From: an uncultured Eubacteriales bacterium
Lineage (GTDB): Bacteria > Bacillota > Clostridia > Peptostreptococcales > Anaerovoracaceae
Assembly: GCA_900315485.1 (NCBI GenBank)
Contig: OMZI01000024.1
Span: 1-44,938 of the forward strand
Length of the DNA: 44,938 nt
Direction of reading: 5' to 3'
This document shows, piece by piece, positions 1 through 44,938 of the stretch. Under the pieces are notes generated by a model. That model did not search any database, was not told the origin of the DNA, and worked only from the letters and a program-made list of their open reading frames with translations. The position numbers were made by a program, and so were the translations under genes. The stretch's first letter is position 1. Each line of letters opens with the position of its first letter.

Positions 1-54
1 ACAGCAGACTGCTGATGACTGAGAGCTTGCTCTCTGTCTGAGGCTGTCTGCTGT
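1..54. repeat. Imperfect 54-nt inverted repeat at the window edge
   Basis: The nine outer bases ACAGCAGAC and GTCTGCTGT are perfectly complementary. The inner arms match at about ten of sixteen positions and close on a GAGAG/CTCTC hairpin at 21-34. It could be the terminator of a gene lying left of the window or a small repeat unit. No strong T-run follows, so its role is unclear. Confidence 0.5.
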
Positions 55-65
55 TTACGTTAAGA

Positions 66-101
66 GGCTGCCACATTTTATCTAAATGCGACAGCCCTTT
101 T
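66..101 (+). terminator. Probable Rho-independent terminator
   Basis: GGCTGCCACATTT (66-78) pairs with AAATGCGACAGCC (84-96) with two mismatches and is followed by CTTTT on the plus strand. It would end transcription coming from the left edge. On the minus strand it lies downstream of the leftward TetR gene and could also serve that gene, although the T-run there is poor. Confidence 0.5.
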
Positions 102-151
102 GTGTAGATTGGATTATCAAATCTGCTCTGTCTGTTACAGAAGTGCATTGG

Positions 152-715
152 TTAACGTTCTGAAAGTGCGTTTTCAATTATGAGCTCAGCTGAGCCTCTC
201 TTGAGCTGACATATTCTCTGCATGTCATCGACGTAGGCTTCGTCCATGCCGTGCTGCATCCAGTCTATGATCAGGCCGAAGGTCGCGCACTTGTGATAGC
301 GGATGAACAGTTCTTTGTCACTGTCTGAGAGAGGTGCATCCGCGAATACGGTATCAGCATATTTCCTGATCACATGCTCGCATATACGCCACAGAGATGA
401 GATGTTGGAGTGGCTGCCGGAATTGAATATGTGCATCATGACCCTCTTGTTGGAACGGGCGAATTCCATCGCAGCAGTAATACATTCATCTATGGAATTC
501 AGATGCGGATATTCAAGCACGAATTCATCTGCCTTCTGCGACAGAAGGCCCTCCAGCAGAGCCGGGATGTCCTGATAATGATAGTAGAACGTGTTGCGGT
601 TGATGCCGCAGTTCTCAGTAATATCCCTGACAGTGATCTTATCCAGAGGCTTTTTCTCGAGGATCTCAAGAAAAGCCTGTTTTATCGCCTTTTTCGTCAG
701 TTCGGAAGCTGCCAT
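152..715 (-). CDS. TetR/AcrR family transcriptional regulator
   Basis: This 187-residue protein has the N-terminal TetR helix-turn-helix at about residues 8-52, with the typical ITVRDIT..CGINRNTFYYHY pattern. An all-helical ligand-binding domain follows. The start is supported by AGGAGTG a few bases upstream of the ATG. Its own promoter (819-847) overlaps a TGACC-N3-GGTCA palindrome at 802-814, so autorepression is likely. The ligand and other targets are unknown. No transporter or enzyme is divergently placed next to it, so the context does not reveal the regulon. Family assignment is secure; function beyond DNA binding is not. Confidence 0.9.
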   Translation of the reverse strand: MAASELTKKAIKQAFLEILEKKPLDKITVRDITENCGINRNTFYYHYQDIPALLEGLLSQKADEFVLEYPHLNSIDECITAAMEFARSNKRVMMHIFNSGSHSNISSLWRICEHVIRKYADTVFADAPLSDSDKELFIRYHKCATFGLIIDWMQHGMDEAYVDDMQRICQLKRGSAELIIENALSER

Positions 716-801
716 TTCAGCACTCCTTTCTGCTCAGCATGAGCATGCTTCAGCGGGTGCAGGCTTGCGCCTGAAAGATGCCCGGGGCACCTTGATTACA
801 A

Positions 802-814
802 TGACCAACGGTCA
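802..814. promoter_or_regulatory. Probable TetR operator palindrome
   Basis: TGACCAACGGTCA is a perfect 5-3-5 palindrome. It sits at the predicted transcription start of the leftward TetR gene, directly downstream of its -10 box. The TGACCnnnGGTCA form is common for AcrR/TetR-type regulators, so binding by the adjacent regulator is a reasonable inference. Confidence 0.6.
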
Positions 815-818
815 GATT

Positions 819-847
819 ATAATAGCAAATCTGTTTTCATTTGTAAA
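819..847 (-). promoter_or_regulatory. Sigma-70-type promoter of the leftward tetR gene
   Basis: Read on the minus strand, the -35 is TTTACA (842-847) and the -10 is TATTAT (819-824), with a 17-bp spacer. The predicted start falls near 812, inside the TGACC-N3-GGTCA palindrome. Confidence 0.6.
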
Positions 848-876
848 GAAAGCGGCGCATATGACTTAAGCTGGTG

Positions 877-920
877 ACAAAAGAAAAAGACGTAATTCCA
901 ACCTGGGGTGAAATTACGTC
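877..920 (-). terminator. Rho-independent terminator of the second tetR gene
   Basis: The stem GACGTAATT (889-897) with AATTACGTC (912-920) is perfect over nine bases. On the minus strand it is followed by TTTTTCTTTTG. It lies just downstream of the stop codon at 944. Confidence 0.8.
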
Positions 921-943
921 AGTTTACCGGATTCAGTATGACA

Positions 944-1576
944 TCATACGATCGCGTCGTTGACGAGCAGCCTGATCGTTCTGTTGAGATGAGGTTTGAA
1001 CTCCTCAAGAGGAAGAGGCTCACTGTACAGGATGACATCATAGCATGTCGAACTTACGAGCTCGAGCAGCGTGAATATGAGAAGGCGCGGATTGCGGATC
1101 TTCACATAATCAGCCTCGAGCATTTTGCCCACATAGGAGACGAAGTCTATTACCGGAGCCTTGTCCTCGTCTGAGTGATACTGCACAGTATGATGACTTC
1201 CTGCGAAGAGTCCCCAGGACAGGTGCTTGGACATGAATCTGAGGAAGTTGACATCCTTCGAAACATAGTCGATAAGATAATCAATGATATATATGAATTT
1301 GTCAGCGGTGTCCATTGCGGCACTGCCGTCTGAAAGCTCACGGTCCATGGCGTCGCATGCATCCTGAAGGAGCTGGCTTGACTTGGCGCGGACGAGAGCA
1401 TCCCGTATCTCGACTTTGTCATTAAAGTACAGATAGAAAGTGCCTTTCGCCACGCCGGCCTTGTGGGCTATGTCCCTGATAGTAGTCTTGGTGAAGCCGA
1501 TGGTAGTGAACAGTTCATATGCACTGTCGAGCAGAGCCTTCTGTTTCTGCAGCTTGTTCTGTAATACTTTGCTCAT
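944..1576 (-). CDS. TetR/AcrR family transcriptional regulator
   Basis: This 210-residue protein carries a TetR helix-turn-helix near residues 12-58 (TTIRDIAHKAGVAKGTFYLYF) and a helical C-terminal effector domain. GAAAGGAGG lies upstream of the ATG and fixes the start. It is divergent from prmA across a 144-bp gap. The protein is unlike the TetR at 152-715 outside the DNA-binding region, so the pair is not an obvious recent duplication. Ligand and targets are unknown. Confidence 0.9.
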   Translation of the reverse strand: MSKVLQNKLQKQKALLDSAYELFTTIGFTKTTIRDIAHKAGVAKGTFYLYFNDKVEIRDALVRAKSSQLLQDACDAMDRELSDGSAAMDTADKFIYIIDYLIDYVSKDVNFLRFMSKHLSWGLFAGSHHTVQYHSDEDKAPVIDFVSYVGKMLEADYVKIRNPRLLIFTLLELVSSTCYDVILYSEPLPLEEFKPHLNRTIRLLVNDAIV

Positions 1577-1705
1577 ACGGGAATCCTCCTTTCCACTTAA
1601 TTCCCCTTAATAAAAAGGTTAACACCAGAGGTCTTATCCGTCAAGCGCATCTAACTCGCGGAAAGGCCGCAGCTGCAGAAAAGAGGCAACAGAAATGCGC
1701 GTCTG

Positions 1706-1714
1706 TGGTATCAT
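1706..1714 (+). promoter_or_regulatory. Extended -10 promoter of prmA, apparently giving a leaderless mRNA
   Basis: TG-G-TATCAT (1706-1714) is an extended -10 element. Only six bases separate it from the ATG at 1721, so the predicted transcription start coincides with the start codon. No Shine-Dalgarno sequence is present. The -35 (GCAACA, 1686-1691) is weak, as is usual for extended -10 promoters. Confidence 0.5.
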
Positions 1715-1720
1715 ATCAGT

Positions 1721-2680
1721 ATGGAATACAGAGAATTAAGGATACAGACAGAAAAGAAAGACCTGGAGATGCTGGAAGCCGAGCTGATCGGAAACGGGTT
1801 CACATCGATGATGATCGATGACCCGGATGACGTCAGAGACATACTCGAGCACCCGGATACTTACAGGTACGATTACATCAATGACTCCCTGAAAGAGGAC
1901 CTTATGCGCAAGCCGGTGGTGACTCTGTACTTTGCAGATGATGAAGAGGGCCTTGCGGATATGAAGAGGGCTGAAGCTCTGCTTGACGCGCTCTCAGCAG
2001 CAGATGCACCGGGCGGTATGAGCGTCATCTACCGTGAAGCAGCAGCAGGTGACGACAGCGAGTGGCTGTACAAGTGGCAGGAGTTCTTCAAGCCGACGAG
2101 GGTCGGTGAGAGGATCGTAGTCAGACCGAGCTGGGAGGCTTATGACCCAAAGCCAGAAGACCTCGTCATAGAGATGGATCCGGGCATGGCGTTCGGAAGC
2201 GGGCTGCATGAGACGACCTCGATGTGCATTAAGGCACTTGAGAAGATCCTGGCAGACGGATGCAGCGGCATAAAGATCCTGGATGTCGGAACGGGCACAG
2301 GCATCCTCGCGATCGCCGGAGTCCTTCTCGGAGCGGACGAGGCGCTGGGGATCGATATAGACACGGATGCGGTCAGGGTGGCCAATGAGAACATCGAAAA
2401 GAACGGTCTCGCGGATAAGATCATCGCACAGTACGGAGACCTTACAGAGGGTGTTGACTATAAGGCAGATATCCTGGTCGCCAACCTTATGGCGGATCTC
2501 GTTATGCGGCTTTCGCCGGCAGCGGCGGGACATCTTGAGAGGGGAGGCTGGTATGTCACATCAGGCATACTGGACATCAAGGAGGAAACCGTGAGCAGAG
2601 CGATACGCGAAGCGGGTTTTGCCATTGAAGAAGTGCTGCACGACGGAGAATGGTGTGCAGTAATAGCAAGGAAAATGTAG
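1721..2680 (+). CDS. prmA: Ribosomal protein L11 methyltransferase PrmA
   Basis: The 319-residue product is a class I SAM-dependent methyltransferase of normal PrmA length. It would methylate ribosomal protein L11 in the cytoplasm. The N-terminal part (about 1-120) is the L11-recognition domain. The SAM site follows, with ILDVGTGTGILAI near residue 185 and the catalytic-loop motif VANLMADL near residue 255. The conserved MDPGMAFGSGLHETT stretch before the SAM site is diagnostic. The gene has no Shine-Dalgarno sequence; an extended -10 lies six bases before the ATG. A C_GCAxxG_C_C gene follows 17 bases after its stop and is probably cotranscribed. Confidence 0.93.
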   Translation: MEYRELRIQTEKKDLEMLEAELIGNGFTSMMIDDPDDVRDILEHPDTYRYDYINDSLKEDLMRKPVVTLYFADDEEGLADMKRAEALLDALSAADAPGGMSVIYREAAAGDDSEWLYKWQEFFKPTRVGERIVVRPSWEAYDPKPEDLVIEMDPGMAFGSGLHETTSMCIKALEKILADGCSGIKILDVGTGTGILAIAGVLLGADEALGIDIDTDAVRVANENIEKNGLADKIIAQYGDLTEGVDYKADILVANLMADLVMRLSPAAAGHLERGGWYVTSGILDIKEETVSRAIREAGFAIEEVLHDGEWCAVIARKM

Positions 2681-2697
2681 AAATTGTGGAGGGTGTT

Positions 2698-3153
2698 ATG
2701 GTCAAGGAAGTTTATTTAGACAAAATGCTGGAAGATGCTACTGAGAATTTCACGACGGGGTTCATGTGCTCGGAGTCGGTGCTTGAGGTGCTGAACAGAC
2801 ACTATGAGCTCGGTATCGGCGAGGAAGCCATCGCGCTGTCGACAGGGTTCCCTTACGGATTCGGAGACGGGGGCAATGTATGCGGAGCGGTTGCAGGTGC
2901 TACCATGTGTCTGGGCAAAGTGTTCGGAAGAACAGTCAAGGGCGACCCTGCATTCAAGAAGTGCATCGATGTTGTAAGAGAGCTCAATGATGACGTGGCT
3001 GCTGTGTATAAGACGAGCATCTGCCCTGAACTCATTAAGGATTATGACTTCTATGAACCTGACCGCAAGACCTTCTGCACGGGAATACTGCACGAATGCA
3101 TCAGATCCTTTGCGAAGATCATGGAGCGCGAGTGCGGAGTAGATGTAAAGTAG
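2698..3153 (+). CDS. C_GCAxxG_C_C family protein (putative redox protein)
   Basis: This 151-residue cytoplasmic protein has the spaced cysteine pattern of the C_GCAxxG_C_C family: FMCSES, NVCGAVAGATMCLG, KKCIDV, SICPEL and FCTGILHEC. Members are thought to be redox-active or metal-binding, but no reaction is established. The ATG at 2698 is chosen over an earlier in-frame start because GGAGGG lies upstream of it; the earlier start would lie inside prmA. It probably shares the prmA transcript. Confidence 0.8.
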   Translation: MVKEVYLDKMLEDATENFTTGFMCSESVLEVLNRHYELGIGEEAIALSTGFPYGFGDGGNVCGAVAGATMCLGKVFGRTVKGDPAFKKCIDVVRELNDDVAAVYKTSICPELIKDYDFYEPDRKTFCTGILHECIRSFAKIMERECGVDVK

Positions 3154-3168
3154 TGATTCAATACTCAA

Positions 3169-3197
3169 TTGACTCAGGCGACCTCAGATTGTAAAAT
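3169..3197 (+). promoter_or_regulatory. Sigma-70-type promoter of the DUF937 gene
   Basis: TTGACT (3169-3174) and TAAAAT (3192-3197) are separated by exactly 17 bp, about 70 bases upstream of the next start codon. Confidence 0.65.
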
Positions 3198-3269
3198 TTA
3201 GATGTATGGGGCTCTGCGGCAAAGACAGGGTCCATGTGTAAAAAGGAACCACAAAGGAGGGACTTTCCT

Positions 3270-3797
3270 ATGGATATGAAAGATATGCTTCAGATGCTGC
3301 TCAGCAGCGATGCACTCGGACAGGTAAGTAAGCAGGCAGGCGTCAGTGAGAATGACGCAGCAGAGGTACTTAAGGATGTACTCCCTGTTCTTCTTAAGGG
3401 AATGCAGGGACAGGCTTCCAACAAGTCAACACAGCAGGGATTCCTGCAGGCTCTCGCTGATCACAGCAAGCAGGATACAAGCAATGTCAGCAAGTTCCTC
3501 GGCAATGTAGATACAGAGGACGGCGGCAAGATCGTAAAGCACCTGCTCGGAGCTGAGGAAGAGGCTGTAGCTGCCAAGGCTAAGAAGAAGAGCGGGATCG
3601 ATGCCAAGAAGATCATCAAGATCATGGCTATCGTAGCTCCTCTGCTGATGTCCCAGATGGGTAAGTCTGCCAAGGAGTCAAAGAAGACAGAGGCAGGCAA
3701 CATCGGAGCAGCTGATGTTCTCGATATAGTTGGCGGACTCACAGACGGACTCGACATGAAGGACGTCCTCAAGATCGCCAAGATGTTCGCTAAGTAA
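3270..3797 (+). CDS. DUF937 domain protein
   Basis: This 175-residue protein is helix-rich. Residues 1-95 resemble DUF937, with the repeated pattern QVSKQAGVSENDAAEVLKDVLPVLLKGM followed by a SNVSKFLGNVDTEDGGKIVKHLLG segment. A lysine- and alanine-rich linker and a hydrophobic stretch (IIKIMAIVAPLLMSQMG, about 112-128) follow. The function of DUF937 proteins is not known. The start is set by AAAGGAGG at 3253-3260; an earlier in-frame ATG has no good site. It has its own promoter and is a single-gene unit. Confidence 0.8.
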   Translation: MDMKDMLQMLLSSDALGQVSKQAGVSENDAAEVLKDVLPVLLKGMQGQASNKSTQQGFLQALADHSKQDTSNVSKFLGNVDTEDGGKIVKHLLGAEEEAVAAKAKKKSGIDAKKIIKIMAIVAPLLMSQMGKSAKESKKTEAGNIGAADVLDIVGGLTDGLDMKDVLKIAKMFAK

Positions 3798-3822
3798 TAG
3801 CAGCAGGACCGGAAAACAGTAT

Positions 3823-3889
3823 GCAGCGGCATAACTTGTTCCGCTGCGTGGAAAAGGTATAAGGATCCGCCAGGTGATGCTTGGCGGAT
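3823..3889 (+). terminator. Two hairpins after the DUF937 gene
   Basis: GCAGCGG/CCGCTGC (3823-3829 with 3841-3847) and ATCCGCCA/TGGCGGAT (3865-3872 with 3882-3889) are perfect stems. The T-runs are short, so they may attenuate rather than fully stop transcription into the downstream dehydrogenase gene. Confidence 0.4.
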
Positions 3890-3914
3890 TTGGTCTATAT
3901 AAGGAGATATTGAG

Positions 3915-5183
3915 ATGGAGAATTTCAGCTGGGAATGCAGCACGCGCGTCAGGTCCGGACAGGGCTGCGTCAGAGAGTATCTTGCAGAGATGGTCAGGAC
4001 ATTCGCTCCGGGCGGGCAGAATATCTTGCTCGGTTACGGCGGCGGATCCGTTAAAAAGAACGGCGCATATGATGACATCATGGCGGTGCTGACTGAGATG
4101 GGATACAGCCATGCGGACGCGCAGGAGACAGACGGATGCGGGCCGTGCAGCTATAAGATAGTAGAATTCACCGGCATCATGTCTAATCCGACTCTTGCCA
4201 AAATGCTCGAAGGGGCAGAGCTGGCAAGGAGGAACAATATCGGTCTGATCATAGGCGCGGGCGGAGGTTCGGTCATGGACTGCTGCAAAGCGGTATCCGT
4301 GCAGGCCGGATATGACGGTGATGCGTGGGAGGACTTCTGGATGCAGGGCAAGCCGATGACACACAGGGTAGTGCCTTGCGGTGTCGTTGTCACCATGCCT
4401 GCTACGGGCAGCGAGGTGAACGGCTGCGCTGTTCTCACCAACGAAGAAACTAAGATAAAATGTGACAGGGATTATCCTGAGATGAACCCCGCTTTCGCGC
4501 TGATGGACCCGGCGTATACACTGACCATGCCGGTGAGACAGATGAAGGCGGGTACCTTCGATATCCTCTCGCATATAATGGAGACGTATTTCAGCTGGCC
4601 GCTCGAACCTAATCCGGCCGACGATATCTCCGAGGCTCTGATGAAGGGCCTGATCAGGGATTTCCGCGCCGCGCTTGCTGATCCTCAGGATATGCAGGCG
4701 AGAAGCAACATCATGTGGACAGCTTCGCTTGCTGAGAACAGGATCATCAAGACGGGCAAGAGCAAGGACTTCCAGGCTCACAACATGGAACACCAGCTCT
4801 CTGCGTACACGAACTGCAACCATGGCGAAGGACTTGCCGTTTTGCACCCTGTATATTACCGCCACATATATAAAGCGGGACTCGCGAAGTTCGTGAGTTT
4901 TGCCCGCAACGTGTGGGGCCTGACCGAAAAGGATGCTGAGGGATTCAGGGTGTCCTGCGGAAGCACAATGAGTGATGATGAAGCGCTCGCTCTTGCAGGG
5001 ATCGACGCTCTTGCGGCATTCATTCAGGAGGCCGGTCTGCCGACGACCTTAAGGGATCTCGGATTCGGAGAGGATGAGAGAAAGCTCCTCCCGGAGATCG
5101 CTGAGTCGTGCTTCATATCCGGAGGCGCTTTCAGACCGATGACGGCTGCAGAGATTCTTGAGATATATAACGAATGTTGGTAG
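3915..5183 (+). CDS. Iron-containing alcohol dehydrogenase
   Basis: The 422-residue product belongs to the group III iron-dependent alcohol dehydrogenases, close to the BdhA/YqhD type. These reduce aldehydes with NAD(P)H in the cytoplasm. The NAD(P)-binding part has GAGGGSVMDCCKAV near residue 117 and TMPATGSEVN near 160. The metal ligands are visible as Asp in GTFDILSH, His in the same helix, His in NMEHQLSA and His in CNHGEGLAV. AGGAGAT precedes the ATG. Substrate cannot be read from sequence. Apart from hairpins upstream, no dedicated promoter was recognised. Confidence 0.9.
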   Translation: MENFSWECSTRVRSGQGCVREYLAEMVRTFAPGGQNILLGYGGGSVKKNGAYDDIMAVLTEMGYSHADAQETDGCGPCSYKIVEFTGIMSNPTLAKMLEGAELARRNNIGLIIGAGGGSVMDCCKAVSVQAGYDGDAWEDFWMQGKPMTHRVVPCGVVVTMPATGSEVNGCAVLTNEETKIKCDRDYPEMNPAFALMDPAYTLTMPVRQMKAGTFDILSHIMETYFSWPLEPNPADDISEALMKGLIRDFRAALADPQDMQARSNIMWTASLAENRIIKTGKSKDFQAHNMEHQLSAYTNCNHGEGLAVLHPVYYRHIYKAGLAKFVSFARNVWGLTEKDAEGFRVSCGSTMSDDEALALAGIDALAAFIQEAGLPTTLRDLGFGEDERKLLPEIAESCFISGGAFRPMTAAEILEIYNECW

Positions 5184-5253
5184 AATAACCATTGGAAGTT
5201 GAAGGGACAAATCTGAAGTCCTGACACGGTGCTTCAGAAGAAAAGGGAAGAAG

Positions 5254-5961
5254 ATGGCTAATACAGGTATGACCCAGGACCGCCGCGATGCGATGCACTG
5301 GGCAGAGGAATGGAGAATCAGACAGAGGAATAAAAGGATCCTGCTCATAGTTCTGGCGATAGTTGCTGTCGCACTGCTTGCGTTCATCATAAACTATGTT
5401 TCGATCATGGTTTCCAGGACGACTTATGCGTCTGAGGAGGAGATGAAGGCGGCTCTGCAGGGAAGGTATGAGACTGACTATGCAGAGGACATCGTTATAG
5501 ACGGTGACAGCCTGACGCTGACCTACTATAACCAGAGTCACTACGATCTTGAGTACGCTGAGAAGTACGGATACAGCGATTATGAGGACTCTGTATATGA
5601 CGATGAGGTCGTTGAGTGGGACTACAGAAGAGGACAGATCAAACTCAAGTGGATGGATACGATCACCGTTGATAAGAGCGGCAACCTCGTCTATTACCAC
5701 CAGCAGTACAAAAAGACCAATGAGCCGAAGCCGACGCCGCTCGATCCGTCGCTTCTGAGCCAGTACAAACAGGGCTACGAAGACGGACTGAATGCCGGCG
5801 AAGAAGATGCAGACTCTTCGGACGATGCGGCATCCGGAGCAGGGCTGACTGAAGAAGAACAGGAAGCACAGGATGCAGTCCAGGAAAGCCAGGATGAGAC
5901 TCAGGCGGCTGCAGAAGAGGCAGGCGTAGAACCGCTGCCTGAAGCGGGGGACGACGTATAA
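5254..5961 (+). CDS. Single-pass membrane protein with acidic tail, unknown function
   Basis: This 235-residue protein has a basic N-terminus with RQRNKR, one transmembrane helix at about 28-50 (ILLIVLAIVAVALLAFIINYV), a tyrosine- and aspartate-rich domain at 55-165, and a low-complexity Glu/Asp/Ala/Gln tail from about 185 onward. The topology suggests the acidic part faces outward. I do not recognise the family. A GGGAAG site precedes the ATG, and a strong bidirectional terminator separates it from lpdA. It may be cotranscribed with the alcohol dehydrogenase 70 bases upstream, but no functional link is evident. Confidence 0.75.
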   Translation: MANTGMTQDRRDAMHWAEEWRIRQRNKRILLIVLAIVAVALLAFIINYVSIMVSRTTYASEEEMKAALQGRYETDYAEDIVIDGDSLTLTYYNQSHYDLEYAEKYGYSDYEDSVYDDEVVEWDYRRGQIKLKWMDTITVDKSGNLVYYHQQYKKTNEPKPTPLDPSLLSQYKQGYEDGLNAGEEDADSSDDAASGAGLTEEEQEAQDAVQESQDETQAAAEEAGVEPLPEAGDDV

Positions 5962-6011
5962 GTATCAACTGATACAGGAAACGCCGTGATTACTGATTTC
6001 TGTAGAATAAC

Positions 6012-6043
6012 AAGACCCCATGCTCAGATGAGCATGGGGTCTT
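6012..6043. terminator. Bidirectional Rho-independent terminator
   Basis: AAGACCCCATGCTC (6012-6025) pairs perfectly over 14 bases with GAGCATGGGGTCTT (6030-6043) around an AGAT loop. It lies between the converging membrane protein gene and lpdA. Confidence 0.9.
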
Positions 6044-6065
6044 CATTATGTGTAAGTTTAACCGC

Positions 6066-7457
6066 TTATAATCTTGCTGCCTCCATGATCGCTTCTGCGA
6101 AGGATGGATGCGGATGGATGATGTTGGCAACTTCCTCGAGGGTCATGCCGCGGCCGATTGCTACTGAGAGCTCGCCGATGAGGTCGGATGCTCTGCCGCA
6201 GAGGAGGTGCGCACCGATCAGGGTGTGGTCGTCTGCCTTTGCAATGAGCTTTACGAATCCTCTGTCGAGGCCGGCGATGATAGTCTTGCCGTTAGCGGAC
6301 ATCGGGTACTTCTTGGATACTACGTCGATGCCGGCTTCCTTGGCCTCGTCTGCTGTCATGCCGACAACTGCGATCTCAGGGTCGGTGTAGATGCAGCTAG
6401 GAACTGTTCCCATGTTGATGGTTGCAGGCTTGCCGTTCATCAGAGCTACCGCATTGCGGCCTTCAGCTGCGGATACGTGTGCGAGCTGGATGCCTCCGAT
6501 GCAGTCGCCGATAGCATATACGCTAGGAACTGCAGTCTTATATTCATCATCTACGTGAATGAAGCCCTTGGCGTCCTCGAGGTCAGGATACTGAGCAAGA
6601 AGCTCATCACTGAATACACCCTTGGTGTTAGGACGTCTGCCTACGCACATGAGGACTTTGTCTGCCTCAACAGCGAGCTCTTCACCCTTCTTGTTCTTGA
6701 GTGTAACGACGAGCTTGTCACCCTTCTGCTCGATCTTCTGAACAGGTGAGCTGACATGAACGTCAACGCCCTTCTTCTCGAGGGTCATCTTGATGCTGCG
6801 GCCGATCTCCTTGTCGATAACAGGGAGGAGTCTGTCCATTCCCTCGATGACTGTTACGTGATCGCCGAGGTCAGCATAGATAGTTGCGAACTCGATTCCG
6901 ATAACGCCTCCGCCGATGATGACGAATTCAGGGATCTCCTCTGCGCCCATGTCGAGGAGCTCAGTGCTGTCGATAACTCCCGGCAGGTCTGAGCCAGGGA
7001 TCGGCGGCATGAATGGCATTGAGCCTGTAGCTACCATGATCTTATCTGCTGTTACGACAGCTGTGCCGCCTTCAGCATTGGTGATAACGACTGTGTTCTC
7101 GCCGCTGATCGTAGCGGTGCCTTCGAGAACGTCGATTTTTTTCTTCTTGAGAAGTCCGGAGATACCGCCTCTGAGGGTATCGAGTACTTCGTCTTTTCTC
7201 TCTCCGATTCTCTTGCGGTTGGCATGGAGTCCTTCTACTTCAACACCTACCTCAGCACCGTGAGCTGTATCGCGGTAAACATCGGATGAATGCATCAGAG
7301 CCTTGGTAGGGATGCAGCCTCTGTTCAGGCATGTGCCGCCGACTTTGTCCTTCTCAGCGACAGCAACCTTCATACCGAGTTCCTGTGCATAGAATGCTGC
7401 TTCATATCCTCCCGGACCTGCTCCGATGATAAGGAGATCATACTGGAAATCACTCAT
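6066..7457 (-). CDS. lpdA: Dihydrolipoyl dehydrogenase (glycine cleavage L-protein)
   Basis: The 463-residue flavoprotein reoxidises the dihydrolipoyl arm of GcvH with NAD+. The FAD-binding fold starts with LLIIGAGPGGYEAA. The redox disulfide lies in GGTCLNRGCIPTK, and a second NAD motif is FVIIGGGVIGIEFA. AIGDCIGG is the second FAD site, and the C-terminal HPHPSFAEAIMEAA carries the His-Glu catalytic pair. AAAGGAAG lies upstream of the ATG at 7457, favouring it over an earlier in-frame start. There is no N-terminal lipoyl domain. It is the last gene of the leftward glycine cleavage block, but a terminator-like hairpin separates it from lplA. Confidence 0.95.
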   Translation of the reverse strand: MSDFQYDLLIIGAGPGGYEAAFYAQELGMKVAVAEKDKVGGTCLNRGCIPTKALMHSSDVYRDTAHGAEVGVEVEGLHANRKRIGERKDEVLDTLRGGISGLLKKKKIDVLEGTATISGENTVVITNAEGGTAVVTADKIMVATGSMPFMPPIPGSDLPGVIDSTELLDMGAEEIPEFVIIGGGVIGIEFATIYADLGDHVTVIEGMDRLLPVIDKEIGRSIKMTLEKKGVDVHVSSPVQKIEQKGDKLVVTLKNKKGEELAVEADKVLMCVGRRPNTKGVFSDELLAQYPDLEDAKGFIHVDDEYKTAVPSVYAIGDCIGGIQLAHVSAAEGRNAVALMNGKPATINMGTVPSCIYTDPEIAVVGMTADEAKEAGIDVVSKKYPMSANGKTIIAGLDRGFVKLIAKADDHTLIGAHLLCGRASDLIGELSVAIGRGMTLEEVANIIHPHPSFAEAIMEAARL

Positions 7458-7587
7458 TATAGTTCTTCCTTTCTTGATTAATAAGCTGATATACGGATCC
7501 GCTCTCCTGCAAGACCGGAGCATCAGGATCCTTTGTTATCATATATGAATCTCTTGCCCTTAACGTATCTATTTTCTCAATTAAACA

Positions 7588-7614
7588 CGCCCCGTGTCAA
7601 TACTGAAAGGGGCG
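7588..7614 (-). terminator. Terminator between lplA and lpdA
   Basis: CGCCCC (7588-7593) pairs with GGGGCG (7609-7614). On the minus strand the stem is followed by TGTTTAATT. It lies about 70 bases after the lplA stop codon. CATTTTG follows on the plus strand, so it may act in both directions. Confidence 0.55.
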
Positions 7615-7680
7615 CATTTTGTTATTGTATTAACAAATAAGCAGAACTGTGGTTAGCTGATGGTTCCTGCAAGCAGGTGA

Positions 7681-8706
7681 TCACTCTACTGATGAAGCGA
7701 TAAGCTCGAGTATCTCGTATCCGGCTGCGGAAGCGCCCTGCGGGAGCCTCAGTCCGAGTATCTCGGATGCGTCGTACCTGCAGCCGGGCAGCAGCTCTTC
7801 TATCTGAGGGAAGAGGTCGGTCTCGAGGGAGTCCGAGTACAGGCGGCATGAGTCTATGTACTCTCCGCGCATGTCGAGCTGGATCTCGACTCCTCCCCAG
7901 TCAAAACGGTGTTCTATCACCTTGCTGAACGGTATCCTGGTGCCGAGACGCCACTCTTCGGATGCGTATTTATCCTTAAGCTCCTGAGGTATCTCCGGCA
8001 GCTCTGCCTGAACGGCGCTGCAGCCGTACTCTCTTTCAGCTGCTCTTACGAGCGCGTCCTGCATCTCGCGGACAGCCTTCTTCGTACGAGTCTTCTCAGA
8101 CGTTTTGCCCGCAGGACCGCATATCTTCTTAAGGCGGTCTTCAGGGATCTGGTCCATAAGGTTGGTCACGCGGGACTTCACGGATGCGACGCCCTTGGAC
8201 TGCAGCTTGGACTCGGAGACGTTGAGATATCTCGGCAGATCATCGCCGGAAACGTTCATCATGATAGTTCCGTGGTGATAGTTGAAGCCGTGTGAAGAGT
8301 AGTAGGCGTGGCCTGAGAACTTCTTGCCGTCGGCTGTAAGGTCATTGCGGCCGGTCTTCTCGGCGCTGATGCCCATAAGCCTGCAGGCAAGAAGAATGAC
8401 ATCAGTCTGTCTGCTGATATCGTAAAGACCGTCGCGGGCGATGAATGTAAAATTCAGGTTGCCCATGTCGTGGTAAACGGCACCGCCGCCGGACATGCGT
8501 CTTGCGAGGTATACGCCGTCTGCCTTGATCTGCTCGACATTGCACTCGCGCCATGGATTCTGGTTCTTTCCGATGACGACTGTGTGCGCGTTCTGCCACA
8601 GGAAGAGTATCATCTCGTCTTCTTCGGCATGGAAGGTGAGATATTCCTCAGCTGCGAGATTGTCGTACGGATTGGTGCAGTCGGTTCTGATTACTGTTAG
8701 TTTCAT
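7681..8706 (-). CDS. lplA: Lipoate-protein ligase
   Basis: The 341-residue enzyme activates lipoate with ATP and attaches it to a lysine of GcvH, whose target lysine is encoded in the same block. The catalytic domain (about 1-240) shows RRMSGGGAVYHDMGNLNF, which binds lipoyl-AMP, and DGKKFSGHA with the catalytic lysine, followed by HHGTIMMNV. The C-terminal accessory domain (about 260-341) is present, as in full-length LplA. The ribosome site is weak (AAGAGAA), but a well-spaced promoter lies upstream. No lipA or lipB is in the window, so lipoate scavenging is suggested but not shown. Confidence 0.93.
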   Translation of the reverse strand: MKLTVIRTDCTNPYDNLAAEEYLTFHAEEDEMILFLWQNAHTVVIGKNQNPWRECNVEQIKADGVYLARRMSGGGAVYHDMGNLNFTFIARDGLYDISRQTDVILLACRLMGISAEKTGRNDLTADGKKFSGHAYYSSHGFNYHHGTIMMNVSGDDLPRYLNVSESKLQSKGVASVKSRVTNLMDQIPEDRLKKICGPAGKTSEKTRTKKAVREMQDALVRAAEREYGCSAVQAELPEIPQELKDKYASEEWRLGTRIPFSKVIEHRFDWGGVEIQLDMRGEYIDSCRLYSDSLETDLFPQIEELLPGCRYDASEILGLRLPQGASAAGYEILELIASSVE

Positions 8707-8747
8707 AATTGATCAAAGTGTTCTCTTAAGTGATATCGTATTTGCCT

Positions 8748-8776
8748 AATATAGCATTCATCACAGATAACTGCAA
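8748..8776 (-). promoter_or_regulatory. Sigma-70-type promoter of lplA
   Basis: On the minus strand the -35 is TTGCAG (8771-8776) and the -10 is TATATT (8748-8753), with a 17-bp spacer. Its position between the gcvPB terminator and the lplA start suggests lplA can be transcribed on its own. Confidence 0.65.
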
Positions 8777-8810
8777 CCTTCGGATGGTTTAGTCAGCTGT
8801 AACAACAGAT

Positions 8811-8840
8811 AAGGGGCGACATGAAATCATATCGCCCCTT
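8811..8840 (-). terminator. Terminator after gcvPB
   Basis: AAGGGGCGA (8811-8819) and TCGCCCCTT (8832-8840) form a perfect nine-base stem 30 bases after the gcvPB stop codon. The T-run on the minus strand is interrupted (ATCTGTTGTT), so read-through is possible. Confidence 0.6.
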
Positions 8841-8869
8841 CTTTCTGAATTGTGGATATGCCGCGGTGC

Positions 8870-10285
8870 CTAGAACTCGTATCTCAGATGCGGTTCTCTT
8901 GCAGCCTTGGTGTCATCAAGTCTCAGTACCGGTGTGGTCTGAGGTGCCATCTGTACGCTCTCAGGCGCATTGAAGATCCTCTCGTAGATCTCGCGGAATG
9001 CCTTGATGGCTTCGTCCAGAGTCTCCTTCGTCTCTGTCTCTGTAGGCTCGATCATGAGAGCCTCGTGAACGATCAGAGGGAAGTAGATTGTAGGCGGATG
9101 GATGCCGTAATCGAGGAGTGCCTTCGCAACGTCCAGAGCAGAAACGTGAGTCTTTCTGTAGATCGGATCGAGGCCGATTACGAACTCATGCATGCATGTG
9201 GTATCGAATGCGATAGGATAGAGATCCTTGAGCTTCTCCTGCATGTAGTTAGCGTTCAGTACAGCGTTCTCTGCAAGTGTGTGTACATCCTTGCCGATGG
9301 TCAGGAGGTATGCGTATGCCTTGACCATTACGAGGAAGTTGCCGTAGAAGCCTGTCATGTTGCCGATGGACTTCTCAGCTCTTACGTACTCGCCATCCTT
9401 GCAAACGAGGCCAGGTGCGAACGGTGCAAGGAAATCCTTGTATGCGCATGGGCCGCTGCCAGGACCGCCGCCGCCGTGAGGTGTCGAGAATGTCTTGTGC
9501 AGGTTCATGTGGATTACGTCGAATCCGATGTCTGCAGGACGTACGATACCGATTACAGCGTTCAGGTTAGCTCCGTCATAGTAGCAGAGTCCGCCTGCTT
9601 CGTGGACGAGTCTTGTGATCTCCATGATGTTAGGGTCAAAGAGACCTACTGTGTTAGGGTTAGTCAGCATCAGGCCGGCTGTCTTAGGTCCGAGGTGAGC
9701 CTTGAGGTCGTCAAGGTCAACTGTACCGCTCTCGTTCGACTTGATAACTACTGTCTTGTAACCTGCCATCGTTGCAGAAGCAGGGTTGGTACCGTGTGCA
9801 GCATCAGGTACGAGGATCTCGCTTCTCTCGGTATCACCTCTGTCGGTGTGATAAGCCTTGATCAGAAGGAGTCCTGTGAACTCGCCGTGAGCACCTGCTG
9901 CAGGCTGGAATGTAACGCCGTCCATGCCTGTGATCTCGCAGAGCATCTTTTCGAGGTCAGCGATAAGTGCGTTGGCGCCTTCTACTGTATGTGCCGGCTG
10001 GAGAGGATGGAGTTTTGCAAAACCAGGGAGGTTTGCCATCTTCTCATTGATTCTAGGGTTGTGCTTCATTGTGCAGGAGCCGAGAGGATAGAATCCGTCG
10101 TTGACTCCGTGCGCTCTCTTGGCAAGAGCTGTGTAGTGTCTGCCCATCTCGTTCTCAGAGATTTCAGGAAGATGTACTTCAGCCTTGCGGAGCTTGTCCT
10201 CAGCAGGAAGTGCTACAGGTACATCGCATGCAGGGAAGATATCTTGTCCTCTGCCAGGAATGCTCTTCTCGAATATTAACTTCAT
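8870..10285 (-). CDS. gcvPB: Glycine dehydrogenase (decarboxylating) subunit 2, P-protein beta
   Basis: The 471-residue PLP-binding subunit decarboxylates glycine and passes the aminomethyl group to lipoyl-GcvH together with GcvPA. The PLP lysine is in HMNLHKTFSTPHGGGGPGSGP. Other conserved parts are DGFYPLGSCTMKHNP near the N-terminus and QPAAGAHGEFTGL. The ATG at 10285 lies one base beyond the gcvPA stop and is preceded by AGGAGGTG within the end of gcvPA, so the two subunits are translationally linked. Length matches the family. Confidence 0.96.
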   Translation of the reverse strand: MKLIFEKSIPGRGQDIFPACDVPVALPAEDKLRKAEVHLPEISENEMGRHYTALAKRAHGVNDGFYPLGSCTMKHNPRINEKMANLPGFAKLHPLQPAHTVEGANALIADLEKMLCEITGMDGVTFQPAAGAHGEFTGLLLIKAYHTDRGDTERSEILVPDAAHGTNPASATMAGYKTVVIKSNESGTVDLDDLKAHLGPKTAGLMLTNPNTVGLFDPNIMEITRLVHEAGGLCYYDGANLNAVIGIVRPADIGFDVIHMNLHKTFSTPHGGGGPGSGPCAYKDFLAPFAPGLVCKDGEYVRAEKSIGNMTGFYGNFLVMVKAYAYLLTIGKDVHTLAENAVLNANYMQEKLKDLYPIAFDTTCMHEFVIGLDPIYRKTHVSALDVAKALLDYGIHPPTIYFPLIVHEALMIEPTETETKETLDEAIKAFREIYERIFNAPESVQMAPQTTPVLRLDDTKAAREPHLRYEF

Positions 10286-10286
10286 C

Positions 10287-11630
10287 TTAGAACACCTCCT
10301 TTGCAATAGCTATGACTTCATCGATATCTTCTTTGCTGTTGAGCTCTGTGCAGCACCACAGGATACAGTCGGTGTCGCAGTCATTGTCGCAGCAGCCGCA
10401 GCAGACCTTGAGTCCGCCGAGGATGCCCTTCTCTTCGAGAGCTGCGAGCAGCTTGTCTGCGTCAGGGCATGTAGTTGTGAACTCGTTCCAGAACTCGCCC
10501 TCGAAGCAGCGCTTCATACCGATCTTCTCGAGCTCAGCTGCCATGTAGTGAGCCTTGGATGAGCAGAGTGTTGCGACCTGCTCGAATCCCTTAGGGCCTA
10601 TGGTCGACAGATAGATGCCTGCACGGAGTGCGCACCATGCCTCGTTGGAGCAAACGTTGGAGCTTGCCTTCTCACGACGGATGTGCTGCTCTCTTGCCTG
10701 GATGGTGAGGACGAATCCTCTGTCTCCTCTGGTATCTACGGTCTCACCGATAAGTCTTCCAGGGATCTGACGCATGTTCTCCTGCTTAGTAGCAAGAAGT
10801 CCGAGGTAAGGTCCGCCGAATTCAAGGCCGAGGCCGAGAGGCTGTCCTTCACCTACTGCGATGTCAGCGCCGATCTCGCCAGGGTTCTTGAGAACGCCCA
10901 GTGAAAGCGGATGAGCATACATGATGAACTTAGCGCATGCATCGTGAGTTATCTGGCAGAGTTCTTCTGCATCCTCAACGATGCCGTAGAAGTTAGGATA
11001 CTGCATCAGGAAACATGATGCTGCAGGATCCTCAGCGAGTGCAGCCTTGAGTGCGTCCTTGTCGGTAACTCCGTCCTTTGCAGGAATGACGACTACCTTG
11101 CTGCCTCTTCCGAAGGAATAAGTGTTGATTACTGTGAGAATTCTCTCGTCGATCGCTCCGGATACATAGATGGTGCTGTGCTTTCTGTCTTTGCACATCC
11201 AGCATGCCTCTGCTGCTGCGGAAGCTCCGTCATACAGTGAAGCGTTAGCAATGTCCATGCCCATGATCTCAGCTATCATTGTCTGATACTCGAAGATCGA
11301 CTGGAGGATACCCTGGCTGATCTCAGCCTGGTACGGTGTGTAAGCCGTAAGGAATTCTTCCTTGTTGGCAATTGCGTCGACAGCGGATGGTACATAGTGG
11401 TTGTACGCACCTGCGCCGCGGAAGATCGAACGGAAAATGACGTTCTTGTCAGCCAGTCCCTCGATAGCGCGGTCAACTTCGATCTCGGACTTGCCCTCAG
11501 GCAGGTTGAGCTCGCCTTTTACCTTGGCTTCTGCAGGGATGACTTTAAAGAGGTCGTCGAAATCCTTGTATCCGATCTCGTTGAGCATCTTAAGCTGCTC
11601 TTCCCTTGTGTTAGGAATAAAAGTGCCCAA
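10287..11630 (-). CDS. gcvPA: Glycine dehydrogenase (decarboxylating) subunit 1, P-protein alpha, with cysteine-rich tail
   Basis: The 447-residue subunit pairs with GcvPB to form the glycine-decarboxylating P-protein. The N-terminus FIPNTREEQLKMLNEIGYKD and the GAGAYNHYVP, QAEISQGILQ and TIQAREQHIRREKASSN segments are typical. The unusual part is near the C-terminus. Eight cysteines (410, 411, 413, 414, 418, 422, 426, 427) fall within 18 residues with interspersed aspartates, where homologues usually have a short hydrophobic strand with few cysteines. This could bind a metal or act as a redox site; that is inference. The frame continues correctly into the usual final helix, so it is not a frameshift. 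Confidence 0.95.
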   Translation of the reverse strand: MGTFIPNTREEQLKMLNEIGYKDFDDLFKVIPAEAKVKGELNLPEGKSEIEVDRAIEGLADKNVIFRSIFRGAGAYNHYVPSAVDAIANKEEFLTAYTPYQAEISQGILQSIFEYQTMIAEIMGMDIANASLYDGASAAAEACWMCKDRKHSTIYVSGAIDERILTVINTYSFGRGSKVVVIPAKDGVTDKDALKAALAEDPAASCFLMQYPNFYGIVEDAEELCQITHDACAKFIMYAHPLSLGVLKNPGEIGADIAVGEGQPLGLGLEFGGPYLGLLATKQENMRQIPGRLIGETVDTRGDRGFVLTIQAREQHIRREKASSNVCSNEAWCALRAGIYLSTIGPKGFEQVATLCSSKAHYMAAELEKIGMKRCFEGEFWNEFTTTCPDADKLLAALEEKGILGGLKVCCGCCDNDCDTDCILWCCTELNSKEDIDEVIAIAKEVF

Positions 11631-11658
11631 TTTTGTCTTCCTCCTTACAAATGCAAAA

Positions 11659-11702
11659 GAGCCGCTGCGTTGCGGCCTGGACGACCGGAAGCGTCGCGGC
11701 TC
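11659..11702 (-). terminator. Hairpin between gcvH and gcvPA (possible attenuator)
   Basis: GAGCCGC (11659-11665) and GCGGCTC (11696-11702) pair, with further pairing inside. On the minus strand the stem is followed by TTTTGC. It lies between the gcvH stop and the gcvPA ribosome site and would lower gcvPA relative to gcvH rather than split the operon completely. Confidence 0.5.
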
Positions 11703-11742
11703 AACGTATTAAAATCGTCGAATGCTACTGTCTGAGGTGTTA

Positions 11743-12111
11743 TTATCCTCTGTACTCATCGTATTCGTCAGCGCTGAGAAGCTCAACTGTCTCAGAGATG
11801 TTTCCAACCTTGACGAACCATGCGCCGTAAGGATCGCTGTTGATGAGCGAAGCGTCATCGAGGATGTCCTCGTTAACTTCGAGAACTTCTCCGGAAATCG
11901 GGGAGTAAACGTCAGCTACAGCTTTAACAGACTCAACATCACCAAAAGGCTCGCCTGCTACGACCTCATCGCCTACCTCAGGAAGGTTAACGAATACGAG
12001 GTCTCCGAGCTCGCTCTGAGCGTAATCTGTAATGCCTACATAAGCATCATCCCCATCATAACGGAGCCATTCATCGTCTCTTGAGTACTTCAGTTCTTTT
12101 GGGTCAATCAT
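11743..12111 (-). CDS. gcvH: Glycine cleavage system H-protein
   Basis: The 122-residue lipoyl carrier shuttles the aminomethyl intermediate from the P-protein to GcvT and is reoxidised by LpdA. The lipoylation lysine is in [15 protein letters not shown] (about residue 63), inside a complete biotinyl/lipoyl fold. AAGGAGATTAAGGCA precedes the ATG. It is the first gene of the leftward glycine cleavage block and has its own promoter (12201-12229). No glycine riboswitch is visible in its 5' leader, unlike the distant gcvT-glyA gene. Confidence 0.96.
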
Positions 12112-12200
12112 TGCCTTAATCTCCTTTTTTCTCCTTACTATTTGTTCTATATTTCTATAGAAAATGCAATTAAATCAGGAATGAAACCTGATACACTTTT

Positions 12201-12229
12201 ATAATAGCACCGCAGAAAAAAAGCGTCAA
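12201..12229 (-). promoter_or_regulatory. Sigma-70-type promoter of the gcvH operon
   Basis: On the minus strand the -35 is TTGACG (12224-12229) and the -10 is TATTAT (12201-12206), with a 17-bp spacer. The leader of about 80 bases contains a small ATCAGG/CCTGAT hairpin (12174-12192), but nothing like a glycine aptamer. Confidence 0.75.
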
Positions 12230-12291
12230 TAAATCCGGTGTTAGTTAGAGACGTATCAATGATAAGAATGACCGCGGGAACGACTGCCTGC

Positions 12292-12320
12292 GTGACATGT
12301 AATTGTCAATGGGGTATACT
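12292..12320 (+). promoter_or_regulatory. Promoter of cvpA, apparently giving a leaderless mRNA
   Basis: GTGACA (12292-12297) and TATACT (12315-12320) each match the consensus at five of six positions and are 17 bp apart. The ATG at 12327 is six bases beyond the -10, so the predicted start site is the A of the start codon. No Shine-Dalgarno sequence is present. Confidence 0.6.
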
Positions 12321-12326
12321 AGAGCC

Positions 12327-13058
12327 ATGAATATCGAATGGTGGATGCTCGACGGAGTTGTCGGGCTGATACTCCTGGTCGCTGTAATACGGGGAGCTGC
12401 CAGGGGCATAGGGGATACGGTACTGAGACTTCTCGGACTCGCTGCAGGGTTCGGGCTCAGTTTTATGTACTCGGGCAAAGTGGCCGACTATCTTTCCGTC
12501 TCTCCCGTGCAGGACAAGATCCATAATCATATGTACCTTATGATCAGGGACAATATAATGGGCGGTGCAGATGCGCCTGAACCGGGGGATGCCGCTTCGA
12601 CGGAGATAATCAATAATTTTGTCGGAAACACACCGCAGACGGATCCGTATACCGAGGCTATGCCTAAGACCCTGAGCGGGGTCGTCAGCGATCTTGCGGA
12701 CAAAACGGCAAATGCCGCCGCGTCGAGGATGACCGACATATGCATAAGCATTTTGTCCGTGATAGTCATACTGCTGGCGGTATGGCTGATAATGACTCTG
12801 ATCCGCCTCATCTATAAGCACGGGCGCAAGAACTCCGTGCTGCTGAGACTGTCGGACAGGATCGTCGGAATGGCATTCGGAGTGGTGAGAGGCCTGATTC
12901 TTTCGTTCGTTGCGTGCGCCGCCCTGATACCTGCGGCAACTCTGTTCGCGCCTGACAAGGTGCCTCAGATACTGAGTGCGATGCAGCAGACGTATATTGC
13001 CGGGACGCTGTATGATATCAACCCGGTGATGCTGATCGTGCAGCACTTCCTGTTGTAG
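12327..13058 (+). CDS. CvpA family membrane protein
   Basis: This 243-residue integral membrane protein has about four hydrophobic helices: near residues 8-24, 29-46, 140-165 and 190-212. The layout and the glycine-rich GVVGLILLVAVIRGAARG start fit the CvpA/colicin V production family. An extracytoplasmic or cytoplasmic loop of about 90 residues lies between helices 2 and 3. The molecular role of CvpA proteins is unclear. The ATG at 12327 is chosen because a promoter ends six bases before it; a TTG further upstream in frame would overlap that promoter. Confidence 0.75.
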   Translation: MNIEWWMLDGVVGLILLVAVIRGAARGIGDTVLRLLGLAAGFGLSFMYSGKVADYLSVSPVQDKIHNHMYLMIRDNIMGGADAPEPGDAASTEIINNFVGNTPQTDPYTEAMPKTLSGVVSDLADKTANAAASRMTDICISILSVIVILLAVWLIMTLIRLIYKHGRKNSVLLRLSDRIVGMAFGVVRGLILSFVACAALIPAATLFAPDKVPQILSAMQQTYIAGTLYDINPVMLIVQHFLL

Positions 13059-13128
13059 GGTGCGGGCGCAGAGACACTACCGGTGCCGGATGTTCGCAGA
13101 GTGCACATATATTAAGGAACACAAGTCT

Positions 13129-13139
13129 CCCGCAAAGGG
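13129..13139. repeat. Left copy of the 11-bp flanking direct repeat of the IS
   Basis: CCCGCAAAGGG occurs here and again at 14943-14953, directly outside both ends of the insertion sequence. It is either an 11-bp target-site duplication or a 5-bp GCAAA duplication plus GGG/CCC belonging to the IS ends. The sequence alone cannot decide. Confidence 0.75.
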
Positions 13140-13171
13140 CAATGTCATTAAGTTAATGGCAAAATAGAATC

Positions 13172-13207
13172 AACTGGGAACTGCAATTCAAGCAGGTCCC
13201 AGTTTTT
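13172..13207 (+). terminator. Rho-independent terminator inside the left end of the IS
   Basis: AACTGGGA (13172-13179) pairs with TCCCAGTT (13197-13204), plus an inner CTGC/GCAG, and TTTTTC follows on the plus strand. It points away from the transposase gene and would stop read-in from cvpA. Confidence 0.75.
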
Positions 13208-13350
13208 CTTTGTATTAATACAGGTTTTGAAGGCAAGAAGATGCCTGTAGTATCGACAGCAAGTTATTTCAGCGCACTTCAAGCCCGCCCATCCTGGATC
13301 TGCCCCAGCATGTACGCTGTGATAGTTTTCTCTATGGCAATGTCTTAAAA

Positions 13351-14691
13351 CTATGCTATTCTATAGGTGAAGTTGATTGCAGCGCCTTTGCTTTGTTTAG
13401 ACAAGTGACGCTCATATTTCCGATTTGGCCGAATCGGAACAATATATTTTGCAATCAATGATTCAACATCCGGCGGATGCATTTTTTCAGAAAGAAATTT
13501 CCTGCATATATGAACAGCGGCAGAGAAATTGACCTTGTATGTATGTTTACGTTTTGACTCGTGAACGATCACCTGGGCAGTGATCCATTCCGTGAAGTTG
13601 TAGACGATAAGAGCTGCATACACTTCCTGAAAGATGCATTCTGCTTTTTTTGAGTGAAAATGCAACATCCCCACCGTATATTTAAGGCTTCTGAAGGAAG
13701 TCTCTATCCCCCAGCGTAAGGCATACAGCTCCTTTAATCTTTCAGAAGGATATTGATCCGCAGGCAGGTTTGTGATCAAAGTTTCCAACAGATCATCAGA
13801 TATCCTTACCCGTACTATCCTGTACTCGAGATTGTAAAAGACAGTCTTTGTTCCGTAAGTTCCCGTTAACAGCGGAAGATAGTCGAAGTTCATATTTTTG
13901 GGGACATACCTGTAGTGGTTCTTGTCTTTGCACAGTTCTTTAACTTCATTCGTGGAGCTTCGAGTCAGGTTCATGGAGATCTCAAGATCGAATTCGTCAT
14001 CGGCAGGCAGGTCTAACCCGCTTACAATTCCGTTTTTTCCATCTTTTATACGAGCAAGATAGAACCAGCCTCTTTCATGGATATGCGCAAAAGTGTTATA
14101 CGATTCATAACCACGGTCGACGATGACAAGAGCCTTTTCGATTGGCGATGATTCTGCCAGTTCAATCAGGGCTTTGTGTTCATTCTGCTTTCGACTCTTT
14201 TGGATGACCGCATCTAAATATGTCCTTTGAAGCAGGTCGTAAAGAGCATTCAGGTGGATCAGATTATACGGCTTTTGGCCATTTACGCCCGGATAGAATG
14301 AATCCTCATCATCAGGATTCATCGGCATCTGGATATCCGAGCCGTCTACAGCAAGGATACGAAGTCCGTTTTCTGTTTCTGGTTGCTCCATATTCTCCAT
14401 CTGGGAGTTGAAGTTGATCAGCAACGATCTGAATGCCTCCGGTTTCAGCTTGTCTCTCATCTGTACGACCGCGGATGAGGATACGATAGATTTCTCATTG
14501 GAAAAGAAATCTATTATCTCACTCGTTAAAGGTCCTCCGCGCATATTGAGGATAAAAGAGATCAGTGTACAAAAGGGCAATTTCCTTTTTCTCGTAAAAT
14601 CCCGCCCCGGACTGCGACAATAAAGTTCCGGATGTTCGGATAGCTTTTGGATCTGTTTGACCAGAGATCGTTTTACACATGCTGCGTCCAT
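13351..14691 (-). CDS. IS4 family transposase
   Basis: The 446-residue DDE transposase shows the catalytic aspartates in LAVDGSDIQMP and VIVDRGYES. The IS4 YREK signature is in YALRWGIETSFRSLKY, which contains the catalytic glutamate. The reading frame is uninterrupted and of normal length, so it may be active. AGGAGG six bases before the ATG at 14691 favours this start over one six codons upstream. The coding region looks more AT-rich than its neighbours, in keeping with a mobile origin. Confidence 0.93.
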   Translation of the reverse strand: MDAACVKRSLVKQIQKLSEHPELYCRSPGRDFTRKRKLPFCTLISFILNMRGGPLTSEIIDFFSNEKSIVSSSAVVQMRDKLKPEAFRSLLINFNSQMENMEQPETENGLRILAVDGSDIQMPMNPDDEDSFYPGVNGQKPYNLIHLNALYDLLQRTYLDAVIQKSRKQNEHKALIELAESSPIEKALVIVDRGYESYNTFAHIHERGWFYLARIKDGKNGIVSGLDLPADDEFDLEISMNLTRSSTNEVKELCKDKNHYRYVPKNMNFDYLPLLTGTYGTKTVFYNLEYRIVRVRISDDLLETLITNLPADQYPSERLKELYALRWGIETSFRSLKYTVGMLHFHSKKAECIFQEVYAALIVYNFTEWITAQVIVHESKRKHTYKVNFSAAVHICRKFLSEKMHPPDVESLIAKYIVPIRPNRKYERHLSKQSKGAAINFTYRIA

Positions 14692-14734
14692 TTCGGCACC
14701 TCCTTTCAAGCGTGTGTCCTAGCTCTGATCAAAA

Positions 14735-14777
14735 GGCCGCTTTTATTGGCTTTGATATATGGCCAATAAAAGCGGCC
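14735..14777. repeat. Strong 16-bp inverted repeat in the right part of the IS
   Basis: GGCCGCTTTTATTGGC (14735-14750) is perfectly complementary to 14762-14777. It lies upstream of the transposase ribosome site. Such subterminal hairpins can sequester the start of read-through transcripts and limit transposase translation; that role is inferred. A smaller hairpin, CTCACCA/TGGTGAG, lies at 14889-14906. Confidence 0.75.
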
Positions 14778-14942
14778 GCACAAATCGGCCGGCGAGTCAA
14801 GGGTATTACAAAAAATTTTAGCGCGCACCCTGGGGCGGGTGTAAAGCGGGGCGGGATAGAAAGCGCGCGATCAAGAAAAAAATACCCCCTCACCATTTCT
14901 GGTGAGAGAGTATCTCTTAGTCATCTTAACTTAATGACATTG

Positions 14943-14953
14943 CCCGCAAAGGG
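14943..14953. repeat. Right copy of the 11-bp flanking direct repeat of the IS
   Basis: This CCCGCAAAGGG is identical to the copy at 13129-13139 and marks the right boundary of the insertion. Confidence 0.75.
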
Positions 14954-14973
14954 GGACTTTTTGCTTGTTATTG

Positions 14974-15003
14974 TTGATAATCCCGACAGCCTTGTGATAC
15001 AAT
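14974..15003 (+). promoter_or_regulatory. Promoter of tadA with almost no leader
   Basis: TTGATA (14974-14979) and TACAAT (14998-15003) are separated by 18 bp. The start codon at 15013 is only nine bases beyond the -10, so the transcript would have about three leader bases or none. No ribosome binding site is visible. Confidence 0.55.
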
Positions 15004-15012
15004 ACTACGGCT

Positions 15013-15492
15013 ATGGTTTTTGATGAGTCAGTACGTTCAGACGACGAATTATTCATGCGCGAAGCACTGCTCGAAGCTGAGCAGGCTGCCCTCGCAGGAG
15101 AGGTGCCGGTTGGCGCGCTCGTAGTCAGGGACGGAGAGATCATCAGCAGGGCACACAATCTGGTGGAGACCATGAAGAGCTCATCGGCACACGCCGAGAT
15201 GCTGGCTCTTGCAGCCGCCGAGGAGAAGCTCGGGGCAAAATGGCTGACGGGATGCACCGTATATGTGACGCTTGAACCGTGCAGCATGTGCGCCGGGGCT
15301 ATGGTGCTTGCGAGGGTATCAAGGCTCGTCATCGGGGCGATGGATCCCAAGGCGGGGGCATGCGGCTCGGTGGTCAGCATTGCGGCCAATGACAGTCTCA
15401 ATCACCGGATAGAAATAACGGCAGGCGTCCTCGGTGAGGAATGCAGCCGGCAGCTTAAGGAATTCTTCCGCGCAAAGCGGGATAAGCAATAA
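15013..15492 (+). CDS. tadA: tRNA-specific adenosine deaminase TadA
   Basis: The 159-residue zinc enzyme converts adenosine-34 of tRNA-Arg(ACG) to inosine. The catalytic HAEMLAL motif (His ligand and catalytic Glu) and LEPCSMCAGAM (two Cys ligands) are present in the usual spacing. GAMDPKAGACGSV and the C-terminal ECSRQLKEFFRAKR are typical of TadA rather than cytidine deaminases. The gene starts just right of the IS and carries its own promoter, so the insertion did not silence it. There is no Shine-Dalgarno sequence. Confidence 0.95.
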   Translation: MVFDESVRSDDELFMREALLEAEQAALAGEVPVGALVVRDGEIISRAHNLVETMKSSSAHAEMLALAAAEEKLGAKWLTGCTVYVTLEPCSMCAGAMVLARVSRLVIGAMDPKAGACGSVVSIAANDSLNHRIEITAGVLGEECSRQLKEFFRAKRDKQ

Positions 15493-15513
15493 CAATAACG
15501 GAGGAAACAGTTA

Positions 15514-16377
15514 ATGAAGAGGAGCACACTGATCGCGCTGCTCGCGGCAGTTATGGTAATGGCAGGATCAGTCTTCAGCTTTGCAGCTGACGGACTTACA
15601 CTGGTATCGTCCTATCCTGAGGACGGACAGACCAACACTTCGATGGAGAACCTGGGCGTCAAGCTGACATTCAGCAATCCTATCAATTCAGACGAAGCCA
15701 GGAAGATCGACGAATCCAAGTTCAGCATCGTTGATGAAGAGGGTGAGAAGGTACCTGTTAAGGTTCTCTTCAGTGACAAGAATGACGGGCTGGTGCTCGT
15801 AGTTGCAGACGTCGATGAGGGGTTCATCGCCAAGAACAACTGCGAATATACACTGACGATCGATGCCGGTCTTGTGGACAACGATGGAAACGAACTTGCC
15901 AAGGCACAGACTGTAAGCTTCAGGACATACAACCAGAGAGTCAACAACATGGTCAACATGGCTATGATGTTCATCATGTTCGGCGGTATCATGTTCCTGA
16001 CTATGCGCCAGAACAAGCAGAAGGAAGAAGAAGCCCAGGATAAGAAGGAAGAGCCTAAGGAAGCTTTCAATCCTTACAGAGAGGCTAAGAGGACAGGAAA
16101 GTCCGTTGAAGAGGTCAAGGCTGAGCAGGCTAAGAAGGAAGAGAAGGAAGCCAAGAGAAAGGCCCGCAAGAAGAAAAAGGACGAGGCTCCTGCTGAGAAG
16201 AAGATTGAGAACTGCGCTCAGTATCTGAACAATGTATATCACGTTCACGCTCCTGCTCCGGTCAACAAGGCTGACAGATCTATGAATGCCCTGATCGCAA
16301 TGCGCAAGGAAGAGGCAAGAGCAGAGAAGGCTGAGAAGGCAGCAAGAGAAGCTGCAAAGAAGAGAAAGAGAAAATAA
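15514..16377 (+). CDS. Secreted or membrane-anchored Ig-like domain protein with basic cytoplasmic tail
   Basis: The 287-residue protein has a signal peptide (about 1-25, MKRSTLIALLAAVMVMAG then SFA). A Big_5/SbsA-like Ig domain (about 28-137) follows, with LVSSYPEDGQTNTS and a final TVSFRTYN. Next comes a methionine-rich transmembrane helix at about 146-164 and a long Lys/Glu/Ala-rich tail rich in basic runs. The external Ig domain may bind a surface ligand and the tail may contact nucleic acid or ribosomes; both are inference. CGGAGG precedes the ATG. It follows tadA by 21 bases and is probably cotranscribed. Confidence 0.8.
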   Translation: MKRSTLIALLAAVMVMAGSVFSFAADGLTLVSSYPEDGQTNTSMENLGVKLTFSNPINSDEARKIDESKFSIVDEEGEKVPVKVLFSDKNDGLVLVVADVDEGFIAKNNCEYTLTIDAGLVDNDGNELAKAQTVSFRTYNQRVNNMVNMAMMFIMFGGIMFLTMRQNKQKEEEAQDKKEEPKEAFNPYREAKRTGKSVEEVKAEQAKKEEKEAKRKARKKKKDEAPAEKKIENCAQYLNNVYHVHAPAPVNKADRSMNALIAMRKEEARAEKAEKAAREAAKKRKRK

Positions 16378-16424
16378 CGCATGAAGCGCGGCACGAAGCT
16401 CTGCGCAGATCGTAAAGGCAAAAG

Positions 16425-16451
16425 CGGGGAGCGGAATGCTCCCCGTTATTT
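16425..16451 (+). terminator. Rho-independent terminator
   Basis: CGGGGAGC (16425-16432) pairs with GCTCCCCG (16438-16445) around a five-base loop and is followed by TTATTT. It ends the tadA unit before ispE. Confidence 0.8.
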
Positions 16452-16500
16452 ATAGGAAGAGAGGATCCGGCGCCGGGATGACAGAACAGGCGGAACGATC

Positions 16501-17469
16501 ATGAATGAAATCACTCTGAACGCATACGCGAAGATCAACCTGTCCCTCGTTGTGACAGGAAAGAGGCCGGACGGATATCACAATATCCGGTCGCTGATGC
16601 AGGGAATCGGCCTCTGGGATGTGATTAAAATAACAAAATGTCCTGAAAATGGAACAAAATACAATTTGCCTCATTGCACAATCGGCGGCATTGATGTATA
16701 TTTATGTACGGATGTTGAAACAATCCCGATGGATATGAGCAATCTTGCGCTCAGGGGCATAGCCGCCGTGCTTGATGCCTGCGGCAGCGGCCGGGACGGA
16801 TCCGGCACCGGCACAGCAGACACTGTTTCTGCTCTGGTGGTGGATATCGAAAAGAAGCTGCCGGTGGCTGCGGGGATAGCAGGAGGCAGCGGTAATGCAG
16901 CTGCGTGCATGCTCGGAATGAATGCTCTTCTGGGCAGCCCGATGAGTCTCAGGGAACTGATGGAGGCCGGTGCCGGCGTAGGCGCCGATGTCCCGTTCTC
17001 TCTGATGATGAATGCAAGGCGCAATGACGGGACGCTCGCCGGGCTGAGGGGACTGGAGGAGGCGAGCACCGCCGCGTGGATCGGCGGGATCGGCGACATC
17101 GTGGATCCGGCTGAGCCGCGTATGTATTACACAGTGATGGCCAATCCGGGAATCTCTGTTTCAACAAAGGCTGCCTACGAGGCGATCGATGCAATCATCG
17201 GAGCACAGGGCAGGGAGACAGATGAGTATCCGCTCTTCGTCAATGATCTTGAGAGCTACACTCTCAGGGATTATCCGGAGGCGGCAAGACTCAGGACTGT
17301 CATGCAGGAGCAGCTTGACGCAGACATCGTGATGATGAGCGGCAGCGGACCGACTATGATCGCATATTACGGAGACCGCGGCAGAGCGGAAAAAGGTTTT
17401 GCCCGCATGGAGAAGATCTGCGGAAGCGAACCCGGCTGGAGGACCTGGCTGACAGTTACAGGAGAATAG
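16501..17469 (+). CDS. ispE: 4-(cytidine 5'-diphospho)-2-C-methyl-D-erythritol kinase
   Basis: The 322-residue GHMP kinase phosphorylates CDP-methylerythritol in the non-mevalonate isoprenoid pathway. Family marks are AYAKINLSL at the N-terminus, the ATP-binding LPVAAGIAGGSGNAAA near residue 125, GADVPF near 165 and MSGSGPTMIA near 280. Length is slightly above the usual 280-300 residues because of an insert near 55-105. The ribosome site is weak. The regulator gene downstream begins 86 bases later. Confidence 0.94.
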   Translation: MNEITLNAYAKINLSLVVTGKRPDGYHNIRSLMQGIGLWDVIKITKCPENGTKYNLPHCTIGGIDVYLCTDVETIPMDMSNLALRGIAAVLDACGSGRDGSGTGTADTVSALVVDIEKKLPVAAGIAGGSGNAAACMLGMNALLGSPMSLRELMEAGAGVGADVPFSLMMNARRNDGTLAGLRGLEEASTAAWIGGIGDIVDPAEPRMYYTVMANPGISVSTKAAYEAIDAIIGAQGRETDEYPLFVNDLESYTLRDYPEAARLRTVMQEQLDADIVMMSGSGPTMIAYYGDRGRAEKGFARMEKICGSEPGWRTWLTVTGE

Positions 17470-17477
17470 AACCGTAC

Positions 17478-17501
17478 ATCTGTTGTCAGAGGATGACAGA
17501 T
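17478..17501. promoter_or_regulatory. Imperfect palindrome upstream of the GntR gene
   Basis: TGTCA-GAGGA-TGACA is a perfect 5-5-5 palindrome with partial extension to ATCTGT/ACAGAT. It lies about 60 bases before the GntR-family start codon and could be an autoregulatory site. There is no direct support. Confidence 0.3.
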
Positions 17502-17555
17502 ACAGCTTGCAGATATTACGTGAAGGCCCCCTCAAACACCTAAGGAGATGAACCT

Positions 17556-18239
17556 ATGATGGAGATCCAACTGAAAGTACAGAAACCGCTTAAAGATCTG
17601 GTATATCTTGAGCTGAAGCACAAGATCCTTACTGGTGAGATAGTATCACAGACAAGGCTGATGGAGATCGATCTGTCTGAGAAGATGAATGTCAGCAGAA
17701 CGCCTATCAGAGAGGCTATCAAGAGACTGGCTGATGATGGTCTGGTCAAGGTAGAGCCGAGAAGAGGCGCTTATGTTGCCAACATCTCGATCAAGGATAT
17801 GCTCGATGTCTTCGAGGTAAGAGAGGACATGGAGGGCTTTGCAGCCAAGCTTGCAGCTGAGAGGATCACCGATGAGGAGAAGGCTGAGCTGCGTCAGATA
17901 GCAGCTGAGTATGATGAAGCGCTCAGAGCAGGCAACAAGGAGACTATCATCGAGCTTGATGAGAAGTTCCACAACTTCATCGTCGTGTGCAGCGGCAACG
18001 AGACACTCAGCGAGCTGGTCAAGTATGTTCAGGAGCTCTCACTGAGATTCAGGTATCTGTACTACAACGACTATTCGCTGTATGAATCCACCGCAGAGCA
18101 GCACACCAGGATCATGGAAGCCATCAATAACGGCAGATCTGAAGAGGCGAGATTCGAGGCTGACGCTCACGTCAAGGCTCTCAAGGAATTCGTCTTTGAG
18201 CTAGGCAAGAAGATGAAGGCCATGGGTGATACAGAATAG
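17556..18239 (+). CDS. GntR family regulator, FadR/FCD subfamily
   Basis: The 227-residue protein has a winged helix-turn-helix at about 10-75 (LVYLELKHKILTGEI, then NVSRTPIREAIKRLADDGLVKVEPRRGAYVA). A C-terminal FCD domain follows with the metal-binding histidines in EKFHNFIV, EQHTRIM and DAHVKAL. FCD regulators usually sense small organic acids. AAGGAGATG precedes the start; the second codon is also ATG. It stands alone between ispE and a terminator, so the regulon is not obvious. Confidence 0.9.
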   Translation: MMEIQLKVQKPLKDLVYLELKHKILTGEIVSQTRLMEIDLSEKMNVSRTPIREAIKRLADDGLVKVEPRRGAYVANISIKDMLDVFEVREDMEGFAAKLAAERITDEEKAELRQIAAEYDEALRAGNKETIIELDEKFHNFIVVCSGNETLSELVKYVQELSLRFRYLYYNDYSLYESTAEQHTRIMEAINNGRSEEARFEADAHVKALKEFVFELGKKMKAMGDTE

Positions 18240-18251
18240 GGAATAAGAATC

Positions 18252-18287
18252 AAAGGCTGAACTCGGTATCTGAGCTCAGCCTTTTTT
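18252..18287 (+). terminator. Rho-independent terminator of the GntR gene
   Basis: GGCTGA (18255-18260) pairs with TCAGCC (18276-18281), with an inner CTC/GAG, and is followed by TTTTTT. Confidence 0.85.
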
Positions 18288-18316
18288 ATGACAATGGGGA
18301 CGGTTCTCATTGTCAT
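18288..18316. repeat. REPIN-like palindromic repeat, copy A
   Basis: The perfect arms ATGACAATG and CATTGTCAT flank the core GGGACGGTTCT. The same 29-base unit occurs in reverse complement at 31896-31924, with degenerate relatives at 28150-28213 and 31928-31973. The GGGGACGG core is typical of a repeat family common in Clostridia. Confidence 0.8.
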
Positions 18317-18336
18317 CATATTATCTGCAGAAATGA

Positions 18337-18366
18337 AAAGGTGCTGTCCCTGCGGGCAGCACCTTT
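18337..18366 (-). terminator. Rho-independent terminator of htrA
   Basis: AAAGGTGCTG (18337-18346) and CAGCACCTTT (18357-18366) form a perfect 10-base stem. On the minus strand TTTTCATTTC follows. It lies ten bases after the htrA stop codon. Confidence 0.85.
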
Positions 18367-18375
18367 CTGGTTGTT

Positions 18376-19827
18376 CTAGAGATTGGAGTCTGTGTATTCC
18401 TCGAGCTCGGTCTTGATCTCGATCTCCTGTCCGCTTCTGCTGACTACGATCGTGACAACATCACCGGCTTTGTGCTTCTTGACTGCAGCTACGAACTGCT
18501 GTGATGAATTGATCTCTTCACCGTCAAGAGAAACGATGCGGTCCTCAGACTGGAAGCCGGCCTTCTTTGCGTTCTCGCCGGTTACCTGAGTGATGTATAC
18601 GCCTGCTGATTCAAGCTGGTAGTAACGCGCACTGTCTTCGGATACATCTGCGATAGTGACACCGACGACAGGTCTTGTCGTTACATTACCGTTCTCGATA
18701 ATGTCGTCTATATCATCAACGACTGAGTTGATAGGGAGCGCGAATGCGAGTCCCTCGATGCCGACACCGGAACTCTTGGCGTCTACGATACCGATCAGCT
18801 CCCCCTTGCTGTTGAAGAGTCCGCCGCCGGAGTTTCCGCCGTTGACCGCTGCGTCAGTCTGCATCAGAGAAAGTGTGCGGCCTTCGATCGTAAGGTTTCT
18901 GTCAAGCGCGCTGATGATTCCCGTTGTAGCTGTACCGCCGAGCTGACCGAGCGGGTTACCGATAGCAACTGCCGTATCACCGACCTCAACTGTGCTGCTG
19001 TCGCCCACCTTTGCAGGTTTCAGGTCAGAGGCGTTGATCTTGATGACGGCGATATCCATGTCGTTGTTTCCGCCTACGATGGAAGCAGGGTAAGTCTCGC
19101 CGTTGTGGAGTGTTACCTGCACCTTATTGGCGCCCTGTATTACGTGGTAGTTCGTCACTATATATCCGTCTTTGCTGTAAATGACGCCTGAACCGGCACC
19201 TTCGACCGGCTGCATCTGACCGAAGTAGCCCTGAGCTGTTCCGGAAACAAGGATCTCAACTACGGAGTCGGCGTTCATGTCAACGATCTCGGAAATGGTG
19301 AGGTCGCTGCCGGTAGCTTCGCTGATGGACTTGGATGATGATCCGCCGCCTGCCGCAGGTGAGGAGCTGCTTCCCGTGCTTCCGCTGTTGAGAGCCCCGC
19401 CTATGAGAGCGCCGAGTACCGAACTGACGAGCATTGTCAGCACCATGCACACCGCAAGGGCACCCTTGGTGACATATCTCGGGTCACGGGCAGGCCTGCT
19501 GTAGGTCTGCACATGGCTGTCTGCAGGTTCTGCGCGGTGATATACCTCTTCTGCAGTACCGGCATTTTCTCCTGCTGCATTGCAGGCATCCTCTTCAGCC
19601 TTTTCAGCCTGATATCTTCCGGTGTAGGACTTGTAATCTTCAAGATAGCGGTCGGCCGGCTCTGCCGGTTCACTTCTGTGAGGAACCTCTTCGGCTTCCA
19701 CATCTTTAGGAACATCCACATCAACGGTGAATTCGTTTTGCCCGGAAACGATCCCGCTGTTCTGCGATACCTTTTCAGGTTCCGGATCATCTCCGAAAGT
19801 TACGATTGTTCTGTCTTTTTCATCCAT
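18376..19827 (-). CDS. htrA: Membrane-anchored HtrA/DegP-type serine protease
   Basis: The 483-residue protein has a long acidic N-terminal cytoplasmic part (1-119), one transmembrane helix (about 122-147) and a glycine/serine linker. An extracytoplasmic trypsin-like domain follows with the catalytic triad His228 (VTNYHVI), Asp258 (DMDIAV) and Ser333 (GNSGGG). One PDZ domain lies at about 385-475. Such proteases degrade or refold damaged surface proteins. The ATG at 19827 follows GAGGATATATATT and is preferred over a start 17 codons upstream. It is a single-gene unit with its own terminator. Confidence 0.93.
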   Translation of the reverse strand: MDEKDRTIVTFGDDPEPEKVSQNSGIVSGQNEFTVDVDVPKDVEAEEVPHRSEPAEPADRYLEDYKSYTGRYQAEKAEEDACNAAGENAGTAEEVYHRAEPADSHVQTYSRPARDPRYVTKGALAVCMVLTMLVSSVLGALIGGALNSGSTGSSSSPAAGGGSSSKSISEATGSDLTISEIVDMNADSVVEILVSGTAQGYFGQMQPVEGAGSGVIYSKDGYIVTNYHVIQGANKVQVTLHNGETYPASIVGGNNDMDIAVIKINASDLKPAKVGDSSTVEVGDTAVAIGNPLGQLGGTATTGIISALDRNLTIEGRTLSLMQTDAAVNGGNSGGGLFNSKGELIGIVDAKSSGVGIEGLAFALPINSVVDDIDDIIENGNVTTRPVVGVTIADVSEDSARYYQLESAGVYITQVTGENAKKAGFQSEDRIVSLDGEEINSSQQFVAAVKKHKAGDVVTIVVSRSGQEIEIKTELEEYTDSNL

Positions 19828-20215
19828 AATATATATCCTCTGTGCGGCCGGCGATCTCTGGCCGCAGCCTCCTTTCATTTACCTTTTCAGAATCTGCGGC
19901 AGTACAGTCTCAATGCAAAGCAGCAAAGAGTTTCCTGCAGCTGTATTCTCCGACAAGTTCCTTAAACTGACTTTAAAACTTCAGTAGTCTGTTCGGCCCG
20001 GATAATATCCACATAATTGTACACCAAATATGATAATCGTGGAATATGTCATTAGCGTGTTGCAGATGATCAAAGGCGTAATAATGTTGGTTTACGGCCT
20101 GTATTATCCTATGATTGTCGGATTTCTATCGGGGCGGAGTTGCTTTAACATAGTATCAGATTCAGATGGAGTGGATCGGATACAGATATTCCGGATATAA
20201 AAAAGGAGGATTATT
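19828..20215. other. Intergenic region between htrA and the 71-residue protein gene
   Basis: This 388-bp stretch separates divergent genes and must hold promoters for both. Several AT-rich hexamers are present (for example TATTAT near 20103), but none pairs with a convincing -35 at 16-18 bp. I see no further gene, tRNA or riboswitch here. An AAAGGAGG ribosome site lies at the right edge. Confidence 0.5.
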
Positions 20216-20431
20216 ATGGCACTTTCATTAGATTCCAAGATCAAGGACATCATGAGATCACCTGAGGGCAAGGCTGTTATGGAAAAGTGGGCACCTGGTT
20301 CAACATCAGATCCAAGAATGAAGCTGGTAGGCGCACTGACATACCGCAAGCTGCTGAGCTATCCTGAATCAGCTGAGGTAGCTGTTCATGCAGATGAAAT
20401 CGATGCAGAACTGAAGGCGTGCTCAAGATAA
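20216..20431 (+). CDS. Small 71-residue protein, unknown function
   Basis: The protein is soluble and mainly helical. Its pattern (LSLDSKIKDIMRSPEGKAVMEKWAPG, then MKLVGALTYRKLLSYP) resembles a short helical module that I recall at the C-terminus of some Firmicutes hydrolases and dehydrogenases; that similarity is from memory and uncertain. A strong AAAGGAGG site precedes the ATG and a strong terminator follows, so it is a real gene. It neighbours the PucR regulator and the SDR/GcvT-like cluster, which may be its functional context. Confidence 0.75.
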   Translation: MALSLDSKIKDIMRSPEGKAVMEKWAPGSTSDPRMKLVGALTYRKLLSYPESAEVAVHADEIDAELKACSR

Positions 20432-20449
20432 TATAGCAATAAAAGAAGA

Positions 20450-20496
20450 GGGCTTCGCATCCGGCTGTTAACATGAGCCGGTGCGGGCCCTTTTTT
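20450..20496 (+). terminator. Rho-independent terminator
   Basis: A long stem from GGGC (20450-20453) to GCCC (20487-20490), including CCGGCT/AGCCGG, is followed by TTTTTT. It ends the small gene and converges on the PucR gene. Confidence 0.85.
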
Positions 20497-20508
20497 CGTG
20501 TGTTCATG

Positions 20509-22050
20509 TCAGTTTGATCTCATGAGTTCCTCGATGCTCATAGCCTTGAGAAGGATCTCAAGCTGAAGCCTTCTGTCAGAATCCCGGAGATCTATCCCGA
20601 GTTCCCGTTCGATCCTTGATATGCGGTCTATGAGTGTTGAACGGTGAATATACAGGCGTTTTGCTGTAGCGGTATATGACATGTTCTCCTCCAGAAAGGC
20701 TGTAAGTGTCTGAAGGTATGAGATGCCGCCATCCTTGTCGTGTTCAAGAAGTGAGGCAAAACCTGCCGGATAGTACGCTTCAGGAGGAAGCCCGCCAAGA
20801 GAGTTGATGACCATTTCCGTAAGTGCGTAGCTCTCAAAATAGAAAAGCGTTCCCTGAGGAGCCAGCAAGGTTCCGTTTTCGGAAGCGGACCTTGCCTGAA
20901 GATAGTAGACGCGGATGCTGAAAATATCTGAAAACTCATTGGATATGCCCGCGTACATTCCCATCTGTTCAGCAAGATGACGGAGCTTCTCATTCAGCAC
21001 AGGGAGGTATTCTGACGGCTGGTCCTGGGCGGCAGAACAGAGCCTGCCTGTATTGATAAATGCAAGGACAGCATTGTCATGTATGAAAGCCGGGGAATCA
21101 GCAAAGGTGTCCTCGAGTATGTCACAGATGTATGAAAGAGGAAGCTGGTTGTTCATTCTGTTGAACCGGAGATACACGCATCTGTATACAGTCATTCTGT
21201 TGGAGCTGTTAATGAGCAGTCTCTGCGAATAGGAAAGAGGCTGCTCTTCGACCAGATTCTGCATCGCCTTACGAATCGAGGAATCCGGATCATAAAGAAC
21301 GGAAGGGTTTCGCTCCATGGCGGTCTGAAGGCACTTTGCAAGAAACTCGGCAAGTGCACTGTCTCCATCAGAGAAATCATCGTTTTCATATGCAACAACC
21401 AGACAACCGATATACTGGTCATACTTGCTGAAAAGATTGACACAGAGGGACCTGTTGCCATAGATGTTGACCTTTAATGCGCTTTTTTCATTGGTTCTGA
21501 GGTCTGATGCTGACAGGAATTTTGACAGGGATTCAGCGTTAAGCGTTCCGGTCCCGGTGCTTGCCCATGCCGACTCCTGGAATGCGGCCGTGCTTGTGAC
21601 CACTTTGAATGATTTGTCCAGCAGATACAGCGGCCGCCCGAATATCTCTGATGAATCGGACAACAGCTTTTCTGCATCAGGAGATGAGATAAGATCATTC
21701 AGCAGAGTATTCTCCCAGCTGTCGTACTTGTCGTAAATGCTCTGCAGCAGCTGGTAAACCTTGAAGAAGTCACTCCTGCTTTTTATTGTAATGAGGCACA
21801 GATTATCTCTGTAATGATTCAGAGTAAAATTCTCGCCGATACAGACGAGAACACAGTCTTCCTGTATGCGCGGCCGCTGGGGAAGGTGTTCGACCGTTGC
21901 GAGGTAGAGATGTCCGGACTGAAATACGAACTCACTCTCCATGTAGAATTCAGGACGGGATATTGTAAGGGATTCATTCCTCGGACCGGAGATATCCGCG
22001 TTATAGTGACGCGTGAGTTCCCTGTATATGATATCTGCGTTGAGCTTCAT
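20509..22050 (-). CDS. PucR/CdaR-type transcriptional regulator
   Basis: The 513-residue protein ends in the PucR-type helix-turn-helix (about 455-500: LTAFLEENMSYTATAKRLYIHRSTLIDRISRIEREL). The central region is likely a GGDEF-like or GAF-like sensor. The N-terminal 120 residues resemble regulators of purine and aromatic catabolism. AAGGAGTG precedes the ATG at 22050. It diverges from the SDR, cysteine-rich and GcvT-like genes, so it is the likely activator of that set. The effector is probably the substrate, which is unknown. Confidence 0.85.
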   Translation of the reverse strand: MKLNADIIYRELTRHYNADISGPRNESLTISRPEFYMESEFVFQSGHLYLATVEHLPQRPRIQEDCVLVCIGENFTLNHYRDNLCLITIKSRSDFFKVYQLLQSIYDKYDSWENTLLNDLISSPDAEKLLSDSSEIFGRPLYLLDKSFKVVTSTAAFQESAWASTGTGTLNAESLSKFLSASDLRTNEKSALKVNIYGNRSLCVNLFSKYDQYIGCLVVAYENDDFSDGDSALAEFLAKCLQTAMERNPSVLYDPDSSIRKAMQNLVEEQPLSYSQRLLINSSNRMTVYRCVYLRFNRMNNQLPLSYICDILEDTFADSPAFIHDNAVLAFINTGRLCSAAQDQPSEYLPVLNEKLRHLAEQMGMYAGISNEFSDIFSIRVYYLQARSASENGTLLAPQGTLFYFESYALTEMVINSLGGLPPEAYYPAGFASLLEHDKDGGISYLQTLTAFLEENMSYTATAKRLYIHRSTLIDRISRIERELGIDLRDSDRRLQLEILLKAMSIEELMRSN

Positions 22051-22317
22051 GGGTAACACTCCTTGTTCTGTACCGTCAAAATGTAGGACTCTTGTTAATA
22101 ATAATAGCAAAAAAGACGGGCCGGCGGGAGCATTTTAGCGCGAAATATTAAATCCCCATCAACTTCGCTGTAACAGGCTCCCTGATACCGACATAAAGTG
22201 GACAGAAGGCCTCAAAAAACCTCCGATTGTTGTATTATCGCAGGCCCGCAGCTTCAAGTAATATATCAGTGTCAACAATATTATAAAGAGGAAGTAGGTC
22301 AAAGGAGGGACTCTATT

Positions 22318-23223
22318 ATGGCTTTCACAGAATCTGATAAAGCAATGCTTGAGGGTTATATCGCATCCGCCCGTCCGTTTGCCGACATGTTCTCGGTAAA
22401 GGATAAGGTAGCACTTGTAACCGGAGGATCATCCGGACTTGGATTTGATATCACGCTCAGACTCCTTCAGGGAGGTGCCAAGGTAGTTATCGCATCCAAC
22501 TCCAGGATCGAGGAAGAGGCATCCATGCCGCTGTTCGCTGAGCAGGGCTTCGGAGATGATGTAAAGTTCTGCTTCACAGATGTAAGAGAGGAAGCAGACG
22601 TTGAGAAGCTGGTAGCATACACAGTTGACACTTTTGGCTCGCTGGATATTTTCGTCAACAGCGCTGCGATCTGGAATTATGCAAAAGTCTATGATCTGCC
22701 TAAGGAAGACCTCCAGCTGGTATTCGAAACCAACGTATACGGTGCTTTCTACGGAGTAAAGCATGTAAGCAAGTACATGAAGGAACACGGCATCGCGGGC
22801 AAGATCGTGCTGATCTCTTCAAACAGCCCGATAATGCCGTATCCGGTATTCGGAGGATATCCGCACTATGCATCAAGCAAGGCGGCTGTCATGGGTCTTG
22901 TGACAGAGGCGGCCAAGGAGCTCAAGAGATACGGGATCATGATCAACAGCATTGCACCGGGCGGAATGGTCACACCGGGCGCGGCAGGAAACCTCGCGAG
23001 CGAGCTTATCACTGAAGAGCAGCAGGATGAATTCTATGAAGAACTGATGGTATGGCAGGTAGACGGTCAGCTTCCTGTAGATCAGGTCGGAATGATGGCT
23101 TATACATTCTGCACCCCGGTAGCAGACGGGATCACAGGCGAGACCATCGTTGTAGACGGCGGCGCGACACACAATATCGTTAAGTACCAGGCTGCTATCG
23201 ATGCATTCCCTGAGGAAGAATAG
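22318..23223 (+). CDS. Short-chain dehydrogenase/reductase (SDR)
   Basis: The 301-residue NAD(P)-dependent oxidoreductase shows the Rossmann motif VTGGSSGLGFD near residue 33, NSAAIW near 118, the catalytic Ser region ISSNSP and YASSKAA with the catalytic Tyr-Lys. It extends about 20 residues at the N-terminus and 20 at the C-terminus relative to a minimal SDR. AAAGGAGG precedes the ATG at 22318, ruling out a longer in-frame start. It is the first gene of a three-gene unit with a cysteine-rich protein and a GcvT-like protein, so it may oxidise the substrate or product of that pathway. Confidence 0.92.
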   Translation: MAFTESDKAMLEGYIASARPFADMFSVKDKVALVTGGSSGLGFDITLRLLQGGAKVVIASNSRIEEEASMPLFAEQGFGDDVKFCFTDVREEADVEKLVAYTVDTFGSLDIFVNSAAIWNYAKVYDLPKEDLQLVFETNVYGAFYGVKHVSKYMKEHGIAGKIVLISSNSPIMPYPVFGGYPHYASSKAAVMGLVTEAAKELKRYGIMINSIAPGGMVTPGAAGNLASELITEEQQDEFYEELMVWQVDGQLPVDQVGMMAYTFCTPVADGITGETIVVDGGATHNIVKYQAAIDAFPEEE

Positions 23224-23236
23224 AGAGGTGGAAAAC

Positions 23237-24466
23237 ATGGGCAAAAAAATAGATGGAAGAATACCTCAGAATTCCGGCGACGGTGCCGGTTTCAAGCAGT
23301 ACAATGCAGTACAGTCACCATGGAACAAGCTTATGTCTTATCAGGATGCGCTCCACTATGCATCCAGATTCGAATCTGTCCTGAGTGCTGCTGTAGCTCA
23401 GGCATACAGGATCATCATTCCTGATTATGCTACAAGAGCATCCGAAATGTGCAAGGAAGCATATGGAAGACTGCTCTATACAGGAATGAACTATCCTAAT
23501 GATGACGGATTCGGCATCCATCCTTTCATGTGCGGATCATATCCGGGCGCACTTATCGGAGACAAGGGCGATGATGCTCTTCTGATGTGCGGAAGATGTC
23601 AGGATTTCGGAACATACAGATGCGAGAAGGAACTCGATGTCTGTGACTGGGATATCTGCGGCTCTGAGCTCTGCCGTGCAACGACCATGTCTCTTCAGGG
23701 ACAGGCAGACGCGACTGCAAGCAGACACCGCAAGGGCCACAAGCTCGACTACATGATGGTAGAAGCCAAGGGCTGCGGGGACAGACACTGCAGGATCATC
23801 GCAGAGAACAGAGAAAAATACCCTGCACCTGATCATGAACTGTGGGAGTCGTTCGGACCGGCAGTTTCCGATGATTATAAGAAATACACCGAGGAAGAGG
23901 ACTGCGTATCCGAATCCATGATGTTCAGGGAAGAGTGTAATTACCGTTTTGTCAACGGAACCAACAACGAGACGGATTCATCGAATCAGATGGTCAATAT
24001 GTCAACAGCTGCTTCCCTGTATCTGCTGCCTGCGATCGACAATGCTGTAAAGCTCGAGTACACAACTGCGGAGAATGCTGAATGGATCAAGAAGTGCGTA
24101 CTTGAAGCTGCAGGCAAAGCGATGTTCGGTGAGAGATACGCGATCAGAGCATGCAGAGAGTGGCTCGGCGTACCTGACAGCATCGGAGAAGACGGCAGAG
24201 TCCTCGGCGGAGTTATCGAGATGCTGCTGCAGTCGCTGGTATGCGGCTATGAGATCGAAGCCTTCAACAAAGATGAGGTCATCTATGTAATCAACAGAGG
24301 AGATCTTGCGATCACAGGAACGCAGTCCCTGTGTGAGGCTCATCTGTACATGTGGAACGGCATGGTCAAGACTCTGGTCAATGCTATGTGGTCCGTATGG
24401 GAAGAGGATTCTCCTAAGGGCAAGATGAGAATCAGGATCGGTAAGAAGATTGACAAGTTCATGTAA
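23237..24466 (+). CDS. Cysteine-rich protein of unknown family in the GcvT-like cluster
   Basis: This 409-residue soluble protein is not a family I recognise with confidence. The central part has many cysteines: Cys99, Cys118-x2-Cys121, Cys129, Cys136, Cys141, Cys146, then KGCGDRHC (Cys180, Cys185). Two His-rich spots follow (RHRKGH). The CGDRHC element faintly resembles the end of 4VR or thiazoline-carboxylate hydrolase-like domains. The C-terminal half is helical and cysteine-poor. The ATG at 23237, after AGAGAGGTGG, lies 14 bases past the SDR stop. Tight placement between an SDR and a folate-binding GcvT-like protein suggests a metal- or Fe-S-bearing partner or substrate-cleaving subunit; this is inference. 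Confidence 0.75.
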   Translation: MGKKIDGRIPQNSGDGAGFKQYNAVQSPWNKLMSYQDALHYASRFESVLSAAVAQAYRIIIPDYATRASEMCKEAYGRLLYTGMNYPNDDGFGIHPFMCGSYPGALIGDKGDDALLMCGRCQDFGTYRCEKELDVCDWDICGSELCRATTMSLQGQADATASRHRKGHKLDYMMVEAKGCGDRHCRIIAENREKYPAPDHELWESFGPAVSDDYKKYTEEEDCVSESMMFREECNYRFVNGTNNETDSSNQMVNMSTAASLYLLPAIDNAVKLEYTTAENAEWIKKCVLEAAGKAMFGERYAIRACREWLGVPDSIGEDGRVLGGVIEMLLQSLVCGYEIEAFNKDEVIYVINRGDLAITGTQSLCEAHLYMWNGMVKTLVNAMWSVWEEDSPKGKMRIRIGKKIDKFM

Positions 24467-24477
24467 GGAGGGCTGCG

Positions 24478-25500
24478 ATGAATAAGAATATTTTTGCACA
24501 TGACGAATGGAAACGTTCAGAGCACATGGCAGTCAGGGAGTGTGTGGGATATTATCTGTTCACTCACCAGATCATGGAGGTTACCGGACCGGATGCCTGC
24601 AGATTCCTGGATTACATGTATCCGAACAATATAGCGAACCTTGCTGTCGGCAGGGACAGATATACCACGATGCTCAATGATGACGGAGAGATAATCGATG
24701 ACGTTGTTATCATGAGACTCGAAGAGGAGAAATACTGGGTATCCACACTTTACGGAACACAGGCAGATGACTGGTTCTATTTCCACTCGGAGGATTACGA
24801 CCTGGATGCAAGCGAGATCACCGATGAGTGGCACATGTTCGCAGTACAGGGACCAAAGTCGAAGGATGTCATGAACAGCATTCTGGAAGGGAATGTCGAT
24901 GATCTGAAGTTCTTCATGCATAAGTGGGATAAGCTCGGCGAAGCGGAAGTGCTTGTAAACCGCGGCGGATTCACAGGAGAGAAGTTCGGATACGAAGTAT
25001 ACTGCACCGCTGATGATGCAGATGCAGTACAGGACGCGATCGATGCAGCGGTCAGGGCAGCAGGCGGAAAGGAAGTTACAGAGTTCCAGGTATTTGCATG
25101 GACACTTCCTACTGAGGCGGGGTTCTATTACATGAGAGATCTCGGCCACACCAATCCGTTTGAAGTCGGACTTGAGAAGAACATCAACTGGGACAAGGAC
25201 TTCATCGGAAAGGCTGCACTTGAGAAAGTAAGAGAGAACGGACCTGCAAGAGAAATGGTCGGATTTGAAGTCTGTGATGAATGCGAGGACTTCTATATCA
25301 CATCCAAGCAGTATGGCGGGCCGGGAGAGCCGGTCTATATCGACGGTGAAGAAATCGGCCGTGTATCCAAGCTGGTATATTCATACGTAAAGAATGTAAA
25401 CAACGGATATATCCTTGCGAAGAAGGGTGCGCTTCATATCGGTGATAAGATCAAGATCCACGGATATGACTGCGTGATCACGGAAAAGAAGTGGCTGTAA
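24478..25500 (+). CDS. GcvT-like folate-dependent C1 transferase
   Basis: The 340-residue protein has the GcvT fold: RYTTMLNDDGEIIDDVVI holds the conserved Asp pair (74-75), WHMFAVQGPKSKDV is typical, and RGGFTGEKFGYEVY matches the folate-contacting YTGE motif. It ends with the barrel domain (DFIGKAALEKV to the C-terminus). It is only distantly like the true GcvT encoded at 40038. Known relatives that act outside glycine cleavage include DMSP, syringate, vanillate and dicamba demethylases, which move a methyl group onto THF. Together with the SDR and the THF-to-formate genes downstream, demethylation or oxidative C1 transfer from an unknown substrate is the best guess. GGAGGG precedes the ATG. 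Confidence 0.88.
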   Translation: MNKNIFAHDEWKRSEHMAVRECVGYYLFTHQIMEVTGPDACRFLDYMYPNNIANLAVGRDRYTTMLNDDGEIIDDVVIMRLEEEKYWVSTLYGTQADDWFYFHSEDYDLDASEITDEWHMFAVQGPKSKDVMNSILEGNVDDLKFFMHKWDKLGEAEVLVNRGGFTGEKFGYEVYCTADDADAVQDAIDAAVRAAGGKEVTEFQVFAWTLPTEAGFYYMRDLGHTNPFEVGLEKNINWDKDFIGKAALEKVRENGPAREMVGFEVCDECEDFYITSKQYGGPGEPVYIDGEEIGRVSKLVYSYVKNVNNGYILAKKGALHIGDKIKIHGYDCVITEKKWL

Positions 25501-25518
25501 TACTGACGAAATAAGAAT

Positions 25519-25561
25519 AACTCCGTTCCGTTCAGATTTCTGTCCGGAGCGGAGTTGCTTT
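25519..25561 (+). terminator. Rho-independent terminator of the SDR/GcvT-like unit
   Basis: AACTCCG (25519-25525) pairs with CGGAGTT (25550-25556), with an inner TCCG/CGGA, and is followed by GCTTTTATT. Confidence 0.8.
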
Positions 25562-25802
25562 TATTATGGTGTCTGGGGAAAATGTACGGAATGCCTGAAC
25601 GGCATCTGAGAATGACGAACAGGATTGCGGTTTTTCCTCATGCGGTTCGGAAATTCAGCGTATTACTGAAAAGAAGACAGGATTCATCAAAAAAGGGTCA
25701 CACTACGTTCTTTTAACCATTGTAAACATCTGATAAGATAAGACCTGCACGGATATGACAATCAATTTATCAGCCTAAGAATGTACCGCAGGAGGGAATG
25801 AT
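25562..25802. other. Leader region of the formate-THF ligase gene
   Basis: About 240 bp without a gene. Candidate promoter hexamers near 25713 (TTAACC) and 25734 (TAAGAT) are spaced only 15 bp apart, so they are weak. I looked for a THF or glycine aptamer and saw neither. An AGGAGGG ribosome site stands just before the next start codon. Confidence 0.4.
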
Positions 25803-27479
25803 ATGGCATATAAGACAGACATCGAAATCGCACAGGAATGCGAAAAGAAAAAGATCACTGACGTAGCAAAAGTCGCAGGCATCGATGACAAGTATCTCGA
25901 GCTGTACGGCAACTACAAGGCCAAGATCGACTTCTCATTCCTTAAGGATAATGCAGATAAAAAGAACGGCAAGCTGATCCTCGTGACAGCTATCACACCT
26001 ACTCCTGCAGGAGAGGGCAAGACAACAACTTCCGTAGGTCTTACAGACGGACTCCGTGCGATCGGCAAGAATGCGATCGTTGCGCTGAGAGAGCCTTCAC
26101 TCGGACCTGTATTCGGCATCAAGGGCGGAGCAGCAGGCGGCGGATATGCCCAGGTAGTTCCGATGGAGGACATCAACCTCCACTTCACCGGAGACTTCCA
26201 CGCTATTGGTGCAGCAAACAACCTGCTTGCAGCAATGCTCGACAACCACATCCAGCAGGGCAACGCTCTCGGTATCGATCCTAAGCAGATCACATGGAAG
26301 AGAGCTGTTGACATGAACGACCGTCAGCTCCGCAACATCGTTGACGGACTCGGCGGCAAGGCACAGGGCGTGCCTCGTGAAGACGGTTTTGACATCACAG
26401 TAGCATCCGAGGTAATGGCAGTGCTTTGCCTGTCTTCAGATATCACTGACCTCAAGGAAAGATGCGGACGCATCATCGTAGGATATACATACGGCGGAGA
26501 GCCTGTAACTGCACACGACCTCAAGGCTGAGGGCGCTATGGCCGCACTCCTGAAGGATGCACTCAAGCCTAACCTCGTACAGACACTTGAAGGAACCCCT
26601 GCATTCGTACACGGCGGACCTTTTGCCAACATCGCTCACGGCTGCAACTCAGTTACAGCTACAAGAATGGCTCTCAAGATCGGAGACTACATCGTAACAG
26701 AAGCAGGCTTCGCTGCTGACCTCGGAGCTGAGAAGTTCCTCGACATCAAGTGCCGCATGGCAGGTCTCAAGCCTGACGCTGTAGTAATGGTAGCTACAGT
26801 AAGAGCTCTCAAGTACCACGGCGGAGTTGCCAAGGCAGACCTCAACGAGGAGAACCTCGAAGCTCTCGAGAAGGGACTTCCTAACCTTCTCCAGCACGTC
26901 AGCAACATCAAGGACGTTTACGGACTCCCTTGCGTAGTAGCGATCAACGCTTTCCCTACAGACACCAAGGCTGAGCTTGACCTCGTCGAGGCAAAGTGCA
27001 GGGAGCTCGGAGTCAACGTCGCTCTGTCCGAAGTATGGGCAAAGGGCGGCGAAGGCGGCAAAGCTCTTGCTGAGGAAGTCGTAAGACTCTGCGACCAGCC
27101 GAATGACTTCAGATTCTCCTATGACCTCGACATGTCGATCGAAGAGAAGCTGGAAGCTATCTGCAAGAAGATCTACCACGCAGACGGCGTCACTCTCACA
27201 CCGGGAGCAAGAAAGCAGCTCAAGAAGCTCGAAGAGATCGGCTGCAGCGGAATGCCTATCTGCATGGCCAAGACACAATACTCCTTCTCGGATGACGCAT
27301 CCCTGCTCGGAGCACCTAAGGACTTCACCATCACGGTCAGAAATCTCAAGGTATCCGCAGGTGCAGGCTTCATAGTTGCACTCACAGGCGATATCATGAC
27401 GATGCCTGGACTGCCGAAGTCACCTGCAGCAGAGAGGATCGATGTAGATGAAAACGGAGTGATCAGCGGATTATTCTAA
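25803..27479 (+). CDS. fhs: Formate-tetrahydrofolate ligase
   Basis: The 558-residue enzyme interconverts formate, ATP and THF with 10-formyl-THF, ADP and phosphate. The nucleotide-binding loop [16 protein letters not shown] is near residue 64. The conserved [23 protein letters not shown] block and the C-terminal [14 protein letters not shown] motif are intact. Length is normal. It is followed by fchA and folD, giving the complete methylene-THF to formate segment. In a glycine- or methyl-degrading anaerobe the enzyme can run toward ATP synthesis. A hairpin separates it from fchA, but the genes probably share transcription in part. Confidence 0.97.
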
Positions 27480-27490
27480 AGATACAGATC

Positions 27491-27520
27491 ATAAGCCGGG
27501 GCGAAGGTCCCGGCTTATTT
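27491..27520 (+). terminator. Hairpin between fhs and fchA
   Basis: ATAAGCCGGG (27491-27500) and CCCGGCTTAT (27509-27518) form a perfect 10-base stem followed by only TTTC. It is probably a partial terminator or mRNA-stabilising structure that keeps fhs levels above fchA. Confidence 0.55.
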
Positions 27521-27536
27521 CAGAAAGAGGACGATT

Positions 27537-28151
27537 ATGTTCGTAGATAAGACGATAACTGAATTCATGAATGAGCTCGCTTCGAATGCACCTGTTCCGG
27601 GAGGCGGCGGGGCGTCAGCGCTTATCGGCGCAGTCGGAGTTTCGCTTGGAGACATGGTCGGAGAGCTCACCACAGGCAAGAAAAAATATGCTGATGTGGA
27701 AGAGGACATTCAGAGGCTCATGAGAGACGCGAAGGAGGTCAAAGACGAATTCCTCCGCCTGATAGACGCCGATGCAGAGGCTTTTGCACCTCTTGCCAGA
27801 GCATACGGGATACCTAAGGACGAGCCCGGCCGTGATGAGATCATGGAAGAGGCTCTGAAGAACGGCGCTGCCGTACCTATGGACATAATGCGGACCTGCG
27901 GCAGGGCCCTGGATATCATTGAGGAGTTTGCAGAAAAAGGCTCGCGCCTTGCTGTCTCTGATGCCGGATGCGCTGCGGCAAGCTGCAAGGCTGCGATGCA
28001 GGCGGCATCGCTCAATGTCTTTATCAATACAAAATCCATGAAGGACAGGCCGCATGCAGAAGCTCTGAACGCAGAGGCGGATCAGCTGCTGGCAAAGTAT
28101 ACAGTCCTTGCGGACAAAATCTTTGATTCAGTAGCAGGTAAACTGAGATAA
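27537..28151 (+). CDS. fchA: Methenyltetrahydrofolate cyclohydrolase
   Basis: The 204-residue protein belongs to the formiminotransferase-cyclodeaminase C-terminal family. In folate-fermenting Clostridia, stand-alone members hydrolyse 5,10-methenyl-THF to 10-formyl-THF. The N-terminal FMNELASNAPVPGGGGASALIGA motif is diagnostic, and the helical layout and length fit. The neighbouring FolD lacks cyclohydrolase residues, which supports the cyclohydrolase role here rather than histidine degradation; no hut genes are near. AGAAAGAGGA precedes the ATG. Confidence 0.92.
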   Translation: MFVDKTITEFMNELASNAPVPGGGGASALIGAVGVSLGDMVGELTTGKKKYADVEEDIQRLMRDAKEVKDEFLRLIDADAEAFAPLARAYGIPKDEPGRDEIMEEALKNGAAVPMDIMRTCGRALDIIEEFAEKGSRLAVSDAGCAAASCKAAMQAASLNVFINTKSMKDRPHAEALNAEADQLLAKYTVLADKIFDSVAGKLR

Positions 28152-28213
28152 TGTGACACCGGGGACGGTTCCTTTTGACACATTATGCCAATGGGGGCGG
28201 TTCTCAATGACAT
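28150..28213. repeat. Two degenerate REPIN-like palindromes in tandem
   Basis: Unit one has arms AATGTGACA and TGACACATT (28150-28158, 28176-28184) around GGGGACGGTTC. Unit two has arms ATGCCAATG and CAATGACAT (28185-28193, 28205-28213) around GGGGGCGGTTCT. The pair fills the gap between fchA and folD and overlaps the fchA stop codon. Confidence 0.7.
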
Positions 28214-28240
28214 ATCTAAAAGCAGTTGGGAGAATATAAA

Positions 28241-29095
28241 ATGGCTGAAATATTAAAAGGTGCACCGGTAGCTGCAGCTATCACCGCGCAGATGCAGAAA
28301 GATGTTGAAGGCCTTAGGGCAAAGGGCGTTGACCCGACGCTTGCCATCCTCCGCGTCGGAGAGAGGCCGGACGATCTCGCGTATGAGAGAGGCGCTTTGA
28401 AGAGGGCTGAGAAAGCCGGAGTTACAGTTAAGCAGGTCGTGCTGCCGGAGGATGTATCACAGGATGACTTCGACAGGACGCTCGCCGGGCTTAATGAGGA
28501 CGCAGGCGTTCACGGGATCCTGATGCTCCGTCCGCTGCCTGCACAGCTTGACAATGAGCGCGCAAGGCAGATGCTGGCACCGGAGAAGGATATCGACGGA
28601 TGCACCGACGGCTCACTTGCCGGCGTTTTTACCAATACTAAAACAGGATTCCCTCCATGCACCGCACAGGCGGCAATGGAGATGCTGCACTATTACGGAT
28701 ACGATGTAAAAGGAAAGAAAGTCGCAGTCATAGGCAGGTCACTGGTTATCGGAAGACCTGTTGCGATGATGCTGATGCATGAGAATGCGACAGTAGTCAA
28801 CTGCCACACTAAGACTGTCGACGTTCCGTCGATCACACGAGAAGCGGACATCATAATCGCAGCTGCAGGCAGACTCAGAAACGTAACACCGGATTTCGTC
28901 AAAGAAGGCCAGGTGATCATCGATGTCGGCGTCAACTGGGATGAGGAGAAGGGCGGCATCGCAGGAGATGTTGACTTTGATGCAGTCGAGCCGCTGGTCT
29001 CGGCGATCACACCTGTTCCGGGCGGCGTCGGAACTGTAACCAGCTCGGTGCTCATCTCCCATGTCGTTGAGGCGGCAAAACGAACGATCGAGTAG
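28241..29095 (+). CDS. folD: FolD-type methylene-THF dehydrogenase with altered cyclohydrolase residues
   Basis: The 284-residue protein has the usual FolD fold: RVGERPDDLAYERG, PEKDIDG, the NAD(P) loop VIGRSLVIGRPVA and TPVPGGVGTVT. The normal YxxxK motif reads Y48-E-R-G-Ala52, so the catalytic lysine of the cyclohydrolase is missing. The usual VQLPLP reads M-L-R-PLP, so the partner glutamine is Leu96. Asp119 of the KDxDG motif remains. In human MTHFD, changes at the equivalent lysine abolish cyclohydrolase while dehydrogenase persists. A dehydrogenase-only enzyme working with FchA is therefore likely. The ATG at 28241 follows GGGAG. Confidence 0.92.
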   Translation: MAEILKGAPVAAAITAQMQKDVEGLRAKGVDPTLAILRVGERPDDLAYERGALKRAEKAGVTVKQVVLPEDVSQDDFDRTLAGLNEDAGVHGILMLRPLPAQLDNERARQMLAPEKDIDGCTDGSLAGVFTNTKTGFPPCTAQAAMEMLHYYGYDVKGKKVAVIGRSLVIGRPVAMMLMHENATVVNCHTKTVDVPSITREADIIIAAAGRLRNVTPDFVKEGQVIIDVGVNWDEEKGGIAGDVDFDAVEPLVSAITPVPGGVGTVTSSVLISHVVEAAKRTIE

Positions 29096-29125
29096 TCAGA
29101 AACGATCCCCGGAGAACAGTTTGCG

Positions 29126-29155
29126 TTGACTGACAATGCATTTAATAAATACAAT
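29126..29155 (+). promoter_or_regulatory. Sigma-70-type promoter of the formate channel gene
   Basis: TTGACT (29126-29131) and TACAAT (29150-29155) are spaced 18 bp apart, about 100 bases before the start codon. Confidence 0.65.
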
Positions 29156-29263
29156 AGATGGCGGTAACAAGTGTTACTGATGGGGTCTTATCAGCATGCT
29201 ATTATTACAGATGAGGAAGCGCGCTGCAGATCGTATTCAATAAGGGAAAAGAGGAAATTAATT

Positions 29264-30028
29264 ATGGGCGTCAATTCACCAGCAGAGATCACTGAAATAT
29301 GGATCAATAACGGAATCAAGAAGGCGAATCTGTCCGTGGGCAAAATGCTTGTCCTCGGGATGCTTGCCGGAGCATATATCGGATTTGGTGCGAACGTGTT
29401 CGTGCTTGCAACGGCTGCAGGAGGCGATCCGTTCCAGAGCATGGTCGCCAAGCTTATCGGAGCGGCTCTGTTCCCGGTCGGCCTGATGATGGTCATCCTG
29501 TGCGGGGCTGAGCTCTTCACAGGCAACAACCTTCTGACACTTGCTCTGATGGATAAGAAGATCACAGCAGGCAAAATGCTTAAAAACTGGGTGATCGTAT
29601 ACATAGGTAATCTGATCGGATCGGTACTGCTCGCGTTCGTTCTGGCTAAGAGCGGACTGTTTGCCGATGCCGCAGGTGAGAGAGCAATGGCGATCGCGGC
29701 TTCCAAGACTTCGATCCCGTTCATGCCTGCCGTACTCAGAGGTATTGGCTGCAACGTCCTGGTAGTCCTTGCGTGCTGGCTGCAGGCCGGAGCCAAGGAT
29801 ATGATCGGAAAGATCTTCGCTATCTGGTTCCCGATCATGATGTTCGTATTCGCAGGATTTGAGCACAGCGTAGCCAACATGACATACATCCCTCTGGGGA
29901 TTTTCCTCGGTGCGGATGTTAGCTGGGGAGCATTCTTCCTCGCGAACCTGGTGCCTGTAACCATCGGCAACCTGATAGGCGGCGCAGTAGTGATACCGTT
30001 TGCATATTACTACGCATACAAGAAATAA
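29264..30028 (+). CDS. focA: Formate/nitrite transporter family channel (FocA-like)
   Basis: The 254-residue integral membrane protein has six hydrophobic helices and the FNT signatures LCGAELFTGNNL and FAGFEHSVANMTYIPLG. FNT channels pass formate, nitrite or similar small anions. Its place directly after fhs, fchA and folD makes formate export, with uptake also possible, the likely role. AGAGGAAATTAATT precedes the ATG at 29264; a longer in-frame start upstream has no ribosome site. It has its own promoter and may be regulated apart from the folate enzymes. Confidence 0.92.
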   Translation: MGVNSPAEITEIWINNGIKKANLSVGKMLVLGMLAGAYIGFGANVFVLATAAGGDPFQSMVAKLIGAALFPVGLMMVILCGAELFTGNNLLTLALMDKKITAGKMLKNWVIVYIGNLIGSVLLAFVLAKSGLFADAAGERAMAIAASKTSIPFMPAVLRGIGCNVLVVLACWLQAGAKDMIGKIFAIWFPIMMFVFAGFEHSVANMTYIPLGIFLGADVSWGAFFLANLVPVTIGNLIGGAVVIPFAYYYAYKK

Positions 30029-30043
30029 ACTGTAAACTGATAA

Positions 30044-30072
30044 TTGACCGCAGTGGCATATACTGCTATTAT
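30044..30072 (+). promoter_or_regulatory. Sigma-70-type promoter of the THF-riboswitch/folT transcript
   Basis: TTGACC (30044-30049) and TATTAT (30067-30072) have a 17-bp spacer. The predicted start near 30079 places the whole THF aptamer in the leader. Confidence 0.75.
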
Positions 30073-30107
30073 TTAGGCACAATAGAACACGAAAGAACCT
30101 ATTGGTA

Positions 30108-30192
30108 AAGTAGGAATGACGCGTCAAGTGCTGCAGGATGGGAAGTTGTCTGCAGACGAAGGGCAGGGCCCGCGGTGTCATCTCCGCTTCCG
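30108..30192 (+). promoter_or_regulatory. Tetrahydrofolate riboswitch aptamer (folT RNA type)
   Basis: The leader carries the conserved order of the THF-I class: AATGACGCGTCAAGTG, GGATGGGAAGTTGTC, ACGAAGGGC, then CCCGCGGTGTCAT and a closing CTCCGCTTCC. The match was made by eye to the known consensus. Its position before an ECF folate-transporter subunit gene is the classic location. Binding of reduced folate is expected to lower downstream expression. Confidence 0.85.
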
Positions 30193-30228
30193 TTGCCGCT
30201 GAAGAGACTTCTTTGTGGCAATAGTTTT
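30193..30228 (+). terminator. Expression-platform terminator of the THF riboswitch
   Basis: TTGCC (30193-30197) pairs with GGCAA (30217-30221), with inner AAG/CTT pairs, and TAGTTTTATC follows. It starts directly after the aptamer and would form when folate is bound. Confidence 0.6.
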
Positions 30229-30274
30229 ATCTTAATGTTTTTAGGTAGGCTGATGCCGGAAAGGAGTTTTTATT

Positions 30275-30847
30275 ATGGATGTAAAATCCTTTGCAAACAG
30301 GACCGGACGCACGCGTACCCAGCAGCTTGCGACTGATGCTTTGCTCGCTGCGATGTGCGTAGTACTTGGATTCATGTCGATCAGGATCGGCAATATCATG
30401 AAGATATCGCTGGAGGATTTCCCGGTCATACTGGCTGCGCTGATGTACGGACCGGGAGAGGGAATGATCGTAGCCTTCGTAGGCATATTCCTGTATCAAT
30501 TGCTGAGTTTCGGCATAACTGCGACAACTTTGCTTTGGGTACTTCCGTTCGTCGTAGTCGGAGGACTTGCCGGGCTCTATGCGAAAAAATTCAATTTCAA
30601 CAATGAGCCTAAACAGATCCTGGGAGTATTCCTCGTTTCAGAGATACTCATCTGCCTTCTCAATACCGGCGCGATCTATGTTGATTCCAAAATGTTCGGC
30701 TACTACTACCCGACAATCATCACAGGCATGATCGCGATCAGGATGGTTACAGCAATCGGAAAGGGCATCGTCCTCGGACTGATATCTCCACCGCTGCTGA
30801 AGACTCTTTCAAGGGTGACCGGTAACGGAAGAAGAGCGATCAAATAA
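30275..30847 (+). CDS. folT: ECF transporter S component, folate type (FolT-like)
   Basis: The 190-residue membrane protein has about five or six helices and begins with TQQLATDALLAAMCVVLGFMSIRIGN, the ECF S-component start that docks with EcfT. SLEDFPVILAALMYGPGEG is typical of folate-type S subunits. Control by a THF riboswitch supports folate as the substrate. The energising EcfA and EcfT subunits are not in this window and are presumably shared. AAAGGAG precedes the ATG. Confidence 0.9.
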   Translation: MDVKSFANRTGRTRTQQLATDALLAAMCVVLGFMSIRIGNIMKISLEDFPVILAALMYGPGEGMIVAFVGIFLYQLLSFGITATTLLWVLPFVVVGGLAGLYAKKFNFNNEPKQILGVFLVSEILICLLNTGAIYVDSKMFGYYYPTIITGMIAIRMVTAIGKGIVLGLISPPLLKTLSRVTGNGRRAIK

Positions 30848-30876
30848 AAAAGGAATATTGCAGAGCAAACTAAAAT

Positions 30877-30913
30877 CCGGAGTCCCATCAGTTCAGGGGG
30901 CTCCGGTATTATT
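30877..30913. terminator. Bidirectional terminator between folT and thyA
   Basis: CCGGAG (30877-30882), then CCC, pairs with GGG and CTCCGG (30901-30906). TATTATTA follows on the plus strand and an A-rich stretch precedes, giving T-rich sequence on the minus strand. Confidence 0.75.
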
Positions 30914-30927
30914 ATCTGAAAAAGCGG

Positions 30928-31791
30928 CTATATTCCGAGTTCAAACTTAAGCTGTGGTGTAAGAGGCTCGTAGTTTATCATCTCGAAGTCCTCGAGAGTG
31001 ATGTCTGAGAACTCGCAGCCGGCTTCCTTGTGAAGCACAAGCTGAGGATCAGCCGGAGCTTCTCCGGATGCTTTCTCTGCGGCTTCAAGCTCCGCGGCTC
31101 TTCTGAGCATCTCGTCTGCATTCTCCATATGGCGGTCGTAGATCTGCTCGTTGGCTACGAAGTGGGTGAAGACGCCGGGCTCTTTGCCCGTAACCCTTGC
31201 GATCATCATCAGGAGAGCGGCGTACTGGATCTCGTTGATCCCGCCTGCGCCTGATGCAGTCAGCATGTCACCGGACCTCTGGATGAGGACCATATCGAGA
31301 TAGTCGCCGCGGACATTCCATATTGTAAGGAATGCGCATGGAGCAAGACCCGGGGTCTCGTGAAGATCGGTCTCCTGCCACAGGGAGACGACCTTGCGGC
31401 GGCCGTAAGGGTCTTTTTTGATATTATCGATCAGCTGATTCATGAGATCATAGCGCTTTACGGTCGCTCCGTATCTCTGGCCGATCGTTCCGTCGCCTAT
31501 ATCCCACGGATCCCACCATGTGACACCCATCTCCTTCATTTCGGAAAGGACATTGGTAGGGTTCTTATATATAGTGAATATCTCCCTGATGCCGGTCTTC
31601 CATGCCTGGCGGCGGAGTGTGCATACAGGGAACTCACCCTTCGACAGGTCGTATTTGCGCATCACGTGATTGACGCTGATAGTGTGCGCCGGAGTTCCGT
31701 CCTCATACTTAGGGCGCGGATTCTCATCCTTGTATCCGTTATCGAGGATGTTGTGTATATCATCTACAAGATATCTGTCTGCCTTGGTCAT
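30928..31791 (-). CDS. thyA: Thymidylate synthase, Bacillus ThyA type
   Basis: The 287-residue enzyme methylates dUMP using methylene-THF. It resembles the Bacillus subtilis/phage ThyA branch: DGTPAHTISVNH, TIGQRYGATV, DPYGRRKVVSLWQ, the catalytic cysteine in LAPCAFLTIWNV, IQRSGDML, and the C-terminal FSDITLEDFEMINYEPLTPQLKFELGI. The residue after the catalytic Cys is Ala rather than the His of Escherichia coli; the Bacillus type also lacks that His. The usual FN motif reads GINEIQYA. No strong ribosome site is seen. It converges with folT and fits the C1-folate theme. Confidence 0.92.
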   Translation of the reverse strand: MTKADRYLVDDIHNILDNGYKDENPRPKYEDGTPAHTISVNHVMRKYDLSKGEFPVCTLRRQAWKTGIREIFTIYKNPTNVLSEMKEMGVTWWDPWDIGDGTIGQRYGATVKRYDLMNQLIDNIKKDPYGRRKVVSLWQETDLHETPGLAPCAFLTIWNVRGDYLDMVLIQRSGDMLTASGAGGINEIQYAALLMMIARVTGKEPGVFTHFVANEQIYDRHMENADEMLRRAAELEAAEKASGEAPADPQLVLHKEAGCEFSDITLEDFEMINYEPLTPQLKFELGI

Positions 31792-31895
31792 CTCAATTCT
31801 CCTGTAAGATATCTGATCACTGTTTAATTATCCGATTGCTACAATTATAAATTGCAGCATCAGCGCAGGCAAGTCTAATCTCTTCGTGCAAAAAT

Positions 31896-31924
31896 ATGAC
31901 AATGAGAACCGTCCCCATTGTCAT
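31896..31924. repeat. REPIN-like palindromic repeat, copy B
   Basis: The 29 bases are the exact reverse complement of the unit at 18288-18316, with arms ATGACAATG and CATTGTCAT around AGAACCGTCCC. It lies between thyA and the NlpC/P60-like gene. Confidence 0.8.
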
Positions 31925-31927
31925 AAA

Positions 31928-31973
31928 ATGTGAAAAAAGAACCGTCCCCAATGACACACACCCGTTGTCACAT
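31928..31973. repeat. REPIN-like palindromic repeat, degenerate copy
   Basis: Arms ATGTGA and TGTCACAT flank the core AGAACCGTCCCC. It directly abuts the -10 box of the next gene and so forms the region where a -35 would be. Confidence 0.65.
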
Positions 31974-31977
31974 AGTG

Positions 31978-31983
31978 TATTAT
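31978..31983 (+). promoter_or_regulatory. -10 box of the NlpC/P60-like gene (leaderless candidate)
   Basis: TATTAT preceded by TG ends six bases before the ATG at 31990, the same geometry as at prmA and cvpA. The -35 is poor and lies in repeat sequence. No Shine-Dalgarno sequence is present. Confidence 0.4.
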
Positions 31984-31989
31984 ATGCGT

Positions 31990-32592
31990 ATGGACAGGAT
32001 TCTTGAGACTGCGGTGACGTATCTGAATAGAAGGGATTCACTGATATACTCTTACCACGGGAACACTTTCCTCCAGGACGGTGAGCTGACAGATCCGGAT
32101 AATGGAGGCAGGGGCAGGATCGACTGCTCCACGCTGGTGCATCTGGCTATGGCCGGCATGGGCTACGGGGACAGTCCGTATGTGACCGGGGATGACGGTA
32201 AGTTTTTCGATGCGCTGTGTCCGTGGTATGATACAATCATCACGTTCAGAGACTTGTTTCTGAAGTATTCCGACCGCAGCTGCGATATCCGCCGGGCCTA
32301 CGGGCTTGCGAGATACTGCAGGGAAAATGGCATGGAAATCGGGCAAAACGATGAACGCAGGCCGGGTGACCTTGTGTTCTTCGATGCGCCGCCTTCAGTA
32401 TATGAAGAGTACGTTAAGTATGGTGCGTACATGGCTGTATCTCATGTCGGAATAGTCACTGCGGACACAGATATAATGATCAATGCGACCGGAAGAAGCG
32501 ACCACAGGTACAATGCTCAGCATGATCCGGTGCAGCTGACAAGGATAGAAGACAGGGGGACACCTGTCATAACTGCAAGAATGACGTTTTAG
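31990..32592 (+). CDS. NlpC/P60-like cysteine hydrolase
   Basis: The 200-residue protein shows the catalytic cysteine in RIDCSTLVHLAM, PGDLVFF, and the catalytic histidine in AVSHVGIVT, in the order of papain-like NlpC/P60 domains. There is no signal peptide, so it may act on murein-derived peptides or another amide in the cytoplasm. The ATG at 31990 (MDRILETA) is preferred because a TATTAT box ends six bases upstream; another ATG lies six bases earlier. The next gene starts 24 bases after its stop, so it may lead the lar-hydF-fol run. Confidence 0.8.
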   Translation: MDRILETAVTYLNRRDSLIYSYHGNTFLQDGELTDPDNGGRGRIDCSTLVHLAMAGMGYGDSPYVTGDDGKFFDALCPWYDTIITFRDLFLKYSDRSCDIRRAYGLARYCRENGMEIGQNDERRPGDLVFFDAPPSVYEEYVKYGAYMAVSHVGIVTADTDIMINATGRSDHRYNAQHDPVQLTRIEDRGTPVITARMTF

Positions 32593-32615
32593 AAAAAGGA
32601 TGGCGAGGGACCTTA

Positions 32616-33365
32616 ATGGAAACGAAGGAGATTCTGGAAAGATATAAAAACGGAGAAATAACACTCGAGGAGGCCGAGCACTACTTCAGCCGCAAGCCGT
32701 TCGAGGAGCTCGGATATGCCAAGCTGGATATGCACAGGGAGGTCCGCTCGGGATTCCCTGAGGTGGTTTACTGTGCAGGCAAGCCGGATGAGTTCATAGT
32801 GAACATCTACAGGACTCTCCTGGAGAAGAACGGCGAGGTGTTCGGTACACGTGCGACTCAGCACCAGTATGAGCTGGTGAAGGAAGCTATTCCGAACATC
32901 GAGTATGATCCGGTGTCACATATATTAAAGAAGGAAAGAGATAAAAAGCATACGGGCAAAGTTGCTGTATGCTGCGCAGGTACTGCGGACATTCCGGTCG
33001 CAGAGGAAGCTGCACAGACAGCGGAGTTCTTCGGCTGCAATGTTGTCCGCACCTATGATGTAGGTGTCAGCGGGATACACAGACTGCTCTCAAGAGTGGA
33101 TGACCTGCAGGAGGCCAACTGCATAATAGCTGTAGCAGGCATGGAGGGCGCCCTTGCAAGCGTAGTAGGGGGACTTGTGAGGAACCCTGTCATCGCGGTG
33201 CCGACTTCGGTGGGATACGGCGCGAGCATGCACGGGCTGTCCGCGCTTCTGACGATGATCAATTCCTGTGCAAACGGGATCGCAGTCGTCAATATAGATA
33301 ACGGGTATGGAGCGGGCTATCTGGCAACTCAGATAAACAGGCTCGCAGGGAACGGAGAAGAATAA
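32616..33365 (+). CDS. larB: Nickel pincer cofactor biosynthesis protein LarB
   Basis: The 249-residue enzyme is homologous to PurE-type carboxylases at its C-terminus. It carboxylates and hydrolyses nicotinic acid adenine dinucleotide to start the nickel-pincer cofactor of lactate racemase and relatives. Motifs include VAVCCAGTADIPVAEEAA and VGGLVRNPVIAVPTSVGYGA. The stop overlaps the larC start by one base (TAATG). Neither larE nor larA is in the window, so the client enzyme is encoded elsewhere. Confidence 0.92.
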   Translation: METKEILERYKNGEITLEEAEHYFSRKPFEELGYAKLDMHREVRSGFPEVVYCAGKPDEFIVNIYRTLLEKNGEVFGTRATQHQYELVKEAIPNIEYDPVSHILKKERDKKHTGKVAVCCAGTADIPVAEEAAQTAEFFGCNVVRTYDVGVSGIHRLLSRVDDLQEANCIIAVAGMEGALASVVGGLVRNPVIAVPTSVGYGASMHGLSALLTMINSCANGIAVVNIDNGYGAGYLATQINRLAGNGEE

Positions 33366-34165
33366 TGAAGACTTTATACATCGACTGCGGCATGGGAGCT
33401 GCAGGAGACATGCTGACCGCAGCGCTGCTGGAGATAGCATGCAGGACTGAAAGCGGCCGTCCTGACAGAGAAGCCATAGAAAAGTTCGCTTCCGGGTTCA
33501 ATAAGATCGGTATCCCGGGAGTCGGGATGAAGGCAGTGCAGTCCGAAAAGATGGGAATCACAGGTACGCACGTGCACATCTATGTGAATGGCGAAGAGGA
33601 GCACGAGCCTGAAGTGCCTCATGAACACGGACATCACCACCACCATGTTCACCGCTCGATGAAGGACATCGAGGAGATCATCAGCGGACTGGCAATAGAC
33701 GATGCAGTAAAAGAGGATGTCCTGAATGTGTACAGGATAATCGCAGAAGCGGAGGGTGCTGTCCACGGAAAGCCTGCAGGTGAGGTCCACTTCCACGAAG
33801 TGGGCACCATGGATGCTGTCGCTGATGTGACTGCGGTATGCATGCTGATGAGAGAGATCGCCCCTGAAGAGGTCATAGCTTCGCCTGTAGCTACCGGCTA
33901 CGGATCGGTCAGATGCGCACACGGCGTTTTGCCTGTGCCTGCACCTGCCACAGCCCTGATACTCCGCGGAGTACCTGCCTATGCGGGAGACATAGAGGGA
34001 GAACTCTGCACACCTACCGGCGCAGCACTTGTAAAATATTTTGCACAGAAATACTCGCAGATGCCTGTCATGAGCACCGAAGCGATAGGCTACGGACTCG
34101 GAACTAAGGATTTTGCGAAAGCAAACGTGATCCGCATCTTCTACGGAAGCAAGGTGGATATGTAA
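33365..34165 (+). CDS. larC: LarC N-terminal domain protein, shortened
   Basis: The 266-residue protein begins YIDCGMGAAGDMLTAALLE and includes the His-rich loop EHGHHHHHVHRSMKD and VHFHEVGTMDAVADV, all typical of the nickel-inserting cyclometallase LarC. It ends soon after IGYGLGTKDF. Full LarC is about 400 residues or, in Lactiplantibacillus, two parts (LarC1 and LarC2) joined by programmed frameshifting. Here hydF starts 16 bases after the stop and no LarC2-like sequence is visible in any nearby frame. Either LarC1 works alone or the C-terminal part is elsewhere. Translation is coupled to larB. Confidence 0.88.
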   Translation: MKTLYIDCGMGAAGDMLTAALLEIACRTESGRPDREAIEKFASGFNKIGIPGVGMKAVQSEKMGITGTHVHIYVNGEEEHEPEVPHEHGHHHHHVHRSMKDIEEIISGLAIDDAVKEDVLNVYRIIAEAEGAVHGKPAGEVHFHEVGTMDAVADVTAVCMLMREIAPEEVIASPVATGYGSVRCAHGVLPVPAPATALILRGVPAYAGDIEGELCTPTGAALVKYFAQKYSQMPVMSTEAIGYGLGTKDFAKANVIRIFYGSKVDM

Positions 34166-34181
34166 CACAGGAGGTCGGAAA

Positions 34182-35414
34182 GTGAGTCTGAACAGTACTC
34201 CATCAGGAGAAAGGATACACATAGGAATATTCGGAAAGAGAAATGCCGGCAAATCAAGCGTTATAAACGCTCTTACCGGCCAGAATCTGGCCATAGTCTC
34301 TGATGTGCTCGGAACGACTACGGATCCGGTGCAGAAGGCGATGGAGCTGCTCCCTCTCGGGCCTGTCGTAATGATAGATACCCCGGGGCTCGATGACGAG
34401 GGTGAACTCGGTGCGCTCAGGATCAGGAAGGCATACCAGATGCTGAACAAGAGCGACATCGCACTTCTTGTAGTAGACGGAACAGTGGGCTTCACAGAGG
34501 AAGACTTCAGGATACTTGACAGGATCATAGATAAGGATATCCCGTATGCAGTCGTGCTGAACAAGGCTGACCTTGCTGCGGACAAGGACAAAGTGACTGA
34601 GCAGCTGAGAAGCAGGTGCGGTGCCGGCGGGGCTGCAGCGGATGACTCCAGGGTCATGTGGGTCAGTGCGGAGGATAAGACCAATATAAATGAGCTGAAG
34701 GAGCTGATAGCATCGCTGGCTCCGTCAGAAGATAATGACAGACGGATAGTAGGTGACCTGATCGGACCGGATGATCTTGTCGTACTGGTAATACCAATAG
34801 ATAAGGCGGCTCCGAAAGGCAGGCTGATCCTGCCTCAGCAGCAGACCATCCGTGACATACTCGAGTCCGATGCCGCGGCTGTTGTCGTAAAGGAAAACGG
34901 GCTGAAAGAGGTGTTCCGCTCGCTGGACAGAAAGCCGGCGCTGGTAATAACAGACAGCCAGGTCTTCAAACGCGTGGCTGAGGAGACTCCTGAAGGCATC
35001 CCGTTCACATCGTTCTCGGTACTGTTCTCCAGATACAAGGGCGACCTGGAAGCACAGGTAAAGGGAGCGCATACTCTGGATGAACTTGAGGACGGAGACA
35101 CCATCCTCATATCCGAAGGATGTACACACCACAGGCAGTGCGGGGACATCGGAACCGAAAAGCTGCCTGCGTGGATAAGAAAGCACAGCGGCAGGGACCT
35201 GAAATTCGAATTCACAAGCGGGACTGAGTTCCCGATGGACATAGAGCAGTACCGGCTGATCGTCCACTGCGGCGGCTGCATGCTCAATGAGAAGGAAATG
35301 AAATACCGCCTGAAGTGTGCTGCGGACGCAGGCGTTCCGATGACTAACTACGGCACGGCCATAGCGCACATGAACGGCATACTCGATAAGAGCCTGGAAG
35401 TTTTCAGGAAGTAA
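34182..35414 (+). CDS. hydF: [FeFe]-hydrogenase H-cluster maturation GTPase HydF
   Basis: The 410-residue scaffold protein receives the diiron subcluster from HydE/HydG and delivers it to hydrogenase. The GTPase domain has the P-loop GKRNAGKSSVIN, the TT in GTTTDPV, DTPGLDD and LNKADL. The C-terminal Fe-S domain has EGCTHHRQ and HCGGCMLN, matching the three cysteines and nearby histidine of HydF. The start is GTG at 34182 after GGAGG. It implies that the organism makes an [FeFe] hydrogenase; hydE, hydG and hydA are not in the window. Confidence 0.95.
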   Translation: MSLNSTPSGERIHIGIFGKRNAGKSSVINALTGQNLAIVSDVLGTTTDPVQKAMELLPLGPVVMIDTPGLDDEGELGALRIRKAYQMLNKSDIALLVVDGTVGFTEEDFRILDRIIDKDIPYAVVLNKADLAADKDKVTEQLRSRCGAGGAAADDSRVMWVSAEDKTNINELKELIASLAPSEDNDRRIVGDLIGPDDLVVLVIPIDKAAPKGRLILPQQQTIRDILESDAAAVVVKENGLKEVFRSLDRKPALVITDSQVFKRVAEETPEGIPFTSFSVLFSRYKGDLEAQVKGAHTLDELEDGDTILISEGCTHHRQCGDIGTEKLPAWIRKHSGRDLKFEFTSGTEFPMDIEQYRLIVHCGGCMLNEKEMKYRLKCAADAGVPMTNYGTAIAHMNGILDKSLEVFRK

Positions 35415-35417
35415 GGC

Positions 35418-36008
35418 ATGGACCTGAAAGACGCCAAGAGAGAGCTGAGAAAAGAGAAAATCGCGGCACGTGAAGCGCTCACTGAAGAAGAGCGCTTCAG
35501 TTGTTCTGCCGCTATCTGCAGACGTATCACTGAAACGCAGGCTTACAGAGACGCCGGAACGGTCTTCGCATACAAGTGGGTCAGAGGAGAAGTGAAGCTT
35601 GATTCACTTGAGGAAGCAGTGGCACATGACGGCAAAAGACTGGTGTATCCGCTTTGCGTAAGCAGGACTGAGATGATTGCAGTTGAGCCGGGAGACGGTG
35701 AGGATGCGTGGAAGGACAGCGGCTCGTTCGGAATAAGGGAGCCTGATCCGGAAAAGGGAAGGATCTGTGACCCTTCGGAGATAGACCTGGTCATATGCCC
35801 GTGCTCCTCGTTTGATGAAGAGGGTCATCGTCTCGGTATGGGAGGCGGCTACTATGACAGGTATCTGCCGGGGTGCATCAATGCGGCAAGGATAGCAGCA
35901 GCCTTCGAAGTGCAGAAAGCGGACTCTGTCCCGGCAGATGAGCACGACTGCATTGTCGATGCGGTAGTGACAGAAAAGTGCTGTTACATAAATAAAGAGA
36001 ACGACTGA
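35418..36008 (+). CDS. 5-formyltetrahydrofolate cyclo-ligase
   Basis: The 196-residue enzyme converts 5-formyl-THF to 5,10-methenyl-THF with ATP, returning a dead-end folate to use. The N-terminal LKDAKRELRKEKIAAREAL and the later CPCSSFDEEGHRLGMGGGYYDRYL motif are typical. The ribosome site AGGAAG overlaps the end of hydF, three bases before the ATG region, so translation is coupled. It fits the folate-heavy content of the window. Confidence 0.93.
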   Translation: MDLKDAKRELRKEKIAAREALTEEERFSCSAAICRRITETQAYRDAGTVFAYKWVRGEVKLDSLEEAVAHDGKRLVYPLCVSRTEMIAVEPGDGEDAWKDSGSFGIREPDPEKGRICDPSEIDLVICPCSSFDEEGHRLGMGGGYYDRYLPGCINAARIAAAFEVQKADSVPADEHDCIVDAVVTEKCCYINKEND

Positions 36009-36010
36009 AA

Positions 36011-37036
36011 ATGATCGAACAGAAGATATTCAGCCGCATGCGGTTCGACACTGAACACATGGAGGCCTATGGTTTTGCAAGAAAAGGAACGAGCTATATC
36101 CTCGAAAAGGACTTCGTGGACGGGGACTTTACCGCGGTGCTGACCGTGCACGAGAACGGTCAGGTCAGGGGCAGAGTGCTCGACAACATGAATGATGAGG
36201 AATATGTTCAGCTCAGGATGCCCAATTACACAGGCTCATATGTCAACACCGTAAGGGCTGCATATGAAGAGGTGCTGAGGGACATTGCGGAGAAGTGCTG
36301 CAGGGAGGTCGCTTTTGCATCGGACCAGAGCAACCGCATCACAGAGGTGATCGCTGAGAGGTATCAGGTGACGCCGGACTTTCCTTGGGATGAGGGCGCG
36401 CATGCACCGTCAGGAGTTTTCAGGCACAACAACAATCAGAAGTGGTTCGGGCTGCTGATGAATCTTGACAGGCGCCTGCTGGAGCCGGATGCCGCAGAGG
36501 AGGACGTCGATGTGCTGAACCTCAAGGCAGATGAGTCCAGGAAGGATGCTGTTCTCGGGATGACGGGCGTATATCCTGCGTATCACATGAATCATGATAA
36601 ATGGATATCCGTCATACTCGATGATAAACTCGATGATGCCGCGGTGCTCGGCCTGATAGAAGACAGCTACAGACTGACCTCAGGAAGCAGCAAAACGCTG
36701 AATGAACCCCTGATCAGAAAAGTCCTCGGCATTGCCGACAGCATTCCTGCAGGAAAGGTCGCTTCGTACGGCCAGATAGCCGGGCTTGCCGGCATCCCTA
36801 AGAACTCCCGCCTGGTCGGCAGGATAATGAGCATGCAGGACAGATACGGTGAGCATCCGTGCCACAGAGTCGTGAACCACGCGGGGAGGACTGCACCGGG
36901 CTGGACTGAACAGAGGCAGCTCCTCGAAAAAGAGGGTGTGGAGTTCAAAGCCAACGGCTGCGTCGATATGGACAGGTACGCCATCACGGCAGACGATGCA
37001 GAGACAATGCAGAAAACAATGGAGAGCAACAGATAG
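36011..37036 (+). CDS. YjbR/MmcQ-type domain fused to a methylated-DNA-protein cysteine methyltransferase domain
   Basis: The 341-residue protein has two parts. Residues about 1-220 resemble the MmcQ/YjbR family, with YVQLRMPNYTGSYVNTVRAAYEEVL, FPWDEGAHAPSGVFRH and a second YPAYHMNHDKWISVILDD region. Residues about 235-330 are the MGMT/Ogt DNA-binding domain, with GKVASYGQIAGLAGIPKNSR and EHPCHRVVNHAGR; Cys284 is the methyl-accepting residue, which alkyltransferase-like proteins lack. It may therefore repair O6-alkylguanine. The start is two bases past the preceding stop. Confidence 0.88.
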   Translation: MIEQKIFSRMRFDTEHMEAYGFARKGTSYILEKDFVDGDFTAVLTVHENGQVRGRVLDNMNDEEYVQLRMPNYTGSYVNTVRAAYEEVLRDIAEKCCREVAFASDQSNRITEVIAERYQVTPDFPWDEGAHAPSGVFRHNNNQKWFGLLMNLDRRLLEPDAAEEDVDVLNLKADESRKDAVLGMTGVYPAYHMNHDKWISVILDDKLDDAAVLGLIEDSYRLTSGSSKTLNEPLIRKVLGIADSIPAGKVASYGQIAGLAGIPKNSRLVGRIMSMQDRYGEHPCHRVVNHAGRTAPGWTEQRQLLEKEGVEFKANGCVDMDRYAITADDAETMQKTMESNR

Positions 37037-38134
37037 ATGAACCGGAATGAGATATGGCGTTCATACGGAACGGACTACAAGGAAATGACAAAGCGCCTGC
37101 TGGTGCAGTCGGGACTTGAGGAGATGCTGCCGGGTAAAACGGCGAAGATCGCGGTCAAGCCCAATCTTGTCACGCCGGCACCGGCGAAGTTCGGCGGAAC
37201 GACGCATCCCGAGGTGGTTGCGGGCATTATAGAGTTCCTGCAGGAAAGAGGATACGGCAATATCGTCATAGCAGAAGGCTCGTGGGTAGGAGACAAAACT
37301 GCTGAAGCTTTTGACTATTGCGGATACAATTCGCTCGCGGCAGAATACGGCGTGGAGCTTCTCGACATGCAGAAGCAGAAAGGCGTATCCGTGGACTGCG
37401 GCGGAATGGATCTGGAGATATGCAGGTGCGTAAAGGACTGGGATTTCCTGATCAACGTGCCTGTTCTGAAGGGACATTGCCAGACGCACATAACCTGTGC
37501 GCTCAAGAACATGAAGGGACTGATCCCGAATACCGAGAAGAGAAGGTTCCACACGATGGGTCTGCATAAGCCGATCGCACACCTGAATGCGGGGATTCAT
37601 CAGGACTTTATTGTCATAGACCACATCTGCGGAGACCTTGACTTCGAAGAGGGCGGAAGCCCGGTAGTCCGCAACTGCGTCATGACAGCCTGCGACCCTG
37701 TACTGGTGGACGCATATGTATGCTCACTGCTCGGCTATGAGACCGGTGATGTGGAATATGTAGGCCTGGCAGACAGACTTGGGATCGGCAGCAGCGATCT
37801 TTCGGACCTCAGGCTTATAACCTGTGAGGGCGAGCCTTTCGAGGATCTGCCGGAGCACAGACATCTGGATGTCAGCTATGCGGTGGATGAAGTCGACTCC
37901 TGCAGCGCATGCTACGGAGTCCTCATACCGGCACTCGACCGCCTGAGAGAAGAAGGTCTTCTTGACAGGCTGCCTGCACAGATCAGCATCGGACAGGGGC
38001 ACAGAGGCAGGACCGGGAAGATCGGCGTCGGCAACTGCACGGCGAAGTTCGACTTCTGCATCAAAGGGTGCCCGCCGAAGGAAGAGAAAATATACACCGC
38101 GCTGAGAGAACTGGCTCTCAGTAATAATCAGTAA
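37037..38134 (+). CDS. DUF362 domain protein
   Basis: The 365-residue protein shows the DUF362 pattern: KIAVKPNLVTP, FLINVPVLKGHCQTHITCALKNMKGL, then HQDFIVIDHICGDLDFEEGG and ACDPVLVDAYV. Cysteines near the C-terminus (SCSACYG, GNCTAKFDFCIKGCPP) could hold an Fe-S cluster. The family's reaction is unknown. The ATG follows the stop of the preceding gene directly, so the genes are cotranscribed. Confidence 0.88.
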   Translation: MNRNEIWRSYGTDYKEMTKRLLVQSGLEEMLPGKTAKIAVKPNLVTPAPAKFGGTTHPEVVAGIIEFLQERGYGNIVIAEGSWVGDKTAEAFDYCGYNSLAAEYGVELLDMQKQKGVSVDCGGMDLEICRCVKDWDFLINVPVLKGHCQTHITCALKNMKGLIPNTEKRRFHTMGLHKPIAHLNAGIHQDFIVIDHICGDLDFEEGGSPVVRNCVMTACDPVLVDAYVCSLLGYETGDVEYVGLADRLGIGSSDLSDLRLITCEGEPFEDLPEHRHLDVSYAVDEVDSCSACYGVLIPALDRLREEGLLDRLPAQISIGQGHRGRTGKIGVGNCTAKFDFCIKGCPPKEEKIYTALRELALSNNQ

Positions 38135-38188
38135 CTGACTGTTAAGATCAACAGCAATATCATAACCGACTGACAGAGGATCAGATAC

Positions 38189-39466
38189 ATGACATACGAA
38201 GAAGCACTCGCATATCTTGAGAATTACACATGGAGCAAGACTAGGCTCGGGCTCGGACGCACGAGAGAGCTGACCGCAAAACTCGGTGATCCGCAGAAGA
38301 AACTCCGTTTTGTCCACGTTGCAGGAAGCAACGGCAAGGGCAGCACCTGTGCGATGACCGCGTCCATCCTGCAGGCGGCAGGGTATAAGACCGGTCTGTA
38401 CACATCGCCATATATACAGACCTTCTGCGAGCGCATACAGATAAACGGAGAGAACATCCCTGAGCACCGCCTTGCGGAGGTAACGGAAAAACTCCGCGAC
38501 GCAGCTGAGACGATGGAGGATCATCCGAGCTGGTTCGAGATGGTGACTGCTGTGGCTTTTCAGTACTATCTGGAGGAAAACTGCGACATAGTTGTCCTCG
38601 AAGTAGGGATGGGAGGAGAGTTCGACAGCACCAATGTCATAGATGCGCCTGAGGTAGCTGTTCTCACCAACATCGGGCTTGAGCATACCGAATATCTCGG
38701 TGACACGATCGAAGCGATCGCACGCACCAAGAGCGGGATAATCAAGCCGGGATGCAGAGTCGTTTCGTATGACAATGTGCCGGAGGTAAAAGCGATCATC
38801 TCAGAGGTCGCGAAGGAGAACGGGGCGCCGCTTGTTTTCGCGGATCCGTCCGGGATCAGGCTCGTCAGCAGAGATCTTGACGGACAGGTATTCGAGTGGG
38901 AGGGAAAGACGTACAGGCTGCCGCTCCACGGAGAGCATCAGCTGAAGAACGCATCCGTAGTGATGGAGATCGTCCGTGAGCTGAGAGAGCAGGGCTGGGA
39001 TATTTCCGATGAGGCAGTGCGCAGGGGTCTGGCTGAAGTGAAGTGGCCGGCGCGCTTCCAGATACTCTCAAGAGATCCGCTCTTCATACTCGACGGAGGA
39101 CACAATCCGCAGTGTGCTGAAGCCATGACTGAAAGTCTCGACGCACTGCTTCCGGGACAGAAGGTCGACTTCCTGCTCGGTATCCTTGCAGACAAGGACT
39201 ACACACAGATGATAGACATCCTCAGCCCGTATGCGGCATCGTTCCACTGTATCGCTCCGGAGAATGAGAGAGCCCTCGGAGTAGAGGCCCTTGCGGATAC
39301 CATCCGCGCAAGAGGATTTGAGACATATGCATATAACGACCTGGATGAGGCGATCAGGGCCGTGTGCGGCAGCGCCGCAGCTAACAAGAGACCGGCAGTG
39401 TGCTTCGGGTCTTTGTATCTTGCAGGAGAAGTACTTAATTACTACGACAGAGTAATTGAGAATTAA
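38189..39466 (+). CDS. folC: Folylpolyglutamate synthase / dihydrofolate synthase
   Basis: The 425-residue Mur-ligase-type enzyme adds glutamates to folates and may also make dihydrofolate. The P-loop HVAGSNGKGSTCAM is near residue 48, with SPYIQTFCERIQING, LEVGMGGEFDSTNVID and ILDGGHNPQCAEAM in order. Length is normal. CAGAGGATC precedes the ATG. It closes the rightward run that begins at larB and retains folates brought in by FolT. Confidence 0.95.
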   Translation: MTYEEALAYLENYTWSKTRLGLGRTRELTAKLGDPQKKLRFVHVAGSNGKGSTCAMTASILQAAGYKTGLYTSPYIQTFCERIQINGENIPEHRLAEVTEKLRDAAETMEDHPSWFEMVTAVAFQYYLEENCDIVVLEVGMGGEFDSTNVIDAPEVAVLTNIGLEHTEYLGDTIEAIARTKSGIIKPGCRVVSYDNVPEVKAIISEVAKENGAPLVFADPSGIRLVSRDLDGQVFEWEGKTYRLPLHGEHQLKNASVVMEIVRELREQGWDISDEAVRRGLAEVKWPARFQILSRDPLFILDGGHNPQCAEAMTESLDALLPGQKVDFLLGILADKDYTQMIDILSPYAASFHCIAPENERALGVEALADTIRARGFETYAYNDLDEAIRAVCGSAAANKRPAVCFGSLYLAGEVLNYYDRVIEN

Positions 39467-39472
39467 ATAATA

Positions 39473-39671
39473 AAAGGCGAGAGGCTTAGGGCAGATGACG
39501 AGAATCCCGCAGAAAGTGATGCAGTCCACAAGTGAGCGGCAGTGAAAACGGAGGAGTTGTGCAAAAACGCAGCGCAGCGGAGTTTGCAAACTCCACGTTT
39601 TCACCGAGCGAACGCAGATGGAATGCACACTTTCGAGGACTCGAGTCAGATGCCCTAAGCCTCTCGCCTTT
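39473..39671. repeat. 199-bp element with perfect 20-bp inverted ends and nested hairpins (MITE-like)
   Basis: Positions 39473-39492 are perfectly complementary to 39652-39671 (the right end reads GCCCTAAGCCTCTCGCCTTT), and pairing resumes imperfectly inside. Within lie GTGAAAACG/CGTTTTCAC (39542-39550, 39596-39604) and the perfect palindrome GGAGTTTGCAAACTCC (39579-39594). There is no open reading frame of note. It could be a miniature inverted-repeat transposable element or a large structured RNA. No clear target duplication is visible. It lies between folC and the gcvT-glyA promoter. Confidence 0.75.
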
Positions 39672-39713
39672 GTTATGGAATGTGAGGATTGCGTGTCATA
39701 GAGCTGTCAATCA

Positions 39714-39743
39714 TTGACCCGAATCTCGGCAGAATGCTATACT
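39714..39743 (+). promoter_or_regulatory. Sigma-70-type promoter of the glycine riboswitch/gcvT-glyA transcript
   Basis: TTGACC (39714-39719) and TATACT (39738-39743) are spaced 18 bp. The predicted start near 39750 precedes the first aptamer by a few bases. Confidence 0.75.
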
Positions 39744-39764
39744 TATATAGTCAAATGGAAAATG

Positions 39765-39952
39765 TCGGATGAACGGACCGAGAGAGACCGCTTGCGGCGC
39801 CGAAGGTGAATGCGAAAACTCTCAGGCAAAAGGATCGGACCGGGACGATACTTCGGAGAGCGCGCCGGAGAGCACGCACCAAAGGGGCAACCGGAAGCTA
39901 TGAATACGCAATTTGTGCAGAAGGGAATCTCTCAGGTAATGACGGAGGCATG
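39765..39952 (+). promoter_or_regulatory. Tandem glycine riboswitch
   Basis: Two glycine aptamers stand in series. The first contains GAGAGAGACCGC, GGCGCCGAAGGTGAATGCG and AAACTCTCAGGCAAAAGGA. The second contains CGGAGAGCGC, CCAAAGGGGCAACC and AATCTCTCAGGTAATGACGG. These match the conserved cores of the gcvT element, compared by eye. The downstream gene makes glycine cleavage T-protein and SHMT, so glycine-induced expression is expected, as in known gcvT riboswitches. Confidence 0.93.
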
Positions 39953-39986
39953 GTAAGCTTACGGGTTTACTATGCTTATTTTATTT
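39949..39986 (+). terminator. Expression-platform terminator of the glycine riboswitch
   Basis: CATGGTAAGC (39949-39958) pairs over ten bases, two of them G-U, with GTTTACTATG (39965-39974), followed by CTTATTTTATTT. Its 5' arm overlaps the closing strand of aptamer two (GGAGGCATGG), so aptamer folding and termination would compete. Confidence 0.75.
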
Positions 39987-40037
39987 GTCGCTAATTGTTA
40001 ACCCAAAGGAAAATATGTAAGGAGAAAGGAAAAGACA

Positions 40038-42704
40038 ATGGCAGAGCTTAAACGTACACAGCTTTACGACGTACACGTAGCTGAGGGCGGCAAGATGGTA
40101 GACTTCGGCGGATGGGAAATGCCTATCCAGTATCCGCAGGGTATCATTGATGAACATCTTTACACAAGACATTTCTGCTCACTCTTTGATGTATCCCACA
40201 TGGGAAGACTCATCATCGAGGGACCGGACATGGTAAAGTTCCTCCAGCACGTGCTGACCAGCAACGTTGAGGCACTTGATCTCAACAAGGCGCAGTACAG
40301 CATCATCCCTAATGAGAAGGGCGAAGCTATCGATGACGCATATCTCTATCGTTTCTCTGAAGAGCGTTATCTTCTGATCGTCAATGCAGGAAACACTGAC
40401 AAGGACCTCGAGCATCTTTGCGAGGTTATCAAGGACTATGACTGCACACTGACCAACATCACAGCAGACTGGGCATCCATCGCTGTACAGGGCCCTAAGA
40501 GTAAGGAACTTCTGACACAGCTTGCCGGCGGTGTCGCTGTAACAGAGCCTTGGAAGAATGCTCTTAACCATATCGACTTCGAAGGACATGAGGCTTATGT
40601 AGCTAAGACAGGTTATACAGGCGAGCCTCTGGGATACGAAGTATTTGTTAAGTCAGAGGATGCTGAGTGGTTCTGGAAGAGAATGGAAGAGCTCGGTGCA
40701 AAGCCTGCTGCACTTGGTGCACGTGACACACTGAGACTCGAGGCAGGAATGCCTCTCTACGGACACGAGATGTACTTCGAGCCGGGCGAAGAACCTGGAC
40801 CTGACGATATCCCGATGCCTATCTTCGCAGTATCTCTTGCTAAGTTCGCGGTATCCTTCTCAGACCGCAAGGGCGACTACATCGGCCGCGCTGCACTCGC
40901 TAAGCAGAAGGAAGCGTTCGACAAGGTTCAGAACAGAGACTACAGCATGTCTGACGTTCTTCCAAGAAGAGTAATGCCTATCGCACTGACAGGCAGAGGC
41001 GTACTCCGTAAGGGCATGCCGATCTTCAAGGATGGCAAGGAAATCGGATTCGTAACATCAGGAACCATGGTTCCTTACTATAAGGCAGAAGGCGAAGGCC
41101 TCGAGAGCGTTATCACAGATGAGGTCGTTAAGAGATCCATCGGTCTCTGCTACATCGACTGCGATGTACTGCCTGATGACGCAGTAGAAGTAGACGTAAG
41201 AGGCAAGAAGGTTGCTGCTGTTATCGTTGAGAAGCACCTCGACACAATGGCACCTCCGTTCGCTCGTCCGATGATCTACGGAACAGAGATCAGCGAGATG
41301 GAATTCTCCGATGAGCCTGCTAACCTCAAGGCTCTCAACCTCCTGAAGAAGGCTGAGAAGAACCACCTCTGGAGACAGAAAGAGTGCATCAACCTGATTC
41401 CGTCAGAGAACACTCCATCCAGGGCAGTTCAGATGCTTGCCGCAAGCGATCCGAGTGCACGTTATGCTGAGCACAAGAAGGTAAAATCCTTCTATGACAA
41501 GGACATCTTCTATTATCAGGGCACAGGATTCATCGATGAAGCTGAGCAGATCGCAGTAGACGAACTCAAGAAGTACTTCGGCTGCACAGAGGTAGAGACA
41601 AGAGTCATCTCCGGTCAGATGTCCAACATGTGCGCATTCTCAGCTCTCATGGACTGGAAGAACAGACTGAACAGAAAGCAGACTCCGCAGAGACTCGGAT
41701 ACATCCTGAACAACCACATCATCAAGGGCGGACACCTTTCAGCACAGCCGATGGGCGCTCTGCATGACTATGTTGCTATCGACCCTAAGACAGAGAGAAG
41801 CGCAGTTGTAAACTTCCCTGTATGCAAGGACAACATCTTCAAGATCGACGTAGAAGAGACCAAGAAGGTAATCGAGGAGTACAAGCCTGAATTCATCATC
41901 TTCGGTAAGTCCATGGTTCTCCATAAGGAGCCTGTAGCTGCGATCCGTAAGTTCGTAGATGACATGGGAATCGAAACAACAATCATGTACGATATGGCTC
42001 ACGTTCTCGGTATCGTAGGCGACTACTTCCAGAAGCCGTTCGAGGAAGGTGCTGAGATCGTAACAGGTTCAACACACAAGACATTCTTCGGACCTCAGAG
42101 AGGTGTTGTAGCTATGAACTACAAGGAAGACGACCTCAAGTACGGTCTGTGGGAAACAGTTGAGAGAAGAGCATTCCCTGGAAGCGTTTCCAACCACCAC
42201 CTCGGAACAATGCTCGGTCTCGCAATGGCAGCATACGAGATGAACACCTTCAAGGATGAATATCAGAAGAACATCATCAACAATGCTAAGTGCTTCGCTA
42301 AGGCTCTCAAGGCTGAAGGTCTGGATGTCTGCGGAGATCCTGCAAATGACTACACTGAGACACATCAGGTAATCGTTTCCGTAGGATACGGCGACGGACC
42401 TGAGATCGCTAACAGACTCGAGAGAAACAACATCATCGTCAACTATCAGGCTACACCGGACGAAGAAGGCTTCACAGCATCCGGAGCTCTGAGAATGGGC
42501 GTAAGCGAAATGACAAGATTCGGATTCGGCGAAGCTGAATTCAAGAAGCTCGCTGCTATCATGGCAGACTGCATCCTGAGAAACAAGGATGTCAAGGAAG
42601 ACGTCAAGAAGTTCAGAAGTGACTACACAACAATGCACTACTGCTTCGATGACAAGGAATTCCTCGACACACTCGAAGGCTTTGCAGGAAAGATCGGCTT
42701 CTAG
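40038..42704 (+). CDS. gcvT-glyA: Fusion of glycine cleavage T-protein and serine hydroxymethyltransferase
   Basis: The 888-residue protein joins two folate enzymes. Residues about 1-415 are GcvT, with FGGWEMPIQYPQG, DVSHMG, NEKGEAIDDAYLYRF (Asp99-100), KTGYTGEPLGYEVF and LRLEAGMPLYGHEM. After a short linker, residues about 430-888 are SHMT-like, with INLIPSENTPS, VISGQMSNMCAFSAL and the PLP lysine Lys681 in TGSTHKTFFGPQRG. GcvT forms methylene-THF from the GcvH-bound aminomethyl group; SHMT uses methylene-THF and glycine to form serine. AAGGAGAAAGG precedes the ATG. The frame is continuous with no sign of error, and the leader is a glycine riboswitch. Confidence 0.95.
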   Translation: MAELKRTQLYDVHVAEGGKMVDFGGWEMPIQYPQGIIDEHLYTRHFCSLFDVSHMGRLIIEGPDMVKFLQHVLTSNVEALDLNKAQYSIIPNEKGEAIDDAYLYRFSEERYLLIVNAGNTDKDLEHLCEVIKDYDCTLTNITADWASIAVQGPKSKELLTQLAGGVAVTEPWKNALNHIDFEGHEAYVAKTGYTGEPLGYEVFVKSEDAEWFWKRMEELGAKPAALGARDTLRLEAGMPLYGHEMYFEPGEEPGPDDIPMPIFAVSLAKFAVSFSDRKGDYIGRAALAKQKEAFDKVQNRDYSMSDVLPRRVMPIALTGRGVLRKGMPIFKDGKEIGFVTSGTMVPYYKAEGEGLESVITDEVVKRSIGLCYIDCDVLPDDAVEVDVRGKKVAAVIVEKHLDTMAPPFARPMIYGTEISEMEFSDEPANLKALNLLKKAEKNHLWRQKECINLIPSENTPSRAVQMLAASDPSARYAEHKKVKSFYDKDIFYYQGTGFIDEAEQIAVDELKKYFGCTEVETRVISGQMSNMCAFSALMDWKNRLNRKQTPQRLGYILNNHIIKGGHLSAQPMGALHDYVAIDPKTERSAVVNFPVCKDNIFKIDVEETKKVIEEYKPEFIIFGKSMVLHKEPVAAIRKFVDDMGIETTIMYDMAHVLGIVGDYFQKPFEEGAEIVTGSTHKTFFGPQRGVVAMNYKEDDLKYGLWETVERRAFPGSVSNHHLGTMLGLAMAAYEMNTFKDEYQKNIINNAKCFAKALKAEGLDVCGDPANDYTETHQVIVSVGYGDGPEIANRLERNNIIVNYQATPDEEGFTASGALRMGVSEMTRFGFGEAEFKKLAAIMADCILRNKDVKEDVKKFRSDYTTMHYCFDDKEFLDTLEGFAGKIGF

Positions 42705-42752
42705 GCCATCCGCACGAATCTGAAGGTCCCCAAGACATTTTGATAAATGATG

Positions 42753-42785
42753 AAAGACGCCCTGTCTGACGGCAGGGCGTCTTTT
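42753..42785 (+). terminator. Rho-independent terminator of gcvT-glyA
   Basis: AAAGACGCCCTG (42753-42764) is perfectly complementary to CAGGGCGTCTTT (42773-42784) and runs into TTTTGC. Confidence 0.92.
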
Positions 42786-42872
42786 GCATACCGAAGAAAA
42801 CAACGCCTTTCTATTGTGCGCAGAGTTTATAAAGTATAGAATATAACGGAATATTGGTTTTCCGGAGTTATT

Positions 42873-43346
42873 ATGAAAAAGAGCGTAAATCTTCGTATCA
42901 CAAGCACACAGTACTCAGAGAATCTCATCCCGAGCGGTGAGGCTTTTCGCCGTGAGCTGGAAAAGGAGGAATCACTCGAGATCCTGACCGAGGGTACTAT
43001 GTACCAGAAGAATAATGCAAGGTACATAAGCTATGAAGAGTCAGAGGAAGCGGGACTGGAGAACCTACACACTCTGGTAAAGCTGAGCGATGACAACATC
43101 AGGATCAGAAGGTACGGCAAGGGCGATGAGGACGGAATGGACATGACGCTCGAGCCGGGCATACTCAACATAACGAGGTATCAGATCCCTATGATGAATT
43201 CAGTCAGCCTCGAGGTCTACACCAACAAGCTGGAGCAGGACCTTGATGAGGACGGATACGGCAAGATCTCGGTCGACTACAAGATCAGTTTCGACCAGTA
43301 TTTCTCGAGACGCAATATACTCGAGATCGAGGTAATGCCTTCTTAG
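42873..43346 (+). CDS. DUF1934 domain protein
   Basis: The 157-residue cytoplasmic protein has the beta-rich, lipocalin-like pattern of DUF1934: LEILTEGTMYQKNNARYISYEESEE, then IRIRRYGKG, LEPGILNITRYQIP and a final ISVDYKISFD. The family is common in Firmicutes and has no assigned function. CCGGAGTT precedes the ATG. An AT-rich stretch at 42827-42845 may be its promoter. Confidence 0.85.
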   Translation: MKKSVNLRITSTQYSENLIPSGEAFRRELEKEESLEILTEGTMYQKNNARYISYEESEEAGLENLHTLVKLSDDNIRIRRYGKGDEDGMDMTLEPGILNITRYQIPMMNSVSLEVYTNKLEQDLDEDGYGKISVDYKISFDQYFSRRNILEIEVMPS

Positions 43347-43405
43347 AAGAGCAGTCAGAAAAACATACCGGAAATATATAAAACAGGGAATAAAGGAAGG
43401 GTGAT

Positions 43406-44917
43406 ATGAGAAAGCAGGGGTTCAGCGCAGAAAAGTATATCGAAGAACAGTCAAAATACATTATTGAGAGGATCAACAGCGGCGAGGGCAGGCTGTATCT
43501 CGAGTTCGGCGGCAAGCTGGTCGAGGACAAGCATGCGATGAGAGTTCTGCCGGGATTCGACGAGAATGCGAAGATCAAGCTGCTCCAGAAGATGAGCGAC
43601 AAGGCTGAGATCATCATCTGCATCTATGCCGGAGACATCATCAAGAGCAAGACCCGCCAGGACTTCGGTATCACATACGACCTCGAGGTAATGAGGCTGA
43701 TAGATGAGTTCAGAAGCTACGACCTTGAAGTCAACTCGGTCGTAGTCACAAGGTACGAGGACGCACCTTCTGTAAATCAGTTCATAGACAAGCTTGAGAG
43801 ACGCGGGATCCGCACATACAAGCACATGTTCACCAAGGGCTATCCGACTGATGTCGATACGATCGTATCTGAAGAAGGATACGGCGCCAACCCGTACATT
43901 GAAGTAACCAGGCCGCTGATCGTTGTCACCGGACCGGGAGGCGGATCGGGCAAACTTGCTACATCGCTTTCGCAGGTGTATCACGAGTACAGCAGGGGAC
44001 GCAAAGCGAGATACGCGAAGTTCGAGACGTTCCCTATCTGGAACCTTCCGCTCAAGCACCCTGTCAACATCGCATATGAGGCAGCTACAGCAGACCTCAA
44101 GGACAAGAACATGATTGACCCGTTCCACCTTGAGGCATATGGTGAGACTGCAGTCAACTACAACAGAGACGTAGACGCATTCCCTGTTCTCAGAAGGATC
44201 CTGCACAAGATCACGGGATCGGACGAAGGCTACAAGTCACCTACAGACATGGGTGTCAACAGATGCGGTTTTGCCATAACTGATGATGAGGTCTGCAGGG
44301 AAGCAGCAAAGCAGGAGATCGTAAGAAGATACCTGATCGCAGAGTGCTCATACAGAAAGGGCAACATCGATGCTGCTACTCTTGAAAGATGCAACCTGCT
44401 GATGGAGGAAGTCGGTGCTACAAGATACGACAGACCGGTCGTTAAGGCTGCCGAGGATTACGTTGAAGTCAAGAGGGCTGAGGATCCTGAGAGATATGAG
44501 AATGTGGTAGTATCTGCCATCCAGCTGCCTGACGGAAGCATCGTAACAGGAAGATCCTCAAGAAGAATGGTTGCTACTGCGGCAATGGTTCTGAATGCTA
44601 TCAAGAGACTTGCAGGAATTCAGGATGACATGCTGATCATCTCGCCGACCATCTTCGAGAGCATGGCCAAGACCAAGGTCGGAGTATTCCATGACAAGTC
44701 CAGCCTCAACCTTGAAGAGGTCATCATGGCGCTGACACTGACAAGGCTGACCAACCCGTTTGCGGAGCTGGCGCTGAGAGAGATCCCTAATCTGAACGGA
44801 TGCATCGCGCACTGCACAGCCATCCTCTCGGATAAGGATGAGCAGGCTCTCAAGTCACTGGGAATAGACATAACATCCAATCCGGAATTCTCGAATAACA
44901 ATCTCTATTCGAAATAA
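43406..44917 (+). CDS. DUF1846 domain protein
   Basis: The 503-residue protein matches the DUF1846 family over its whole length: GFSAEKYIEEQSKYIIERI at the start, GRLYLEFGGKL, VVTGPGGGSGKLATSLSQVYHE near residue 175, which looks like a nucleotide-binding loop, and NLNGCIAHCTAILSDKDEQALKSLGI near the end. The family is widespread in Firmicutes and its biochemical role is not established. AGGAAGGG precedes the ATG. It lies 59 bases after the DUF1934 gene and may be cotranscribed. Confidence 0.88.
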   Translation: MRKQGFSAEKYIEEQSKYIIERINSGEGRLYLEFGGKLVEDKHAMRVLPGFDENAKIKLLQKMSDKAEIIICIYAGDIIKSKTRQDFGITYDLEVMRLIDEFRSYDLEVNSVVVTRYEDAPSVNQFIDKLERRGIRTYKHMFTKGYPTDVDTIVSEEGYGANPYIEVTRPLIVVTGPGGGSGKLATSLSQVYHEYSRGRKARYAKFETFPIWNLPLKHPVNIAYEAATADLKDKNMIDPFHLEAYGETAVNYNRDVDAFPVLRRILHKITGSDEGYKSPTDMGVNRCGFAITDDEVCREAAKQEIVRRYLIAECSYRKGNIDAATLERCNLLMEEVGATRYDRPVVKAAEDYVEVKRAEDPERYENVVVSAIQLPDGSIVTGRSSRRMVATAAMVLNAIKRLAGIQDDMLIISPTIFESMAKTKVGVFHDKSSLNLEEVIMALTLTRLTNPFAELALREIPNLNGCIAHCTAILSDKDEQALKSLGIDITSNPEFSNNNLYSK

Positions 44918-44938
44918 CAGAAGATCGCTCTTCAATTA

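Follow-up and report, generated by a model that had tools for sequence, protein, structure and literature searches.

The window (the whole stretch of 44,938 nucleotides that was analysed) contains a gene island in which a PucR-type regulator diverges from three genes, hereafter the trio, coding for a short-chain dehydrogenase/reductase (SDR), a protein of a function-unknown family (UNK) and a stand-alone GcvT-like protein (GcvTL). Folate one-carbon (C1) genes, a formate channel and a folate transporter gene with a THF riboswitch lie downstream (Table 1), and the gene content given in the original prediction was found in full. The start positions of the regulator (22050, minus strand), SDR (22318) and UNK (23237) were read from the sequence, and the SDR ATG is preceded by a sequence resembling a ribosome-binding site, AAAGGAGGG. 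For the fchA-like product the FchA equivalog model gave 190.1 bits, below its cut-off of 275, and the channel scored 194 with the FocA equivalog (cut-off 290.1). FolT fell slightly below the cut-off of TIGR04518 (54.7 vs. 60 bits); FolD passed the cut-offs of both of its Pfam domains, while none of the 25 NCBIfam models listed for it reached theirs. The same window also holds gcvP halves, a dihydrolipoamide-dehydrogenase-like gene, a GcvT-SHMT fusion and a glycine riboswitch, which leaves room for a role of the downstream C1 genes in glycine metabolism as well.

Table 1. Features of the gene island, with the profile scores on which their assignment is based.
Feature	Position	Strand	Evidence
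PucR-type transcriptional regulator	20509..22050	-	HTH_30 69.3 bits, cut-off 27; diverges from trio
SDR (short-chain dehydrogenase/reductase)	22318..23223	+	adh_short_C2 147.6 bits, cut-off 27
UNK, function-unknown family, 409 aa	23237..24466	+	no Pfam/NCBIfam match at E 0.001
GcvTL, stand-alone GcvT-like protein, 340 aa	24478..25500	+	GCV_T (PF01571) 158.3 bits, cut-off 25.6
fhs, formate-tetrahydrofolate ligase	25803..27479	+	NF010030 947.9 bits, cut-off 652
fchA-like methenyl-THF cyclohydrolase	27537..28151	+	FTCD_C 211.7 bits, cut-off 24.5
folD, methylene-THF dehydrogenase/cyclohydrolase	28241..29095	+	THF_DHG_CYH_C 181.8 bits, THF_DHG_CYH 103.4 bits
Formate/nitrite family (FNT) channel	29264..30028	+	TIGR00790 238.1 bits, cut-off 232.3
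THF riboswitch RF01831	30104..30197	+	74.9 bits, gathering score 36
folT, folate ECF transporter S component	30275..30847	+	PF12822 54.9 bits, cut-off 30.7

The SDR-UNK-GcvTL trio is a real unit. Its conservation across genomes had been named beforehand as a test, and it held: among 86 copies of UNK, which represent 84 distinct places, GcvTL lies directly 3' of UNK in 82, and the other four comprise three severed by contig ends and one beyond the distance cut-off. Within the genus of the window, GcvTL reaches at least 422 bits in 7 of 47 genomes (the next best score being 147.6), and UNK stands beside it in all seven. A PucR gene lies upstream of UNK, on the other strand, in 67 of the 86 rows and does not in 10; in the remaining 9 a nearby contig end leaves the case undecided. 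An SDR gene is located upstream of UNK in 59 rows and downstream in 15, and none was found within the searched range in 10. Trio paralogues come with different SDRs. Similarity matrices, compared without species-tree control, correlate at 0.92 for UNK and GcvTL (80 pairs), equally at 0.92 for UNK and the upstream SDR (56 pairs), and at 0.69 for UNK and PucR (64 pairs). Paralogue pairing was considered as proof of a UNK-GcvTL complex and set aside, the outcome being mixed: for the paralogues L062 and L082 the nearest neighbours differ between the two families. Judged by record titles, the hosts are rumen and gut Clostridia and Erysipelotrichaceae, Blautia, Lachnospiraceae and Coriobacteria. They include the isolates Blautia schinkii, Blautia parvula, Fusibacillus kribbianus, Fusibacter paucivorans and Alkalibacter mobilis, in which the role of the trio can be tested. 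In literature searches, none of the titles and abstract openings listed concerned the trio.

GcvTL belongs to the GCV_T superfamily by its PF01571 score, and its structure model (pLDDT 92.5) matches best the T-protein 1wos (E 1.6e-36). In the fold ranking GcvT comes first and dimethylglycine dehydrogenase next, with DmdA at rank 18 and LigM at rank 24. The profile scores follow a similar order (GcvT model 159.6, TMAO demethylase 135.7, DmdA 113.6, DesA 79.9 and LigM 67.1 bits), and GcvTL reaches the cut-off of none of these five models. It lies below the GcvT equivalog TIGR00528 (135.9 vs. 235.85) and below the cut-offs for DmdA (NF009133, 410), LigM (NF047885, 580) and DesA (NF047633, 800). 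GcvTL is therefore closer to GcvT and dimethylglycine dehydrogenase than to DmdA or LigM. Residues Y62, D75 and E173 are invariant in 30 of 30 members and align to what we take to be the folate-site residues Y83, D96 and E195 of Thermotoga maritima GcvT. The position of T. maritima Y188 is occupied by F in 29 of the 30, and by eye the segment containing R227 is unconserved. A YgfZ-like role was rejected, since KGC[YF]xGQE, presumably the motif of the YgfZ/IBA57 folate-binding repair proteins, occurs in 0 of 30 members.

A search with 25 members of the UNK family gave no usable Pfam or NCBIfam match; the protein had no match in PHROGs and none by sequence in the PDB (best E 0.39). With residues numbered on a 411-residue reference (23231-24463), C138, C148, H186 and C187 are invariant in 25 of 25 diverse members. 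The earlier description of UNK as cysteine-rich calls for caution: apart from these three cysteines, C182 is kept in 20 of the 25 and C120, C123 and C131 vary. The structure model (pLDDT 82, pTM 0.85) weakly resembles the H-NOX/TRAPP/phenol-sensor fold: 45 of the 50 Foldseek matches listed are H-NOX, TRAPP Bet3 or PoxR/DmpR/MopR-class proteins, at E 0.014 or worse, and none listed has E below 0.001. We group the V4R/XylR_N phenol sensors, H-NOX and TRAPP Bet3 as one fold class; UNK differs from this class in giving no HMM match and in that no DNA-binding domain was seen in it. Two further ideas were dropped. Kinship with ATC_hydrolase (PF14196), suggested by eye from a similar Cys/Trp spacing, was rejected, as hhalign comparisons with members from 12 loci gave probabilities of at most 0.3% and Pfam yielded no hit, and an internal duplication hinted at by the secondary structure found no support when the two halves were aligned with hhalign.

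Different gut lineages repeatedly carry folate C1 genes next to the trio. Of 84 sources, 18 have at least one of fhs, fchA and folD near it; several arrangements occur, and many of the 18 are related. None of these genes was found near the trio in the other 66, many of which have short flanks. Locus L021 has the unbroken run SDR-UNK-GcvTL-SDR-SDR-fhs-fchA-folD-folT, and at L019 and L022 folC-like and folT genes are linked to the trio. Fhs was detected in 36 of 37 distinct trio genomes, in several as fragments only, and among the 84 sources this window alone was found to have a relative of the FNT channel by the trio. These arrangements bear on whether fhs, fchA, folD and the channel belong to glycine and serine breakdown, with the trio as a mere neighbour that feeds nothing into them. 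The glycine genes and riboswitch of the window agree with such a view, as do the 66 sources in which no nearby C1 genes were found; however, the recurrence of folate genes by the trio across lineages and arrangements (L021, L019, L022) speaks against it, and we consider it rather improbable.

The oxidation level of the carbon is addressed by what the trio genomes contain. The original prediction compared GcvTL with DmdA, LigM, DesA and dicamba methyltransferase, which implies 5-methyl-THF as the product, and it had reported no MetF in the window. That absence was borne out, and it extends to the whole source assembly (86% complete). Among 38 genome entries, two of which (G171 and G435) are one genome, so that 37 distinct ones remain, MetF is present in 25 and was not found in 12, including all six examined in the genus of the window and one of 99% completeness (G005). 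Pterin_bind was absent from nine of these 12, the other three (G005, G034 and G421) having one frame each of 273-303 aa, FolP-like by length. MetE was absent from 11, with a MetE-family match of 47.8 bits in G411, and neither methionine synthase nor another enzyme that uses methyl-THF was recognised in 11 of the 12. These absences come from draft assemblies and are indirect, yet they are consistent between them.

A DmdA- or LigM-like demethylase, passing an O-, N- or S-methyl group to 5-methyl-THF, is accordingly an unlikely identity for the trio. It would fit the shared superfamily (GCV_T 158.3 bits) and the 25 genomes with MetF, and PF03598 (acetyl-CoA synthase family) reaches at least 200 bits in 15 of the 37 (any match, 24); in the genus of the window the PF03598 matches are weak, below 40 bits. 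Acetogens, Blautia among them, could make use of methyl-THF. Against it, MetF was found near the trio in only one of 83 sources, adjoining metH (at L018 metF-metH is about 8 kb from the trio), and the DmdA, DesA and LigM models score under the GcvT model and far under their own cut-offs. The methyl-donor reading is weakened because 12 of 37 genomes are without MetF and 11 of those without a recognisable methyl-THF user. The original proposal is thus partly supported: the conserved trio, the retained folate-site residues and the recurring C1 genes speak for it, whereas the analogy to methyl donors has lost ground, the scores and fold ranking of GcvTL favouring GcvT and TMAO demethylase.

Taken with the gene content, the conserved pair and the C1 linkage, these observations suggest that the trio probably strips a one-carbon unit from a compound and hands it to folate, to yield formate and energy. 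We favour delivery of the carbon at the formaldehyde level, as methylene-THF, followed by oxidation to formate with formation of ATP. In a more specific form, to which we give an even chance, UNK and GcvTL would make up a two-component folate-dependent enzyme. The SDR would act first, oxidising or adjusting a substrate alcohol, and UNK would hold or activate the organic substrate; the fold class to which UNK probably belongs binds small, often aromatic molecules. GcvTL would hold THF and take the formaldehyde-level carbon to give 5,10-methylene-THF, FolD and FchA would convert this to formyl-THF, and Fhs would release formate with ATP, the formate being exported by the channel in the organism of the window. 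The PucR-type protein may sense the substrate. Such a role would be the first for UNK, a family matching no Pfam or NCBIfam model. In principle the folate reactions can run in either direction and Fhs can supply C1 units from formate, so UNK-GcvTL might instead use methylene-THF to hydroxymethylate or methylate a compound; we regard this as very improbable, as the divergent regulator and the exchangeable SDRs look catabolic and no evident biosynthetic set appeared in the family tally of 118 neighbours.

That tally covered 49 chosen loci and 118 of at least 148 neighbours, the commonest families being MFS_1 (6), BPD_transp_1 (5) and ABC_tran, ADH_N and AAA_21 (4 each), and it gave no clear signal of the substrate. 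Structure matches of the SDRs were no more telling: the window SDR matched borneol, glucose, hydroxybutyrate and hydroxyacyl-CoA dehydrogenases at E 1e-30, which is unspecific, that of L085 matched many reductases, and a frame taken from L067 as SDR had no structure match at E 1e-10. A bolder and quite unlikely version of catabolic transfer to THF is that UNK-GcvTL is a novel anaerobic, corrinoid-independent two-protein enzyme for the cleavage of a hydroxymethyl-type carbon. One such target would be the terminal carbon of a phenylpropanoid or another 1,3-diol, once the SDR has oxidised the neighbouring alcohol. THF would trap the carbon directly, formaldehyde never being free, and formate and ATP would result.

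Most of the anaerobic demethylation known from the gut proceeds through corrinoid methyltransferases. The term corrinoid-free, used originally for the island, applies to the window and not to the genome: the B12-binding matches sit on contigs C45 and C41, so none is in the window (contig C30), and C45 carries a corrinoid methyltransferase cluster. If the proposed role is true, a folate-only route to formate and ATP would allow B12-independent living on the C1 groups of diet compounds.

The T protein of glycine cleavage (GcvT) passes a formaldehyde-level carbon to THF, as do the GcvT domains in dimethylglycine dehydrogenase, sarcosine oxidase and TMAO demethylase. GcvTL shares their fold and folate-site residues and is proposed to share this transfer, but it lacks a flavin domain and has UNK as its partner instead of GcvH. 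DmdA, LigM and DesA produce methyl-THF; they have the superfamily and C1 catabolism through THF in common with GcvTL, which nevertheless lies below all their cut-offs in a genome where MetF is missing. LigM-based growth on vanillate needed MetF, LigH and a host mutation, as outlined in PMC12997858. BrdA and SesA are described as THF-dependent, GcvT-like demethylenases that transfer a methylene unit of plant compounds to THF, and purified BrdA acted with THF without a partner protein (PMC5547118); going by that description, GcvTL, likewise GcvT-like, is set apart by the adjoining UNK and SDR. The Cγ-formaldehyde lyases LdpA and PcfL work with the SDRs LigD and LigL (PMC12997858), and the account there, as far as it covers them, mentions no THF trapping. 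Compared by description only, the pairing of an SDR with formaldehyde loss from a lignin-type dimer is a possible chemical parallel to the trio. Were the hydroxymethyl-cleaving version true, the trio would be an anaerobic counterpart to the aerobic formaldehyde-releasing lignin enzymes, distributed across bacteria from the guts of ruminants and other animals.

The trio of the SDR, UNK (a protein family, 409 aa in the window) and the stand-alone GcvT-like protein GcvTL, which the original prediction treated as one unit, is indeed kept together across genomes, with GcvTL directly after UNK (at most 500 bases) in 82/86 copies and an SDR up- or downstream in 74/86. Queried with an alignment of three UNK proteins, the named genome collection yielded 162 relatives, of which the best 80, from 79 loci, entered the survey; with whole-genome loci and the window the total came to 86 copies from 84 sources, two of them duplicates (L010 = L026, L011 = L083). 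Loci L064, L081 and L090, without a GcvTL call, stop at a contig edge, and GcvTL of L033 falls outside the distance cut-off because its frame begins early. The SDR is upstream of UNK in 59 rows and downstream in 15; 10 rows have it on neither side, and 2 are undecided. As the SDRs are drawn from different subgroups, UNK-GcvTL is taken to be the core, with an exchangeable SDR. PucR is divergent from the trio in 67/86 rows, undecided in 9, and not divergent in 10, some of them co-directional. In 17 loci (L013, L014, L036, L063 and L089 among them) there is a small protein, in many cases of 84-110 aa, that shares the conserved core MALSLDSKIK...LVGALTYRKLLSYPE and adjoins the PucR gene wherever placed. 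Two or three UNK-GcvTL copies per genome were seen in L017, in L067 and in the assembly of L043, L062 and L082; in L017 and L067 the copies sit by different SDRs, which suggests different substrates.

UNK occurred in 3 of 398 genomes sampled from the phylum (window genome included), adjoining GcvTL in each, in reversed order in L123, and in 6 of 393 genomes of the order. Among 47 genomes of the genus, GcvTL scored at least 422 bits in 7, all with UNK adjoining, and the remaining GcvT proteins reached at most 147.6 bits; the UNK screen, going by handle numbers, took in all 47 except G440-G442 and found no UNK without GcvTL, and G442 carries both. Similarity matrices of UNK correlate at 0.92 with GcvTL (80 pairs), 0.92 with the upstream SDR (56 pairs) and 0.69 with PucR (64 pairs), raw values with kinship included; for the paralogues L062 and L082, nearest neighbours in the UNK and GcvTL families do not match. 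Among the best matches to the window, Erysipelotrichaceae or Solobacterium MAGs are 91-93% identical in UNK, 85-89% in SDR and 79-83% in GcvTL; outside the near twins, identity is at most 56% for PucR, 49% for FchA and 60% for FolD, and 74-84% for Fhs. These sequence identities suggest a transfer of the trio between classes.

A profile search of the window found every gene named in the original prediction in its place, fchA and folD being named by Pfam and not NCBIfam cut-offs. The window is contig C30 of its assembly, which is 86% complete. The nearest named twins are L032 ('uncultured Clostridiales bacterium RUG11020') and L012 (an uncultured Clostridia bin), both 99% identical in UNK, and the Mogibacterium-labelled MAG RGIG2438 (L026) is in the window's genus because its contig is that of G378. 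Several other genomes in this genus have frames of ~880-913 aa where GcvT matched, lengths which suggest that the GcvT-serine hydroxymethyltransferase fusion is present there too.

Features and gene arrangements
Feature	Source	Coordinates	Remark
Transposase, DDE_Tnp_1 domain	window	13351-14709	between glycine cleavage genes and trio
THF riboswitch	window	30104-30197	
AIR-carboxylase-domain protein, 266 aa nickel insertion protein	window	32616-34165	probably LarB and part of LarC (latter spans Pfam positions 1-234 of 375)
Glycine riboswitch, then single 888 aa GcvT-serine hydroxymethyltransferase fusion gene	window	39769-42704	GCV_T 253.6, SHMT 150.3 bits
GcvTL	L033	6607-7977	
UroD-type methyltransferase gene	L080, Alkalibacter mobilis	6908-8059	~2 kb upstream of trio; by eye
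UroD-type methyltransferase, 217 aa corrinoid protein, 600 aa ferredoxin-like activator, second methyltransferase	L115 (window genome G000, contig C45)	3359-8132	named by eye
fhs 3' of GcvTL	window, near twins L012, L032		
SDR-UNK-GcvTL-SDR-SDR-fhs-fchA-folD-folT	L021		single run
folD-fchA-fhs	L019, L022, L081		far side of PucR
folD-fchA	nine Erysipelotrichaceae or Solobacterium loci		far side of PucR
fhs-fchA-folD	L066, Coriobacteriaceae MAG		6.6 kb downstream
Partial fhs	L033, another Coriobacteriaceae MAG		far contig end

At least one of fhs, fchA and folD lies near the trio in 18/84 sources (folD 15, fchA 15, fhs 9, folT 4), and the formate channel in the window only. By arithmetic, at one folD per 2-3 Mb, about 0.5 folD would be expected in the 1.3 Mb examined, the loci not being independent. 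By eye, a folC-like gene and folT follow the trio in the same run as SDR-UNK-GcvTL-SDR in L019 and L022, where the unit appears to bring along genes for its own supply of folate. We have high confidence that the trio is tied to THF one-carbon catabolism.

The predicted GcvTL structure (pLDDT 92.5) is closest to T-protein 1wos (E 1.6e-36), then to dimethylglycine dehydrogenase, with DmdA at rank 18 and LigM at rank 24. Its NCBIfam scores (GcvT subfamily 159.6, GcvT equivalog 135.9, TMAO demethylase 135.7, sarcosine oxidase 117.5, DmdA 113.6, DesA 79.9 and LigM 67.1 bits) are under the cut-off of every one of these models. Y62, D75 and E173 are invariant in 30/30 members, 29/30 have F where T. 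maritima has Y188, and the segment of T. maritima R227 is, by eye, not kept. For UNK, 25 members gave no family match in Pfam or NCBIfam (best Pfam E 0.037, spread over unrelated families). Its predicted model (pLDDT 82, pTM 0.85) has weak matches, best E 0.014; 45 of the 50 listed are H-NOX, TRAPP Bet3 and the phenol-sensing domains of PoxR, DmpR and MopR, and four of the others are designed proteins. The invariant C138, C148, H186 and C187 are possible metal ligands.

The original prediction leaned towards 5-methyl-THF as the form in which the carbon reaches THF, the alternative being 5,10-methylene-THF, at the formaldehyde level. MetF, searched in 38 handles that represent 37 distinct trio genomes (G171 = G435), is present in 25, which do not decide the oxidation level, and was not found in 12 (G000, G001, G005, G034, G378, G408, G409-G413 and G421). 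Fhs, PF03598 and Pterin_bind were searched in 37 handles, G435 excluded; Fhs matched in 36/37, several matches being fragments, and Pterin_bind, which covers MetH, AcsE and FolP, in 28/37. No Pterin_bind match was found in 9 of the 12 MetF-less genomes, and G005, G034 and G421 have one frame each of 273-303 aa, a length that fits FolP. MetE was not found in 11 of the 12, G411 giving one match of 47.8 bits. With no MetF, MetH/AcsE-like Pterin_bind protein or MetE recognised, 11 of the 12 would therefore have no recognisable use for 5-methyl-THF, and methylene-THF, unlike 5-methyl-THF, has a use in them. Near the trio, MetF occurs in 1/83 sources (L018, with metH next). For the methyl route, growth on vanillate via LigM needed MetF, LigH and a host mutation, as given in the available text of PMC12997858. 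The unit most likely puts formaldehyde-level carbon onto THF; the methylene oxidation level as such we regard as probable.

Corrinoid genes lie elsewhere in these genomes, with a 218 aa B12-binding frame on contig C14 of G005 (L116) and a methyltransferase cluster in the window genome (L115). The mlp-type cluster, described without a THF methyltransferase in the available text of PMC10418091, is the known system that the L115 cluster looks like.
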